A stretch of DNA of 64,000 bases from Cymodocea nodosa. Taxonomy: Eukaryota; Streptophyta; Magnoliopsida; Alismatales; Cymodoceaceae. The stretch covers positions 8,708,501 to 8,772,500 of the forward strand of contig CM072336.1 in assembly GCA_036874045.1 (NCBI GenBank), in the 5' to 3' direction. The position numbers and the translations under genes are program-made. Under the pieces are notes generated by a model, which did no database searches, was not told where the DNA came from, and was given only the letters and a program-made list of their open reading frames with translations. Positions 1-64,000 of this stretch are shown here, piece after piece; the stretch's first letter is position 1; every line of letters starts with the position of its first letter.

Positions 1-24
1 AATAATTATATATATATATTTCTC

Positions 25-125
25 TTTACTCGGTCAAACCGATATTAAAATTCAGTCAAATTGATAATTTTTCTTAAGATACTAGGTTAAATTGGTTTTA
101 CATCTTGGTTTAACCGACAATAATA
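25..125. repeat. CGGTT/AACCG spaced inverted micro-repeat
   Basis: Short words such as CGGTCAAACCGA, GGTTTAACCGA and degenerate versions (AGTCAAATTGA, AGGTTAAATTGG) follow one another over about 100 bases. The same kind of array lies at the equivalent place downstream of the better preserved Athila integrase (50270-50580), so it belongs to the 3' non-coding part of that gypsy element. Its function is unknown. Confidence 0.6.
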
Positions 126-194
126 TATATATAAAAATGTAATTTAATTTTTTTTGGCTATATATATATGATGTATTTCTCTTAAGTAATGGGA

Positions 195-2019
195 CTTGGG
201 TAGTCTTCTACTCTTACTTCTTTTATAATTCTAAATGTATTTTTTACAAATTAAAGGATAGGTCGAAGTCTTTCCCCATTAACTTTAAATAAATTCTGAT
301 TTTTAAGATTTTCATCTCAATTATCCATGGGAATAAATATTTTGTACTATGTATGGTCTGCCCATTTAGATCTTAATTTCCTTGGATAGCTATGAAGTCT
401 AGACATGTAAAGATACACCTCTTGTCTTATTTCAAAGATTTTTGGGATAATTTTTCTATCATGCCATAACTTCATTTTTTCTTTTTCTACTAATGTTCTT
501 AAATAAGTTTTATTTCTAAATTTTTCTATTTCGATTAATTGTATCTTTCTATACTCAATAGCTCTATCTATGTCAATATTCAAAGTCCTTAATGCCTAAG
601 AAGCTTTATGTTCTAATTCAATGGGTAAGTGACAACTCTTTCCATATACTATCTTAAAAGTTGATATTCCTAGATTAGTTTTATAAGCAGTCCTATAAGC
701 CCAAAGTGCATATATTAACCTTGTAGCCTAATCTTTTCTAGTAAGGTTAACTACTTTTTCTAGAATTAGTTTGATTTGCTTATTTGCACTTTCAATTTGT
801 CCACTTGTTTGAAGATAATATGAAGTTGTAATCTTGCAATTTACTCTATATTTCTTCATTAAAGCTTTAAAACTTCTATTATAAAAGTGAGATCCTCTAT
901 CGCTAATAAAACTTTAGGTACTCTAAATCTAGCAATTATATTAGTTTTTATAAAATGTATTACCACTTTGTTGTTATTGGTTTTTGTAGGAATTACTTTT
1001 ATCCATTTAAACACATAATACACACCTAGCAATATATAATTATATTGATTAGACATAGGGAATAGACTCATAAAATCAATTCCCCATATATCAAAGATTT
1101 TGACTTCAATAATAGGATTTAAAGGCATCATGTTTCTCCTTGATATCCTTCTTATTTGTTGACATCTTAAACAACTCAAACAATATTTTTGAGCATCTTT
1201 AAATAATGTTGGCTAATAAAATCTACATTGCAAGACTTTGACAACAGTTTTTCTTGAACCAAAATGTCTTCCATATGCTTGGTTATGACAAAAAGATAAT
1301 ATGCTTACATATTTGGTTTCAGAATACACCTCCTTATGACTAAATTAGGATATTTCTTAAATAAGTAAGGGTCTTCTCAATAGTAATATTTTACTCTAGA
1401 AAAGAACAATTTCTTATCCTGTCTATTCTAATCCTTAGGTGTTAATTTTGTAACTAAATAATTAACTATGTCTACGTACCAAGGCATTATTTCTATTGTC
1501 ATTAATTGTTCATTAGGAAAGTGATCCTTAATCTCAATTTTAGAATTTTCTATTTGTAACTTAATAAGTGATCAGCTACTACATTCTTACATCCTTTTTT
1601 ATTTTTAATTTCTAAGTCAAATTCTTACAATAATAATATCCACTGGATTAGTTTAGGCTTAATTTCTTTTTTTGCTATTGGATGCTTTAAAGCTGAATAA
1701 TCCATGTATACTAGTACTTTAACTCTAATTAAATACAATCTAAATTTTTCTAAGGCAAACACAACAGCTAATAATTCTTTTTTAGTAGTTGTGCAATTTA
1801 TCTAAGCTTTATTTAAGGTTTTTCTTGCATAATGAATTACTCTAGGAGATTTTTCTATTTTCTACCCTAGTACAGCTCCTACAGTAAAATCAGATGTATC
1901 ACACATTAACTCAAATGGGTGATTCTAATTAGGTGCTTGTATTATAGTAGTTGTAATTAAGCTAGTTTTAAGCTTAAAGAAAGTTTCCTTACAATTTCTA
2001 TCAAATTTAAATGGAACAT
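195..2019 (-). pseudogene. Athila-type Ty3/gypsy pol relic: RNase H and integrase
   Basis: Broken minus-strand polyprotein of a Ty3/gypsy retrotransposon, matching piece by piece the better copy at 50617-53760. Read on the minus strand it holds the RNase H region (about 2019-1300), a zinc-finger-like stretch ending in CLRCQQIRRISRRNM (about 1190-1120), the integrase start WGIDFMSLFP and the C-terminal tail with LWHDRKIIPKIFEI (about 470). Many in-frame stops and frameshifts rule out activity. Gene order and the wording of the integrase core point to the Athila lineage. Its RT, protease and gag end continue at 4543-6331, beyond an inserted LTR. Confidence 0.85.
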
Positions 2020-2269
2020 TGTTTAGAATGAAAAAGTACATAATATTAATGGTTAATTGCATAATATTTAGATTATCATATGAGAATTAAGCTATTATGT
2101 CATAATTATACGATTACATGCCTTAATTACAGAATATGCATAATTTCAAGAAATTAGTGTTAATTAAATATCATTTCTAGAAGATTGAAAACTTGGTTTA
2201 CATGTGGTTTTATAGTATTAAGCATGATATGTTTTATTTGCACATATTTATATCATGTATAGTGCACGG

Positions 2270-2705
2270 TAACAACTCGTTGAGTTAGTGTTATTTTTGT
2301 AAAAAGATCATGTGCCAACTCGTTGAGTTACAAGTTTAAAGGTGTAAAAAGATCACATGAGAACTTGTTGAGTTAGTGAGCAAAACTATAAGTTGTATAT
2401 CTGAACTCGTTAAGTAACATTATACATGTGTTGAATTTAAATGTTATACTATATCACGTGAGTTGTACATGTTTAACTCGTTAAGTTAGCATAACTATAT
2501 GCATTGAATTACTTGATTAAATACTAAGGTAACAAGTTATGTTAGTGTTATAAGCTGATAAGTTATTTTTTTATTTCACGTGATACATATATTATTATTT
2601 ATATCAAGTCTATTGAGTTAAGCTTAACTCAATGAGGTAAGTCCATTGAGTTATAGTTAAGTCAACGAAGTAAGTCTGTTGAGTTACGTTAACTCCATAG
2701 ACTAG
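2270..2705. repeat. ACTCAACGA/TCGTTGAGT micro-repeat array
   Basis: Repeated units AACTCGTTGAGTTA, then alternating TCTATTGAGTTA, TAAGTCAACGAAGT and GTCTGTTGAGTTA. G-box-like words (CACGTGA, CATGTG, CACATG) sit between units. The array lies inside the family G LTR, in the part corresponding to 58020-58385. Confidence 0.8.
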
Positions 2706-3684
2706 TTATTTGCTAATATTCAAATGTGAGTAATTGCAGAAACAAGAAATTCGAAGGAAAACTATGATTACACGTATCTTGTAGGATTTAACTCATGGAA
2801 TGAAGAAAAAATCACCATCGTTGATACGAATGAAGGAGATCCAACCGATCATTTAGGCGGATGCAATTACTATTGAAAGAAATATAAAAGGAAAAGAGAA
2901 AGAATGAAGGATGAGTGTGGGGAACCGCGCTAACTACAGCAAGTGTTAGTTGTTTCTTGAAGTTCCACCAAAACCACACTACCAATCACCAATCACCAAT
3001 CATCGAAGGTTTGTGAGGATACTTTCTAGATGTCAGGTCGATTTCAAGCCAAACACGGTGATTGACAATCATTGTGAGGAGTGATCACGTCCTAGGAAGG
3101 GAAGTCATTTTCACAAAGCATCGAATCATCTCTTAAGAGATAATAAAGCTTTTAGCCTTGCTTTGGGTTGATGCTAATATACTAAAGAGGAGATCAACTT
3201 ACAAGTCTTGGTTTGCAATTCTATAGGGAGAGGGACGCGTGATAGTAAGTGATTAAGTTTTCAGTGGTGTAATTGCATCGCATATACTGACGAGAGTTTT
3301 TACTATCAATAGAGAATTTTACATTTTACATTTCATTCATCTTTAGGAACATATCATAACAAAAACAAACCAAAAACTCATTATCTATTTTTATATTTAT
3401 CAAATTAGTGTTGTATTGTTTGTTTTGTATTGTTAGTAATGTTAGTATTGTCAGTATTTGTTAGGACTAGGCTACCATTATGCCAAAATCTTGAGCTGAT
3501 AGCAAAGGCGTTACCAATCCTTTTAAGTAAGCCTAGAAACTCTCACAAGTCCGAGTTCGTGGGAGGAATCATTAGGATTAACCCCCTTCTCTCATAGGTC
3601 CCTAAGGCCTTCTCCCTTCACCCTCCAAGTCCTTTAGGTCCCTCAGCCTGTCACCCCTCGAGTCCCTCAACAGGTTTCTCAACA

Positions 3685-3696
3685 ATCCCCCCCTTA
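3685..3696 (-). promoter_or_regulatory. TRIM polypurine tract
   Basis: The minus strand reads AAGGGGGGGAT immediately before the LTR start TGTTGAGAAACC, the normal place for plus-strand priming in an LTR element transcribed from the minus strand. Confidence 0.8.
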
Positions 3697-3748
3697 AAAA
3701 ATGCATCCCATACTGCATTCTCGTGGATTCGAACCCACATCTGTGAGT

Positions 3749-3763
3749 AGGCTTTGATACCAC
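3749..3763 (-). promoter_or_regulatory. TRIM primer-binding site (initiator tRNA-Met)
   Basis: The minus strand reads TGGTATCAAAGCC directly after the LTR end CCTAACA; canonical plant sites read TGGTATCAGAGC. A tRNA T-arm-like word, GTGGGTTCGAATCCAC, follows about 15 bases downstream in the 80-bp centre. Confidence 0.85.
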
Positions 3764-4254
3764 TTGTTAGGACCGGACTACCATTATGCCAAAAGCTCGA
3801 GTTGATAGCAAAGGCGTTACCAATCCTTTTAAGTAAGCCTAGAAACTCTCACAAGTCCAAGTTCGTGGGAGGAACCATTAGGATTAACCCCCTTCTCCCA
3901 TAGGTCCCTAAGGCCTTCTTCCTTCACCCTCCAAGTCCTTCAGGTTCCTCAGCCCGTCACCCCTCGAGTCCCTCAACAGGTTCCTCAATAGTATTGTTGA
4001 ATATTTTATGTTTATTTCATTCTAGAAAATAGAAAATCATCTTACTGATTACTGAAACTAGTTCGTATTCAATTCTAAAATCTTGATTAATATGATTACT
4101 GTTTGAAATATCTGAATGTCAATGTTTATTAATGATAAATACTATATAAACTAACATTAAAAGTTTAATTGATTTGTTTACATTTTATGAAACCACCCAA
4201 TGGATGACCAAATTTCTCTATGAATAGCAAATTTAATTGAAAGTTACTAGTGAG

Positions 4255-4330
4255 GCATGTGAAGTTAACTTAAGTCCACGAAGATAGTCTGTTGAGTTAG
4301 CAGTAAGTCAACGAAGTACATAATTCAACA
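4255..4330. repeat. ACTCAACGA micro-repeat, short array
   Basis: The stretch contains AAGTCCACGAAGATAGTC, GTTGAGTTAG and AAGTCAACGAAGTA in alternating orientation. It lies in the distal part of the family G LTR, after the TRIM. Confidence 0.7.
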
Positions 4331-4542
4331 CATATAAACCTCTAACTATAAAAATCAAAATAGTACAAACTTTTTACTCGGTCTCTGTGGGATTGACTTG
4401 TACTTGCACATTTATGCAATAGACACTATGCACTTGTAGTTAAAAAATAAATTAGATGTAATATCTAATTTGTAGAAATAATTTGTTTACTTTTAAAAGA
4501 AATTATAAACATATATTTAAGCAAACAAAATTCACCAAATAG

Positions 4543-6331
4543 ACATCCTTTAACAAATTAATCAAAGGTCTAGTTATTTTACTAAAATCTTTGATAAATC
4601 TCTTGTAAAATCCTGTATGTCTTAAAAATAATTTAATATCTTTTACTGATTTAGGTTTTGGTAAATTTGAAATAACTTCTATTTTGGCTTTATCTACCTT
4701 TAGTCTTTTCATTGAAACAACATGTCTTAAGATTATTCCTTGTTTCACCATAAAATGTCATTTTTCCCAATTCAAAACCAAATTTTTCTCCACATAATGG
4801 CTCAACACGAGTTCTAATTTCTTTAAACATACTTCAAATGAAGTTTCATGTACTATAAAATCATCCATGAATATTTCTAGAAAATCTTCAATTATTCTAG
4901 TAAAAATACCCTGCATACACCTTTGAAAAGTAACTAGTGCATTGCACAATCCAAATGACATTCTTTTAAATGCATAAGTTCCATTAGGACATGTAAAAGT
5001 TGTTTTCTTTTAATCCTCTAATACTATTGGAACTTGGTTATATCTTGAATACCCATCTTAGAAATAAAAATATTCCTGACTTGCTAATTTTTCTAACATT
5101 TGATCTAAAAATGGTAAAGAAAAATGATCTTTCTTAGTCACAACATTCAACTTCCTATAATCTATATACACTCTCTAGCCTAATTAGATTCTTGTTGGAA
5201 TCAATTCTTAATTTTCATTCCTAATAACTGTTATCCCTGATTTCTTAGGAACGACATGGATTGGACTAACTCATGAGTTGTTAGAAATCGGATATATGAT
5301 ATCATTATCTAATTATTTCATAATTTCTTTCTTGACTACTTTAAGGTTTGGATTTAATCTATGTTCAAGAATTCTTATTAGTTCAACATTTTCTTCTAGA
5401 TATATATGATGTCGACATATAGTTAGACTTAACCCTTTTATATTAGCCATAGTCTAGACTATTTCTTCTTTATATTTCTTTACTACACATTCTAATTTAG
5501 AATTCTGATCTTTTAAATCTGATGATATAATGATAGGACACATCATTTCTTTCCCAAGAAATCTATATGTCAACTCAGGAGATAATGGTTTTAATTCTAG
5601 ATGCTGATCATTAGCAACCAAAGCTCCTAATTTAACATTTTCATCCCTAGCATCAAATTCGTCTTGAACTCTTTTTACTTTTATGCTTAAATCTTTATCT
5701 ACATTTTCACTCTCTTCAAGATTTTTGGTATCCAATTATCTATTTAATTCTTCTTGAATTAAATCTTCTAACACATCTCTTTCATCCTCTAGAAAGTTTA
5801 TAGTGTTTAAAGATATGTCTATACCTTCATTCTCTTCTAGTTTGAAAATATTTAGTTGAGTATCCTCATTACCATAGGCTAATTTTGTCATTCCACTTTT
5901 ACAGTTTATAATTGCCTCTAAAGTTGCTAGAAATGACCTTTCCAAAATTAAAGATGTACCTCTATTCTAATTCATAGTTTTTTGGGAATCTAAAACAACA
6001 ATATCCATAGGATAAATGAAGTTCTTAACTTTAATCAAAACATCATCTTTTTTCCTCTAGGGTATCTTATACTACAATCTACTAATTGAATGATAGTACT
6101 AGTAGGATTTAAGCCTTCTGATCCTAGGGATACAAATATATCACTTGACATAACATTTACACTTGCACTTAGGTTTATTAAGGTTTTATCCAAAATTGTA
6201 TTACTTATTGTGCACGATATAATAGGTATTCTTGGATCAGATAATTTTTTTGGAATCTAAGATAGAAATAAAGAACTACTTTGCTCTACTAAAAAGACTT
6301 TTTTCAACACTTTCCTCTCTCTTCTTAGTAT
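4543..6331 (-). pseudogene. Athila-type pol relic: reverse transcriptase, protease, gag end
   Basis: This is the upstream half of the relic at 195-2019. Reading the minus strand from 6331 downward it has the gag tail, the protease region ending in SFLATLEAIINCKSGMTKLAYGNED (about 5940-5860), a linker, and the RT with the catalytic motif FMDDF (about 4870) preceded by MSFGLCNA. It lines up with 53780-55540 throughout. Frameshifts and stops interrupt every domain. A copia element cuts it at 6331, in the same sequence context as 55540 of the better copy. Confidence 0.85.
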
Positions 6332-6449
6332 TGTTAGAGATAATGTTCTTATATATTAATATGTTTATGTTTTGATGGTTGACAAAGATGATTTATATTT
6401 CAATAAGTCAAATGATGAACTTCAAAATATTGTCTAAGTACATAAGGTT

Positions 6450-6815
6450 ACAAACTGTCATAAAGATAAATAGTTAACTTTATGGATTCTCATAAATTTA
6501 TCTAATTCATAACTTTGGATTATTACTCAAAAAATTCTCTACGTATATAACTTTACGGACATATGTAAACTTATGAGAATAACTTTATGGACATTCATAA
6601 AGTTATGAAATTACATAAATATATAAGTTATGAATCTATGGTTAAGTATACAAAGGTTATTTAAAATAAGTCTTTGTATTTTACACATGTCAGATTGCTA
6701 GGATTTGTAAAGTTATGGGGATAAGTTTACGAACATCTATTATGTTATACTATATATAAGCTCGTAAAGTTATGCCCATAACTTTACGAAGGACTGTAAT
6801 GTTATGACTTTGATA
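6450..6815. repeat. ATAACTTTACG/CATAAAGTTATG micro-repeat array
   Basis: Words such as ATAACTTTACGGACAT, ATAACTTTATGGACATTCATAAAGTTATG, CGTAAAGTTATGCCCATAACTTTACG and GTAAAGTTATGGGGATAA alternate between strands. The design matches the ACTCAACGA arrays but the word differs. A related short array lies at 7525-7615. Confidence 0.8.
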
Positions 6816-7009
6816 AATCTATAATTATTTCTTATATTTGATCAAAGTTTATTATAGAAATATTTATTTTATAGTTGACACATGGCACACATGTATTCAG
6901 ACATGTTCTACCATATTTTTAAATACTTGGTCCAATATTTATAGATGACAATTAGAGATAAATTTGACAAAGTCAAGATTGAAGATCGTAGTTTGAAAAA
7001 GTCTAGAAC

Positions 7010-7115
7010 TGAACGAGTCCGTTGAGTAAAGCTTAACTCAACGAGGTTGGTACGTTGAGTTACAATTAAGTCAACAGAGTAAGTCTGTTGAGTTACAACT
7101 AACTCCATGAATCAG
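7010..7115. repeat. ACTCAACGA micro-repeat array in copia LTR
   Basis: In order: GAGTCCGTTGAGTAAAGC, TTAACTCAACGAGGT, ACGTTGAGTTACAAT, TAAGTCAACAGAGT, CTGTTGAGTTACAAC, TAACTCCATG. Orientation alternates at each step. The array sits in a copia LTR although the same motif is common in gypsy LTRs. Confidence 0.8.
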
Positions 7116-7900
7116 TTATTTTTGTACCATTCAATTATGAGCAGTTGTAGGAAATTCGAAAAAGAAGGAGCGTGCATGTAGGATCATGTGTAATCAGTTA
7201 GAGTTCCTCATATAATATAAATAGAGTTAAATTAAAGTTAGAAGGTAGTTCTTTCGGTAGTACTCTACAGAAAATTCTTAGAAGACTTAAAGATTCTTGG
7301 AAAACGAGAGTTGAAAGTTATCTGAAGGAACTCAACAACAACAAAGCTATTTCTTGAAGATTCAAGTGTTGTTGTATAATCAAGAGGAAAATTTTATTAC
7401 ATTTATGCTTCCTAGATAAATTCCTATTTACATTCATTGTACATTGAAAAAAAGATAACCTATCCACAAGGGGTGTTGTAGAGGAAACTTTGAAAGGTTT
7501 TCTTTCAAAAGAGTTTTAGATAACTTTATGAAAGTCCGTAAAGTTATGCAAATAACTATACGAGGGTTTGCATAGTTAGTATGGTAATTGTACGAGGGTC
7601 CATACAATTAAAGAGCTAACTTGATAGAGGATCGGTGCTTGGTCAAGTTGAGTTTGCTTTGAGTAAAGTTGAAGTACACCGGGTTTTGAGTCAACTAAAA
7701 ACTCCTAAGAATAGTAAATTCTTGAGTAGACACTCAAGGAGTAGATGTACCTTGGTTGAGGGAAACCACTATAAATTTTTTATGTGCTTTTATCTCTAAT
7801 TCATTTCCGCATTAACTAGATTTAAAAAGGGAACCAAAAAATTAGAAAATTTACAATACTTAATTCACCCCCCCTCTTAAGTATAAACCTTTCCTACAAT

Positions 7901-7913
7901 TTGGCATCAGAGC
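7901..7913 (+). promoter_or_regulatory. Copia primer-binding site (initiator tRNA-Met)
   Basis: TTGGCATCAGAGC lies two bases after the LTR end; it differs from the usual TTGGTATCAGAGC by one base. It marks the start of the internal region and the plus orientation of this copia copy. Confidence 0.9.
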
Positions 7914-7972
7914 AAGGTTAATCATTTTTCTACTAGGAAAGGTATTTTTAAATTTAGGATTTTGAAGTTAAA

Positions 7973-9046
7973 ATGGCTAGTTTTGGAAGTAAAGGACGTA
8001 GTTTTCACAGGCTACCTTTGTTTGATGAAATAAAGTATACTTATTAGAAATAGAGAATGACTATTTTCATTTAGTCAATAGATTTTAAACTATGAAATGT
8101 ATTCATTGAAAAAGTTCCTGAATTAAATATGCCATATAATCTTTGGACAGATGAAAAGAAGAAACTACAACAATTAAATGTTAAAGGCATGAATATTTTG
8201 TTTTGTGCATTATCATATGAGTAGTTTAATAAAGTATTATCATATATGTCTGCATTTGAAATATGACATGCATTAGAAATTACAAATGAAGTAACAAATC
8301 AAGTTAAGAAATCTAAAATAAATTTACTTGTACATCAATATGAATTATTTATGATGCATGAGAATGAAACTATTTCTAACATGTTCACGAGATTCCTTAC
8401 CATAGTTAATGGTTTAAGAGCACTTAGTTGAGAGTGTGCAATGGAAGATCTTGTGAGGAAAATTCTGAGATCCTTGTCTTCTGAATGGAAATGGAAGGCA
8501 ACAAGAATTGAAGAAGCAAATGATTTGTCAACCTATACCTTAGATGAGTTTATTGGAAACCTCTCTACTTATAAGGTTAAACTTAAAGCTGAAGATGTCT
8601 CAGGAAAAAAGAATCAGAAGAAGAAAGAGATTGCAATTCAAGTATCTTCTGATATAGAAAATAATTCTAATTTTGATTCAAATGTTGCATTTTTAGCTAG
8701 GAAATTCAAGAAGGCTTGGAGAAAAAGAAAGGATTTGAAGAGAACTAGATCTTCAAGAAAAGATATGGTTGAAGTTCTTATTTGTTATCATTGTAACAAA
8801 AAAGGGCACTTCAGATTTAATTATCCCTCAAGGTCTAAGGAGGAAAAGAAATCTGATAAGAAATTTAAGGAAAAGAAGAGTAAATCTAAGCCTAAGTTTA
8901 AGTTTTCAATGAAAGGATTTAAGAAGAAGGCTTTACAAGTAATGTTTGATGATGAGAGTTCTTCAGATGAAGAAGACATATTAGATTCCTCTAGCTCAAG
9001 TTCAGACTCAGATAAAACACTACACAAGCATCAAGGTCAAAACTAG
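7973..9046 (+). pseudogene. Copia gag (UBN2 type), broken
   Basis: The reading frame opens with ATG at 7973, 60 bases after the primer site, and runs in one frame to the stop after 9046, about 357 codons with at least six in-frame stops in the first 160. The second part (8441-9046) is open. It has the copia gag alpha-helical region (IGNLSTYKVKLKAE), a basic stretch, a zinc knuckle CYHCNKKGHFRFNY whose fourth ligand is Tyr instead of Cys, a Lys-rich tail and a Ser/Asp-rich acidic end. Several stops fall where the family has Trp or Gln, as expected from cytosine deamination. No protease or pol follows. Confidence 0.85.
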
Positions 9047-9478
9047 CACTTGACAGAGATTCAAAACCACTGCGACCTTTGGAAAATAAAATTGAAAACC
9101 TTCGAAAAACATTCTAAAAAATTTTAAAACTCTGCAAACATGTTCTATACTCACAATACTTACAAAACAAAACAAAAAACAAGATTAAGAAGTGACGAAC
9201 ATGTAGATACAATTAGAACAAATGCTATAAACATTATGGAAATCTGGGAAACAAAAACTTGCATTTACAAAATATACAATCACATTCATTCACACTATAC
9301 ACATGATACAAAACCGTTCTTTATATCAACTAACATCAAATAGTATATAAAGCATTTAAACCAAATATTCATGCATGAAATTTCGTTCCTCAACATTTTC
9401 AAACCATATACATATCAAATTTCAGAATATAAAAAACTAGTATGAGGATCTCTCCTTTCCATCATACCTTTAAATCTT
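9047..9478. other. Unassigned stretch after copia gag
   Basis: About 430 bases of AT-rich sequence with no convincing reading frame. The internal copia sequence appears to stop here; no protease, integrase or RT can be read. The downstream tandem duplication begins at 9479. Confidence 0.5.
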
Positions 9479-10010
9479 CCACTTTTCCTCAAGCATTTGA
9501 ACCTTATTTGATGATGAACCACTTCGATCCACTCCACTACAAGGTTGTCACCACTTGTAGATCACATCCAAAGGGAACTACCTATGATTGCTTTGAAGAA
9601 AAGAGGTTGCACGTCCTCTTGCTTGCTTCAAAAGTTACAACTCCTGCTTTTCACCTCAAGAAAAATATTTCCTATACACTACCCTTCGTTGATCACATCC
9701 AAAGCTCTTCAAGGAGACCTAAGCATGACTCCTCTCCACCAAACATCCTTGAATCCCAACTGTGGAGCTCCTTATGCTTGTGATTACATCCAAAAAGAGG
9801 AAGGAGGTCGTCGATGGGGGAGGAAGACGCCCAAGCTCACCTTCCTATGGGAAAATGTTTGTTCAAACCTTGAGAAGAGAGGAGAAGACATTGGATTTGA
9901 ACTAAAACTTGGAGGATGGCCGGCTGCTACTATGGTGCACGAATTTGGAAGAAGGAGGAGATGGGCCTAGGGTTGAGTGGCCAAGTACTTTACATAGTCT
10001 AAGCTTTTGT
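9479..10010. other. GC-richer unidentified block, copy 1
   Basis: This block is less AT-rich than its surroundings and nearly identical to 17297-17810. Overlapping short frames can be read on the plus strand (9442-9783 and 9545-9970), but they shift relative to each other between the two copies, so selection on a protein is unlikely. It could be part of an LTR or a 5' leader. I do not recognise it. Confidence 0.5.
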
Positions 10011-10959
10011 TACTTGATCTCCAATAAGTTACATCCAATGGCCCATTTTTTTCCTTTTTGATCCACCTTGATTTCATGCTTTCTTGATCTATAAAACTCA
10101 AAACCAAGTTACATGCACATATACATTGAATATAAATCATATGATGCAAATATAGTACACATGCATGCATGAGTTGCCATATATGGAAAGTTGCCAAATT
10201 AGGAAGGTTTTAGTCGACAACTTCATGTGATACATGAATTACTTGAGGTTCTTTAGTTAATATCATATTTATGTGATTTGGCAATCATACAACGTATATA
10301 AAGTCATACATTGAAGAATTATAAGAATCATATCTAATATAGGGGCTATTGACTAGGTGTTTAATTGATAAAGTATAAATTTGTACATTATCAACTATTT
10401 AATCCCTAATTTATGCATATGTCTAAAAATATGATTTGCATGTAATTCCACATTAGAACATATATATTTTCAACTTATAATCCTTAACATGCATGAATTA
10501 ACATATATAAAATGTACAAATTGATACTTTACATAGACATAGAGTCTATGAATTTTGAAGATATATCATCTGAAGAAGAATGTATAAATATTATTCCTCT
10601 TACTATATCTCTAATAGTTATGAATAATTTTTGGTACTATTGTTTACTTCAAATTGTATATATTTGGCTGTCTTTTACAATATACATGTTATTTGTTTAT
10701 AATTGTATATAGTCAGCAAAATGTACAATTATAGATAGAATATCATACTGTTGATGTCTAAAATATAGAAAATACAAACATACAAGATATTCTTATGCTA
10801 GAAATTGGCATAGAGTATTTTCAAATAAGGAGAAACTTGTTATGAATAGATACAAAAAATTGATAGTTTTATAGAAATACTTGTTGCTGATACACTTATT
10901 CACATAGAAAATATTGATAGTGACATACACATGACAATTGCTGAATGAGTTGAAGATAT
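10011..10959. other. AT-rich non-coding stretch, copy 1
   Basis: Dense in CATGCATG, ATATAT and TTATGCATATG words, nearly identical to 17811-18770. A frame of 66 codons at 10512 is shared with copy 2 but has no recognisable motif. It may be the degenerate upstream part of the transposon-protein ORF that follows. Confidence 0.5.
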
Positions 10960-11700
10960 TATTGATATGACAATTATAGACATTTTGGAAATTCATACAA
11001 AAATTGAAATAAATTTTGACAATTCTGAAAGATCTAACAATATAGCTACTAATGACAATATGAGTCTTAGATCAAAAGAATCACATGACAGGAAAATTTC
11101 AAATCCTGAACAGAATTTAGAAGATAACACACTTTTATGGTTCAGAAATAGATTATGTTATGAGAAATTTCAAACTTATAAAACTTTTTAGTTTTATATG
11201 CTAGAGTAGTTAAGTTTGAAGGAATGATAGACATACAAGAAATATTTGAATTCCAAGGGTTGTTGACATTGCTTCCACAATAGCCAAACGATTTATCACT
11301 TTCGGACATTGTAAATTATTTTTACGTAAATTTAATAGTGATAGAAGATATTCTTGTTTCGAATATTAAAAAATTAGATATTCACTTAACTCAATAATTA
11401 TTGCATGAAGTATTTGGTTTGAAAAATGAAGGAGTTAGAATATTAGAACGAAAACAAGTTTATCAATTGAGATGAGACATTAAATAATTAGCAAAGTATC
11501 TTGATGCCAATAGTGAGTTAGGATTGTTAAATGATTTAAATGGTCAAACTAGATTTATTGCAAAGATATTGCATACTTTAATTTTTTAGAAGTTTGGTCA
11601 TGGAGTTGAAGTGGATAGATGCTGTCTTTATGCAACGTATGCCTTAATAAATCATATACAGGTGAACTAGTATGATGTTGTCTTATTAGCTTAAGTGTAT
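10960..11700 (+). pseudogene. Plant transposon-protein (Transposase_32-like) ORF relic, copy 1
   Basis: Plus-strand relic whose core, starting IQEIFEFQGLL at about 11228, reads on through VNYFYVNL, LLHEVFGLKNEGV and LLNDLNGQTRFIAKIL. This matches the minus-strand ORF at 48090-48443 (MQEIKDLFEFQGLL, VPYFYANL, LLHNILGLKNEDT, RLKQLNGKAHMIANFL). That wording is typical of the domain annotated as putative plant transposon protein, often found in Athila/Tat-type elements. In-frame stops are at LTQ*LLHE and DIK*LAKY, where copy 2 keeps CAA (Gln), and there is a frameshift near 11207. A gypsy LTR at 11720 cuts it; a possible C-terminal remnant is at 14200-14320. Confidence 0.75.
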
Positions 11701-11892
11701 TTTTTTATAAGTAATAAGCAATTTCACAAATAAGATTTAATTTTGGTAACTTAGTTCGTTAAATTGACTACAAGTACACAACATCTATTATATAAGTATG
11801 CAAGAACAGGTCGAACTCATAGGGAATGGTTGAAATTAATTTGATTGTTTAAATTTTCATAGATAGAGTTTAGTGTATACTACAATCTGCTC

Positions 11893-12000
11893 ACTCAGTT
11901 GATTTATTATTAACTCAATGAATTAAGTTCGTGGAGTTACTATTAACTCAATGGACTACCCTTATTGAGTTATAGTTAACTCAATGAGCTTTTTGGTAAC
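11893..12000. repeat. ACTCAACGA micro-repeat array
   Basis: TTAACTCAATGAATTAAGTTCGTGGAGTTACTATTAACTCAATGGACT...ATTGAGTTATAGTTAACTCAATGAGC: alternating words in the family G LTR. The copy 2 equivalent is 19705-19820. Confidence 0.75.
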
Positions 12001-12588
12001 TTCCTATTAATATTGTTGATTGCAGAAGAATATAACCATCCATTGGGTAATTCTATATATTGTAAACATCTTTTACACTCTTCAAATGCTATTTTATATT
12101 AGATTTATCACTAATCAATTCTAGCATTCAAATAGTAAACAAATCAGTCATGGTTTTAGAGATTTATACTAATTATTTTCTATATTAAATCATATGATTT
12201 TGTATAAACTGAAATATGATAAACACAAAACATTTAAACAAACAATACAAACACATACGATACAAACATAGATTTTGATAAACATAATGATGTAAATGTA
12301 AACATATATTGGTTTTTGTTTTTGTTTTGTTCCACAAGATGAACGATTCATGAAAGGTAAAATTCTTTATTGACAATAAAGGAAACTTCTATCATTACAT
12401 ATGACGTGATTACACATTTGAAAAGTTAATCATCCATTTTAAACAGATGATCCAAAGTAAATGACAGGGAAAATTGATTCCTAAATAGAGAAATGAAGGC
12501 TTTTCGGATGCTTTAAATAGTTTAAGTGCACTGATACTAGTTGTAACAAAGCGTAGTAAATCAAAAAAAGAAGAAGTGAAAAATAGAA

Positions 12589-12600
12589 GCTCTGATACCA
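12589..12600 (-). promoter_or_regulatory. Copia primer-binding site, minus strand
   Basis: The minus strand reads TGGTATCAGAGC, the canonical initiator tRNA-Met site, immediately after the LTR end TCCTACAAC. A short leader of about 160 bp of the same element remains on the low-coordinate side (12432-12588). Confidence 0.9.
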
Positions 12601-12602
12601 GT

Positions 12603-13791
12603 TGTAGGATTGTTTGTATCACAAGAGGGGGGTGAATTGTGTCTTTAGTAATTAAATACTAGTGGATAAAACAAGAGCACAAAACACTTGTAAATGAAAT
12701 TTTATTCTTTTATTTCAAGACAGAATTTACAATATCTTTTCAGCTCAATTCCCTTCTTGATGGTTTTGATACAAAAATGTTCGATATATAATTCAAATAT
12801 AACAATAAAGCTCTTATTGAAAACTAATTTCGAATTGTATAAAACCTTATCTTTCTTTGTCTTTGCTCAGCTTTTGTATCTCTTCTTCTCTAGTTGTCGA
12901 ATTTTTAGACTTCTTACGTTTGCAGCTCCTTTTCTGAAATTACTTGGAATTTTGAACTTCTTCTGATGTTGGAGAATTTTTTAGAATATGAATATTCAAA
13001 CTTAACTTTTCAATTAGGGATCCGGATTGAATATTTAGACTTCGTTTTCGAGATTGAGATCCTTTGTTGTAATGTAGCTTGTGCTCTCTATTTGTAGTCA
13101 AACTCTGTTGTCTTTCACGTTCAACATGTTCATCCACTTAATCCACAATCCATAATCCACGTACTAATTTTCTCTTTAATCCAAATTACTTTCTATTTGA
13201 ATTTCCACGATCTCTACTTCGTAGATTCACTGAAGCTTTATCTTCCTGGAGTCTTGTAGAATATCTTCTAAGTCTTCGATTTAGTCGAACAGTTATTCTT
13301 TAATTCTTGTAAAAACTTGAACACTTATCCTCTAACTCTTCGAGTTTTTGCACCTGCAAAATATGTGACTAAACAAAGAAGCTTATCTGTTCGTTAGTCC
13401 TTTTATAAAACTCAAACAGTTATTTATCCATGTGTATAAAAACTCGAACAGTTATCTAACTATTCGATTTTTCATTACCGAACGCACATGGAAAACATGT
13501 GACAACTTAAAACATTAAAAACACACGTGCAGATAACCTTAACTATACAAGTTTTTAACATAAAGTATTCGACAAAAACGAAACGTTAACTATTTGAAAG
13601 TTTAACTATCTGAAACGTTAACTATCCGAAAGTTTAACTATTGTAAATCTAACTCTTCGAAAATCTTTAATTTATCCGACATAAAAATGAAACTTTCCGA
13701 TAATCTATTAACTATTATACGTAAAGAATATTATGTAGACTTATTTAAATACGTTAATAAAGCATATATCATCAAAATTAAATACCTAACA
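12603..13791 (-). mobile_element. Copia LTR family L, minus strand, with short leader
   Basis: On the minus strand it starts TGTTAGGTATTTAATTTTGATGATA (13791) and ends with AATTCACCCCCCTCTTGTGATACAAACAATCCTACA (12603), then the primer site. It matches the plus-strand LTRs at 14604-15736 and 21892-23034 in reverse. Together with 12432-12588 it replaces the stretch equivalent to 20257-21066 of copy 2, so it arrived with, or was followed by, a deletion. Confidence 0.85.
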
Positions 13792-13853
13792 TAAATATTA
13801 TGCAATTGACCATTCATTAACTGCTAATACTATGCATAATTTCATTCTAAATA

Positions 13854-14320
13854 GATGTCTTTATTTATCATATTCTGAATTTGTAGAGTAAACTATTCTT
13901 TGGTGATGCGATTTTGAGAATTGTGGCAAGTTAAATAGATATTACACTTTGGCCACAAAAAAAGATGAAATCAAGATATTTCTCTGCAAAAGAATTACAT
14001 AAATACTAGGAAATAGATCCACTTGATATTCGACATAAATAGTAAGATCATTATCAAGAACCACCACAATAGCAAGCACAACAACAACAACCAATAGAAC
14101 AGTCATACCAACAAAAATAACAATAGACAACATTCAGAAGAATAACATTTTACAAATAGACATACAGAACAGATAAAACAACTTCCACAAGTCCAAACTA
14201 AAGACTTAGGTCAAGAAATAATTGATCAAGTAAATAGAGTTAGTATAGAAATAGCACAAAAAATTTCAAACACTCTGTTAGATATATTTAGAAGACAACA
14301 AGGGTTGTGAGAGAAAATAA
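13854..14320 (+). pseudogene. Possible C-terminal remnant of transposon-protein ORF, copy 1
   Basis: On the plus strand a Gln/Asn-rich, broken frame can be read, ending in a clean helical stretch (VSIEIAQKISNTLLDIFRRQQGL, 14238-14309, then a stop). Copy 2 (21141-21600) matches closely. Its position directly after the inserted LTR suggests it is the far end of the ORF at 10960-11700. This is inference from position and composition. Confidence 0.4.
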
Positions 14321-14603
14321 AAATAAATTATGTATTAAATGAAATCATGGATTGTAATTTGTTACCAAAAATAAATAACTATTGTATTTATTTCATTTAT
14401 ATATTATTGCAAACAATTATTATTTCAATAGTTTATATCTACGTTTATTTATACAAGTTTAAAAGTTCTTTTTGAATTATGTACTTAGCATATTTTTTCT
14501 TCCTTACATGACATTAATGGTTTTTATAATGACAAAAAGTAGGAGAAAGATTATTTTGAAAGTTAAACTTATTAGGTTTTGTCATTATCTAAAAGGAGGA
14601 GAT
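14321..14603 (+). other. Copia 3' untranslated region with polypurine tract, copy 1
   Basis: AT-rich sequence with GACAAAAAGTAGGAGAAAG and, directly before the LTR, AAAAGGAGGAGAT (about 14591-14603), the expected plus-strand primer of a copia element. In copy 2 the tract is mutated to AAAAGGAATAGAT. No pol can be read upstream. Confidence 0.7.
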
Positions 14604-15736
14604 TGTTAGGAATTTTATTTTGATGATGAATATTTTACTAAGTTAATAAATAAGTCTAAGTATGTCTAAGTATAACAGTCGCACAGTTAGGTATTAACAC
14701 AATTAGAAGAGTCGTATAGTTATAAGTTAACATTTCTAGTTAGTTGAAGAGTTATGTTAAAAACTCATATAGTTAAGTTATCTACACATGTGTTTTTGAC
14801 GATTTAAGTTTTCACGTGTTTTTCATGTGCGTACAGTAAAGAAAAGTTGAAGGGTTAGACAACTATTCAAGTTTTTACGCATGGAAAGATAACTGTTCGA
14901 GTTTTATAAAGTGACTAACAAAAAGTTAAGTTTTGTTGTTTCAGTCATGTGTTTTGTAAATAAAAAACTCGAAGAGTTACAAATAAGTGTTCGAATTTTT
15001 ACAAAACTTAAAGGATAAGTGTTCAACTAAAGTGATAACTTAGAAGATATATTCTAGAACTCTTTAGAAAGAAAACTTTCGATTGTTCTACAATAGGGGA
15101 CCATGGAAATTCAAAAATATAATGGTGATAGTGGAAATTCAAAGCAATAGTAGAGAATATGGATAATTTAAATTTGAATTAATACATGAGATCATAGATC
15201 ATGGATTAAGTGGATGAACATGTTGAACATGAAATCATAGTTCTACTGCTATAAGTAAAGGGTATGAGCTACACTTCATTTATCCCTGCACCAATATCTG
15301 AAATCCTAAAATTGTTTCCTAGAAATTAGATTCTAAACCAATTGAAATAAAAAATCCCAACTTCGATAGAGATAGAATTTCCAATCAAAATCAAAGAAAG
15401 AGCTACTATGAAGGTAGTTTCGAAAATTCAAAGAAGGAAACAAAGAGATACAGAAGTAGAGCAAATTTTCAAAAGAATCATAAAGCTATGTGCAAAAGCT
15501 CAAGTTTGAATATACAATTCAATAAAGGTTAGAATAGGATAGATTTTATTTCATATTGAATTGTAACTCAAAAATTTTATTAAAAATGACAAGTAGGGAA
15601 TTGTGTTTTAAACATCTATAAATTCTTACTTTATCAATAAAAAGTTTATAATTACAAATAGTGAGTGTTTTGTGCTCTTGTTTTATCTACTAGATTCTTA
15701 AAATCTAAAGACACAATTTACCCCTCTCTTATGATA
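14604..15736 (+). mobile_element. Copia 3' LTR family L, copy 1
   Basis: The LTR starts TGTTAGGAATTTTATTTTGATGATG right after a polypurine tract and ends near TTACCCCTCTCTTATGATAC (about 15736). It carries alternating AACTCGAAGAGTTACAAATAAGTGTTCGAATTT-type words (14850-15030). Copy 2 is at 21892-23034 and an inverted relative at 12603-13791. The exact 3' end is blurred by adjoining LTR sequence. Confidence 0.8.
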
Positions 15737-16085
15737 CTATAGTCCAATAGAAGCTCTATGTTTTGATAATGCAAAAATCTATGTGAGGAAATTATATATT
15801 TCACAAGTGTAGGTCAAGAGTCTTGGAGACGAGAATTGCTATAGAATAAAAGCAACACTATATGACAACACTTCAGAAGGACATACAGATCAAACAGAAA
15901 ACTATAAGGTTAATTATTTGAGCAAATCACTATTGATAGGCACTTATTTGGGAAGATTTGAATATTAGATAAAGTAGACCTAGCAAGCTAATTATTTGTT
16001 AGAAAAATATAGAAGTAAAGTCAAAGGAAAACTTTGAAGGATAACTAGACAAGATGGAAAGTAAGTTAGTTAAGTAACCGAATAT
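15737..16085 (+). mobile_element. Fragment of copia-like LTR family M, copy 1
   Basis: Begins with CTCTATGTTTTGATAATGCAAAAATCTATGTGAGGAAA, the first part of the longer LTR at 23035-24663. It breaks off at 16085 where the duplicated segment ends, which marks the right edge of the duplication unit. Confidence 0.65.
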
Positions 16086-17296
16086 CTGTTAGGACCCTAG
16101 TATTTTGATAATGTAAAAACCTGTGTGAGGAAACAAATTGTATTTCATAGATAAGACAGTTCAGCAAAAGAGCAGAAGATAGATAAGTCGATATAGATAG
16201 TTCAGAATATGCTACAAGAGAATAATTTTGATAGTTAGAATAATTCTTCTCGCCCTTTTTGTTAAGATTGATAGGCACACTAGAGGAGGGTGAATGGTGA
16301 TCTAAGTGTACTTTAAAACTTTTTACTAACTTTACTAACTAATTTGATTAATCAATTTGCATAGGTGTTAAATAGAAGAGTAAACATGCACAACAGAAAT
16401 ATAAACAAAAAACACAAGGGAATTTTAGGTGGTTCACTAATTTGGCTAGTCCACCCCTAAGGATCACTTGGGCTTCACTAAGTGTTTCAACACTTACAAA
16501 CACCTACTTTCAGGTCAAAGCAAGAACCAACCCCTTGAGCTTTTAGGTCATAGCTCTAACCAACACTTAGAAGTTTTCAGGTATAAACTTCAAAAAACCA
16601 ACCTCTTGAGTTTTCAAGTTGAAACTTAAACTAACAACTTGAATGAAGCTTTAAGGTTGAAGCCACGAACCAAATGATCCTTCTTGGATTAGACTTTCAA
16701 CACTTGGAGAGCTTTAAGAATCTTCTTGTAAATCTAGCTTTCAATCGATTCCTTGTTGTAGTTAATTTAGATTGAGCATTCTTCTATAACAATAGTAGAT
16801 CTACAATGTATACTGTATTTCTGTATGTGAGTGTATATGTAATCTCACTTGTTAGTTTTGTTGAATATTAAATGATCTGTTTGTATAAATACTTGTAAGT
16901 CTAATGATCATATTTTTTCCTCAACGGATTTATTCTGTTATATTTGTTGAGTTTGCAGGTCTAAATAAAGTAAGTTATCGTTTGGAAAGGTGTTTCAAGA
17001 TAACCTTCTGATTTTCTAAGACTTTCAAATAGTTAGCTGTGTAACTTTCCGAAGAATGTTTGTAACTCACCAAAAATCCACTTAAGTACTTTTGTCACGT
17101 GAGATTTAAGTCATACACGTGATGTGTCTTAAGTTTGGATATTTGTAATTGTAACTCACTAAAATGTTCTTGACTATCAGATAGTCAGCTACAGTAACTC
17201 TCCAATTTTCTTCTTTTAAGCTTCCGACTATTGTCCTCTTATTTTTGCACGTGCATAATAGGATGACTTAAGTTTCAGATAGTTAAATCTGTAACC
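16086..17296. mobile_element. LTR pieces of family M between the two tandem copies
   Basis: At 16089 a new LTR start is seen: TGTTAGGACCCTAGTATTTTGATAATG. From about 16263 the sequence is in the other orientation: the minus strand ends in CACCATTCACCCTCCTCTAGTG, and 16430-16760 matches 38600-38960 in reverse (words about holding, losing and adding the same AACTTGAG/CTCAAG units). The piece ends where copy 2 begins (17297). It is thus a composite of at least two LTR fragments. Confidence 0.6.
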
Positions 17297-17810
17297 ACTT
17301 TTCCTCAAGCATTTGAACCTTATTTGATGATGAACCACTTCAATCCACTCCACTACAAGGCTGTCACCACTTGTAGATCACATCCAAAGGGAACTGCCTA
17401 TGATTGCTTTGAAGAAAAGAGGTTGCACGTCCTCTTGCTTGCTTCAAAAGTCACAACTCTTGCTTTTCAGCTTTTCACCTCAAGAAAAATGCTTCCTATA
17501 CACTATCCTTCGTTGATCACATCCAAAGCTCTTCAAGGAGACCCAAGCATGGCTCCTCTCCACCAAACATCCTTGAATCCCAGCCATGGAGTTCCTTATG
17601 CTTGTGATTGCATCCAAAAAGAGGAAGGAGGTTGCCAATGGGGGAGGAAGACGCCCAAGCTCACCTTCCTTTGGAGAAATGTTTGTTCAAACCTTGAGAA
17701 GAGAGGAGAAGACACTGAATTTGAGCTAAAACTTGGAGGATGGTCGGCTGCTACTATGGTGCACGAATTTGGAAGGAGGAGATGGGCCTAGGGTTGAGTG
17801 GCCAAGTACT
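17297..17810. other. GC-richer unidentified block, copy 2
   Basis: A frame of 155 codons (17324-17791) spans the block, but indels relative to copy 1 shift the frame and neither version shows a known domain. I regard it as non-coding repeat sequence. Confidence 0.5.
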
Positions 17811-18769
17811 TTACATAGTCTAAACTTTTGTTACTTGATCTCTAATAAGTTACATCTAATGGCCCATTTTTTTCCTTTTTGATCCACCTTGATTTCATGC
17901 TTTCTTGATCTATAAAACTCAAAACCAAGTTACATGCACATATACATTGAATATAAATCATATGATGCAAATATAGTACACATGCATGCATGAGTTGCCA
18001 TATATGGAAAGTTGCCAAATTAGGAAGGTTTTAGTCCACAACTTCATGTGATACATGAATTACTTGAGGTTCTTTAGTTAATATCATATTTATGTGATTT
18101 GGCAATCATACAACGTATATAAAGTCATACATTGAAGAATTATAAGAATCATATCTAATACAGGGGCTATTGACTAGGTGTTTAATTGATAAAGGATAAA
18201 TTTGTACATTATCAACTATTTAATCCCTAATTTATGCATATGTCTAAAAATATGATTTGCATGTAATTCCACATTAGAACATATATATTTTCAACTTATA
18301 ATCCTTAACATGCATGAATTAACATATATAAAATGTACAAATTGATACTTTACATAGACATAGAGTTTATGAATTTTGTGAATATATCATCTGAAAAGGA
18401 ATGTATAAATATTATTCCTCTTACTATATCTCCAATAGTTGTGAATAATTTTTGGTACTGTTGTTTACTTCAAATTGTATATATTTGGTTGTCTTTTACA
18501 ATATACATGTTATTTGTTTATAATTGTATATAGTCAGCAAAATGTACAATTATAGATAGAATATCATACTACTAATGTCTCAAATATAGAAAATACAAAC
18601 ATACAAGATATTCTTATGCTAGAAATTGGCTTAGAGTATTTTCAAATAAGGAGAAACTTGTTATGAATAGATACAATAAATTGATAGTTTTATAGAAATA
18701 CTTGTTGCTAATACACTTATTCACATAGAAAATATTGATAGTGACATACATACACATGACAGTTGCTGA

Positions 18770-19505
18770 ATCAGTTGAAGATATTATTGATATGACAATT
18801 GTAGACATTTTGGAAATTTATACAAAAATTGAAACAAATTTTGACAATTCTGAAAGATCTAACAATATAGCTACTAATGACAATATGAGTCTTAGATCAA
18901 AAGAATCACATGACAGGAAAATTTCAAATTTTGAATAGAATTTAGAAAATAACACACTTTTATGGTTCAGAAATAGATTATGTTATGAGAAATTTCAAAC
19001 TTATAAAACTTTTTAGTTTTATATGTTAGAGTAGTTAAGTTTGAAGGAATGATAGACATACAAGAAATATTTGAATTCCAAGGGTTGTTGACATTGCTTC
19101 CACAATAGCCAAACGATTTATCACTTCCGGACATTGTAAATTATTTTTACTTAAATTTAACAGTGATAGAAGATATTCTTGTTTCGAATATTAAAAAATT
19201 AGATATTCACTTAGCTCAACAATTATTGCATGAAGTATTTGGTTTGAAAAATGAAGGAGTTAGAATATTAGAACGAAAACAAGTTTATCAATTGAGATGA
19301 GACATTAAACAATTAGCAAAGTATCTTGATGCCAATAGTGAGTTAGGATTGTTAAATGATTTAAATGGCCAAACTAGATTTATTGCAAAGATATTGCATA
19401 CTTTAATTTTTTAGAAGTTTGGTCATGGAGCTGAAGTTGATAGATGTCTTTATGCAATGTATGCCTTGATAAATCATATACAGGTGAACTAGTATGATGT
19501 TGTCT
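18770..19505 (+). pseudogene. Plant transposon-protein (Transposase_32-like) ORF relic, copy 2
   Basis: Same relic as 10960-11700, slightly better kept: CAA codons survive at two sites that are TAA in copy 1 (in the AQQLLHE and DIKQLAKY contexts). A shared TGA in the LR*DI context shows that decay had begun before the duplication. It ends at the inserted family G LTR. Confidence 0.75.
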
Positions 19506-19514
19506 TGTTAGCTT

Positions 19515-21140
19515 AAGTGTATTTTTTTATAAGTAATAAGCAATTTCACGAATAAGATTTAATTTTGGTAACTTAGTTCGTTAAATTGACTACAAGTACA
19601 CAACATCTATTGTATAAGTATGCAAAAACAAGTCGAACCCATAGGGAATGGTTGAAATTAATTTGACTGTTTAAATTTTCATAGCCAGAGTTTAGTGTAT
19701 ACTACAATTTGCTCACTTGGTTGATTTATTGTTAACTTAACGAACTAAGTTCATGGAGTTACTATTAACTCAATGGACTACCCTTATTGAGTTACAGTTA
19801 ACTCAATGAGCTCTTTGGTAACTTCCTATTAATATTATTGATTGCAGAAGAATATAGCCATCCATTGGGCAATTCTATATATTGCAAACATCTTTTACAC
19901 TCTTCAAATGCTATTTTATATTAGATTTATCACTAATCAATTCTAGCATTCAAATATTCCAAATAGTAAACAAATCAGTCATGGTTTTAGAGATTTATAC
20001 TAATTATTTTCTATATTAAATCATATGATTTTGTATTAACTGAAATATGATAAACACAAAACATTTAAACAAACACATATGATACAAACATAGATTTTGA
20101 TAAACACAATGATGTAAATGTAAACATATATTGGTTTTTATTTTTGTTTTGTTCCTCAAGATGAACGATTCATGAAAGGTAAAATTCTCTATTGACAATA
20201 AAAGAAATTTCTATCACTACATGCGACACGATTATACCTTTGAAAAGTTAATCACTTATTGTCAAATGCTCCTCTCCCTATTAGATTGCGAATTTAGACT
20301 TTTGTAAGTTGATCTCTTCTTCATCATAACAACATCAACCTGAAACCAAGACTAGAAATTTTATTATCTTTTGAGAGATGATTCAATGCTTGGTGAAAAT
20401 GTCCTTCCTTTCTATGATGTAATCAATCCTCACAATGGTTGTTAGTCACTTTGTTTTGCTCGAAATTGACCTGACATCTAGAAAGTATTCTCATAGACCT
20501 CCGATGGATGGTGGTATTGGTGGGAGCTCAAGAAACATTCGACGCTTTCTATAATGAGCGTAGTTCTCCCCCACCCCCTTACCTTTCTTCGTTCTTTCTC
20601 CTTTTTTTTTATATTTCTTTCTCGTAATAACTACTTCCGCCTAAATCACTAGTTGGATTGCCTTCATTCATATCAACGATGGTAATTACTTCTTCATTTC
20701 ACGATTGAGATCATGGCATGATTCATGCAATGTAGTTTCCTTCGAATTTTCGACAACTACTCACAATTGAATATTAGAAAATAACTAGTTCGTGGAGTTA
20801 GTGTAGCTCAATGGACTTACTTCATTGACTTATCTATTAACTTAACGAACCGACCTCATAGAGTTACAACTTTAACTCAACGGACTCATTCAGTTCTATA
20901 GTATAACAAAATAATTACATATATAACATTTAACACTTAATATGTAAAAGAAATAATTTCTAATCATACTTAAATAATACTTAATTAACTACTAATTCTT
21001 CTAATTTATGCACATTCTTTAATTAATGCTTATAATTGTATAATTGTAACATAATGACTTAATTCTCATATAATAAACTAAATATTATGAAATTGACCAT
21101 TCATTAATTGCTAATATTATGCATAATTTCATTCTAAATA
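19515..21140 (-). mobile_element. Gypsy family G LTR, copy 2
   Basis: Plus-strand reading matches 56740-58671 in order: ACTACAAGTACACAACATCTATTGTATAAGTATGC, GGTCGAACCCATAGGGAATGG-like words, the stretch TAGATTGCGAATTTAGAC with the TCATCATAACAACATCAACCTGAAACCAAGACTAGAA block (20287-20370), then the end TTTCATTCTAAATA (21140). It sits inside the transposon-protein relic. Arrays of ACTCAACGA words are at 19705-19820 and 20785-20895. Confidence 0.75.
20785..20895. repeat. ACTCAACGA micro-repeat array
   Basis: AGTTCGTGGAGTTAGTGTAGCTCAATGGACTTACTTCATTGACTTATCTATTAACTTAACGAACCGACC and CATAGAGTTACAACTTTAACTCAACGGACTC: alternating words in the family G LTR, deleted from copy 1. Confidence 0.75.
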
Positions 21141-21891
21141 GATGTCTTTATTTATCATATTCTGAATTTGTAGAGTAAACTATTCTTCGGTAATGCAATT
21201 TTGAGAATTGTGGCAAGTTAAATAGATATTACACTTTGGCCACAAAAAAGGATGAAATCAAGATATTTCTCTGCAAAAGAATTACATAAATACTAGGAAA
21301 TAGATCCACTTGATATTCGACATAAATAGTAAGATCATTATCAAGAACCACCACAATAGCAAGCACAACAACAACAACCAACAGAATAGTCATACCAACA
21401 AAAAATAACAACAAACAACATTTAGAAGAATAACATTTTACAAATAGACATACAGAATAGATACAACAACTTCCACAAGTCCAAACTATAGACTTAGGTC
21501 AAGAAATAATTAATCAAGTAAACAAAGTTAGTATAGAAATAGCATAAGAAATTTCAAACACTCTGTTAGATATATTTAGAAGACAACAAGGGTTGTGAGA
21601 GAAAATAAAAATAAATTATGTATTAAATGAAATCATTGATTGTAATTTGTTACCAAAAATAAATAACTATTGTATTTATTTCATTTATATATTATTGCAA
21701 ACAATTATTATTTCAATAGTTTATATCTACATTTATTTATACAAGTTTAAAAGTTCTTTTTGAATTATGTACTTAGCATATTTTTTCTTCCTTACATGAC
21801 ATTAATGGTTTTTATAATGACAAAAAGTAGGAGAAAGATTATTTTGAAAGTTAAACTTATTAGGTTTTGTCATTATCTAAAAGGAATAGAT
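21141..21891 (+). other. Transposon-protein tail remnant and copia 3' region, copy 2
   Basis: Equivalent to 13854-14603 with few changes. A Gln/Asn-rich broken frame ends at about 21600, followed by an AT-rich copia 3' region with a damaged polypurine tract just before the LTR at 21892. Confidence 0.6.
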
Positions 21892-23034
21892 TGTTAGGAA
21901 TTTTATTTTGATGATGAATATTTTACTAAGTCAATAAATAAGTCTAAGTATGTCTAAGTATAATAGTCGCACAGTTAGGTATCAACACAATTAGAAGAGT
22001 CGTATAGTTATAAGTTAATGTTTCTAGTTAGTTGAAGAATTATGTTAAAAACTTGTATAGTTAAGTTATCTACACGTATGTTTTTAACGTTTTAAGTTTT
22101 CACGTATTTTTCATGTGTGTTCAGTAAAGAAAAGTTGAAGAGTTAGACAACTGTTCAAGTTTTTATGCATGGAAAGATAACTATTCGAGTTTTATAAAAT
22201 GACTAACGAAAAGTTAAGTTTTGTTGTTTCAGTCATGTGTTTTGTAAATGAAAAACTCGAAGAGTTACAAATAAGTATTCGAATTTTTACAAAACTTAAA
22301 GGATAAGTGTTCGACTAAAGTGGTAACTTAGAAGATATATTCTAGAACTCTTTAGAAAGAAGACTTTTGATTGTTCTACAATAGGGGATCATGGAAATTC
22401 AAAAATATAATGGTGATAGTGGAAATTCAAAACAATAGTGGAGAATATGGATAATTTAAATTTGAATTAGTACATGAGATCATAGATCATGGATTAAGTG
22501 GATGAATATATTGAACATGAAATCATAGCTCTACTACTATAAGTAAAGGGTATGAGCTACACTTCATTTATCCTTGCACTAATATCTGAAATCCCAAAAT
22601 TGTTTCCTAGAAATTAGATTCTACACCAATTGAAATAGAAAAATCCCAACTTCGATAGAGATAGAATTTCCAATCAAAATCAGAGAAAGAGCTATTACGA
22701 AGGTAGTTTCAAAAATTCAAAGAAGGAAACAAAGAGATACATAAGTAGAGCAAATTTTCAAAAGAATCAGAAAGCTACGTGCAAAAGCTTAAGTTTGAAT
22801 ATATAATTCAATCAAGGTTAGAATAGGATAGATTTTATTTCATATTGAATTGTAACTCAGAAATTGTATCAGAAATGACAAGTAGGGAATTGTGTTTTAA
22901 ACATCTATAAATTCTTACTTTATCAATAAAAAGTTTATAATTACAAATAGTGAGTGTTTTGTGCTCTTGTTTTATCTACTAGATTCTTAAAATCTAAAGA
23001 CACAATTTACCCCCCTCTTATGATACTATAGTTC
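21892..23034 (+). mobile_element. Copia 3' LTR family L, copy 2
   Basis: The start TGTTAGGAATTTTATTTTGATGATGAA and the end TTACCCCCCTCTTATGATACTATAG match copy 1 (14604-15736). It contains the alternating AACTCGAAGAGTTAC / GTTCGAATTT words at about 22140-22320. Confidence 0.8.
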
Positions 23035-24663
23035 AACAGAACCTCTATGTTTTGATAATGCAAAAATCTATGTGAGGAAATTATATATTTCACAAGTGTA
23101 GGTCAAGAGTCTTGGAGACAAGAATTGCTATAGAATAAAGGCAACACTATACAACAACACTTCAGAAGGACATACAGATCAAACAAAAAACTATAAGGTT
23201 AATTATTTGAGCAAATCACTATTGATAGACACTTATTTGGGAAGATTTGAATATCAGATAAAGTAGACCCAACAAGCTAATTATTTGTTAGAAAAATATA
23301 GAAGTAAAGTCAAAGGAAAACTTTTAAGGATAACTAGACAAGATGGAAAGTAAGTTAGTTAAGTAACCAAATATCAATAGGACATTTGGTAACTCATGGT
23401 TTAATCATCCATCTTTAAGAATAGCTGCAGTAGTAAGTAAAGAAGAAACTCGATGAGTTACAAGATAACTATACAAGTTTTATAGTAATGGAAAGTAAAA
23501 AACTCCTAGAGTTAAGATAACTCTATGACTTTCATTATGGTCTCATGTGTAGCTAACTTAGGTGATTGCATGACAAATAAGAAGTTAATGGAAAAAGAGA
23601 AAGGAGGTAAAGGAGGAAGAACTTGTAGAGTTGGGATAGCTCTACGACTTTTATAAGAAATTCAAGGAAAAAACTTGTAGAGTTAAGGATAACTTTACAA
23701 CTTTTATTTAGGCATTAGGAAAACACCCGATAGACAAAACTAAGTATAAACTTAATGGAGTAAGTTCATTGTATTTACTCAAACATTACAAACTTAATAC
23801 TACAGGATACTAAATGAGTTGCAACAGAAGAGATTGAATGTTAGTAAGATATTCGATGACTAATCAATTAAGTATCCAACTTAGTTGATGAAGAACAACT
23901 TGTCGAAGCTTTTAGTGGGACTGTTAGTATATTTGGCAACACATATTTACAACTATCCAACCTAGTAGAATATTTTGATGATATAAGAAAACAACCCATC
24001 AAGAACTAAATAAAGCTGTTGACAATCTACATAATGGTAACATTCTATACTTGGGACTATCACATCAATAAGTACAACTAAAGATCTTGACTTGATTGAA
24101 GAGAAAATTCGATCATTGCTCATATGACTATAAAAAGAATTAGATTACACGTTAGAAGATAGAGCAAAGAAAGCACTAATACAAAATACATTGACATATA
24201 GAAAGAAGAAAATATATGAGAAAAATTCTCAACATGTTTCGGCCAACACTAAAAGATCATTTTCAAGCCTGACAAAGTTTTCACTACGCTTCTACTATGA
24301 TAAAGAGAGATTTGTTGGTTTGTGGCTTTGACCTTAAAGCCCATGGTGTAATATTGGTTGGAGTTTTGAGCTAAAGGTTCAAGTCTATTGGTTGGTTCTT
24401 GCTTTTATTTGAAAGCAAGTGTGTAAGTGATCAACATAATGAAGTTCAAGTGAAACTTGAGGGTGAAGTAGTCATTAGTGGTGAATCACTTAAAATTTTC
24501 TATGTATTCTTGCATATTTTTTCATTATTTTAGGTTTGCTTATTATATTATATTCTATTGAAGCAAATTAAATAGAACTATTTTACACATTAATTTTAAT
24601 ATTGATAAAATTAACAACACATCACCATTTACTCCTCCTTTAGTGAGCCCATCGATACTAACA
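23035..24663 (+). mobile_element. Copia-like LTR family M, long copy
   Basis: Runs from about 23035 (ACCTCTATGTTTTGATAATGC) to 24663, where TCACCATTTACTCCTCCTTTAGTGAGCCCATCGATACTAACA ends in CA. The 3' part (GTGAATCACTTAAAATTTTCTATGTATTCTTGC) matches 38915-38950. A micro-repeat array with a CTCGATGAGTTACAAGATAAC / AACTCTACGAC theme lies at 23440-23720. No primer site or internal region follows. Confidence 0.65.
23440..23720. repeat. GTAGAGTTA/TAACTCTACGA micro-repeat array
   Basis: ACTCCTAGAGTTAAGATAACTCTATGACTTT, CTTGTAGAGTTGGGATAGCTCTACGACTTT and CTTGTAGAGTTAAGGATAACTTTACAACTTTT are three near-hairpin units spaced about 80-130 bases apart. Confidence 0.75.
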
Positions 24664-25395
24664 CATACCATGACTTTGACCAAAATAAAACAAAAAACTT
24701 ACAACCTTAGATTGCTTTTGCTCTAAGGAATGATTGTTGAGTTGAATTTGCTTTGAAAAAGATTGATGTTAATGGTCTAGATGATAGGAAGGCTCGGAAC
24801 ATGTTCATTTAAGGTGTAAGAGAAGATTTTGAGAGTGCAACACCTTTCTAAGTAGCATAGGTAGCCTTATTTATAGAATGAAGGTGTTCTTTTACAACAA
24901 TTTTTGAGTCAAAATAGATTAACATTTTTGGTGTCGTTGATCCATTTTTCAATAATACCTAGTTTCTTGGTCAAACAAATATCTAACTATTAATCCATTT
25001 TTCAACTCTGAATTTTCTTGTATGAATTTTTACATGGAACATTGTTGACAAAAAAAAAATGAAATTGATTAAAAATGCTGAATGAAACAAAAATAAAATG
25101 AAATGAAAATGAGGGGGAAAAAAAATTGAGTGCACTACCGTATGACCCTCTCTGTCACTCCCCAGCAATGCTCGTCTAGGCATCGCTGGCTTCATCTGTC
25201 ACGAGTTGTTGCGAGATGCCTCCTCACCCATGATACTTCATCTTGGAGATGGCAATGGAATTAAATCCTTGGAGAGGGAATTAAACCTTTTAAATAAGAA
25301 AAGGGGGTTATAACATATCTAAATAAAAATTTGTATGGCCTATATTCATTTAAGGTAATCAAAGGACATTTTTAGATGGGAGAATATAACATCTT
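24664..25395. repeat. Dispersed repeat R, copy 1
   Basis: Direct, diverged match to 33700-34455 and, for its right part, to 58672-58935. Shared landmarks are TTTGAC(C)AAAATAAAACAAAAAACTTA, AGGAATGATT, the CTCTCTGTC...CCAGCAATGC block and ATTTTTAGATGGGAGAATATAACATCT. No coding capacity. The class of element is unknown. Confidence 0.7.
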
Positions 25396-25859
25396 GTTAA
25401 CGTGGATTTTTACTTCAACAATTATTTGTTGATAAATTGATTAATTAATGGATTCCTCAAAAGTTAATAAACAAACTTTACACCTTACATCTTCCTCTCA
25501 AAAAATGCTTCATATTTAACACAATGTACACCAGAAAATATGTCAAATATAATTTTATTATTCATGAAATAATATTACAAAAGTATTGTTGTATAGCCTA
25601 CAAAGTAAATAACAAATAACCTCAAATATCGGCCGCCATATATATTTTGGGCATTTCCAGATCCAAGATAACTTCTCCAAAATGACTTAGATGATATATA
25701 TTCATATGTGAGATGATTTGTAAAATATCATTTAATATTACCTTCCATGTATTTTGGTATTATCATATTTATTTGTACCAAAATATAAATCTTATAGATA
25801 GTTCTTCCTCATTTGATGGCATTATCTTATCAAGGAGTATTTAATATATTTTATAAATA
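25396..25859. other. AT-rich spacer
   Basis: No gene or clear repeat unit seen; it leads into the tandem array that follows. Confidence 0.4.
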
Positions 25860-26440
25860 TATATTTTTTATATGTGTGAACAGTTTGTACTCTTGTTTTA
25901 GAGTATTGAATATATTATAATTATATATATATATACATAGTTTACACTCTTGTTTAGGAGTATTGAATATATTATATATATATGTTTATATATAAATAAT
26001 TTATACTTTTGTTTTGGAGTATTGAATATATTATATATACATATGTTTATATGTAAACAATTTATACTCTTGTTTAGGAGTATTGAATATATTATATAGA
26101 TATATTTATATATAAAGAGTATTGAATATTATATATATATTTTTTTTTATATGTAAATAGTTTATACTCTTATTTTAGATATGTAATATATTATATATTT
26201 TTATGTATGGAATCGATTATTTTACATATATTTTTATATATGTAAATAGTTTATATTCTTATTTAGGAGTATTTAATATATATATCATCTGCTTAAATGC
26301 GTAAAGTTTTAATATTTTATATTAACATTTTATACTCATATTTAGTAGTATTTAATATATTAGATATACTTTTATATATATCTTTTGACATATATAAATA
26401 GTTTATACTCTTGTTTAGGAGTACTAAATATATTTTATCA
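25860..26440. repeat. AT-rich tandem array, about 60-75 bp unit
   Basis: At least seven imperfect units of TTTATACTCTTGTTTAGGAGTATTGAATATATTATATATA followed by an ATATGTTTATATGTAAATAG-like stretch. Each unit has a small inverted repeat, TACTCTTGTTTAGGAGTA. A reverse-complement relative (ACTCTTAGATAAGAGT units) makes up 34960-35540 and 59460-60010. Confidence 0.85.
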
Positions 26441-26839
26441 TTTTCATAATCTCCACTTATATTTTGATCTTTTATATAGTTATGTTACCTTTTGAGTATC
26501 TAAATTTATATTTTAAATATATGTATTTCCCATTAGAAAACATCATCAATTCACTTCAGATATTTATTTTTAATGTATTTTAATAAAATATGTTTAATAT
26601 ATATACGTATTCATTGTTTTGTTGTTCTTTATCTTATCATTATATTATATATATATATTTTTCGTTGGAATATAGTCGACAAAGTTTATTTAAGGTAGTT
26701 GTTCTTATTTTGTATGCTTTATATTATGTCCCAAAATATCTTATATTATTTATTAGTATCTAAAATATTTAATTTCATTGTTATTATTATTAGATATTCA
26801 CATTTAATACCTACAATATATTAATTTTAATTTAAATCT

Positions 26840-27380
26840 TCGGTCCGACCCTTGGGTTCGATCGAAACCTTTATACTTATATTATTATTATCGTTACTTT
26901 TATTACGATAAAAACATCTTTCGATCGAATCTTCGGCTTGATCGGATCTCATTTATGTATATTATTTTTTTTTTAAAATAAAAGCCTTTTCGGTTGGGTT
27001 GAAGTATAACTTCAATTCAACTGATTTATCTATATATATATATATGTATATTTTAAAAAAATTCTTTCGTTCAGATCGAAGTATAACTTTGATTCAATTA
27101 AATTTTTTTATATAGATATATATTTAAAAACTCTTTCATTCGACTATTATTATTATTTTATTTTATCATTTCGATAGAACGCAAGCATAACTTTGATTCA
27201 ACTGATTCTTTTATTATATATATATATTTATTTATTTTTAAAATTTTCAGTAAAATTGAAGCTATACTTCTGTTCAATCGATTTTAATATTATTATTATT
27301 ATTTTACATTTTATGGTCAGACTAAAAGAGGACTTTAGCTTAACCAAAACTTATTATATATACATATATTTATTATATTA
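26840..27380. repeat. TTCGGTT/AACTTCGATT spaced micro-repeat array
   Basis: Units such as CTTCGGTCCGACCCTTGGGTTCGATCGAAACC, TTTCGATCGAATCTTCGGCTTGATCGGA, TTTCGGTTGGGTTGAAGTATAACTTCAATTCAACTGA and GTTCAGATCGAAGTATAACTTTGATTCAATT are separated by AT-rich runs, one unit every 70-90 bases. It resembles the CGGTT arrays at 25-125 and 50270-50580. Confidence 0.75.
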
Positions 27381-28450
27381 TTTATTTTTTTAAAACAATA
27401 TATATATATTTAAATGTCACATATTTGCAAAGTCAGGTGCGTTGACCTGACATTTATAAATGTCAAGTGGCATTTCTCCCTTTGTTTTTTTTAATAAATT
27501 TTCCCTAAATTTCAGATATTTGATTTTAATTCAAATATTTATATTTTGTATCTGAAACACCTTTTTTATATTTATACTTCTATACACAAAATATTAAAAA
27601 AAAATTATATTTTATTTCAAATACTTATATTTCACAACTAAAATATTTTAATTTTAATTTCTTAAATATTCTCATATTTTATCTAAAATATTTGATTTTA
27701 TTTTTAAACATTAAAATTTTAATTTTTATTTCTTAAATAGGTCCGTTGAGTTTGGTAAGTGTAATGAACTCTTTCTATTGAGTTAACCTCAATCCAATAG
27801 ACCAACTCCTTTAGTTTAAGCTACACCTAATGGACTAAATATATTGGGTTTATGCAAACCCAATGAACAAGTTCGTTTTAAATTCTTAGATACTGTATAA
27901 AATACTTGATTTCATTTTAGATACTTACATTTTTTATCTAAAGTATTTATATTTTAATCTCTTGGGCATTTTTTATAGTTTCATACTTGACATATGTAAT
28001 TTTATTTTAAATATTTCTATTTATATATAAAATATTTGGATTTTTATTTTTCATATACGTATATTTTTAATGTCTAGATACTTATAGTTTATATCTAATA
28101 TGTTTAATTTAATCTAATTTTTACACATATTTTAGTTATTTATATTTTATATCCATGCATACTTCTAATTTTGAATCTTTAAATATTTATATCCCATATG
28201 TAAGATATTTATCTTTGTTTAATTTTTCATATGTATTTTAGATATTTATATTTTATATCTAAAATACTTCAATCTTAGACACTTACATTTTTTATATTTA
28301 AGTTTTTTTTAGTTTGATCTTGATACCTTTGTTTAGTATCAAACACTTCTAGATTTTAAAATTTCTTAGCTCTATTTAGAGGTTATAGATTTCTTTAATT
28401 TTCATTTTAGATACTTTTTATTTTGTCTCTAAAATACCATTTGCAGTATT
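27381..28450. other. AT-rich non-coding stretch with TATTTATATTTTATAT units
   Basis: Irregular repetition of ATATTTATATTTTATATCTAAAATACTT words, no coding signal. At 27740-27870 it contains a GGTCCGTTGAGTTTGG...AATGAACTC micro-repeat with the sense CCAATGGACT / GTTGGGTTT. Confidence 0.6.
27740..27875. repeat. GTTGAGTT/CCAATGGACT micro-repeat
   Basis: GTCCGTTGAGTTTGG, ATTGAGTTAACCTCAATCCAATAGACC, CACCTAATGGACTAAATATATTGGGTTTATGCAAACCCAATGAAC: inverted units built on the same plan as the ACTCAACGA arrays. A second small array is at 28455-28560. Confidence 0.7.
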
Positions 28451-28454
28451 TCTA

Positions 28455-28560
28455 AATTAAATCTATTGAATTTAAATAAATCTCATAGACTAAGTCCTTT
28501 GAGTTTAAATAAACCCAATGGACTAACTTTGTTGGGTTCAGTACACGAACAATTTATGTT
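28455..28560. repeat. AAACCCAATGGACT/TTGGGTTT micro-repeat
   Basis: TCTATTGAATTTAAATAAATCTCATAGACTAAGTCCTTTGAGTTTAAATAAACCCAATGGACTAACTTTGTTGGGTTC contains three alternating arms. Confidence 0.65.
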
Positions 28561-29243
28561 GACATAATAATTATAATCATATATATATATATTTGTTATC
28601 TTGACCATCACATATATATATTCATTATATTATGGTTATTATTATATTGTTAATTAGTTAGTTATTATTACCATTATATTATTATTTTTTTTATAATTTC
28701 CACATGTATAAATAAATTTAAAGGAAAGCTTGTGACAACTTATTCCAAGCAATCAACAAGGACATAACGTGTTTGAATAATGAAAAAAGATGGGATAGAA
28801 CTCTTGCAGTCTTTTATTCTTAATCAGTTGCATCCATTCTTTCTCATAAATCAACTTATAAAGCAAGAGAACATCTTGAATAACAACCACAAGGATATTG
28901 TCATTAATCAATGCGAAGCTTCTAATAGATACTGTTATTGATTGTAGACTCATCTTTACTTTTGCATAATTATTGTTCTAGTGCACTTACCATGATCTTC
29001 CATCATCTATATGTAAAATGTTATATCTGCTGCGTACCATCGAATTAAACATAAGGATGGTGATGATGGCCTCCCCTTCCCTTTCCATACTGTACGATAG
29101 CAAAATGTAGGAGCTCATCTGTTGGAGGCGTCAACGTATGAACAACGTAGCTAAGCTCAAGGTCTGAGAGCTACCATTCTTCCTCCATTTAGGCAATCTA
29201 GTATTGCTACACCAAGAAAAGACGAGTAACTAGACGACCTTTC
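28561..29243. other. Non-coding spacer left of the inverted duplication
   Basis: AT-rich then mixed sequence. No frame longer than about 66 codons and no recognisable motif. The inverted-repeat arm begins at 29244. Confidence 0.4.
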
Positions 29244-30303
29244 AATGGGTGGACTTGCAAACTCCACAGCAACAACGAAGGTCTCGATGCTGTGGGCGAT
29301 CACGCCGAGACAACAGCCACGTACTTCCCGATCGCAAGCTGCCAAGGTCGCACCAAGAGAACTGTGACCACGAAGTATAGACAATATCGCTGTTGCAACA
29401 CAACAAATTTAACATGCCTCATCGAGAAATAAAATCCACCTTTCTTTCTTGCAGGAGTGTCTCTCTAGTCTTAGGGTAGGAGTGTGAAAGTGGGAGTATG
29501 TGTTGTTGAAAGAGAGTCCAGGCCTTTGCTGTACGCCATCCATCTACCTTTACGATAGAAATGGTGAAACGGACGACACAAAGTGCAATCGATGCTTGGT
29601 GGTCATGATGGGATGTTAGATGCTCGAACGTCCATCCTCCTTCCAAGCTTATATATCTTAAATGCTCGACACGCCTGATCACCATATATATCTTTAAGTT
29701 TATATTTTTTATAAAGTTCTTATATATGTGACTTTACATTTTAAATAATTACAATATGTGTATATCAATTTCTTATTATGATTATTTAATCAATGATTCC
29801 CATTTCTAAGATATTGCCGTCAACATATGTCCATAGTTATTTCTCTCTTTCGATATTCTAGATCCATCCGCTTGACTTTACAAGAAACACTGTGAAGTTT
29901 TTTTGACAAATACCATCCATATTAGTTCAGGACTACGTATGTGCTGACGATAAATGTGATGGAAGTAGGCAAGTAAAGCAGCAAGTATATACGTGATTTT
30001 AAATTTTTATTCTATTATCCACTCAATTCAAGTTTGTTTGCACATCGGCTCTCATCATCAAGATTCCAGTCCTTTCTTCTTAGCTGCTGCTGCTGCTGCT
30101 CTCTCTATATATATGTATATATATATAAGTTTAAATTTGATGAGGCAATTAAGTATATATATTGAAGCTTAATTGCATGGATAATGCTTATTCTGTGCAA
30201 CACTTACACATGACCTAGTGCTGCTTATTTATCTTGTTACATGTAGGTGGTAGTACAGACATGCACACCCATCAACAGACAGCATCGTATGCATGAAAGC
30301 TCA

Positions 30304-30694
30304 TTAGCGTGGGCAGAACCTTGTGCAAACTACGCGGTAACGACAACAGTAGCGACGGCCGTTACGTCTGCACAAACGTAGGCAGCGAAAGTTGCCTGCG
30401 CAGCAGCGTGTACTGATTTTTAGTTGGTTTGCACCAACACCGTCCGCACCGACATCATCCGCATCCAAGTCATATGACAACTCTGCGCGTGAATGAAAAA
30501 TAATATACATATGTGTCACATGATTGCCAGTGAATACAATACAAGCAAACAGCCAAGAAGAGAAGTAGAAGGAACGTTTCCTGACCTGCGTTTTCTCCTT
30601 CAGCTTCTTCCTCCGCTTTCACCAGCACGTCCGAGGTGACGAGCATGAGGACCAGCAAGAAGGCAGTAAACACGAAAATAGGCTTAGGAGCCAT
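30304..30694 (-). CDS. Secreted cationic eight-cysteine peptide precursor, left copy
   Basis: Two exons, 30694-30586 and 30482-30304, joined across a 103-bp GT-AG intron, encode 95 residues. Residues 1-27 form a signal peptide with a hydrophobic core (FVFTAFLLVLMLV). An acidic propeptide follows (EEEAEGENA, then YDLDADDV), and from about residue 60 a short Arg-rich region with eight cysteines in two repeats CC-x5-C-x3-C, joined by RRNGRRY. Acid pro-region plus basic disulfide-rich end is the layout of many secreted defence or signalling peptides. The cysteine spacing fits neither snakin/GASA (12 Cys), thionin nor plant defensin, so I cannot assign a family. A TATAAA box lies 91 bases upstream of the ATG. 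Confidence 0.85.
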
Positions 30695-30784
30695 CGATGG
30701 CTTTCTCTTCTCTCTTGTTTTTGCGTTGAAGGAAATATTTGAATCAAGGAGCTGATGAGAAGAAGAGCTCGACCATGCTCTCTC

Positions 30785-30790
30785 TTTATA
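30785..30790 (-). promoter_or_regulatory. TATA box of left peptide gene
   Basis: The minus strand reads GGCTATAAAGAGAGAGC, about 91-96 bases before the ATG at 30694. The same box is conserved in the right copy (41380-41385). The following GAGAGAGA run is likely leader sequence. Confidence 0.75.
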
Positions 30791-31078
30791 GCCAGCGTGG
30801 ATGGGAACCAGTCAAATGTGGTGGCAGAGGGAGAGGACTTTTTTGTGTCATGGCAGATAAATAAATTGATAGATAGGGAAATAACATGCATTAATTTTCC
30901 ACACGACACGTTTGAGTTTGACAAGTGAAACGTGTACCACCCAAGACAATTGGATGCCTGCTTACTGTAACAAAGAAAATTGCTCCAACGCGCAGCCCAG
31001 TCCAACAAATAAGATAAGATTGGGAGTTATTTTATTATTTTCGTGATTTTGGGACATTTGTGTGGATAAGATAAGATG
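30791..31078. promoter_or_regulatory. Upstream region of left peptide gene
   Basis: About 290 bases conserved in the right arm, including ACACGTTTGAGTTTGACAAGTGAAACGTGTACC with ACGTGT core words and a GATAAGATAAGATG run at the outer end. These are candidate regulatory words only; none is proven. Confidence 0.45.
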
Positions 31079-32100
31079 CTCTCTCTTTCTCTCTTTCCTT
31101 CATATCTTACATTATTTTTTGATAATATTTTACCGTTGATTTTTATTTTAAACTTCTGTTACACTCATCACAAGGAAAGTCTTACGTTTAAAAAATATGT
31201 TAAATAAATAACATTGAGCAAAAATATTTACTTGAAGATCTTATAGATGAATTAATTGAAATGAATATTGATAATCTTGAGGAAGCTTTTATCGTTATCG
31301 AGTAAAATGTGTGTTGAATAAAGAAACATAGTAATTAATGAAGTGCGTGAACAAATTATGTTCTTTATGTTGTAAAGAGATAATATGTAATATAATATTT
31401 TCATATAATATATTGTCTACTTTTGAAAAAATTTAGATTGTAATGAACAATATTGTTTATGTTAATTACAAGTATGTTATTTTACTTGTTATATCTGTAT
31501 TTAGTAAAATTTTAAGATATATTATAATATTTAAAATATTACTTTTCAAATATAATATCTTTTAAAAATAATATTCTAATGTATTATTTAATTTTTTTTA
31601 AAATATTATCTTTTTAATTCCTTTTAACTACACAAACACCCTATTTTCCATCATTTTCTCTAATACACAAATAATAATGTATTTTCTATTATATCTTATC
31701 ATTACCTACCATCTTCATTTCTCACTACTTTCATATTTCTCGTTGTTTTATTTTTCGACGAAAAAATGTACACAAATAGAGTCTAAAAGTTTGACTCGTT
31801 GATACCTTTTGTTAATATTTGCAAATGTTGGTACCTTTTGTTGATTAAATTGGTGTAGTTAACTAGCCTATCAATGAGAAAGAAAGTTAGATGATATTCG
31901 TGGCTTGTATAATATCAATATTTTACATGTGAAATTCTTATCTTTGAAAATAAATCTTAGAGAGAGAGAGTGGGTTATTGTACACAGAAAATCAAGAAAA
32001 GGAAGAAAAGTATAAACTTTTCTTTTGTTAGGCGGAAAGAATGTTAACGAAATTCTAGCGGTATAAAACGTGTTACTTTCCTTTCTCGTCATTCATTTCT
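31079..32100. other. AT-rich spacer between inverted arms
   Basis: No gene recognised. Contains CTCTCTCTTTCTCTC and long runs of TTTAAAATATT words. A 73-codon minus-strand frame at 31871-32092 shows nothing familiar. Confidence 0.4.
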
Positions 32101-32751
32101 GACCTCCAGACATCCGATTTCGCTCCCCCAACCTTTCCGACTTGCCCATCCTCACAACCTCCAACACCGATGCTACACAACTCATGGCTTCCTCATTCAT
32201 TTCTAAACATCAAGATGACCTCCTCGTGTGTAAACAATGGTCAACCTCCAACTCTATGCATTGGAAGCATCCCTCGAACTCTTGACCTCATGACGTCGTC
32301 GCAGCCTCTAGCGTTCAATCCCCAAAAATATCACACATTGGAACCTCCCGCCTCGCTCGAAATCGAAAGCTCCTTCATTCACACCCTAGCTTTAGATGGA
32401 AGAAAGCCCTTCGCGACCAGAAATATTTGCTTGTCCTCGATTATCATAATTCAAAATTAATTAAATAGTCTTATTCAAAGTAACTATTTAATGATAATTT
32501 TGTAATTTTTTTGAACTTCTATGATATCATAATCTAGTTTTTTTTTTTGAGATTGAAGTAATAAATTTAATTGTAAGTACAATCTTAAAGACTGAAACTC
32601 ATATTAATGACACATTAAAAAATTTTTTATCATCATTAAAGTTAGTCTACATCATCTAACACATAAATGTCTTTTGTGCAGTACATATTTTTATTATTGT
32701 GTTGTTATTCCATAGGTTTTATTCTATTTATTGAAATCTTGCTTGTGTAGA
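32101..32751. other. GC-richer stretch and spacer upstream of Myb/SANT relic
   Basis: Positions 32101-32440 are clearly less AT-rich than the surroundings and contain a 96-codon plus-strand frame (32170-32460) without recognisable motif. It may be a decayed gene fragment. 32460-32751 is AT-rich and ends in TTGCTTGTGTAG, which could be a splice acceptor for the next feature. Confidence 0.4.
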
Positions 32752-33230
32752 ATATGAATACTCCTGATAGGAAAATGACAGGTAGAGTTAGAAGTTACAT
32801 TAATTGGAATGCTAAAGTAAATACATATTTCTTAAATATTTTAGTTAAAGTATTAAATGAAGGAAATAAAAAAAAAACTTATGATGCAAAAATAAAAGGT
32901 AGCACTTGAGATGAAGTAATTGAAAAATACAATACTAAAAGAAATACAGGTATCACAAGGAAGAACATAGAAAATCACTTAAAAACTTGGAAATTACTCT
33001 AAAATTGCAAATTAGAGTGAATGGAGTTAGAATTTCATCTAAGGATACAGTGACATTGATGATGAGATATAAAAGAAGTTTGTTATTACTGATGATATAT
33101 TTCCAACAAGAGAAGTATATACAGATGGACATTCACAAGTTAGAATGAGTCAAGAACAAAGAAAAAAAATAGTTGATAAGATGCGTAAGGATATGATGAT
33201 GACGATGTTGGATGAAAGAATTATTTAAAT
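32752..33230 (+). pseudogene. Myb/SANT-like domain relic (PIF/Harbinger ORF1 type)
   Basis: From ATG at 32757 the plus strand encodes a helical domain with the Myb/SANT-like signature: NWNAKVNTYFLNILVKVLNE, then TYDAKIKGST(stop)DEVIEKYN, then ITRKNIENHLKTWKLL. The TGA falls where this family has Trp (TGG), a single G-to-A change. A second stop and a frame change follow; a later open piece reads HSQVRMSQEQRKKIVDKMRKDMM (to about 33230). Such domains occur in ORF1 proteins of PIF/Harbinger transposons and in related plant proteins. No transposase was seen nearby, so this is a solitary remnant or an exapted gene that has decayed. Confidence 0.65.
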
Positions 33231-33699
33231 CTATTTATGTTCTACCTTTGGATTATTCTAGACATTGATATTACAATAATTTGAATATTTTATATCTTTT
33301 GACTATTCTTTGTATTTATATTGTAATACTTTGAATGTTTTGTACTTTTGGACTATTCTTTCTATTTATGTTGTAATCATTTGAATAAGTATACTTTTTA
33401 AATTCATTAATATATATATATTTTTAACATTAAATTATAAATTAATGTATCAATTACACAATTTTAAGTAGTATTTATAATTTATTTCATTATTTTTTCA
33501 AATTTCAAATATTCTAGTGTGTAGTAAATCCCTCAAAGGAATTCCAACTTTTTAAACTTTCCAATAAGTGCACTAAACCTTCATGAGAATTTTGAGATTC
33601 CAAACATTCCATTTCCTTTTTGTCTAAACTTTTCAATATGCACTAATAGGATGGCAAAAAAAGGAATTTAAAAAAAAGGGGGTAGAATAGGGGTTACAA
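33231..33699. other. AT-rich spacer
   Basis: Contains TTTTGACTATTCTTTGTATTTATATTGTAAT in two close copies (about 33295-33375). No coding signal. Confidence 0.45.
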
Positions 33700-34455
33700 G
33701 GTTTCATACCACAACTTTGACAAAAATAAAACAAAAAACTTATAACCTTATATTGCTCTTGCTTTAAGGAATGATTCTGGAGTTAAATTTGCTTTGAAAA
33801 AGATTGATCTTAATGTTCTAAATCATAGAAAGGCTTTGAACATGTCAATTTGGGGTGTAAGAGAAGATGCTGAGAAATGAAGACCTTCTAAGTAGCATAG
33901 GTAGTCTTATTTATAGAATGAAGGTGTTCTCTGACAACTAATTTTTTAGTCAAAATAGATTAACATTTTTAGTGCCATTAATCTACTTTTCAATAATGCT
34001 AGTTTCTAGGTCAAACAAATATCTAACAATTAATTCATTTTGCAAGTCTGAAATTTCTTGCATGAATTTTTATATGGAACATTGTTGACAATAAAAAAAG
34101 ATTTGAAATTGATGAATGAGAAAAAAATGAAATGAAAAAGAAAAGCGGGAAAAAAAATGTAGTTTCAAGAAAAAAAAAGAATTGAGTGCAACACCATGTG
34201 ACTCTCTCTATCGCTTCCCAGCAATGCTTGACCAGACATTCACTTGCTTCATTCGTCACGAGTTCATGCTTCATTGCCCATCACCCATGATACTTCATCC
34301 TCTCCATGGAGATGGCAATGGAATTAATTCCTTGGAGATGGAATTAAACCTTTTTTAAAAAAAAGAAGAGGTTTATAATATATCTAAATAAAAATTTGTA
34401 TGACCTATATGCATTTAAGGTAAGCAAAAGATTTTTTTAGATGGGAGAATATAAC
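33700..34455. repeat. Dispersed repeat R, copy 2
   Basis: Direct match to 24664-25395. From 34185 it is also the start of the longer duplicated block that recurs at 58672. Confidence 0.7.
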
Positions 34456-35567
34456 ATCTAAAGTAAACATTTAATATATTTTAGATACGAAATATATAAT
34501 ATTTAAAATAAAATATCAAAGCTCTTTAGATATAACATATAAATATCTAAAGAAAAAAAAACTTTGGACATGATATAAAATATCCAAGGCAAAAAATTAA
34601 AACACTTTAGATATAATACATAAATATTTAAAGTGGAAATTAAAATACTTTGGATACGACATATAGATATTCAAAGCAAAAAATGGGAAAAAGAAATTAA
34701 AGCAAAAATTAAATATTTTAGATATGAATTATAAATATCAAAAAAAGAGAGAGGAAATATGAACTTTGTCATGCCATATTTAGTATTCGATTTGATTGAA
34801 GCTGAAACTTGAATTACATATAATAATAATAATATTGGTTATGCCAAATTAGGAGTGTGCTTTAACTGAAATTAAAATATACCAAATGCTATTATAAAAT
34901 TCCAGATGTTAATTAAAAAAAGTAAAGTTAGAACATGTTAGATACAACACTCATAAAAAAAATTATTAAAATACTTTGGGTATGATATATGAATATCCAA
35001 AGTAAAGGAGAGATGATATGAAATGTAAATATCTAAGGTTTGAAAAATATTAAATGCTTTTGGATAAGCGCCTAAATTATCCACATAATATATATTTTGT
35101 TGTAAAATATAAATATATAAAATATCAAAATATAAATAGAAAATTATCAAAATATCCCAAATATTTAAAATATCAATTATTCTTAGATATGAGTATAAAT
35201 TGTCCAAAAAAAATAGAGAGTATAAAATGTTAAATTACTCTTAGATAAGAGTCTAAACTATCCATGTAACCTATAATTTGATATAAAATATCAAAATATA
35301 AATGGAATATTATCAAAATATTGAAAATATTAATTACTCTCAGATATGAGTATAAACTATTTATAAAAAAAGAGAGAATAAAATATTAAATTACTTCTAG
35401 ATGAGAGTCTAAACTATGTACATAACCCATACTTTGATAAAAAAATATAAATATATAAAATATCAAAATATAAATGAAAAATTATCAAAATATTTAAAAT
35501 TCCAAATACTCCCATATATGAGTATAAATTGTCTACAAAATTTAAATTTTGACTCAAATAAAAAATA
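34456..35567. repeat. AT-rich tandem array with ACTCTTAGATAAGAGT units, left copy
   Basis: First part: TTTAGATA(C/T) and ATATAAATATCTAAAG words every 40-60 bases. From 34960: units of about 110-130 bp containing TTAAATTACTCTTAGATAAGAGTCTAAACTATCC and TAATTTGATATAAAATATCAAAATATAAATGG. Each has the palindrome CTCTTAGATAAGAG. In reverse complement it resembles the array at 25860-26440. Confidence 0.8.
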
Positions 35568-36510
35568 TGTGTAGGATTGAATGGCTACACAAGAGGGGGG
35601 TGAATTGTGTTTTTCAACATTTTCAATTATAATTGAAACTTCAAAATTAAAAACTAGTCAAGAAACTGTTTTAATCAAATCATTTTATTCAAGGTTTCAA
35701 TTACAATATACAATTGCATTCTCTTCAGAAATTGTAGATACAATTATATAATGATACCATGTTTTATCTAATCAATTTCATAACTATAAACAGAGAAAAC
35801 TAATTTTTAGAATTTAAAACATTTCTCCTTGTTTGAGATTTTTCTTTTTCTTCTGCAAATCTTCAGTGACTAATATCTGACCTTTTCTATTACACTGAAT
35901 TTGCTTTCTTTTGATTCTTCAATTCTTTAGTGACATATATTTGACTTTCTCTTCTTCATTGAATTTTCTTTTATCTAAGAGCTTTTCCCTATAGAGGTGT
36001 TTTGATCTCTGAAAATATATTTCGTTTGGTGTGTAGGGATGATTGATCAACGAGAATTCTATGCCTTTTATACTGTATTTTCATTTCATGCATATCTTCT
36101 ACATTTAACCACAATCAGTTTCTCACTCTTCATGTCTTCTCTTTTTCCTTCATCAAAATACACACGTTCTGACCTACGTTTTCCTCTCAAATTTTCTTTA
36201 ATCATCAATCCTAGATCTTTGAAAAATTTCTTGCAAAATAAACTTTCTCATTTAAAATTTTTCATCAAATGTAATAAGAAGTCGTTGTGTTAATGTTAAC
36301 TAAAGGAGTAAAATAAGTAGAATTATAACTTAACGAGTTCATCATGTGCCAAATCACGTGACAAGGTATATAGCTAACTCAATGAACTAAGTCTGTGGTG
36401 TTACACTAACTTAACGAACCAGCTTCATAGTGTTACAATTAACTCAACGAACTAACTTCGTTGTGTTACTGATAACTCAACAAACCAGTAATAAATAAAT
36501 GTTTTAAACA
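35568..36510 (-). mobile_element. Copia LTR family A, left copy
   Basis: On the minus strand it starts TGTTTAAAACATTTATTTATTACTGG (36510) and ends ATTCACCCCCCTCTTGTGTAGCCATTCAATCCTACACA (35568). It directly abuts copia integrase sequence with no polypurine tract, so the element has lost RT, RNase H and 3' region. ACTCAACGA micro-repeats occupy 36330-36490. The right copy is at 60054-61007. Confidence 0.8.
36330..36490. repeat. ACTCAACGA micro-repeat array in copia LTR A
   Basis: AACTTAACGAGTTCATCATGTG, AATCACGTGAC, CTAACTCAATGAACTAAGTCTGTGGTGTTAC, TAACTTAACGAACCAGCTTCATAGTGTTACAATTAACTCAACGAACTAACTTCGTTGTGTTAC: alternating arms beside a G-box. Confidence 0.8.
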
Positions 36511-37783
36511 ATAAAGTATTTACCAATTTTGGTCATTTCTTGAAGTGATCGATTCTTTCTCTCAACAACACCATTTTGAGAATGTACTCTAGGAAAAAAA
36601 TATCTATGATCAATACCATGATCTTTATAGTAATTATCTATTTGATCATTTTCAAATGCAGTACCATGATCACTTATAAGTTTTTGAATAGAGACATTTT
36701 GTTCATTTTGAACAAGATTGCAAAACTTTTTAAACTTTTCAAAAACATATGTCTTAGTTGCTAGAAAATATACCCAAGTGTATCTAGAGAAGTCATCTAC
36801 TAAAACAAATATATATCATTTACCACTAAGACTCATGATTCTTGTTGGTCCAAATAGATCCATATGTATAAGTTCTAAGACTCTCTTGCTTGATATATCA
36901 TTTTTGGATTTAAAAGAGTTTTTATGAAGTTTACCTAACTCACATGCATCACACATGAAATCTTTTGAGTATTTAATCTTTGGTAAACCTCTTACTAAAT
37001 TTTTTCTAAATAAGTTATGCAACAATTTCATATTTATATGCCTAATCATTCTATGCCAAAGATATGCATCACTAGTTTCAACTAGCAAACATGAATTTAA
37101 ATCAACTACACTAGAAGGTAAAGATAAAATACATACAGAACTTTTTTTTTCAGCAATAAAACTTCAATTCATCTGTAATTTTATCAATAATTTTGCATAT
37201 ATTATCTTTAAACAATACATAGTATCCTTTATCAATTAGTTTTATAACACTCAGCAAATTAAATCCTAGGTTTTCTACATATAATACATTTGAAATAACA
37301 CAAGTAGGAGTTATTTAAACATTACCTATACCTATGATTTTATCCTTTCTTTTGTTTTTAAATATTACACTTCCTTTCTTGGTATTTATAAAATTTTTTA
37401 GTAGACTTTTCTGTCCAGTCATGTGACTTGATGCTCCACTATCTAAAATCTATTTTGATGTTGTTATCTCCTGCAAAACAAGTTAAGAAGAAATATTTCT
37501 TGGTACCTAATGTCTTTAAGGACTAAGTTCATTAAAAGCATATTTCTTCTTTTTGTTTAAAAATAGTCTAACATTATCATTTATATTCTTGTTAATTGCA
37601 AGTACTACTAATTTATCATTAGCTTCATACTTACTTATAGAATTATTAATCTTCTTAAAATTATTTTTATTTTCAGATGTAGTATAATCAAGACCAAACC
37701 AATTTTTATCAGATGTTAATTTATTTTGGTCATATACATACATTTTAGTAAGATCGTACCAAGATTTTGTACTTGTATTTAAA
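36511..37783 (-). pseudogene. Copia protease and integrase fragment, left copy A
   Basis: Minus strand from 37783: the end of gag, the protease active site DSGASSHMTG (37415-37443), the pre-integrase domain with LWHRMIRHINMKLLHNL (about 37055) and MCDACELGKLHKNSFKS, the integrase start (LIHMDLFGPTRIMSL) and then NGVVERKNRSLQEM near 36580. It breaks at 36511 against the LTR. Stops and frameshifts are frequent. A matching copy lies at 61008-62272. Confidence 0.85.
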
Positions 37784-39097
37784 ATGGAGAAGTCGGTAGT
37801 TGAAAGCTTAAAAGGGAAAATCGGAGAGTTAGAAAGATATCTATCCAAAATTTCAAGAGAGTTTCGGTGAGTTACAGTTTCACTATCCGAAACTTAAGTC
37901 ATTGAATTTCCCATGTGTAGAATTCCAAACAGATACTCAAACGGATTTTCGGGGAGTTAGAAAGATAACTATCCGAAATTTCAAAAGAGTTTCGGTGAGT
38001 TACAGTTTAACCATCTGAAACTTAAGTCATTGAATTTCCCACGTGCAGAATTCCAGAGAGTGGCTCATATAAGTTTTCGGAGAGTTAGAAAAATAACTAT
38101 CCGAAATCCTGAAGTATTTCGGTGAGTGACAGGAATAACCTTTCGAAATTTAAGTCAGCCCTTAATGCACGTGCTAAATTAATGTAATCGACAAGTACAT
38201 AACTGTTCAGTAAGTTACAGTTATAAGTATCCAATTGGATGACAGCTCACATTTAAATATTCTGGAATCCTACTTGGCAGTTAAGGTTAAGTGATCTTTC
38301 GGTGAGTTACAGATACTCTTCGGAGAGTTGCATAGCTAACTATCCAAAAGAATAGGAAAATTGGTAAGATATCTTGAAACGATCTTCTGAACGGTCACTT
38401 GCCGTATTGGGACTTGAGGCTAATCAAGTACAGTAGAATACATTCATTGGAAGAAAATATGATCGTTGTACATATCAGGTATATATACAAGATACAGACA
38501 ATGGATTTAGACAGCCTTTTGCTCATATACATATAGAGATACAATATACATTGCAGATCAATTACTGATATAGAAGAAAGCTCAAATTCAGTTCAACAAA
38601 GAATCGATTGAAAGCTGGATTTACAAGAAGATTCTTAAAGCTCTCCATGTGCAGAAAGTCTGATCCAAGAAGGATCATTTGGTTCGTGGCTTCAACCTAA
38701 AAGCTACATTCAGTTGTTGGTTTGAGTTTTGACCTGAAAACTCAAGAGGTTGGTTTTCTGGAGTTTATACCTGACAACTTCTGAGTGTTGGTTTTCTGGA
38801 GTTTATATCTGAAAACTTCTGTGTGGTTGGTTCTTGCTTCGACCTGAAAGCAAGTGTATAAGTGTTGAGACACTTAGTGAAGCCCAAGTGACCCTTGGGG
38901 GTGGACTAGCCAAGTTGGTGAACCACTTAAAATTCTCTTGTGTTTCTTACCTTTATTTCCGCTATGCATGATATTTTTATCTGATTATTACTTGTGCAAA
39001 CTGATTAATCAAATTAGTTAGTAAAGTGAAAAATAGGCTTAAATTCACACTGTTCTCCATTCACCCCCCCTTTGTTGAAGCCATTCATTCCTAACAT
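37784..39097 (+). mobile_element. Copia-like LTR family M, truncated
   Basis: Ends TTCACCCCCCCTTTGTTGAAGCCATTCATTCCTAACA at 39097, a typical copia LTR end. The 5' side is truncated at 37784, within a tandem array. 38600-38960 corresponds in reverse to 16430-16760. The two flanks belong to different copia copies (gag of copy A on the left, integrase of copy B on the right), so this is not a simple insertion. Confidence 0.7.
37795..38180. repeat. Three-unit tandem repeat, about 125 bp, with TTCGG-AGTTA arms
   Basis: Three units each reading TTTCGGAGAGTTAGAAAGATAACTATCCGAAATTT, then TTTCGGTGAGTTACAG...AACTATCCGAAACTTAAGTCATTGAATTTCCCACGTG. Each unit contains two inverted pairs of the word TTTCGG-AGTTA and a G-box-like CACGTG. 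The third unit is more diverged. Confidence 0.85.
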
Positions 39098-40943
39098 CAT
39101 CAACTAGTACAAAAGCATAATGTTTACCTCCTAGACTGGTTGTTCTAGTAGGTCCAAATAAATCCATACACACTAGTTCTAATACTCTTTTGCTTGTTAT
39201 TTCATTTAATCTTTTAAAGGATGTTTTATGTAATTTACCTAGTTGACACGCATCACACATAAACTCTTTCGAGTACTTAATACTAGGTAAACCTCTAAAT
39301 AGATTCTTTTTAGACAGCTTTTGTAATAATTTTAAGTTTGAGTGTCCTAGCCTTCTATGCCATAAAATGACTTCATTCGATTTTACAATTAAGCAAGCAT
39401 TGTCTTTAATAATATCAGAAGGAAAATTTAGAATACAAATAGATCATTTCTTGTATGCAGTAAATAAAATTTCGTTTGTAGTCATGTCCATAATTTTACA
39501 AGAATCTTTTTCAAAAATTACTCTGTAAATCTTCATTAAAACAGGAACACTCAATAAATTAAAACCTAAGTTTTTAACTAATAAGACATCATTTATAAAA
39601 CATTTCTCAGTTACCTAAACCTTCCAGACCCAAGGATATTTGTTTTGCTTTTATTTTCAAAGGTAACTTGTTCGTTCTTGGTCTTTGTTATTTCTATAAG
39701 TAATCGTATATCTCCAGTCATGTGGCTGGATGCTCCACTATCCATTATCCATTTTGATTTGTGTACCTACAAAACAGTCAAAAAGAGATTTTATCTCTTG
39801 GTACCCATTTTTGAGTAGGTTCAAGAATTTTAGAGGAGTCATATCAAAATAATCTATATTTTTAGACTTCAACTTATCTGTTTTCTGATAATTATTTTTA
39901 CATTTCTTTATCTTGGTGTTATAATTATCAGAACATTTATCTCCATGTAAACCAAAGTTGAAATTTTCATTTCTGACATTATTTGATTTCCAATATCTGA
40001 TATTCTTTAAACATGAAGAAAATTGATCAAGAATATTAAAATTCTCAAATGTCTTAGCTTCATTCTTTTGAAGATTTCTTTTGAAATTCTTGCATCGTGT
40101 GCTATCATTTATATGCTGCATTTCATCAATTTGCACATATTTTTCTCCCTTTTTGATTACACACGGAATAGTTTTTCTCTTACTATTCTTAGTACTGGAA
40201 ATAAAGACATTATTTTTAGCAGTACCATCATGCAATATATAATTTTCAGAAGATGCATCGTGTAAACCAATACCATGTTTTTCTACATTTGATATTTTAC
40301 TACTGAGTTCATTTGTTAAAGTTTGACTATTATTCCATTTACTTAATATAGCCTTTTGATCACAGACTTTAATCTTTAACACATCAATTTCTAAATTTAA
40401 ATAAGTAATAGTCAGTTCTAGTTTTTCAATTTCACATATCATTTTCTTCTTATCAGCAATTAAATTTTCACAATCACCATGCAATTTTCTTTCTATAGCA
40501 ATGAACTTTAAAATTTCATGTGCATGCCTTCGATTTTCTTCTTTAAATTTATTTAACGTAGAGTTCAGAAAATCAATCTTATTTTCAGATTCATCTAGCA
40601 TTTTACTAGTGTCCTTTCTTTCTATTTTGACTTTCTTATATTTTCTGGCCAGTCTATTGTATTCAACAAGTAATCCATCAAAACTATCAAAATTAGCATT
40701 TTAATCAGAGGATACCTCACTAGATTTTGCCATAAAGCATGCATTTGCCAGATTTTCTTCTGAATCTGATGTTGATGAGGATTCATTGTCTGATGTTGAA
40801 TCTTTTGTTTCTTCACTTTATGAAGCTGAAGAGTCATCCCATGTCACTTTAAGCGCCATTCTCTTTCTGAATTTCTTATTCCTGAAATTCCTCATTGAAT
40901 TCTTCTTATCTTTGTTGAGAGGACAATCAATTTTAATGTGACT
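39098..40943 (-). pseudogene. Copia gag-protease-integrase fragment, copy B
   Basis: Minus strand from 40943: the end of a zinc knuckle (HIKIDCP), a basic stretch, ALKVTWDD, a Ser/Glu-rich acidic part, then a long coiled-coil gag region. The coiled coil is open for 287 codons (40601-39738), with heptad-like Leu/Ile spacing in its first 100 residues. The protease site DSGASSHMTG follows at about 39713-39742, then the pre-integrase zinc region (MCDACQLGKLHKTSF) and the integrase start, ending YAFVLVDD at 39098. Both ends are cut: gag just before the knuckle His, integrase by an LTR. Stops interrupt all parts but the coiled coil. The long coiled coil resembles SIRE/Maximus-type copia. Confidence 0.85.
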
Positions 40944-40944
40944 C

Positions 40945-41172
40945 GGCCCAACAAATAAGATAAGATAAGATTGAGAGTTATTTTATTATTTTCGTGATTT
41001 TTGAGACATTTGGGTGGATAAGATAAGATGATGTGGGCACCACATGTTGTTCTTGACTCATTCTAATAGTAACAACATGTGGTGCCCACATCATCTTATC
41101 TTATCCATCCAAATGTCTCGAAATCACGAAAATAATAAAATAACTCCCAATCTTATATTATTTGTTGGACTG
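40945..41172. repeat. Near-perfect 228-bp palindrome at duplication junction
   Basis: Arms of about 103 bases (40949-41051 and 41071-41172) are reverse complements with few mismatches and a 19-base loop. The outer 80 bases of each arm equal the outermost promoter DNA of the peptide gene (30990-31078). The innermost 20 bases (GATGTGGGCACCACATGTTGTT) are unique to this place. Copia copy B stops at the outer edge. Confidence 0.95.
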
Positions 41173-41379
41173 GGCTGCGGGGTGAAGCAATTTTCTTTGT
41201 TACGGTAAGCAGGCATCCAATTGTCTTGGGTGGTACACGTTTCACTTGTCAAACTCAAACGTGTCGTGTCGAAAATTAATGCACGTTATTTCCATATCTA
41301 TCAATTTATTTATCTGCCATGACCCAAAAAAGTCGTCTCCCTCTGTCACCACATCTGACTGCTTCCCATCCACGCTGGC

Positions 41380-41385
41380 TATAAA
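41380..41385 (+). promoter_or_regulatory. TATA box of right peptide gene
   Basis: GGCTATAAAGAGAGAGC, 91-96 bases before the ATG at 41476, identical to the left copy. About 290 bases upstream are also shared. Confidence 0.75.
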
Positions 41386-41475
41386 GAGAGAGCATCGTCG
41401 AGCTCTTCTTCTCATCAGCTCCTTAATTCAAATATTTCCTTCAACGCAAAAACAAGAGAGAAGAGAAAACCATCG

Positions 41476-41866
41476 ATGGCTCCTAAGCCTATTTTCGTGT
41501 TTACTGCCTTCTTGCTGGTCGTCATGCTCGTCACCTCGGACGTGCTGGTGAAAGCGGAGGAAGAAGCTGAAGGAGAAAACGCAGGTCACGAAACGTTCTT
41601 TCTACTTCTCTTCTCGACTGTTTGCTTGTATTGCATTCACTGGCAATCATGTGACATATATATATATTATTTTTCATTCACGCGCAGAGTTGTCATATGA
41701 CTTGGATGCGGATGATGTCGGTGCGGACGGTGTTGGTGCAAACCAACTAAAAATCAGTACAAGCTGCTGCGCAGGCAACTTTCGCTGCCTACGTTTGTGC
41801 ACACGTAACGGCCGTCGCTACTGTTGTCTTTACCGCGTAGTTTGCACAAGGCTCTGCCCACGCTAA
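41476..41866 (+). CDS. Secreted cationic eight-cysteine peptide precursor, right copy
   Basis: Exons 41476-41584 and 41688-41866 with a 103-bp GT-AG intron; 95 residues. Same signal peptide, acidic propeptide and double CC-x5-C-x3-C region as the left copy, with all eight cysteines kept. By hand comparison the coding parts differ at five bases and all five change the residue: Leu to Val in the signal peptide; Arg to Ser, Arg to Thr, Arg to Leu and Phe to Leu in the mature region. The right peptide therefore has three fewer Arg. The intron differs at about seven positions. Both reading frames, splice sites and TATA boxes are intact, so both genes look functional. The family is unassigned. Confidence 0.85.
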
Positions 41867-42918
41867 TGAGCTTTCATGCATACGATGCTGTCTGTTGATG
41901 GGCGTGCATGTCTGTACTACCACCTACATGTAACAAGATAAATAAGCAGCACTAGGTCATGTGTAAGTGTTGCACAGAATAAGCATTATCCATGCAATTA
42001 AGCTTCAATATATATACTTAATTGCCTCATCAAATTTAAACTTATATATATATACATATATATAGAGAGAGCAGCAGCAGCAGCAGCTAAGAAGAAAGGA
42101 CTGGAATCTTGATGATGAGAGCCGATGTGCAAACAAACTTGAATTGAGTGGATAATAGAATAAAAATTTAAAATCACGTATATACTTGCTGCTTTACTTG
42201 CCTACTTCCATCACATTTATCGTCAGCACATACGTAGTCCTGAACTAATATGGATGGTATTTGTCAAAAAAACTTCACAGTGTTTCTTGTAAAGTCAAGC
42301 GGATGGATCTAGAATATCGAAAGAGAGAAATAACTATGGACATATGTTGACGGCAATATCTTAGAAATGGGAATCATTGATTAAATAATCATAATAAGAA
42401 ATTGATATACACATATTGTAATTATTTAAAATGTAAAGTCACATATACAAGAACTTTATAAAAAATATAAATTTAAAGATATATATGGTGATCAGGCGTG
42501 TCGAGCATTTAAGATATATAAGCTTGGGAGGAGGATGGACGTTCGAGCATCTAACATCCCATCATGAGCATCGATTGCACTTTGTGTCGTCCGTTTCACC
42601 ATTTCTATCGTAAAGGTAGATGGATGGCGTACAGCAAAGGCTGGACTCTCTTTCAACAACACATACTCCCACTTTCACACTCCTACCCTGAGACTAGAGA
42701 GACACTCCTGCAAGAAAGAAAGGTGGATTTTATTTCTCGATGAGGCATGTTAAATTTGTTGTGACGCAACAGCGATATTGTCTATACTTCGTGGTCACAG
42801 TTCTCTTGGTGCGACCTTGGCAGCTTGCGATCGGAAAGTACGTGGCTGTTGTCTCGGCATGATCGCCCACAGCATCGAGACGTTTGTTGTTGCTGTGGAG
42901 TTTGCAAGTCCACCCGTT

Positions 42919-43690
42919 TAAAGTATCTTGGGTTTGTCAGATTTAAAGAGTTCTTTTTTAGTTCAACAATCATTACATAACTATCTATTCAAGTACAAAA
43001 ATCTCGTGTTCAAACAAGTCAATAAACTCTCAAAATTTTTCTCTTTTTCCCTCTTTTCTTCTTTTCAACACAATATATGAACGTATTTCATTAATACAGA
43101 TGCAATAAAACACAAATCTTGTATATTCCTATTCTTATTATTTACTGAAAATATGAATCCATATCAATAAGCTCATACTTTTTCTGTAATTTAATAAGAT
43201 CTACACATAAATCATTCTACAAGTTTAATCAATCAAATTAAATGTATCATTGATCATATGTATTTCCTTTAATCCAAAAATTAACATTTCAGCTATTTCA
43301 AGATTTCAGATAATTTACTGTGTTTTAGTTAAACATTCTGATTTCTTTTAAAATCGTGAAATTGTTAAACTCATAAATTTTAGCAAAAATATAAGATACT
43401 ATATCTAGATTTGTATGAGTATTAAAATTGGTAGCATCTTATATAAGATTATAAATATAACATTTCAGTTGTTACAGTTCTTTAAAAAAAAAATTTTTGC
43501 AGTTTCAATTATCGGATAGTTATAGCAACTTCAACTTCCATAGAACTTTTGCAATACTATTTTAATTCTTCTAACTAACAAAATTACATGTGACTGTTAC
43601 TTTAATTACCTCCCCCCATACCTACATTTTGCATTATTCTCAATGTAAAAGATTTTTTAGTAAATACAGTACTTGCAGCAGGCATGAATA
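42919..43690. other. AT-rich spacer right of the inverted duplication
   Basis: No gene recognised. TTTAGTTAAACATTC and poly-A/T runs only. A micro-repeat array starts at 43693. Confidence 0.4.
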
Positions 43691-43692
43691 TT

Positions 43693-43762
43693 GTTTCGTT
43701 GACTTACACCTAACTCAACGAACTTAATTCGTTGAGTTGATGAATAACTCCACGAACTGAGT
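43693..43762. repeat. ACTCAACGA micro-repeat array in putative intron
   Basis: TTCGTTGACTTACACCTAACTCAACGAACTTAATTCGTTGAGTTGATGAATAACTCCACGAACTGAG: four alternating arms. It lies 30-100 bases beyond a good splice donor (43794-43799, minus strand). Confidence 0.8.
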
Positions 43763-43799
43763 TTAAATATAAATTTAGGATAAGTAATTAATTGCATAC

Positions 43800-43843
43800 C
43801 TTGTTCTTTTGTATCTCCTTCAATATCTTTCGCTTTTTTGAAT
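43800..43843 (-). other. Possible 44-bp internal exon
   Basis: The minus strand reads TGAAAAGTTTTTCAG|ATTC at its start and GAACAAG|GTATGCAATTAATT at its end, both strong plant splice signals around 44 bases. It lies downstream of the F-box ORF on the same strand. It could be an exon of a longer transcript; no protein match can be claimed from 14 codons. Confidence 0.35.
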
Positions 43844-44069
43844 CTGAAAAACTTTTCATTTACAATTAAAAGCAGAATATATAACAACAAAACATAACTT
43901 GTTAATCAGTGTCTTGTGTGGAACCTAGACTCCTATGCCTTTGGTGGCTCACAAGCAAGCCAGTTGGTTTCCCAGAACAGATACCAACAAACTAGATTGA
44001 TATTTTTGTTTTCCTTTTCCTAAAAATAAATGCAGACTACACACAACATTAAAAACATAGAATCATACT

Positions 44070-45206
44070 TTAAGAACATGATTGAAAAGTAGTAACAAAT
44101 GGAATAAACGTGTCAGTCCAAGCAAACTTTTTTGGCATAATTCTTCTTGCTATTAATTCTATTTCAATGCAGTATATTTTCCTTTTTAATTTGTAAACTT
44201 GCAGTATGTTATCAATACTAAATATAAGTGTATTTCCATTAATGAAATGAAATGCAGAAATAGATCCTCTTCTGTTCCAATATAGTGTAGCTGTTTCTAT
44301 TTCTACATCTATTTCAATATATTCCTCTTCCCACTTCCATTCATTTAGGTCTTTTATAATCCATATTTGAAATTTCTTCAATTCATCCCACCATCTTATT
44401 AGACATAAAGTAGGATCATCATATTCATTATACCACATTCTTAATTGAATTTTATCATATTCTGCAGATGGTGGTTTAGCTATATCACTTGGTATAGGTA
44501 ATATTTTTATAAAATCGTCATAATTGTCTATGCTTACTATGTATAAATCAAATCTAAATGCAACTGATATATCTGTGACTAGATATATATATCTATCAAG
44601 TATGACATGTATGTTGTTAATTAATGATTTCTGTCTTAGATATATCATAGTATTTTCAGTCCAAGATCTATTTAGAAAATTATACACACTTAAGCATAAA
44701 TCTTCATCCCAATTTCCAGTTGGTCTCCAATAATATAATTTTTCAGGAATGATCAAATTTTTATCAGAAAATATTAAAGCTAACCCACAATTTTAAGTTG
44801 GTATTTCATATCTATTAGGCCTTCCTATATTCCATTCTTCTCTTGTGAGAGGATTTCTAATTAAAATATCAGGTAACAGAATTGCATACCTTGGTTTGGT
44901 TCTGTATATAATTAATTCTTCATCTATCCCCATAATATGATCTATTCCTTCTAATGTATTGGGTGGAATTCCAGCAGTTTCTTCCATATTCAGATATTCA
45001 TAGTTAATTGAACTACGATTAAATGACTTCCATAAAAATCCATCTTTAATCTTAGTCATTTTTGCAGCTTGTAGTCCATGAAAATATTTTTCTCTAACAT
45101 AGTCTTTAATATCCTTTGATACACAACACAATCTACATAGATCTTTAGCTGAAAAGTTACTCAGTACTTCCCTTAGTGCATCCTGCGATAATTTCATCAA
45201 TTCCAT
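44070..45206 (-). pseudogene. F-box protein gene with one in-frame stop
   Basis: From ATG at 45206 the minus strand is one frame to the stop at 44070, 377 codons plus a single internal TAA (44793-44795). Residues 4-40 form an F-box (LSQDALREVLSNFSAKDLCRLCCVSKDIKDYV), the part that binds SKP1 in SCF ubiquitin ligases. The rest is Trp/Tyr-rich, with patterns such as LIRNPLTREEWNIGRP and YYWRPTGNWDEDLCLSVYN, resembling plant F-box-associated beta-propeller regions that choose the substrate. One C-to-T change (CAA to TAA) would explain the stop. An intron-like segment with strong splice sites (45218-45360) precedes it. It is either a recent pseudogene or a truncated F-box protein of 137 residues. 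Confidence 0.75.
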
Positions 45207-45217
45207 CTGTTCTGATT

Positions 45218-45360
45218 CTGTATGACATAAACAAAAATTAATAGATACAAAATTAACATAGCTACTACACATCCTCGTGGAGTTAGGTTATAACTCAACG
45301 GACTAAGTTCGTTGAATTAAGTAATAACTCTACGATACTATTAACTATAAGTAAACTTAC
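45218..45360 (-). other. Putative 143-bp intron before the F-box exon
   Basis: Minus-strand donor GTAAGTTTAC (45360) and acceptor TTTGTTTATGTCATACAG (45218), ending 12 bases before the F-box ATG. Most of the intron body is an ACTCAACGA array (45272-45336). Confidence 0.5.
45272..45336. repeat. ACTCAACGA micro-repeat array
   Basis: CTCGTGGAGTTAGGTTATAACTCAACGGACTAAGTTCGTTGAATTAAGTAATAACTCTACGA: alternating arms inside the putative intron. Confidence 0.85.
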
Positions 45361-45424
45361 ATTTTTTTTTATGTATTTTTTTTCTACTTACTATATTATA
45401 CATAGTTACTTTAGTTATGATGTT

Positions 45425-46766
45425 TCATTCGGTTACCCTTCTAGAGGAGGTGTCAATTTCATTAACAGTTTTGTTAACAGGGTTAGGTACTATTTGCATT
45501 GGCAATCCTCTAGTAGTTCTAACTTCTATTGATTCTTTCTGTCTAGGGGGTATATTTCTATTTATATTTTGATTTTGAATTGCAACATTTCCAAATACAA
45601 AATCTAGACGATTGTTTAATTGTTGAATTATCTTTTCTAACTTCTCTATTCTAGATCCTTGTTCAATCAATGCTTCATAATTTATATTCTTGTCATTTAT
45701 ATTTTCTCCTACTTGGAAATTGTTGTTTCTCCAAGATAAATTCGAGTGATTTCTCTAATTAGGGTTATATGAATTTCCAAAGTTATCTTTTTAGTTTCTA
45801 GCATAAATAATATCTAAGTCATTAACATTTGCACTTTTTTCTACTAGTTTCTGATTTAATGATAACTCTTCTATTTTCTTTGTTAATTCAATTAATTTAA
45901 CTTCAAGCATAGTGCTTGAATTTATTTCATGCATTCCCCTTGGCAATATTCTTTTATCTGCAATAACTTCAGCTGAGTTCTCCCACTATGCAATTCTTTT
46001 TGCAAAGTTTTCTAAGTATGCCCATGCTTCTTTACTACACAATTTTAAAAATCTATTCTGATAAGTAGATTCTAATAAAGATTTCATTGAAACATCTATG
46101 CCTTCATAAATTATACCTATCAATTGTGCTTTACTCATTGCATGATGTGGACATTGAGTCAGTAAATCTTTCAAAATATTTCTAGAATGATTCTCCTTAT
46201 TTTTGGCTACACATTAATATTTCCTTTTTCTTTTTAATTGTTTGATGTGTTGGATAATATTTTTCTAGAAAAACATAGCAAAATTCAATCCATGTAGAAA
46301 TTGAATCAGGCGACAGAGTATATAACCATTTCTTAGTTGTGTCTTTTAAAGCAAAAGGGATATATCTAAGTTTAATAGCATCTATACTCATGTTCGGCAT
46401 TTTCATTATTTGACAAACTTCGTTAAATTCTCTAAGGAAATAATAGGCATCCTCTTTTTCTAATCCATGAAAATGTGACAATTGACTAATATAATTAGAT
46501 TTCAATTCAAACTTATCTCTCTCAAAGTTTGGCAATCGAATACATGAAGGTTCATCAACTAATTCAGGATACAAAATTTCGCCTAATGGTTTCTCTACTA
46601 GAGCAGTCATATCTTTGTTTTCTTTTAAAGAAAGGTTAGCTACACCCTTAAGGATTTCGTTAAAGTCTAATTTAGATAATTTTTCAGTACGTCTCTGTGT
46701 TGAATAATCCTATGTAGGTGTTCTTACTAATCGTTTAGTGTTAGGAGAACGAATCCATGTGCTCAT
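45425..46766 (-). pseudogene. Athila-type gag, broken
   Basis: Starts MSTWIRSPNTKRLVR at 46766. After one stop the frame opens for 137 codons (46610-46197) with the gag core: SHFHGLEKEDAYYFLREFNEVC, IKLRYIPFALKDTTKKWLYTL, TWIEFCYVFLEKYYP. The core then continues in other frames (MKDLLTQCPHHAMSKAQLIGIIYEGID, 46174; SRIEKLEKIIQQLNNRL, 45670) to a stop at 45425. This matches the retrotransposon gag of Athila elements. Protease and pol do not follow; the F-box region does, so the element is truncated. It is separate from the pol at 50617-55470. Confidence 0.85.
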
Positions 46767-46810
46767 AAACTCTTAACATAAAATAAGATAGCAGAAGATT
46801 AATTACATAC

Positions 46811-46935
46811 CAGTCTTAAGCTTTATATTCAATAAATAGTTGTTGACAGATGAAGTTGAATCAACTGCTTCTCCTTCCAGTTTCCCAACGAATTTTCTTT
46901 TCTCAAATGCTGGTAACTTGTAAACAACATTCTAT
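46811..46935 (-). other. Open exon-like segment with splice donor
   Basis: The minus strand is open over KLPAFEKRKFVGKLEGEAVDS and on to LLNIKLKTG, ending at the donor G|GTATGTAATTAATC (46810). The donor resembles the one at 43799 (G|GTATGCAATTAATT). Codon use and charge look protein-like, but I recognise no family. It may be an exon of the same transcription unit as the F-box gene, or of the retroelement leader. Confidence 0.4.
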
Positions 46936-47104
46936 TCTATATTTATAATGCACGTCCATAAAGCAAATGAATCTCGTTGCAAGAACGTGACTTGTAACGT
47001 GCAGTATGGTTCCTACTTTTATGGTATGTGTGCCACTTTTAATTTCAAATTTCAGTAACTGCTAAACCCATGAAGTTTTGTTCGTGGCTAAAAGAATAAT
47101 CGTT

Positions 47105-47290
47105 TAGCTTAATCCACAAACTAACCTCGTTGAGTTACAAATAACTCAACGGAATAGCTTCGGTTACTGCTGCTAACTCCATGGACTAACTTCGTTGAGT
47201 TACAAATAACTCAACGGAGTCACCTTATACGATATTATTGACCTCGTGGAGTTAAGGTTAACTCAACGGACTTACTTCGTTGATTTAACA
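47105..47290. repeat. ACTCAACGA micro-repeat array, longest clean run
   Basis: CTAACCTCGTTGAGTTACAAATAACTCAACGG occurs twice with small changes, then GACCTCGTGGAGTTAAGGTTAACTCAACGGACTTACTTCGTTGA. There are at least seven arms, orientation alternating each time, about 25-40 bases apart. Confidence 0.9.
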
Positions 47291-47739
47291 CTTAGCAGAT
47301 TTTCTAAAACTTACTCCTCATATTAACTTCTATATATAAATTTTTCCTGCATTTTTCTAACTTAAATAAAATTAAATACATGTCATTAATGCATCATTCT
47401 AATTAAAACTCATTTAAATCTGAACATTATAAAAATATTTATCTTGCAGTTCATTTTATGTTATGTAGAATTTAAATTTTTCTTTGCAGTATGTAGATAT
47501 TTTTATGCATTAATCTGTAATTGGGCCTTTAATCTTGTCCTTCAGCAGATTGCATAATGTTTCACAATTTATATAATATTCAAGATAATTCATTCATTTA
47601 TATCATTCATTCACAAATAAGCATGTAAAAATATCTGAGAAGTATACATTCATTAATATGAATAGTTTTACATTTCATTCAGTCAGATATCTTTCATACA
47701 AATATAAGTACAAGTGGACGAACAATATAATTTAATCTC
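47291..47739. other. AT-rich non-coding spacer
   Basis: ATTCATTCATTTATATCATTCATTCAC and similar words; no gene seen. Confidence 0.4.
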
Positions 47740-49743
47740 TCTTCCTAAGTTCATCTACTTCCTTCTAGAGTTTTTCTAATTGTAGCTCTAATTGGTTAAT
47801 CCTTTCTATAGCTCCTGTAATTCCTCCAAAAGGTTCAGCAATTTCTGCAGCAGCATAGTTTCGGTACTCTTTTACTAAAATGGTTCTTGATCTTATCCTT
47901 TTGAATGCCCATTTAGTGAAATCGATACCGTTCACCATTAGTAGTGGAATTCAAATCTCCATAAAATAATTTTTTCTTCACTATTCTCAACTTGGAGATA
48001 AAAACTACAGACCAATTTATCTAAATTTTGTTTACAACTACATATGTGGCCCACTTGACAAATTGACTCAGTTTTATATCATGGCCTTGTCATTGGTAGA
48101 CATTCTTAATTAAAAAGTTAGCTATCATGTGTGCTTTACCATTTAACTGCTTTAGTCTATTTAATAATGGCACACTAGGATTGATAGCTAAACAATCCTT
48201 TATGGTCGATTCTATCCACTCGACTACAGTTGTGTCTTCATTTTTCAATCCTAGAATGTTATGGAGAAGCTCTGGTGTTATCTGTACATCAGCTTCCTCC
48301 ATGTTGGAAATTAATCCACTTTCTCCTTCTCTCAAATTTGCATAAAAGTAGGGCACTAGATTTTCATATACTACATGCTCTCTTTTTTGATAAATAAACT
48401 GCAGTAGACCTTGGAACTCAAATAAATCTTTGATTTCTTGCATTCTGTCCCAATTTACTGGTCTACTGTAAATGATATTATAACCCCTTATCTCTTGGTA
48501 TTTATTATAAGCTTCTTGACTCCAAAAGTGTACTTTATTTAAAATTGTTGTTTTAGTTGGGTCAGGAATGTGAATTTGTTGCTCTAGAGGGGTTCGTTCT
48601 TGAACTTACTCTTCCATAAGTTGAGCTTGAATTGGCTAGGAATGCTTGGTAGATTCCTTCATTTTTGCTTCTACTTTTGTTTGTGGTGGAGAGCCGACAA
48701 AACTCTCTACTCTGTCTTGAATGTTTTCTACAATTTGTTGAAGAGTTCTTTGCTCTTCAGTGGAATCTGTCGAGACATCTCTTTCCATATGTACTTGTTC
48801 AGCTTCCTATACGGTTCCTTCTTCTTCTTCTTCCTCCTGACTACCAATCTGCATTGTCACTGTTCTTTCTGATTCTGTGGCAGATTGGGATGGAGTTCCG
48901 GGCAAATCAACTTCTGCCCTAATTTTTGTTTCTTCTATTTGTACAGGTTGCAGATTAGTTTCAGCCTATTTTCCTTCTCTTCTCTCTTGCTGTTGCTGCT
49001 CCTGCTCCTCTTCAGAATCGAATAGTAGGTTTACAAAATTTGGCTCTACAAGCCCTATTGATATTTGTCTTTTAGATTTAATCTCTTCTTGATGTTCAAG
49101 CACTCTCTTTTCCTTTACTTTTTCTAATTAATTGTGCTTGGTCTTCCTCTTCCTCGTCTAAGATTAAATCCATAAAAATAGGCTCTATAAGCCTTTAAGC
49201 CACAGGTACTAGCTCTTCCTGTTTAATTTTTTCCATATTTACTAGTCTCGAAGGACTAGCTTCAGCTTCTCTTGCAGCACTTGATTTAGTTGCTTCCTGT
49301 TCAACTTTAATTTTGTACTAGACCCTCAACTTTTCTTCGACCCTTCTTTTCTTTATGGCATCATACAAAATATGTGCCTTGGCTATAGCTATTCCTTCTT
49401 TATCTCCTTGGTCTCTTGCTATTTTGACCAAGCTAGCAAACTCTTTATCTTCTTCTTCAATTCTCAGCCAAGCAAATGCTACTCGTGGTAATGGCTCTAT
49501 TGGCTGAACTAGAGGTCCTAGCTGCTGTTCCTCAGGGACAGGTCTTTCAATAGTCGGTTCCTCCTGTTCTTCTTCTACTTGTTGCTTCCGCCTCATTTCA
49601 CCCCTTGCACGACCAGTAATGCGCCTTTTGAACCATAATCTGGCCTTGCGCTGGATTAGCTCTAGGGCTACTTCGTTATTTGGCTTGATTTTTCTTTCTT
49701 TACTAATAGCAATTTTTATTGCTACTCTGATTATTGTTTCCAT
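47740..49743 (-). pseudogene. Glu/Gln-rich plant transposon-protein (Transposase_32-like) ORF
   Basis: A long minus-strand frame with several stops. The N-terminal piece is open for 141 codons (49743-49318): basic start, then Glu/Gln/Pro-rich (EEEQEEPTIERPVPEEQQ). A middle part rich in Glu includes a run of six Glu (about 48830). The domain at 48443-48090 is the best-preserved version of the putative plant transposon protein seen as relics at 10960 and 18770. A C-terminal coiled coil follows (IERINQLELQLEKL, about 47800). Such ORFs accompany Athila/Tat-type elements. Here it sits between the Athila integrase (50865) and an Athila gag (46766), so it could be the third ORF of the first element or a leader ORF of the second. 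Confidence 0.7.
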
Positions 49744-50097
49744 TATCTAGGGTATTTGTATACCCAAATCTACTAAAACTCTTCTCAAGTTGAAAAGTTC
49801 AGATTCTACTTTCTGTAGCTCTTTTTCTCTTGTCGTATTCTTGATTTTCTGTCGCGTGTGCCATTCCTCTAACTCTTTCAGAAATTCTGATGTGTCAACA
49901 GCATCTTCTCAAAACTCGGGCATCATCTTCCTCATCATGGAGTTACGCAATAGCACGGAGTCGCTCTGATCTCTATTGTTCTAAGTTCTAAATGATTCTA
50001 CGGATAATGCCCCCAAAACCCAAAGTTTAAGATAAATAAGCCCTAAGTTTAGGTGGGTAATCAGGTCATTTCCCACACCAACTCTCGCTCTCTCATC

Positions 50098-50222
50098 CGT
50101 GGAATTACGATTAACTCCACGAACTAAGTCCGTGGACTTAACTACAATACTCCGTTGAGTTATAGTTAGCTCAACAGGGTAAGTTCGTTAACTTATCCTA
50201 AACTCAACGAACTTCCCGTAAA
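50098..50222. repeat. ACTCAACGA micro-repeat array
   Basis: GTGGAATTACGATTAACTCCACGAACTAAGTCCGTGGACTTAACTACAATACTCCGTTGAGTTATAGTTAGCTCAACAGGGTAAGTTCGTTAACTTATCCTAAACTCAACGAAC: six or more alternating arms. Confidence 0.85.
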
Positions 50223-50269
50223 GTTATATCTAATAAAAATACTTAAGATAATAATTTTTCTTTGGTCAA

Positions 50270-50585
50270 GACCGAAGAGTTCCGGTTTAATCGCTCCTAC
50301 TTTTTCTATATTTTAAAAATTATTCGATCAAACCGTTATATTCCTCGGTTGAACCGAAATTAAATATTTTCTTTCTTTCCACATTTTTTTACCAGTTGAA
50401 CTAATACTCTACTTCGGTAAAACCGACATTTTTACTAAATAATATATAGATTTTTTTTTTATGTTTTTATGTTTAGGTTAGACCGATGGATCCTATCGGT
50501 TGAACCACAACGATTTTTTTTGTGCTTCAGTAAAATCGATAACTCCTTTCGATTTAACTTTAACTATGTTTATATAATTTTTTTT
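50270..50585. repeat. CGGTT/AACCG spaced inverted micro-repeat
   Basis: GACCGAAGAGTTCCGGTTTAATCG, TCGATCAAACCGTTATATTCCTCGGTTGAACCGAAATT, CTTCGGTAAAACCGACATT, TTAGACCGATGGATCCTATCGGTTGAACCAC, CAGTAAAATCGATAACTCCTTTCGATTTAAC. Five pairs are separated by T-rich runs. The array lies just 3' of the Athila pol, as in the relic at 25-125. Confidence 0.85.
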
Positions 50586-50616
50586 TTTTTAATAAAATAA
50601 AATAATTTCTTACTAA

Positions 50617-51600
50617 GTAAAGCTCGAGTAGTCCTCTACTCTTACTTCTTCTATAATTCCAAAGGAACTTTTTGGTATCTTCAAAATAGGTCTAAGTCTT
50701 TGTCCATTTATTTTAAATATGTTCTGATTTTTAAGATTTTCAATTTCAATAGCTCCATAGGGATAAATATTTCAAACTATGTAAGGTCCTACCCATCTAG
50801 ATCTTAATTTTCCTGGATAGTTATGGAGTCTAGTCATATAAAGGTTTTTGAAATAATTTTCTTATCATGCCAGAACTTCATTTTCTCTTACAATTTTTGA
50901 ATAAGCTTCATTCCTAAATTCTTCTAATTCAATCAATTGTATTTTCCCTTTTTCAGCCACTTGATTCAAATTAGTGTTCAGAGTTTTTAATGCCCAATTA
51001 GCTTTATGTTCAATTTCAGTTGGTAAATGACAACTTTTTCCATATACTAGCCTAAAAGGTGACATACCTAAGCTTGTCTTATAAGCAGTTCTATAAGCCC
51101 AAAGTGCATCTATCAATCTATTAGCCCAATCTGTTCTAGTAGGATTCACTACTTTTTCTAAGATTAGCTTAATTTGTTTGTTTGCACTTTCTACTTGTCC
51201 ACTAGTTTGCGGATGATATGATGTTGCAATTTTGTGGTTTACTCCATATTTCTTCATTAAGGCTTCAAAATTTCTATTACAGAAATGAGTTCCTCTATCA
51301 CTGATAATAACTTTAGGTATTCCAAATCTGGCAATTATATTGGTTCTTATAAAATGTATTACCACTTTGTTATCATTAGTTCTTGTAGGAATAACTTCTA
51401 TCCATTTAGATATATAATCCACCCCTAACAATATGTAATTAAATTGACTAGACATAGGAAATGGACCCATAAAATCTATTCCCCACACATCAAAGATTTC
51501 AACCTCAACAATAGGATTAAGAGGCAACATATTCCTCTTTGATATTCTTCCTATTTGTTGACACTTTAAACAGCTTAAGCAGTTGTTTGTGTTTTCCCAA
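50617..51600 (-). pseudogene. Athila-type integrase
   Basis: Open for 221 codons (51530-50865), preceded by [17 protein letters not shown] up to 51600. The catalytic D-D-E residues are readable: Asp in [10 protein letters not shown] (about 51480), Asp in ISDRGTHF (about 51290) and Glu in [17 protein letters not shown] (about 51195). It continues with the Athila-like [27 protein letters not shown] small deletion near 50845 shifts the frame, and the tail runs on to about 50617 (LRPILKIPKSSFGIIEEVRVED). Upstream it is cut from RNase H by an LTR fragment. Confidence 0.9.
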
Positions 51601-53042
51601 CACTACACTAGAAAAATTTGGATTTATTACTTTTGTTTTTACTTAGTTAATTTATCTTTATGCATATTCTTTCTTTTAGAAGTAAACAAACAACCTTTAA
51701 TACAATTTAGATATTAAGTCCAATTTGTACTTTAACTACAAGTGCATAGTGTCTATTGTATCAGTGTGCAAGTACAGGTCGATCCCATAGGGAATTGCTG
51801 AAGAACTTGAGAACTGTTCGTTTGTTAATAATCAAATTTATATATTCAATAAGCTCTCCATTGAATTACAGTTAACTCAACAGACAAAGTTTGTTGAGTT
51901 ATGGCTAACTCAACGGACTAACCTCCTAGACTTAAGTTAACTCCACAAGCCTGTCTTTTCTTTTTAATATTGCTATTTACAGAGGAATTCGGCCAACCAT
52001 TGGGCGATTCCACAGATTGTAATTAACATCAATTAAGCTCTTTAATGTTAGTTAACATTGGATTTATCATTAAGCAATACTAACATTCAGATAATTGAAA
52101 CAGTAACCATTAAAATCTTTAAGTTTTTTGAACGAATCAATTTCAGTAAACTGTAAAACTAAAACAAACATAAAACAATCACAACACTAACAAAGATAAC
52201 ATTAATCACGATACAACACAAACAATACAACACTCAAATACAACATACCAACATAGATAAATTGTTTTTGGTATTTTTGTTTTAATATGAACATGGAAAT
52301 GGGCGAAAGGTGAAATGTAAAGTAATCTCACTCAACAGTAAATACTTCCGACACTACTTGCAATGCAATTACACCACTGAAAATTAAACCACTTACAATT
52401 TTGTCTCCTCTTCCTATAGAATCGCGAGTCCAGAATTGCAAGATAATCTTCTCTTCAGCATACAGGCATCAACCCGAAGCCAAGGCTAAAAGCTTTACGA
52501 TCTCCTGAAATATGAGTCGGCGCTTGGTGAAAATGGGTTCCCTTCCCGCGACGCAATCACTCCTCATAGTGGTTGTCAGGCATTGTGTTTGGCTCGGAAT
52601 CGACCCAACATCAAGAAAGTATTCTCACAGACCTCCGATGGTTGGTGATTGTGGTGGTGGTAACGATGGTTGGTGTGATACTTCAGAGAATCGCCGATAC
52701 TATCTGTAGAAAGCTCGGTGCTTCTCCTCTGTATACATTGGTCATCCATCGATCACACCCTTTTTCTTTTTTTCTTCTTTTCTTTTACATTTCTTCAGTA
52801 GTAATTGATTCTACTTGAATGGTCGGTTGGATTTCCTTCATTCGTATCAACGGCGATGATTTCTTTTCCCTTCGACGATTGAATTCCTGCGTGATACGTG
52901 CAATTGTGGTTTTCCTTCCAACTGTCCTGTTTCTGCAACCGCTATAGTGGCATATTAGAAAATATAAAGAAATAAGCTGCTAACATAACGTGTTGCCTTA
53001 GTGTGTATTCATGTAACTTAACGCGTACAGTTATGCTAACTT
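51601..53042 (-). mobile_element. Gypsy LTR fragment between RNase H and integrase
   Basis: Matches the 5' LTR (56684-58671) from about 56710 to 58160 in the same orientation, including ACTACAAGTGCATAGTGTCTATTGTATC, GGTCGATCCCATAGGGAATTG and the block at 52430-52640. It lacks both LTR ends, and about 110 bases of pol are missing at the junction, so it entered by recombination or repair and not by integration. Confidence 0.85.
51850..51955. repeat. ACTCAACGA micro-repeat array
   Basis: CATTGAATTACAGTTAACTCAACAGACAAAGTTTGTTGAGTTATGGCTAACTCAACGGACTAACC: alternating arms in the LTR fragment, matching 56925-56985. Confidence 0.8.
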
Positions 53043-54801
53043 GGTCATGGCAGAAAGACAATATGCTCTGATATTCAGTTTCTGGAACACACCTCCTTAA
53101 AACTAGATCAAGACATTTCTTAAATAAGTATGGGTCTTCCCAATAGTAATATTTTACTCTTGAAAAGAACAATTTCTTATCTTGGATATTCCAATCTTTA
53201 GGTGTTAAACCAGTAACTAAGTAATTTACTATGTCTACATACCAAGGCATTATTTTGATAGTCATTAACTGTTCATCAAGAAAATTATCCTTAATTTCAA
53301 TATTTGATTTTTTTATTCGTAATCTTGATAAATGATCCGCTACTACATTCTCACAACCCTTTTTATCTTTAATTTCTAGATCAAATTCTTCTAATAATAA
53401 TATCCATCGGATCAATCTAGGTTTAGTCTCTTTCTTTGCTATTAGGTGTTTTAAAGCTGAATAATTCGTGTACACTATCACTTTAGCTCCAATCAGATAT
53501 GATCTAAACTTTTCTAAGGCAAACACAACGACTAACAACACTTTTTTAGTAGTTGTGTAATTAACTTGAGCATCATTTAAGGTTTTGCTTGTATAATGAA
53601 TCACTTTAGGAGATTTTTCTATCTTCTGTCCCAACATTGCTCCTACAGCAAAATCAGATGCATCGCACATTAATTCAAATAGATGGCTCCAATCAGGTGC
53701 TTGTATTATAGGAGTTGAAATTAAACTAGTTTTAAGCTTGAAAAATGCTTCTTTGTAATTTTTATCAAAGTTGAATGGGATATCTTTTAATAGATTAGTT
53801 AAAGGTCTAGCTATTTTGCTAAAATCTTTAATAAATCTTTTATAAAATCTAGCATGTCCTAGAAATAATCTAATATCTTTTACTGATTTAGGTTCTGGTA
53901 GATTAGAAATTACTTCTATTTTAGCTTTATCTACTTCCAACCCCTTCTTTGAAACAACATGTCCCAAGATGATTCCTTGATTAACCATGAAGTGACATTT
54001 TTCCCAATTTAGAACTAGATTTTTTTCCACACACCATTTTAATACTTGGTTTAAATTTTTTAAACATACTTCATATGAAGTTCCATAAACAGTAAAATCA
54101 TCCATAAATATTTCTAAAAAATCTTCACTTATTCCAGTGAATATGCCCTGCATATACCTTTGAAATGTGGCTGGTGCATTGCATAATCCGAATGGCATTC
54201 TCTTAAAAGCATAAGTTCCATTAGGATAGGTGAAAGTTGTTTTTTCTTGATCCTCTAATGCTACTGGAACTTGGTTATATCCTAAATACCCATCTAAAAA
54301 ACAAAAATATTCTTGCCCTGCTAATTTCTCTAGCATTTGATCTATAAAAGGTAAGGGAAAATGATCTTTCCTAGTTACAGCATTCAGCTTTCTATAGTCT
54401 ATACACACTCTCCAGCCTGATTGAATTCTAGTAGGTATCAAGTCCTGACTTTCATTCCTAATTACTGTTAATCCTGATTTCTTGGGAACTACATGGATTG
54501 GACTAACCCATGAGCTATCAGAAATCGAATAAATTATGTCATTATCTAACCATTTCACTATTTCCTTCCTGACTACTTCTTTAAGGTTTGGATTTAATCT
54601 CCTCTCAGGAATTCTAATTGGTTTAACATTCTCTTCTAAATATATGTGGTGACAGCATAAAGTTGCACTTAACCCTTTTATATCAGTCATAGTCCATCTT
54701 ATTGCTTCTTTATAAGTTTTTACTATATCTTTTAATTTAGCAATTTGATCCTCTTTTAAATCTGAAGCAATAATGATTGGACATGTTCGTTTTTCCTCCA
54801 A
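53043..54801 (-). pseudogene. Athila-type reverse transcriptase and RNase H
   Basis: A continuous frame, the best coding stretch of the element. Minus strand from 54801: linker, RT with [45 protein letters not shown] and the catalytic FMDDF (54093-54107), then [22 protein letters not shown]. The RNase H follows with the catalytic Asp in [13 protein letters not shown] (about 53660) and DHLSRL near its end. The frame reads into the LTR fragment after FCHDQ, giving some 30 foreign residues to 52942. This part could have been intact until recently; the integrase half is separated. Confidence 0.92.
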
Positions 54802-54843
54802 AAATATATAGGTTAAATCAGGAGGTAAAGACTTTAATTCTAA

Positions 54844-55470
54844 CTATTGCCCATCAGAAGTTAGAACTCTTAATTGAACATCATTAATTTCTTCTTGATC
54901 TCCTTCTACACTTATGCTTTCACTTTCTTCTAAAATCTCAGAATTAAGTTGCCTATTTAATTCTTCTTGAATCACATCATCTAGCATATCTCCTTCATCC
55001 TCCAAAAAGTCTATAGTATGTAAGGACATTTCTAGCTCTTCAAACTTTTCTGGTTTAAAAAGGTTTAATTGAGTATTTTCATTACCATATACTAACTTCA
55101 TAATTCTAGTTTTACAATTTATAACAGCCCTTGATGTTGCTAAAAATGGTCTTCCCAAAATTAAGGATGTATCACTATTTTTATGCTTAATTTGTTGGGA
55201 ATCCAAAATTACAATATCAATAGGATATATGAAGTTTTTGATTTTAATTAAGACATCCTCTATTTTTCCTCTAGGGTATCTTATACTTCTATCTACTAAT
55301 TGAATAACAATCTTAGTAGGGATTAAGCCTTCTAATCCTAAGGATGCAAATATATCACTTGACATAACATTTATACCTGCACCTAGGTCTATTAAGGTTC
55401 TTTCTAGAATGGTATTTCCTATGATGCATGATATAATAGGGATTCCAGGATAAGATAACTTTTTAGGAAT
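54844..55470 (-). pseudogene. Athila-type aspartic protease region
   Basis: The minus strand holds DLGAGINVMSSDIFASLGLEGL (about 55400-55330; DLGA is the lineage's form of the active-site motif), RSIRYPRGKIEDVLIKIKNF, and LGRPFLATSRAVINCKTRIMKLVYGNEN, then a Glu-rich linker to 54844. One stop separates it from the RT frame (54843). Upstream frames carry the gag end with more stops. Confidence 0.85.
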
Positions 55471-56655
55471 TTATGGCAAAAATAGGGAACTACTTTGCTC
55501 AACTAAAAAGACCTTCCAAAGAACTTTTTGCTCTCTTTTCTTAGTACACCAATCCTTAAGAAATTTAGCACAAGGTAGCATTTTCTACAATAGATCTAAC
55601 AAAGGAATGTTAACTTGTACTCTTTCAAAAATTTCTCTAATTTTTTCTTATTTTTTAGGTATTGTTTGTTGTAATCTTTCAAGATAGGGTGCTAATGATT
55701 GTGATTTAAAAGATTCTTTTTCTTTCATTTGATTTGTTTGATCATTTTAATCTCATTTTCAGATTCAGATTTTTCTTCATTGATTTCTATATTTTTAGAT
55801 ATTACATTCTCATTATCATTTTGATTTTTGCTCTTATCCACCTTCATATTATTTTCATTTTGAATTCTTGGTGGTATATCAGTTCTAGATCTTAGTGTTA
55901 TACATACATCTTCCAGATTTTCGTTACTCTCCTGATGTTCTTGTATATCATTTTCGTGATTATGATCTTCAATTGTTTTTAATTTTAAAGTGCATTCTTT
56001 AAATTCTCTTGCATTAGTATTTTCTTTTGTTTGTATATCTTGCAAATTATGTAGATCGATAACATTATAATTTTCATTGTCCTATTGCATAACTTGTATT
56101 TTCATTGTATATTCGTCCAATGCTTTTAGTTTTCTTTCCAAATCATCTAATCTCATTGCATTCAATTTTTGATCAATTTTCATTATGTTTTTTTCAGTTT
56201 CGTATATAATATCAATTTTAGGTTTTACATATGCTTCCTTATAGTTTAATTGGTTGACTTCTTGTTACTGACACATATATTGTTCTAGTTTGTCCATGTT
56301 TTGTTCTAAACTACGCTCTAGTCTATCATACCTATCCCAAACTTCATTGTCTCTCAACATATTACACATTCTAAGCTGACCATCAGTTAGGTAAACTATA
56401 GGATTTTCATACTCAACTCTATTATATTGAATATAATTCATCTGTTGTTCATGTGCTCTAACCATCTACAACCGTCTCAGTTTCAAACAATCAGAGATGT
56501 CGTGACCTTCCAATTTGTAGAATTCACATATGCTAACTACAGGTTTCAAAAATCTTTGAGCATAAGTATATGCCATATTCTCAATTAGAAAATATAACAC
56601 ACAACACTCCTCAGCTATTAAAACAGAACAACACTTGCAGTTACTTAGCTACACA
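55471..56655 (-). pseudogene. Athila-type gag remnant, N-terminal core missing
   Basis: After the primer site the minus strand shows a zinc-knuckle-like piece ICEFYKLEGHDISDCLKLR (about 56530-56475) whose second ligand is Tyr instead of Cys, then VRAHEQQMNYIQYNRVEYENP (56465) and coiled-coil and Asn/Glu-rich parts (56045-55725) with several stops. The gag core seen at 46197-46610 is absent here, so a deletion joins the leader to the end of gag. Confidence 0.75.
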
Positions 56656-56657
56656 AA

Positions 56658-56676
56658 CTCCCCGGCAACGACACCA
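56658..56676 (-). promoter_or_regulatory. Gypsy primer-binding site
   Basis: The minus strand reads TGGTGTCGTTGCCGGGGAG seven bases after the LTR end CAAACA. It is a one-base variant of TGGCGCCGTTGCCGGGGA, common in plant Ty3/gypsy elements of the Athila/Tat group. Confidence 0.85.
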
Positions 56677-56924
56677 GAAAACTTGTTTGGGCTTGTTAAC
56701 TTCCGTTTGTAACTTAGTTAATTTATCTTTATGCTTATCAGTGATTCCTTTTTAGAAGTCAACAAACAATCTTTCACACAAATTAGATATTAATTCCAAT
56801 TTGTATTTTAACTACAAGTGCACAGTGTACATTGTATTTGTGTGCAAGTACAGGTCGATCCCACAGAGAATTGAGGTAGAACTATGTACTATTCCGTTTT
56901 TAATAATAAAATTTATATATTCAA

Positions 56925-56990
56925 TTAACACTCCGTTAAGTTATAGCTAACTCAATGGACTAACCTCGTGGAATTGAAGTGACTCAACGA
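56925..56990. repeat. ACTCAACGA micro-repeat array
   Basis: CTCCGTTAAGTTATAGCTAACTCAATGGACTAACCTCGTGGAATTGAAGTGACTCAACGAAGC: four arms in the U5-side part of the LTR. Confidence 0.8.
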
Positions 56991-58017
56991 AGCTATCTAT
57001 CTAGTTTAATATTGCTATTTACAGAGGAATTCGGTCAACTATTGGGCGGTTCAACAAATTGTAAATAACATCAATTAAGCTCTATAATGCTAGTTAATAT
57101 TAGATTTATCATTCAACAACAGTAACATTCAGATATTTCAAACAGTAACCATTAAAATCATTAAGTATTAGGAATGATTCAATTCAGTAAACTGTAAAAC
57201 TATTTTCTATTTTCTAAATTAAACAAACATGAAACATTCAAAGCACTAACAATGATAACATTAATCATGATACAAAACAAACAATACAACACTCAAATAC
57301 TAACTATAAACATAGATAAGTTGTTGTTGGTATTTTTTTGTTTTGATATGATCATGGAAATGGGCGAAAGGTGAAATGTAAAAGTAATCTCTATCGACAG
57401 TAAAAACTTCTGTCACTACATGCGACGCGATTACATCACTGAAAACTTAATCACTTACAATTCTGCCTCCTCTCCCTATAGAATCGCGAGTCCAGAATTG
57501 CAAGATGATCTCCTCTTCAATATACTAGCATCAACCCGAAACCAAGGCTAGAAGTTTCACGATCTCTTGAGATATGAGTCGGTGCTTGGTGAAAACAGCT
57601 TCCCTTCCCGCGACGCGATCACTCCTCATAGTGGTTGTTAGGCACTATGTTTGACTCGGAATTGACCTGACATCAAAAAAGTATCCTCACAAACCTCTGA
57701 TGGTTGGTGATTATGGTGTGATGGTTGTGGTGGTTGGTGTGGTACTTCAGGGAACTTCCTACGCTGCCTAAAGATAGCTTGGTTTGTCCTCCTCTACACA
57801 CACTGGTCACACCTTCTTCGTCTTTTCTCCTTTTCTTTTATATTTCTTTAGTGGTAACTGCTTCTACTTAGATGATCGGTTGGATTTCCTTCATTTATAT
57901 CAATGATGGTGATTTCTTCTCCCTTCCCCGAGTGAATTCCTACATGATATGTGCAATCGTAGTTTTCCTTTGAATGTCCTATTTCTGTAACCGCTACAGT
58001 GGCATATTAGAAAATAA

Positions 58018-58385
58018 ATGGTCCATGGAGTTACAGATAACTCAACGGACTTACTTTGTTGATTTAACTATAAAACATGTACAATAAAGAAATAAGCTGC
58101 TAACCTAACGCGTTACCTTAGTGTGTATTCATATAACTTAACGCGTACAGTTATGCTAACTTAACGAGTTAAACATGTGCATCTCACGTGACATAATAAA
58201 GCATTTAAATTCAACACGTGCATAAATCTAACTTAACGAGTTCAGATATATAACTTTAAGATTTTTACTCGCTAACTCAACGAGTTGTCACGTGATCTTT
58301 TTATACCTTTAAACCTGTAACTCAACGAGTTGGCACGTGATCTTTTAACAAAAAGAACACTAATTCAACGAGTTGTTACTGTTCA
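58018..58385. repeat. ACTCAACGA/AACGAGTT array with G-boxes in 5' LTR
   Basis: GTCCATGGAGTTACAGATAACTCAACGGACTTACTTTGTTGA, CTAACTTAACGAGTTAAACATGTGCATCTCACGTGAC, CTAACTTAACGAGTTCAG, GCTAACTCAACGAGTTGTCACGTGATC, GTAACTCAACGAGTTGGCACGTGATC, CTAATTCAACGAGTTG. The 3-4 late units each pair the motif with CACGTGA. This lies in the upstream (U3) side of the LTR when read on its own strand. Confidence 0.85.
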
Positions 58386-58929
58386 CCTAAATATTCTTTT
58401 AGCGTTTAAAACATAACTGTCCGGTACATGCAATATAACTCTCCGAAATAACAGAAAATTCGGATACTAAAGAATCAAAAACCAGCAACTTACCGACAGT
58501 TGAGAAATATATTAAATTAATGCTAATTCCTTGAAATTACGTAGATTCTTTCATTAAAGCATATAACAGTGCAATTATAACATAATAGCTTAATTTTCAT
58601 ATGATAAGCTAAATATTATGCAATTAACCATTATTTAACCATTAATACTATGCACTTTTTCATTCTAAACAAGTGCAATACTATGTGACCCTCTCTATCG
58701 CTTCCGGGCAATGCTCAACCAGGCATTTGCTTGCTTCATTCGTCATGAGTTCATGCTTCATTACCCATCACCCATGATACTTCATCTTCTCCATGGAGAT
58801 GGCAATGGAATTAATTCCTTGGAGATGGAATTAAACCTTTTAAATAAAAAAAAAGAGGTTTATAATATATCTAAATAAAAATTTGTATGACCTATATGCA
58901 TTTAAGGTAACCAAAAGATCTTTTTAGAT

Positions 58930-60053
58930 GGGAGAATATAACATCTAAAGTAAACATTTAATATATTTTAGATACGAAATATATAATATTTAAAATAAAA
59001 TATCAAAGCTCTTTAGATATAACATATAAATATCTGAAGAAAAAAAAAACTTTGGACATGATATAAAATATCCAAGGCAAAATATTAAAACACTTTAGAT
59101 ATAATACATAAATATTTAAAGTGGAAATTAAAATACTTTGGATATGACATATAGATATTCAAAGCAAAAAATGGGAAAAAGAAATTAAAGCAAAAATTAA
59201 ATATTTTAGATATGAATTATAAATATCAAAAAAAAAGAGAGGAAATATGAACTTTGTCATGCCATATTCAGTATTCGATTTGATTGAAGCTGAAATTTGA
59301 ATTACATATAATAATAATAATATTGGTTATGCCAAATTAGGAGTGTGCTTTAACTGAAATTAAAATATACCAAATGCTAATATAAAATTCCAGATGTTAA
59401 ATAAAAAAAAGTAAAGTTAGAACATGTTAGATACAACACTCATAAAAAAATTATTAAAATACTTTATGTATGATATATGAATATCCAAAATAAAGGAGAG
59501 ATATGATATGAAATGTAAATATCTAAGGTTTGAAACATATTAAATGCTTCTAGATAAGTGCCTAAATTATCCACATAATCTATATTTTGTTGTAAAATAT
59601 AAATATATAAAATATCAAAATATAAATAGAAAATTATCAAAATATCCCAAATATTTAAAATATCAATTATTCTCATATATGAGTATAAATTGTCCAAAAA
59701 AATAGAGAGTATAAAATGTTAAATTACTCTTAGATAAGAGTCTAAACTATCCATGTAACCTATAATTTGATATAAAATATCAAAATATAAATGGAATATT
59801 ATCAAAATATTGAAAATATTAATTACTCTCAGATATGAGTATAAACTATTTATAAAAAAAGAGAGAATAAAATATTAAATTACTTCTAGATGAGAGTCTA
59901 AACTATGTACATAACCCATACTTTGATAAAATATAAATATATAAAATATCAAAATATAAATGAAAAATTATCAAAATATTTAAAATTCCAAATACTCCCA
60001 TATATGAGTATAAATTGTCTACAAAATTTAAATTTTGACTCAAATAAAAAATA
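58930..60053. repeat. AT-rich tandem array with ACTCTTAGATAAGAGT units, right copy
   Basis: Same as 34456-35567 with few changes; units containing CTCTTAGATAAGAG or CTCTCAGATATGAG palindromes. Confidence 0.8.
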
Positions 60054-61007
60054 TGTGTAGGATCGAATGGCTACACAAGAGGGGGATGAATTATGTTTTT
60101 CAACATTTTCAATTATAATTGAAACTTCAAAATTAAAAACAAGTCAAGACACTGTTTTAATCAAATCATTTTATACAAGGTTTTAATTACAATATACAAT
60201 TCAATTCTCATATGAAATTGTAGATGCAATTATATAATGATACCATGTTTCATTTAATCAATTTCATAACTATAAATAGAGAAAACTAATTTACAGAATT
60301 TAAAACATTTCTCATTGTTTGAGATTTTTCTTTTTCTTCTGCAAATCTTCAGTGACTAATATCTGACTTTCTCTGTTTCACTGAATTTGCTTTCTTTTGA
60401 TTCTTCAATTCTTTAGTGACATATAATTGACTTTCTCTTCTTCATTGAATTTTCTTCTATCTATGAGCTTTTCCCTATAGAAGTGTTTTGATCCCTAAAA
60501 ATATATTTCGTTTGGTGTGCAGGGATGATTGATCAACGAGAATTCTATGCCTTTTATACTGTATCTTCATTTCATGCATATCTTCCACATTTAACCACAA
60601 TCAGTTTTCCACTCTTCATGTTTTCTCTTTTTCCTTCATCGAAATACACACGTTTTGACCCACGTTTTCCTCTCGAATTTTCTTTAATCATCAATCCTAG
60701 ATCTTTGAAAAATTTCTTGCAAAATAAACTTTCTCATCTAAAATTTTTCATCAAATGTAATAAGTCATTGTGTTAATGTTAACTAAACGAGTAAAACAAG
60801 TAGAATTATAACTTAACGTATATAACTTAACGAGTTCATCATGTGCCAAATCACGTGACAAGTAATATAGCTAACTCAATGAACTAAGTCTGTGGTGTTA
60901 CGCTAACTTAACGAACCAGCTTTATAGTGTTACAATTAACTCAACAAACTAACTCCATTGTGTTACTGATAACTCAACAAACCAGTAATAAATAAATATT
61001 TTAAACA
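60054..61007 (-). mobile_element. Copia LTR family A, right copy
   Basis: Minus strand TGTTTAAAATATTTATTTATTACTGG (61007) to GAATGG...CCTACACA (60054). It has the same abrupt contact with integrase as the left copy. ACTCAACGA micro-repeats at 60790-60985 include an extra short unit, CGTATATAACTTAACGAG. Confidence 0.8.
60790..60985. repeat. ACTCAACGA micro-repeat array in copia LTR A, right copy
   Basis: CTTAACGTATATAACTTAACGAGTTCATCATGTGCCAAATCACGTGACAAG, TAACTCAATGAACTAAGTCTGTGG, TTACAATTAACTCAACAAACTAACTCCATTGTGTTAC: alternating arms with a G-box between. Confidence 0.8.
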
Positions 61008-62050
61008 ATAAAGTATTTACCAATTTTGGCCATTTCTTGAAGTGATCGATTCTTTCTCTCAACAGCACCATTTTGAGATAGTGCTTTAGGGAAAAAATAT
61101 CTATGATCAACGCCATGATCTTTATAGTAATTATCCATTTGATCATTTTCAAATTCAATACCATGATCACTCCTAAGTTTTTGAATAGAGACACTTTATT
61201 CATTTTGAACAAGAATACGAAACTTTTTAAACTTTTCAAAAACATCTGTCTTAGTTGCTAGAAAATATACCCAAGTATATCTAGAGAAGTCATCTACTAA
61301 AACAAATACATATCATTTACCATTAAGACTCATGATTCTTGTTGGTCCAAATAGATACATATGTATAAGTTCTAAGACTCTTTTGCTTGATATATCATTT
61401 TTGGATTTAAAAGAGTTTTTATGAATTTTTCCTAACTCACATGCATCACACATGAAATCTTTTGAGTATTTAATCTTTGGTAAACCTCTCACTAAATTTT
61501 TTCTAGATAATTTATGCAACAGTTTCATATTTATATGCCTAATCCTTCTATATCAAAGATATGCATCACTAGTTTCAACTAGCAAACATGAATTTAAATC
61601 AACTATACTAGAAGGTAAAGATAAAATACATACAGAACCTTTTCTTTCAGCAATAAAACTTCAATTCATCTATGATTTTATCAATAATTTTGCATATATT
61701 ATCTTTAAACAATACATAGTATCCTTTATCAATTAGTTTTATAACATTCAGCAAATTAAATTCTAGGTTTTCTACATATAATACATTTGAAATAACACAA
61801 GTAGGAGTTATTTAAACAATACCTATACCTATGATTTTATCCTTGCTTTTGTTTTGAAATATTACACTTCTTTTCTTGGTATTTATAAAATTTTTTAGTA
61901 GACTTTTCTTTCCAGTCATGTGACTTGATGCTCCACTATCCAAAATCCATTTTGATGTTGTTATCTCTTGCAAAACAAGTTAAGAAGAACTGTTTCTTGA
62001 TACTTAATGTCTTTGAGGACTAAGTTCATTAAAAGCATATTTCTTCTTTT
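61008..62050 (-). pseudogene. Copia protease and integrase fragment, right copy A
   Basis: Minus strand: protease active site DSGASSHMTG (61912-61941), pre-integrase region with MCDACELGKIHKNSFKS (about 61440), integrase start and, in another frame, LRSDHGIEFEN (catalytic Asp, about 61170) and NGAVERKNRSLQEMAKIGK, with the catalytic Glu in VERKN, ending at 61008. RT and RNase H are missing. More of integrase is readable than in the left copy. Confidence 0.85.
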
Positions 62051-64000
62051 AGTTTAAAACAGTCTAACATTATCATTTATATTCTTGTTAATTGCAAATA
62101 CTACTAATTTATCATTAGCTTCATACTTACTTATAGAATTATTAATCTTCTTAAAATTCTTTTTATTTTCAAATGTAGTATAACCAAGACCAAACCAATT
62201 TTTATCAGATGTTAATTTATTTTGGTCATACTCATACATTTCAGTAAGATCGTACCAAGATTTTGTACTTGTATTTAAATTTTCAGTACATACAAAATCT
62301 TTTTCTACACAAGAATTTTCAGATAAAGAACATGCAAAACCAATAATTGGTCTAATACCACTATTTTGAATTTCAAGCTCTGGTTTCTGAATTTCCAGTT
62401 CACTACAATTGTCTAAAATTTTAGAAACACTAATAACTGAATTTCTAGAACAAGAAACAAGATTTTTAGAAACATTGATAGTCATGTTAGTGGTACATTT
62501 AGATAAATTACATTGGTTTATATTATTACTACATGATTCATCCCTTGAAGTACTTACTTCTACATATTTATTACCTTGTTTCATAATAAAAGGAATTTTA
62601 GTCTTAGATTTACTTAAACTGCAACTAATAAATCCTTTGTTGGCTTGAGATTCAAGATAATCAAATCCTAAGCCAAATTTATATGACACCACAAGGGTAC
62701 TAGTTAGCTTGTCTAACTTAGTTTGACTTAAGTTCCATTTCTCAATGGTGGAATTTAAATCTAGCTCTCTCATTTTTAATTTATCAATCTCTAACTCACG
62801 ATCATTTATGTTGTTTCCCAATTTTTCATTTTCAGATTCTATCTTTAATTTTTCAGCATTTATATTCTATATTTGTTCATGCAAGACACATTCATTAAAT
62901 CTAAATTTATGCAAATCTCTAGCATGATTTTCATTATCACATTTAAACTTTTCTAAAGTAGTAGATGGGAAACAATTTTCTTCTTCCATAATGGACAAAG
63001 AGTTTCTAATATTCTTATTTTCCAATTTACAAACTTTAAGTTTTTGTAATAATGCATGATAAGCACATAATAATTCATCAAAGTTAAAATCTGAATGACT
63101 TTTAGGATAAGATATTATCTCATACTCATCTACCATGAAGCACACTTGAGCAACGTCTTCTGACTCTTGTTCTTCTTCTAAATGTAAAGATTTTGATAAT
63201 AATTCCTTAGATTCAAACTCTTCTGATGTGTCATCCCAAGTAACCATCAAAGCCTTTTTTTTGTAAAACTTTTTCTGAGTCTTCTTCTTTTGATTTGTCC
63301 TACTTTGTTTTTCCTTTTTCCTTATAGGACAATCTAGAGAAAGATGTCCATGTTTCTTGCAATTGTAACATATATACTTTCTAGATGAAGAATTCTTTTC
63401 GTTTAGTGACTTTGATGTTGTAAGTTTATCATTTTTGTTCCTTTGTTGTTTCCTAGCTTTCCATGCCTTCTTGAATTTCCTAGTCAGCAAAATCAAATCC
63501 TCGTCAGAATTAGTGGATATTTTAGAATCTGAATTAATTTTAAAGGTTATTTCTTTCTTCATTTTTAATTTATTATGACTTAGTGAATCATTTAATTGAA
63601 CTTCATAAGCAGTTAAATTTCCTATAAGTTCATTTATAATATAAACATTTAAGTCTTGTGATTTTTTAATTGATGTCACTTTCTAAGACCATTTAGAACT
63701 TAGGGATCTGAGAATTTTTCTCATCAAATCCTTCTATTCAAAATTCTTTCCTAAGTATTTTAAGGAATTTATGATATCTAGGAATCTGGAAAATATCTTA
63801 GAAATACTTTCGTCTTCATGCATCATAAAGAGTACATATTTATGAATTAACATATTAATTTTAGTCTCTTTAACTTGAGAAGTACCTTCATATGAAGCTT
63901 CTAATGTATGTCACATCTCATAAGTAGATTTATATGCTGATACTTTACTAAACTATTTATATCTCAATGCACAAAATAAGATATTTATGTCTTTTGCATT
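62051..64000 (-). pseudogene. Copia gag with long coiled-coil tail, running off the window
   Basis: Minus strand from the window end: UBN2-type gag with stops (64000-63680), then open for 270 codons (63679-62867): helical end of gag (NELIGNLTAYEVQLND), KARKQQRNKND, an intact zinc knuckle CYNCKKHGHLSLDC (63327-63371), Lys-rich part, VTWDD and an acidic stretch, then a coiled coil. One stop (62864-62866) separates it from 255 more codons (62821-62054) of charged, Ser/Asn-rich sequence that lead into the protease. The domain order equals copy B (39098-40943) and the layout of long-gag copia elements. The 5' LTR lies outside the window. Confidence 0.88.

Follow-up and report, generated by a model that had tools for sequence, protein, structure and literature searches.

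The window (the whole stretch of 64,000 nucleotides analyzed here, from contig CM072336.1 of the Cymodocea nodosa assembly) contains, on its minus strand, a gypsy retrotransposon whose 5′ LTR and primer binding site (PBS) are followed by a reverse transcriptase/RNase H frame, an integrase frame and a long post-integrase region that holds a gag frame and an F-box open reading frame (ORF). The reported array (class D) is one of several in the non-coding parts of that region, and others lie in gypsy and copia LTRs (Table 1). The window also holds a 1.84-kb inverted pair (29239–31078 and 42923–41092; 97% identity, 10 kb apart) and two direct duplications (9470–12432 with 17283–20254 and 13792–16086 with 21079–23375; 95–96% identity, 7.3–7.8 kb apart).

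Retrotransposons that carry the arrays

The gypsy family has the domain order PR-RT-RH-IN (the protease match is weak) and a PBS of the tRNA-Asp type. This order and this PBS mark Athila/Tat-like elements, and on those criteria the array-bearing family is Athila-like. A further mark of such elements, an extra ORF 3′ of the integrase, may also be present, as the frame at 48090–48605 has a weak PF20167 match (E 0.0011, below the Pfam cut-off). The gag-domain frame lies 3′ of the integrase, an unusual order that is contiguous in at least L018 (L numbers name stretches outside the window). At the site of the truncated same-family LTR nested in the element, another gypsy copy has 95 unaligned bases instead; we considered and rejected the idea that 51583–53042 is a DNA transposon with subterminal repeats, as its PBS-flanked relatives show a gypsy-family LTR.

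The interval 43302–50209 aligns end to end with positions 8225–1320 of L018 (83% over 7 kb), with further partial alignments to L014, L017, L021, L022 and L025. On this alignment, the F-box gene is element-borne. Thus, the initial annotation, which placed some arrays in apparent introns next to an F-box gene, was right that the sequence is intron-like, but the gene is carried by the gypsy element and is not a host neighbor. Between copies (NG86, few copies, leaving aside the meaningless pairing of the two non-overlapping halves of the window F-box), dN/dS is 0.34–0.57 for the F-box gene, similar to the 0.36–0.76 of gag, and 0.14–0.54 for the frame with the weak PF20167 match, and these ratios suggest that the F-box gene is probably kept by the element under some constraint. 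F-box proteins are common in plants; none of 2,259 candidate homologues of the L018 F-box ORF reached an E value of ≤0.001 in a search that we suspect had few plant proteins in reach. The element-borne protein could be a putative counter-defense candidate.

The copia LTRs end in AATTCACCCCCC..CCTACA at 7900, 12602 and 35566 and in AATTCATCCCCC at 60053, which fits the C-rich integrase signal near the 3′ end of Sirevirus LTRs as the available text of PMC2829016 describes it in words, not letters. CA followed by ACTGGTATCAGAGC at 12589 and CA followed by ATTTGGCATCAGAGC at 7902 are near, although not identical, to the Sirevirus CA/ATTGG plus TATCAGAGC given there. A Met-tRNA-type PBS follows the LTR ends at 7900 and 12602, one of them with a mismatch; the LTRs ending at 35566 and 60053 hold class C arrays and have no adjoining PBS, as in 3′ or solo LTRs. 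The copia LTRs that carry arrays look Sirevirus-like, and the 7016 array appears to lie in the one ending at 7900.

Arrays of at least three half-sites number 17 in the window; they include all 15 listed in the initial annotation, to which those at 2607 and 58229 are added. Most counts below come from a sample of 234 kb, made up of the window and 17 ten-kb stretches (those of 20 hand-picked positions that fell inside a contig, hence an arbitrary sample and not a random one). This sample holds 53 arrays, which fall by their flanks into classes A (19), B (7), C (7), C2 (5), C3 (2), D (6) and E (4), with three singles. Arrays of classes A and B and the window arrays of class C2 lie within the LTR of the one gypsy family and of its diverged relatives; the class D and E arrays and those at 45272 and 43693 occupy four internal non-coding positions in its post-integrase region; and the arrays of classes C and C3, the remaining C2 arrays and the 7016 array are inside copia LTRs. 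A flank is shared with another array of the same class in 50 of the 53 cases, two more arrays lie within the repeated gypsy region and one is in the presumed copia LTR, so that none of the 53 sampled arrays is free-standing.

Among the 17 stretches outside the window, 10 have arrays, one has two isolated hits and six have none. Pfam was run on seven frames from array-poor stretches and found a host enzyme in L009 (two frames), a lectin domain in L013 and the DDE nuclease of a DNA transposon in L020; single frames in L015, L016 and L023 gave no Pfam match. Not every transposon-bearing stretch therefore has arrays.

Table 1. Coordinates of arrays, LTRs and frames (window positions unless a stretch outside it is named)
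Feature	Position	Strand	Remarks
Solo LTR, gypsy family	2020..4560	+	ends approximate
Arrays in solo LTR	2274-2375 (C2), 2607-2703 (B), 4271-4317 (A)		
Array in presumed U3 of Sirevirus-like copia LTR	7016..7113	.	LTR end near 7900, start not located
Class A array	11911..11990	.	diverged LTR, gypsy lineage
Class A array	19733..19812	.	diverged LTR, gypsy lineage
Class B array	20787..20886	.	same diverged LTR as 19733..19812
Class C array	36279..36486	.	Sirevirus-like LTR with minus sense, ending near 35566
Array downstream of F-box ORF	43693..43758	.	four half-sites in window
F-box ORF	44070..45287	-	ATG ~45206; two frames in window; L018 6205-7449 (one open frame); L017 2214-3359
Array upstream of F-box ATG	45272..45319	.	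precedes ATACAG acceptor-like site; similar array by eye, same place, L018
Retrotransposon gag frame	46197..46709	-	post-integrase; L018 counterpart 4778-5825
Class D array (reported array)	47124..47287	.	8 scored half-sites, 164 bases; gypsy internal non-coding; six members in sample
Extra ORF	48090..48605	-	weak PF20167 match, E 0.0011, below Pfam cut-off
Class E array	50112..50213	.	gypsy internal non-coding, directly after integrase; four members in sample
Gypsy integrase frame	50865..51602	-	Pfam
Truncated same-family LTR nested in gypsy element	51583..53042	-	
Class A array in truncated LTR	51873-51951		
Gypsy reverse transcriptase/RNase H frame	52942..54843	-	Pfam
Primer binding site	56659..56676	-	18-mer, 2 mismatches to tRNA-Asp type
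Gypsy 5′ LTR	56683..58674	-	ends approximate
Class A array	56930..56993	.	gypsy 5′ LTR, PBS side
Class B array	58020..58066	.	gypsy LTR U3
Gypsy U3 segment homologous to Sirevirus-like LTRs	58099..58376	-	partners L001, L008, L012, L018, L022
Class C2 array	58229..58374	.	direct repeats TAACTCAACGAGTT and CACGTG words, period 43-45; within shared U3 segment
Class C array	60823..60983	.	second copy of LTR that holds 36279..36486 array; LTR end near 60053
TAACTATCCGAAA/TAACTCACCGAAA-type arrays	37821-38157, 13580-13666, L010 5335-5797, L014 8563-9063, L025 1181-1738		

The half-site and its phasing

The half-site is TAACTCAACGRACT (consensus TAACTCAACGAACT, with position 11 often G, position 7 often C and position 13 C or G), and it alternates head-to-head and tail-to-tail with a period of 33 bases, which Tandem Repeats Finder reported independently at 2606, 7033, 11894 and 36398. 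The 14-mer in the title of the initial annotation holds as a consensus, but within the window only 36440 and 43711 match it letter for letter, and no site matches its reverse complement exactly. The sample gave a head-to-head gap (+ then −) of 1 base in 76 of 83 pairs and a tail-to-tail gap (− then +) of 3, 4 or 5 bases in 22, 71 and 7 of 102 pairs (100 of 102 within 3–5). The two-half-site unit is 29 bases long and has the center CGGACT-W-AGTTCG. From start to start, the distance is 15 bases (+ then −) or mostly 17–19 (− then +), and the spacing of 20–40 bases given previously has to be corrected.

We scanned the 374.6 Mb of the genome (28 contigs) and found the exact 14-mer 9,235 + 9,046 = 18,281 times, compared with 4 + 3 = 7 times for the reversed word; these half-sites are not independent events, as copies share descent. 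The alternation of a word with its reverse complement, noted initially, is real, phased and beyond chance, a stronger pattern than first described. A tail-to-tail pair, defined as GTTGAGTTA, 0–14 bases and TAACTCAAC, occurs at 12,725 places genome-wide (reversed control, 0), and the gap is exactly 4 bases in 12,386 of them. Among the first 85 places listed, we counted 20 distinct strand-collapsed 4-base spacers, the commonest 19 times, many of these copies being alike by descent. In the sample, the half-site carries 0.8–2.1 bits of information per base (a figure inflated by choosing half-sites with a matrix) and the 4-base spacer 0.03–0.36.

The position weight matrix was trained on the window, with a threshold of about two sites per Markov-shuffled window, and scored 48 forward and 44 reverse half-sites there. 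Since it was trained and applied on the same window, we also ran it on the 17 other stretches and obtained 205 sites at a score of ≥13, whereas a single Markov shuffle per stretch gave 2 in total. Half-sites that the matrix missed but the phase predicted still match at a mean of 8.1 of 14 positions, versus 5.05 for the reversed word (n = 20, some of them copies by descent).

The array word is one member of a family of words. We counted the pattern TAACTNNNCG 301 times over 234 kb, versus 18, 10, 7, 6 and 17 times for five control patterns, its commoner middle triplets being CAA (85), TAA (48), ATC (39), CCA (25) and CAC (15), and TAACTNNNCGNA occurs 167,858 times genome-wide versus 17,053 for its reversed control. 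We also noted a second set of arrays, made of TAACTATCCGAAA/TAACTCACCGAAA-type words at another spacing (often 16 and about 26), some of them in the same kinds of LTR. In the U3 block at 58099–58376, CACGTG (G-box-like) words alternate with TAACTCAACGAGTT at a spacing of 43–45 bases.

Arrays vary between copies of a locus. The window copy of the 43693 array consists of four half-sites and the L018 copy of one pair; L022 has, by eye, a similar array, and L017 and L014 have lost the array, each keeping a remnant. At the array B locus, 9 of 16 aligned LTR copies carry the array; it is missing at one junction in w51, L003, one L010 copy, L014 and L019 and at another junction in the second L010 copy and one L022 copy. 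The array-less alleles look like internal deletions, and we saw no target duplication at them in the array B and 43693 comparisons. The central CG of 255 half-sites outside class C2 reads CG in 152, TG in 51, CA in 45 and TA in 7. With about 40% of half-sites lacking it, many array copies have probably been silenced earlier, in which case the CG would have been lost through methylated-CG decay.

Flanks, the U3 block and promoter setting

When gypsy U3 sequence (58099–58376 plus 2226–2598) was aligned with the copia LTRs of L001, L008, L012, L018 and L022, the longest pieces spanned 230–386 columns at 69–75%, and the L001 LTR, owing to a duplication, gave a second aligned piece at 76–80%. The alignment is in the same sense and extends through non-motif bases; a sixth copia LTR compared (in the window, at 60 kb) aligns with the gypsy U3 over at most 59 bases. 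As judged from this alignment, the U3 block is one exchanged or jointly inherited between gypsy and copia LTRs, and we read it as an apparent exchange, in either direction. Because the U3 segment is homologous, the arrays of gypsy and copia elements are only partly independent, and the earlier claim that shared descent cannot explain their presence in both superfamilies fails for this block. The claim is only half true: several other sites have arrays without a shared immediate flank across classes.

For classes A, D and E and for the 43693 and 45272 arrays, no cross-class match was found in the nearest 120 bases, even at an E value of 1e-3. Extending the flanks to 250 bases brought stray matches of the 43693 array with class A array 26 (L022, where the LTR is nested in the same gypsy region), of class A array 20 (L021) with C2 and of B array 42 with C2. 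The 47-base downstream flank of the 7016 array matches gypsy-type LTRs over 29–47 bases; it does so at an E value of ≤1e-3 in three of nine places (window 20787, L002, which overlaps L003, and L021), with weaker matches at window 2607, L022 and L012 and none at window 58020, L024 and L025, a hint of what may be a second piece shared by gypsy and copia. Since the word and its phase recur at sites without a shared flank, the exchange of a single block does not explain those sites. Nor do all arrays derive from one LTR segment, an outcome named beforehand as refuting, as several sites share no immediate flank across classes.

TATA-like words follow several arrays. In the sense direction, TATAAAAG lies about 177 bases downstream of the class B array at 58020 (TATAAAGG in L012) and 268 bases after the class C array of L012, and TATAAATA lies about 102 bases downstream of the 7016 array and 176 bases after array D (TATATATA in L018). 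Six contexts were examined (B, 7016, C, D, E and 45272; few and not chosen blind), and in four of them the word TATAAA[AT][AG] stands no more than about 270 bases past the array in one copy of the context or more. In the stretches examined, there is no such word after the class E or 45272 arrays, and the window copy of class C has one inside the array only. From a random sample point, the word occurs within 110, 180 or 270 bases downstream in 5.7, 8.7 and 12.5% of cases, so that its presence in four of six contexts is more than expected.

Candidate readers of the arrays

From the sites, their phasing, their retrotransposon setting in the sample and the shared U3 block, all of which are observed, we infer protein binding, activation and selection. 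The arrays are, we think probably, phased cis-regulatory modules of LTR retrotransposons bound by a sequence-specific protein that switches on transcription, in keeping with the initial annotation, whose candidate of a regulatory array in gypsy and copia LTRs alike is supported at the level of sequence. Slightly asymmetric 29-base units of two half-sites are clustered with a period of 33 bases, which is close to three turns of the helix, with several arrays some 100–270 bases upstream of a TATA-like word both in LTRs and in the gypsy internal region. The proposed DNA-binding protein, for which a host transcription factor is the likeliest choice, would bind the half-sites in this fixed geometry and so turn transcription on; array length changes through gain and loss of units. 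One U3 block is common to an Athila-like family of gypsy elements and a Sirevirus-like one of copia elements, and recurrence of the word at other gypsy sites without shared immediate flanks would be expected if the factor rewards its carriers. By analogy, a host MYB protein is a reasonable candidate for the putative binder, TAAC and CAAC being MYB-like cores. The tobacco LTR element Tto1 is activated by the host MYB protein NtMYB2 (as cited in PMC6762207), and the available text of that paper proposes MYB sites for Rider and, with NtMYB2, for Tto1.

Neighboring arms can pair, as noted initially, and the arrays could work instead as hairpins, in RNA or in DNA, that supply small RNAs or are recognized by silencing. 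The minus strand of 47105–47290 folds strongly relative to shuffles (z = −6.6), as a palindromic array must, a tight loop is compatible with the 4-base gap, and clusters of Sirevirus palindromes in maize draw small RNAs (according to the available text of PMC10760457). The arms themselves, however, mostly do not covary. Head-to-head partners are alike at 10.17 of 14 positions, below the 10.82 of partners shuffled within class (n = 69), and tail-to-tail partners at 10.74, the same as the shuffled 10.75 (n = 89). In tail-to-tail pairs (n = 93), position 4 has 25 one-sided changes and 1 two-sided change (21 C/G mismatches, G/G absent), and at position 10 the changes are one-sided in 35 pairs and two-sided in 2; positions 2, 7 and 12, by contrast, are alike above shuffled partners (z = 2.7, 2.7 and 4.1), which speaks for pairing. 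The head-to-head center is systematically asymmetric: across the 76 units, position 11 is A/G 56 times, A/A 18 times and G/G once, and position 13 is C/G 43 times. We therefore rejected the hairpin as the selected feature and regard a hairpin function as very unlikely; the regular asymmetry, together with a gap fixed in length and free in sequence, fits a protein dimer better than a stem.

Element-encoded anti-silencing is another way to account for arrays of this kind. They would then be targets of a VANC-like protein, copia elements would exploit the gypsy system and the diversified TAACTNNNCG words would reflect specificities that succeeded one another. In its favor are the motif arrays spread over several non-coding parts of a single element, the gain and loss of units, the family of related words and the extra gypsy ORFs, and the VANC-target arrays of VANDAL elements are likewise short, fast-changing motif arrays in non-coding parts with diversified words (PMC5735166, PMC10398659). 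VANDALs, however, are DNA transposons with a known element-encoded binder, and the VANC21 motifs are described, in the available text, with one orientation and as rare outside one family, whereas the arrays here alternate and span two superfamilies. None of the tested extra ORFs has a DNA-binding domain by Pfam (an extra-ORF predicted fold, at pLDDT 34, was uninformative), and we consider this reading unlikely. It is quite improbable, too, that the arrays are neutral tandem repeats carried along by successful elements, with a phase that is inherited and not selected. Most copies do share descent, and tandem arrays are common in plant LTR elements, e.g., Retand (available text of PMC11963269), but the spacers vary in letters and little in length while the half-sites stay alike, and the same phase is found at sites without immediate flank homology. 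A short repeat that inserts alone and spreads itself, one of the original candidates, would suit the very high copy number and the several unrelated sites; with no free-standing array among the 53 sampled, no target duplication seen and array-less alleles that resemble internal deletions, it is disfavored and we think it extremely improbable.

The nearest described system is that of the RM boxes of Sireviruses, which are palindromic, are clustered upstream of the TATA box and, in some elements, also precede an extra ORF (Bousios et al. 2010, PMC2829016). Like them, the arrays consist of a two-sided, high-copy, CG-containing motif clustered in LTRs (although the symmetry here is imperfect at the center), have further copies beside an extra ORF and occur in copia LTRs that are Sirevirus-like. 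Unlike them, as far as the available text goes, the arrays have a 29-base unit with fixed 33-base phasing and a gypsy family with its own PBS as the main carrier. RM boxes are called Sirevirus specific relative to classic copia elements, and a strict CGG-CCG signature is found in 12 of 13 Sirevirus elements (PMC2829016, available text). We considered identity with this CGG-CCG box and rejected it, as that signature calls for a G at position 11 of each half, a state seen in 1 of 76 units of the sample. Because neither the signature nor the Sirevirus restriction applies, we do not file the arrays as Sirevirus RM boxes. Sirevirus palindromes of maize also occur in Helitrons, i.e., one palindromic motif in two unrelated orders of elements, but the motif alone is reported in the available text (PMC10760457), whereas here a longer U3 stretch beyond the motif is also shared. 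The U3 region of Tnt1 likewise shows that LTR control regions evolve as modules, although within one copia superfamily in the part available (PMC1838419) and not between gypsy and copia. In the open full-text literature, as far as it was accessible, we recognized no published equivalent of the array or of a gypsy-copia U3 swap; what is new is the asymmetric unit with its phasing and the U3 block common to gypsy and copia.

A bolder form of these ideas, which we consider unlikely, is that a single code, TAACT-NNN-CG with an interchangeable middle, is used in gypsy and copia elements alike, that its reader is an element-encoded anti-silencing or activating protein and that promoter modules are traded. 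If it were true, unrelated retrotransposons would trade promoter modules while staying under one trans-acting system. Phased cis-regulatory modules bound by a protein, most likely from the host, remain our preferred reading. The control regions of plant retrotransposons are usually studied within a family, and here modules may cross superfamilies. The 18,281 exact half-sites and the defined unit of 33 bases allow a direct search for the binding factor, and one protein may govern much of the retrotransposon load of this genome.
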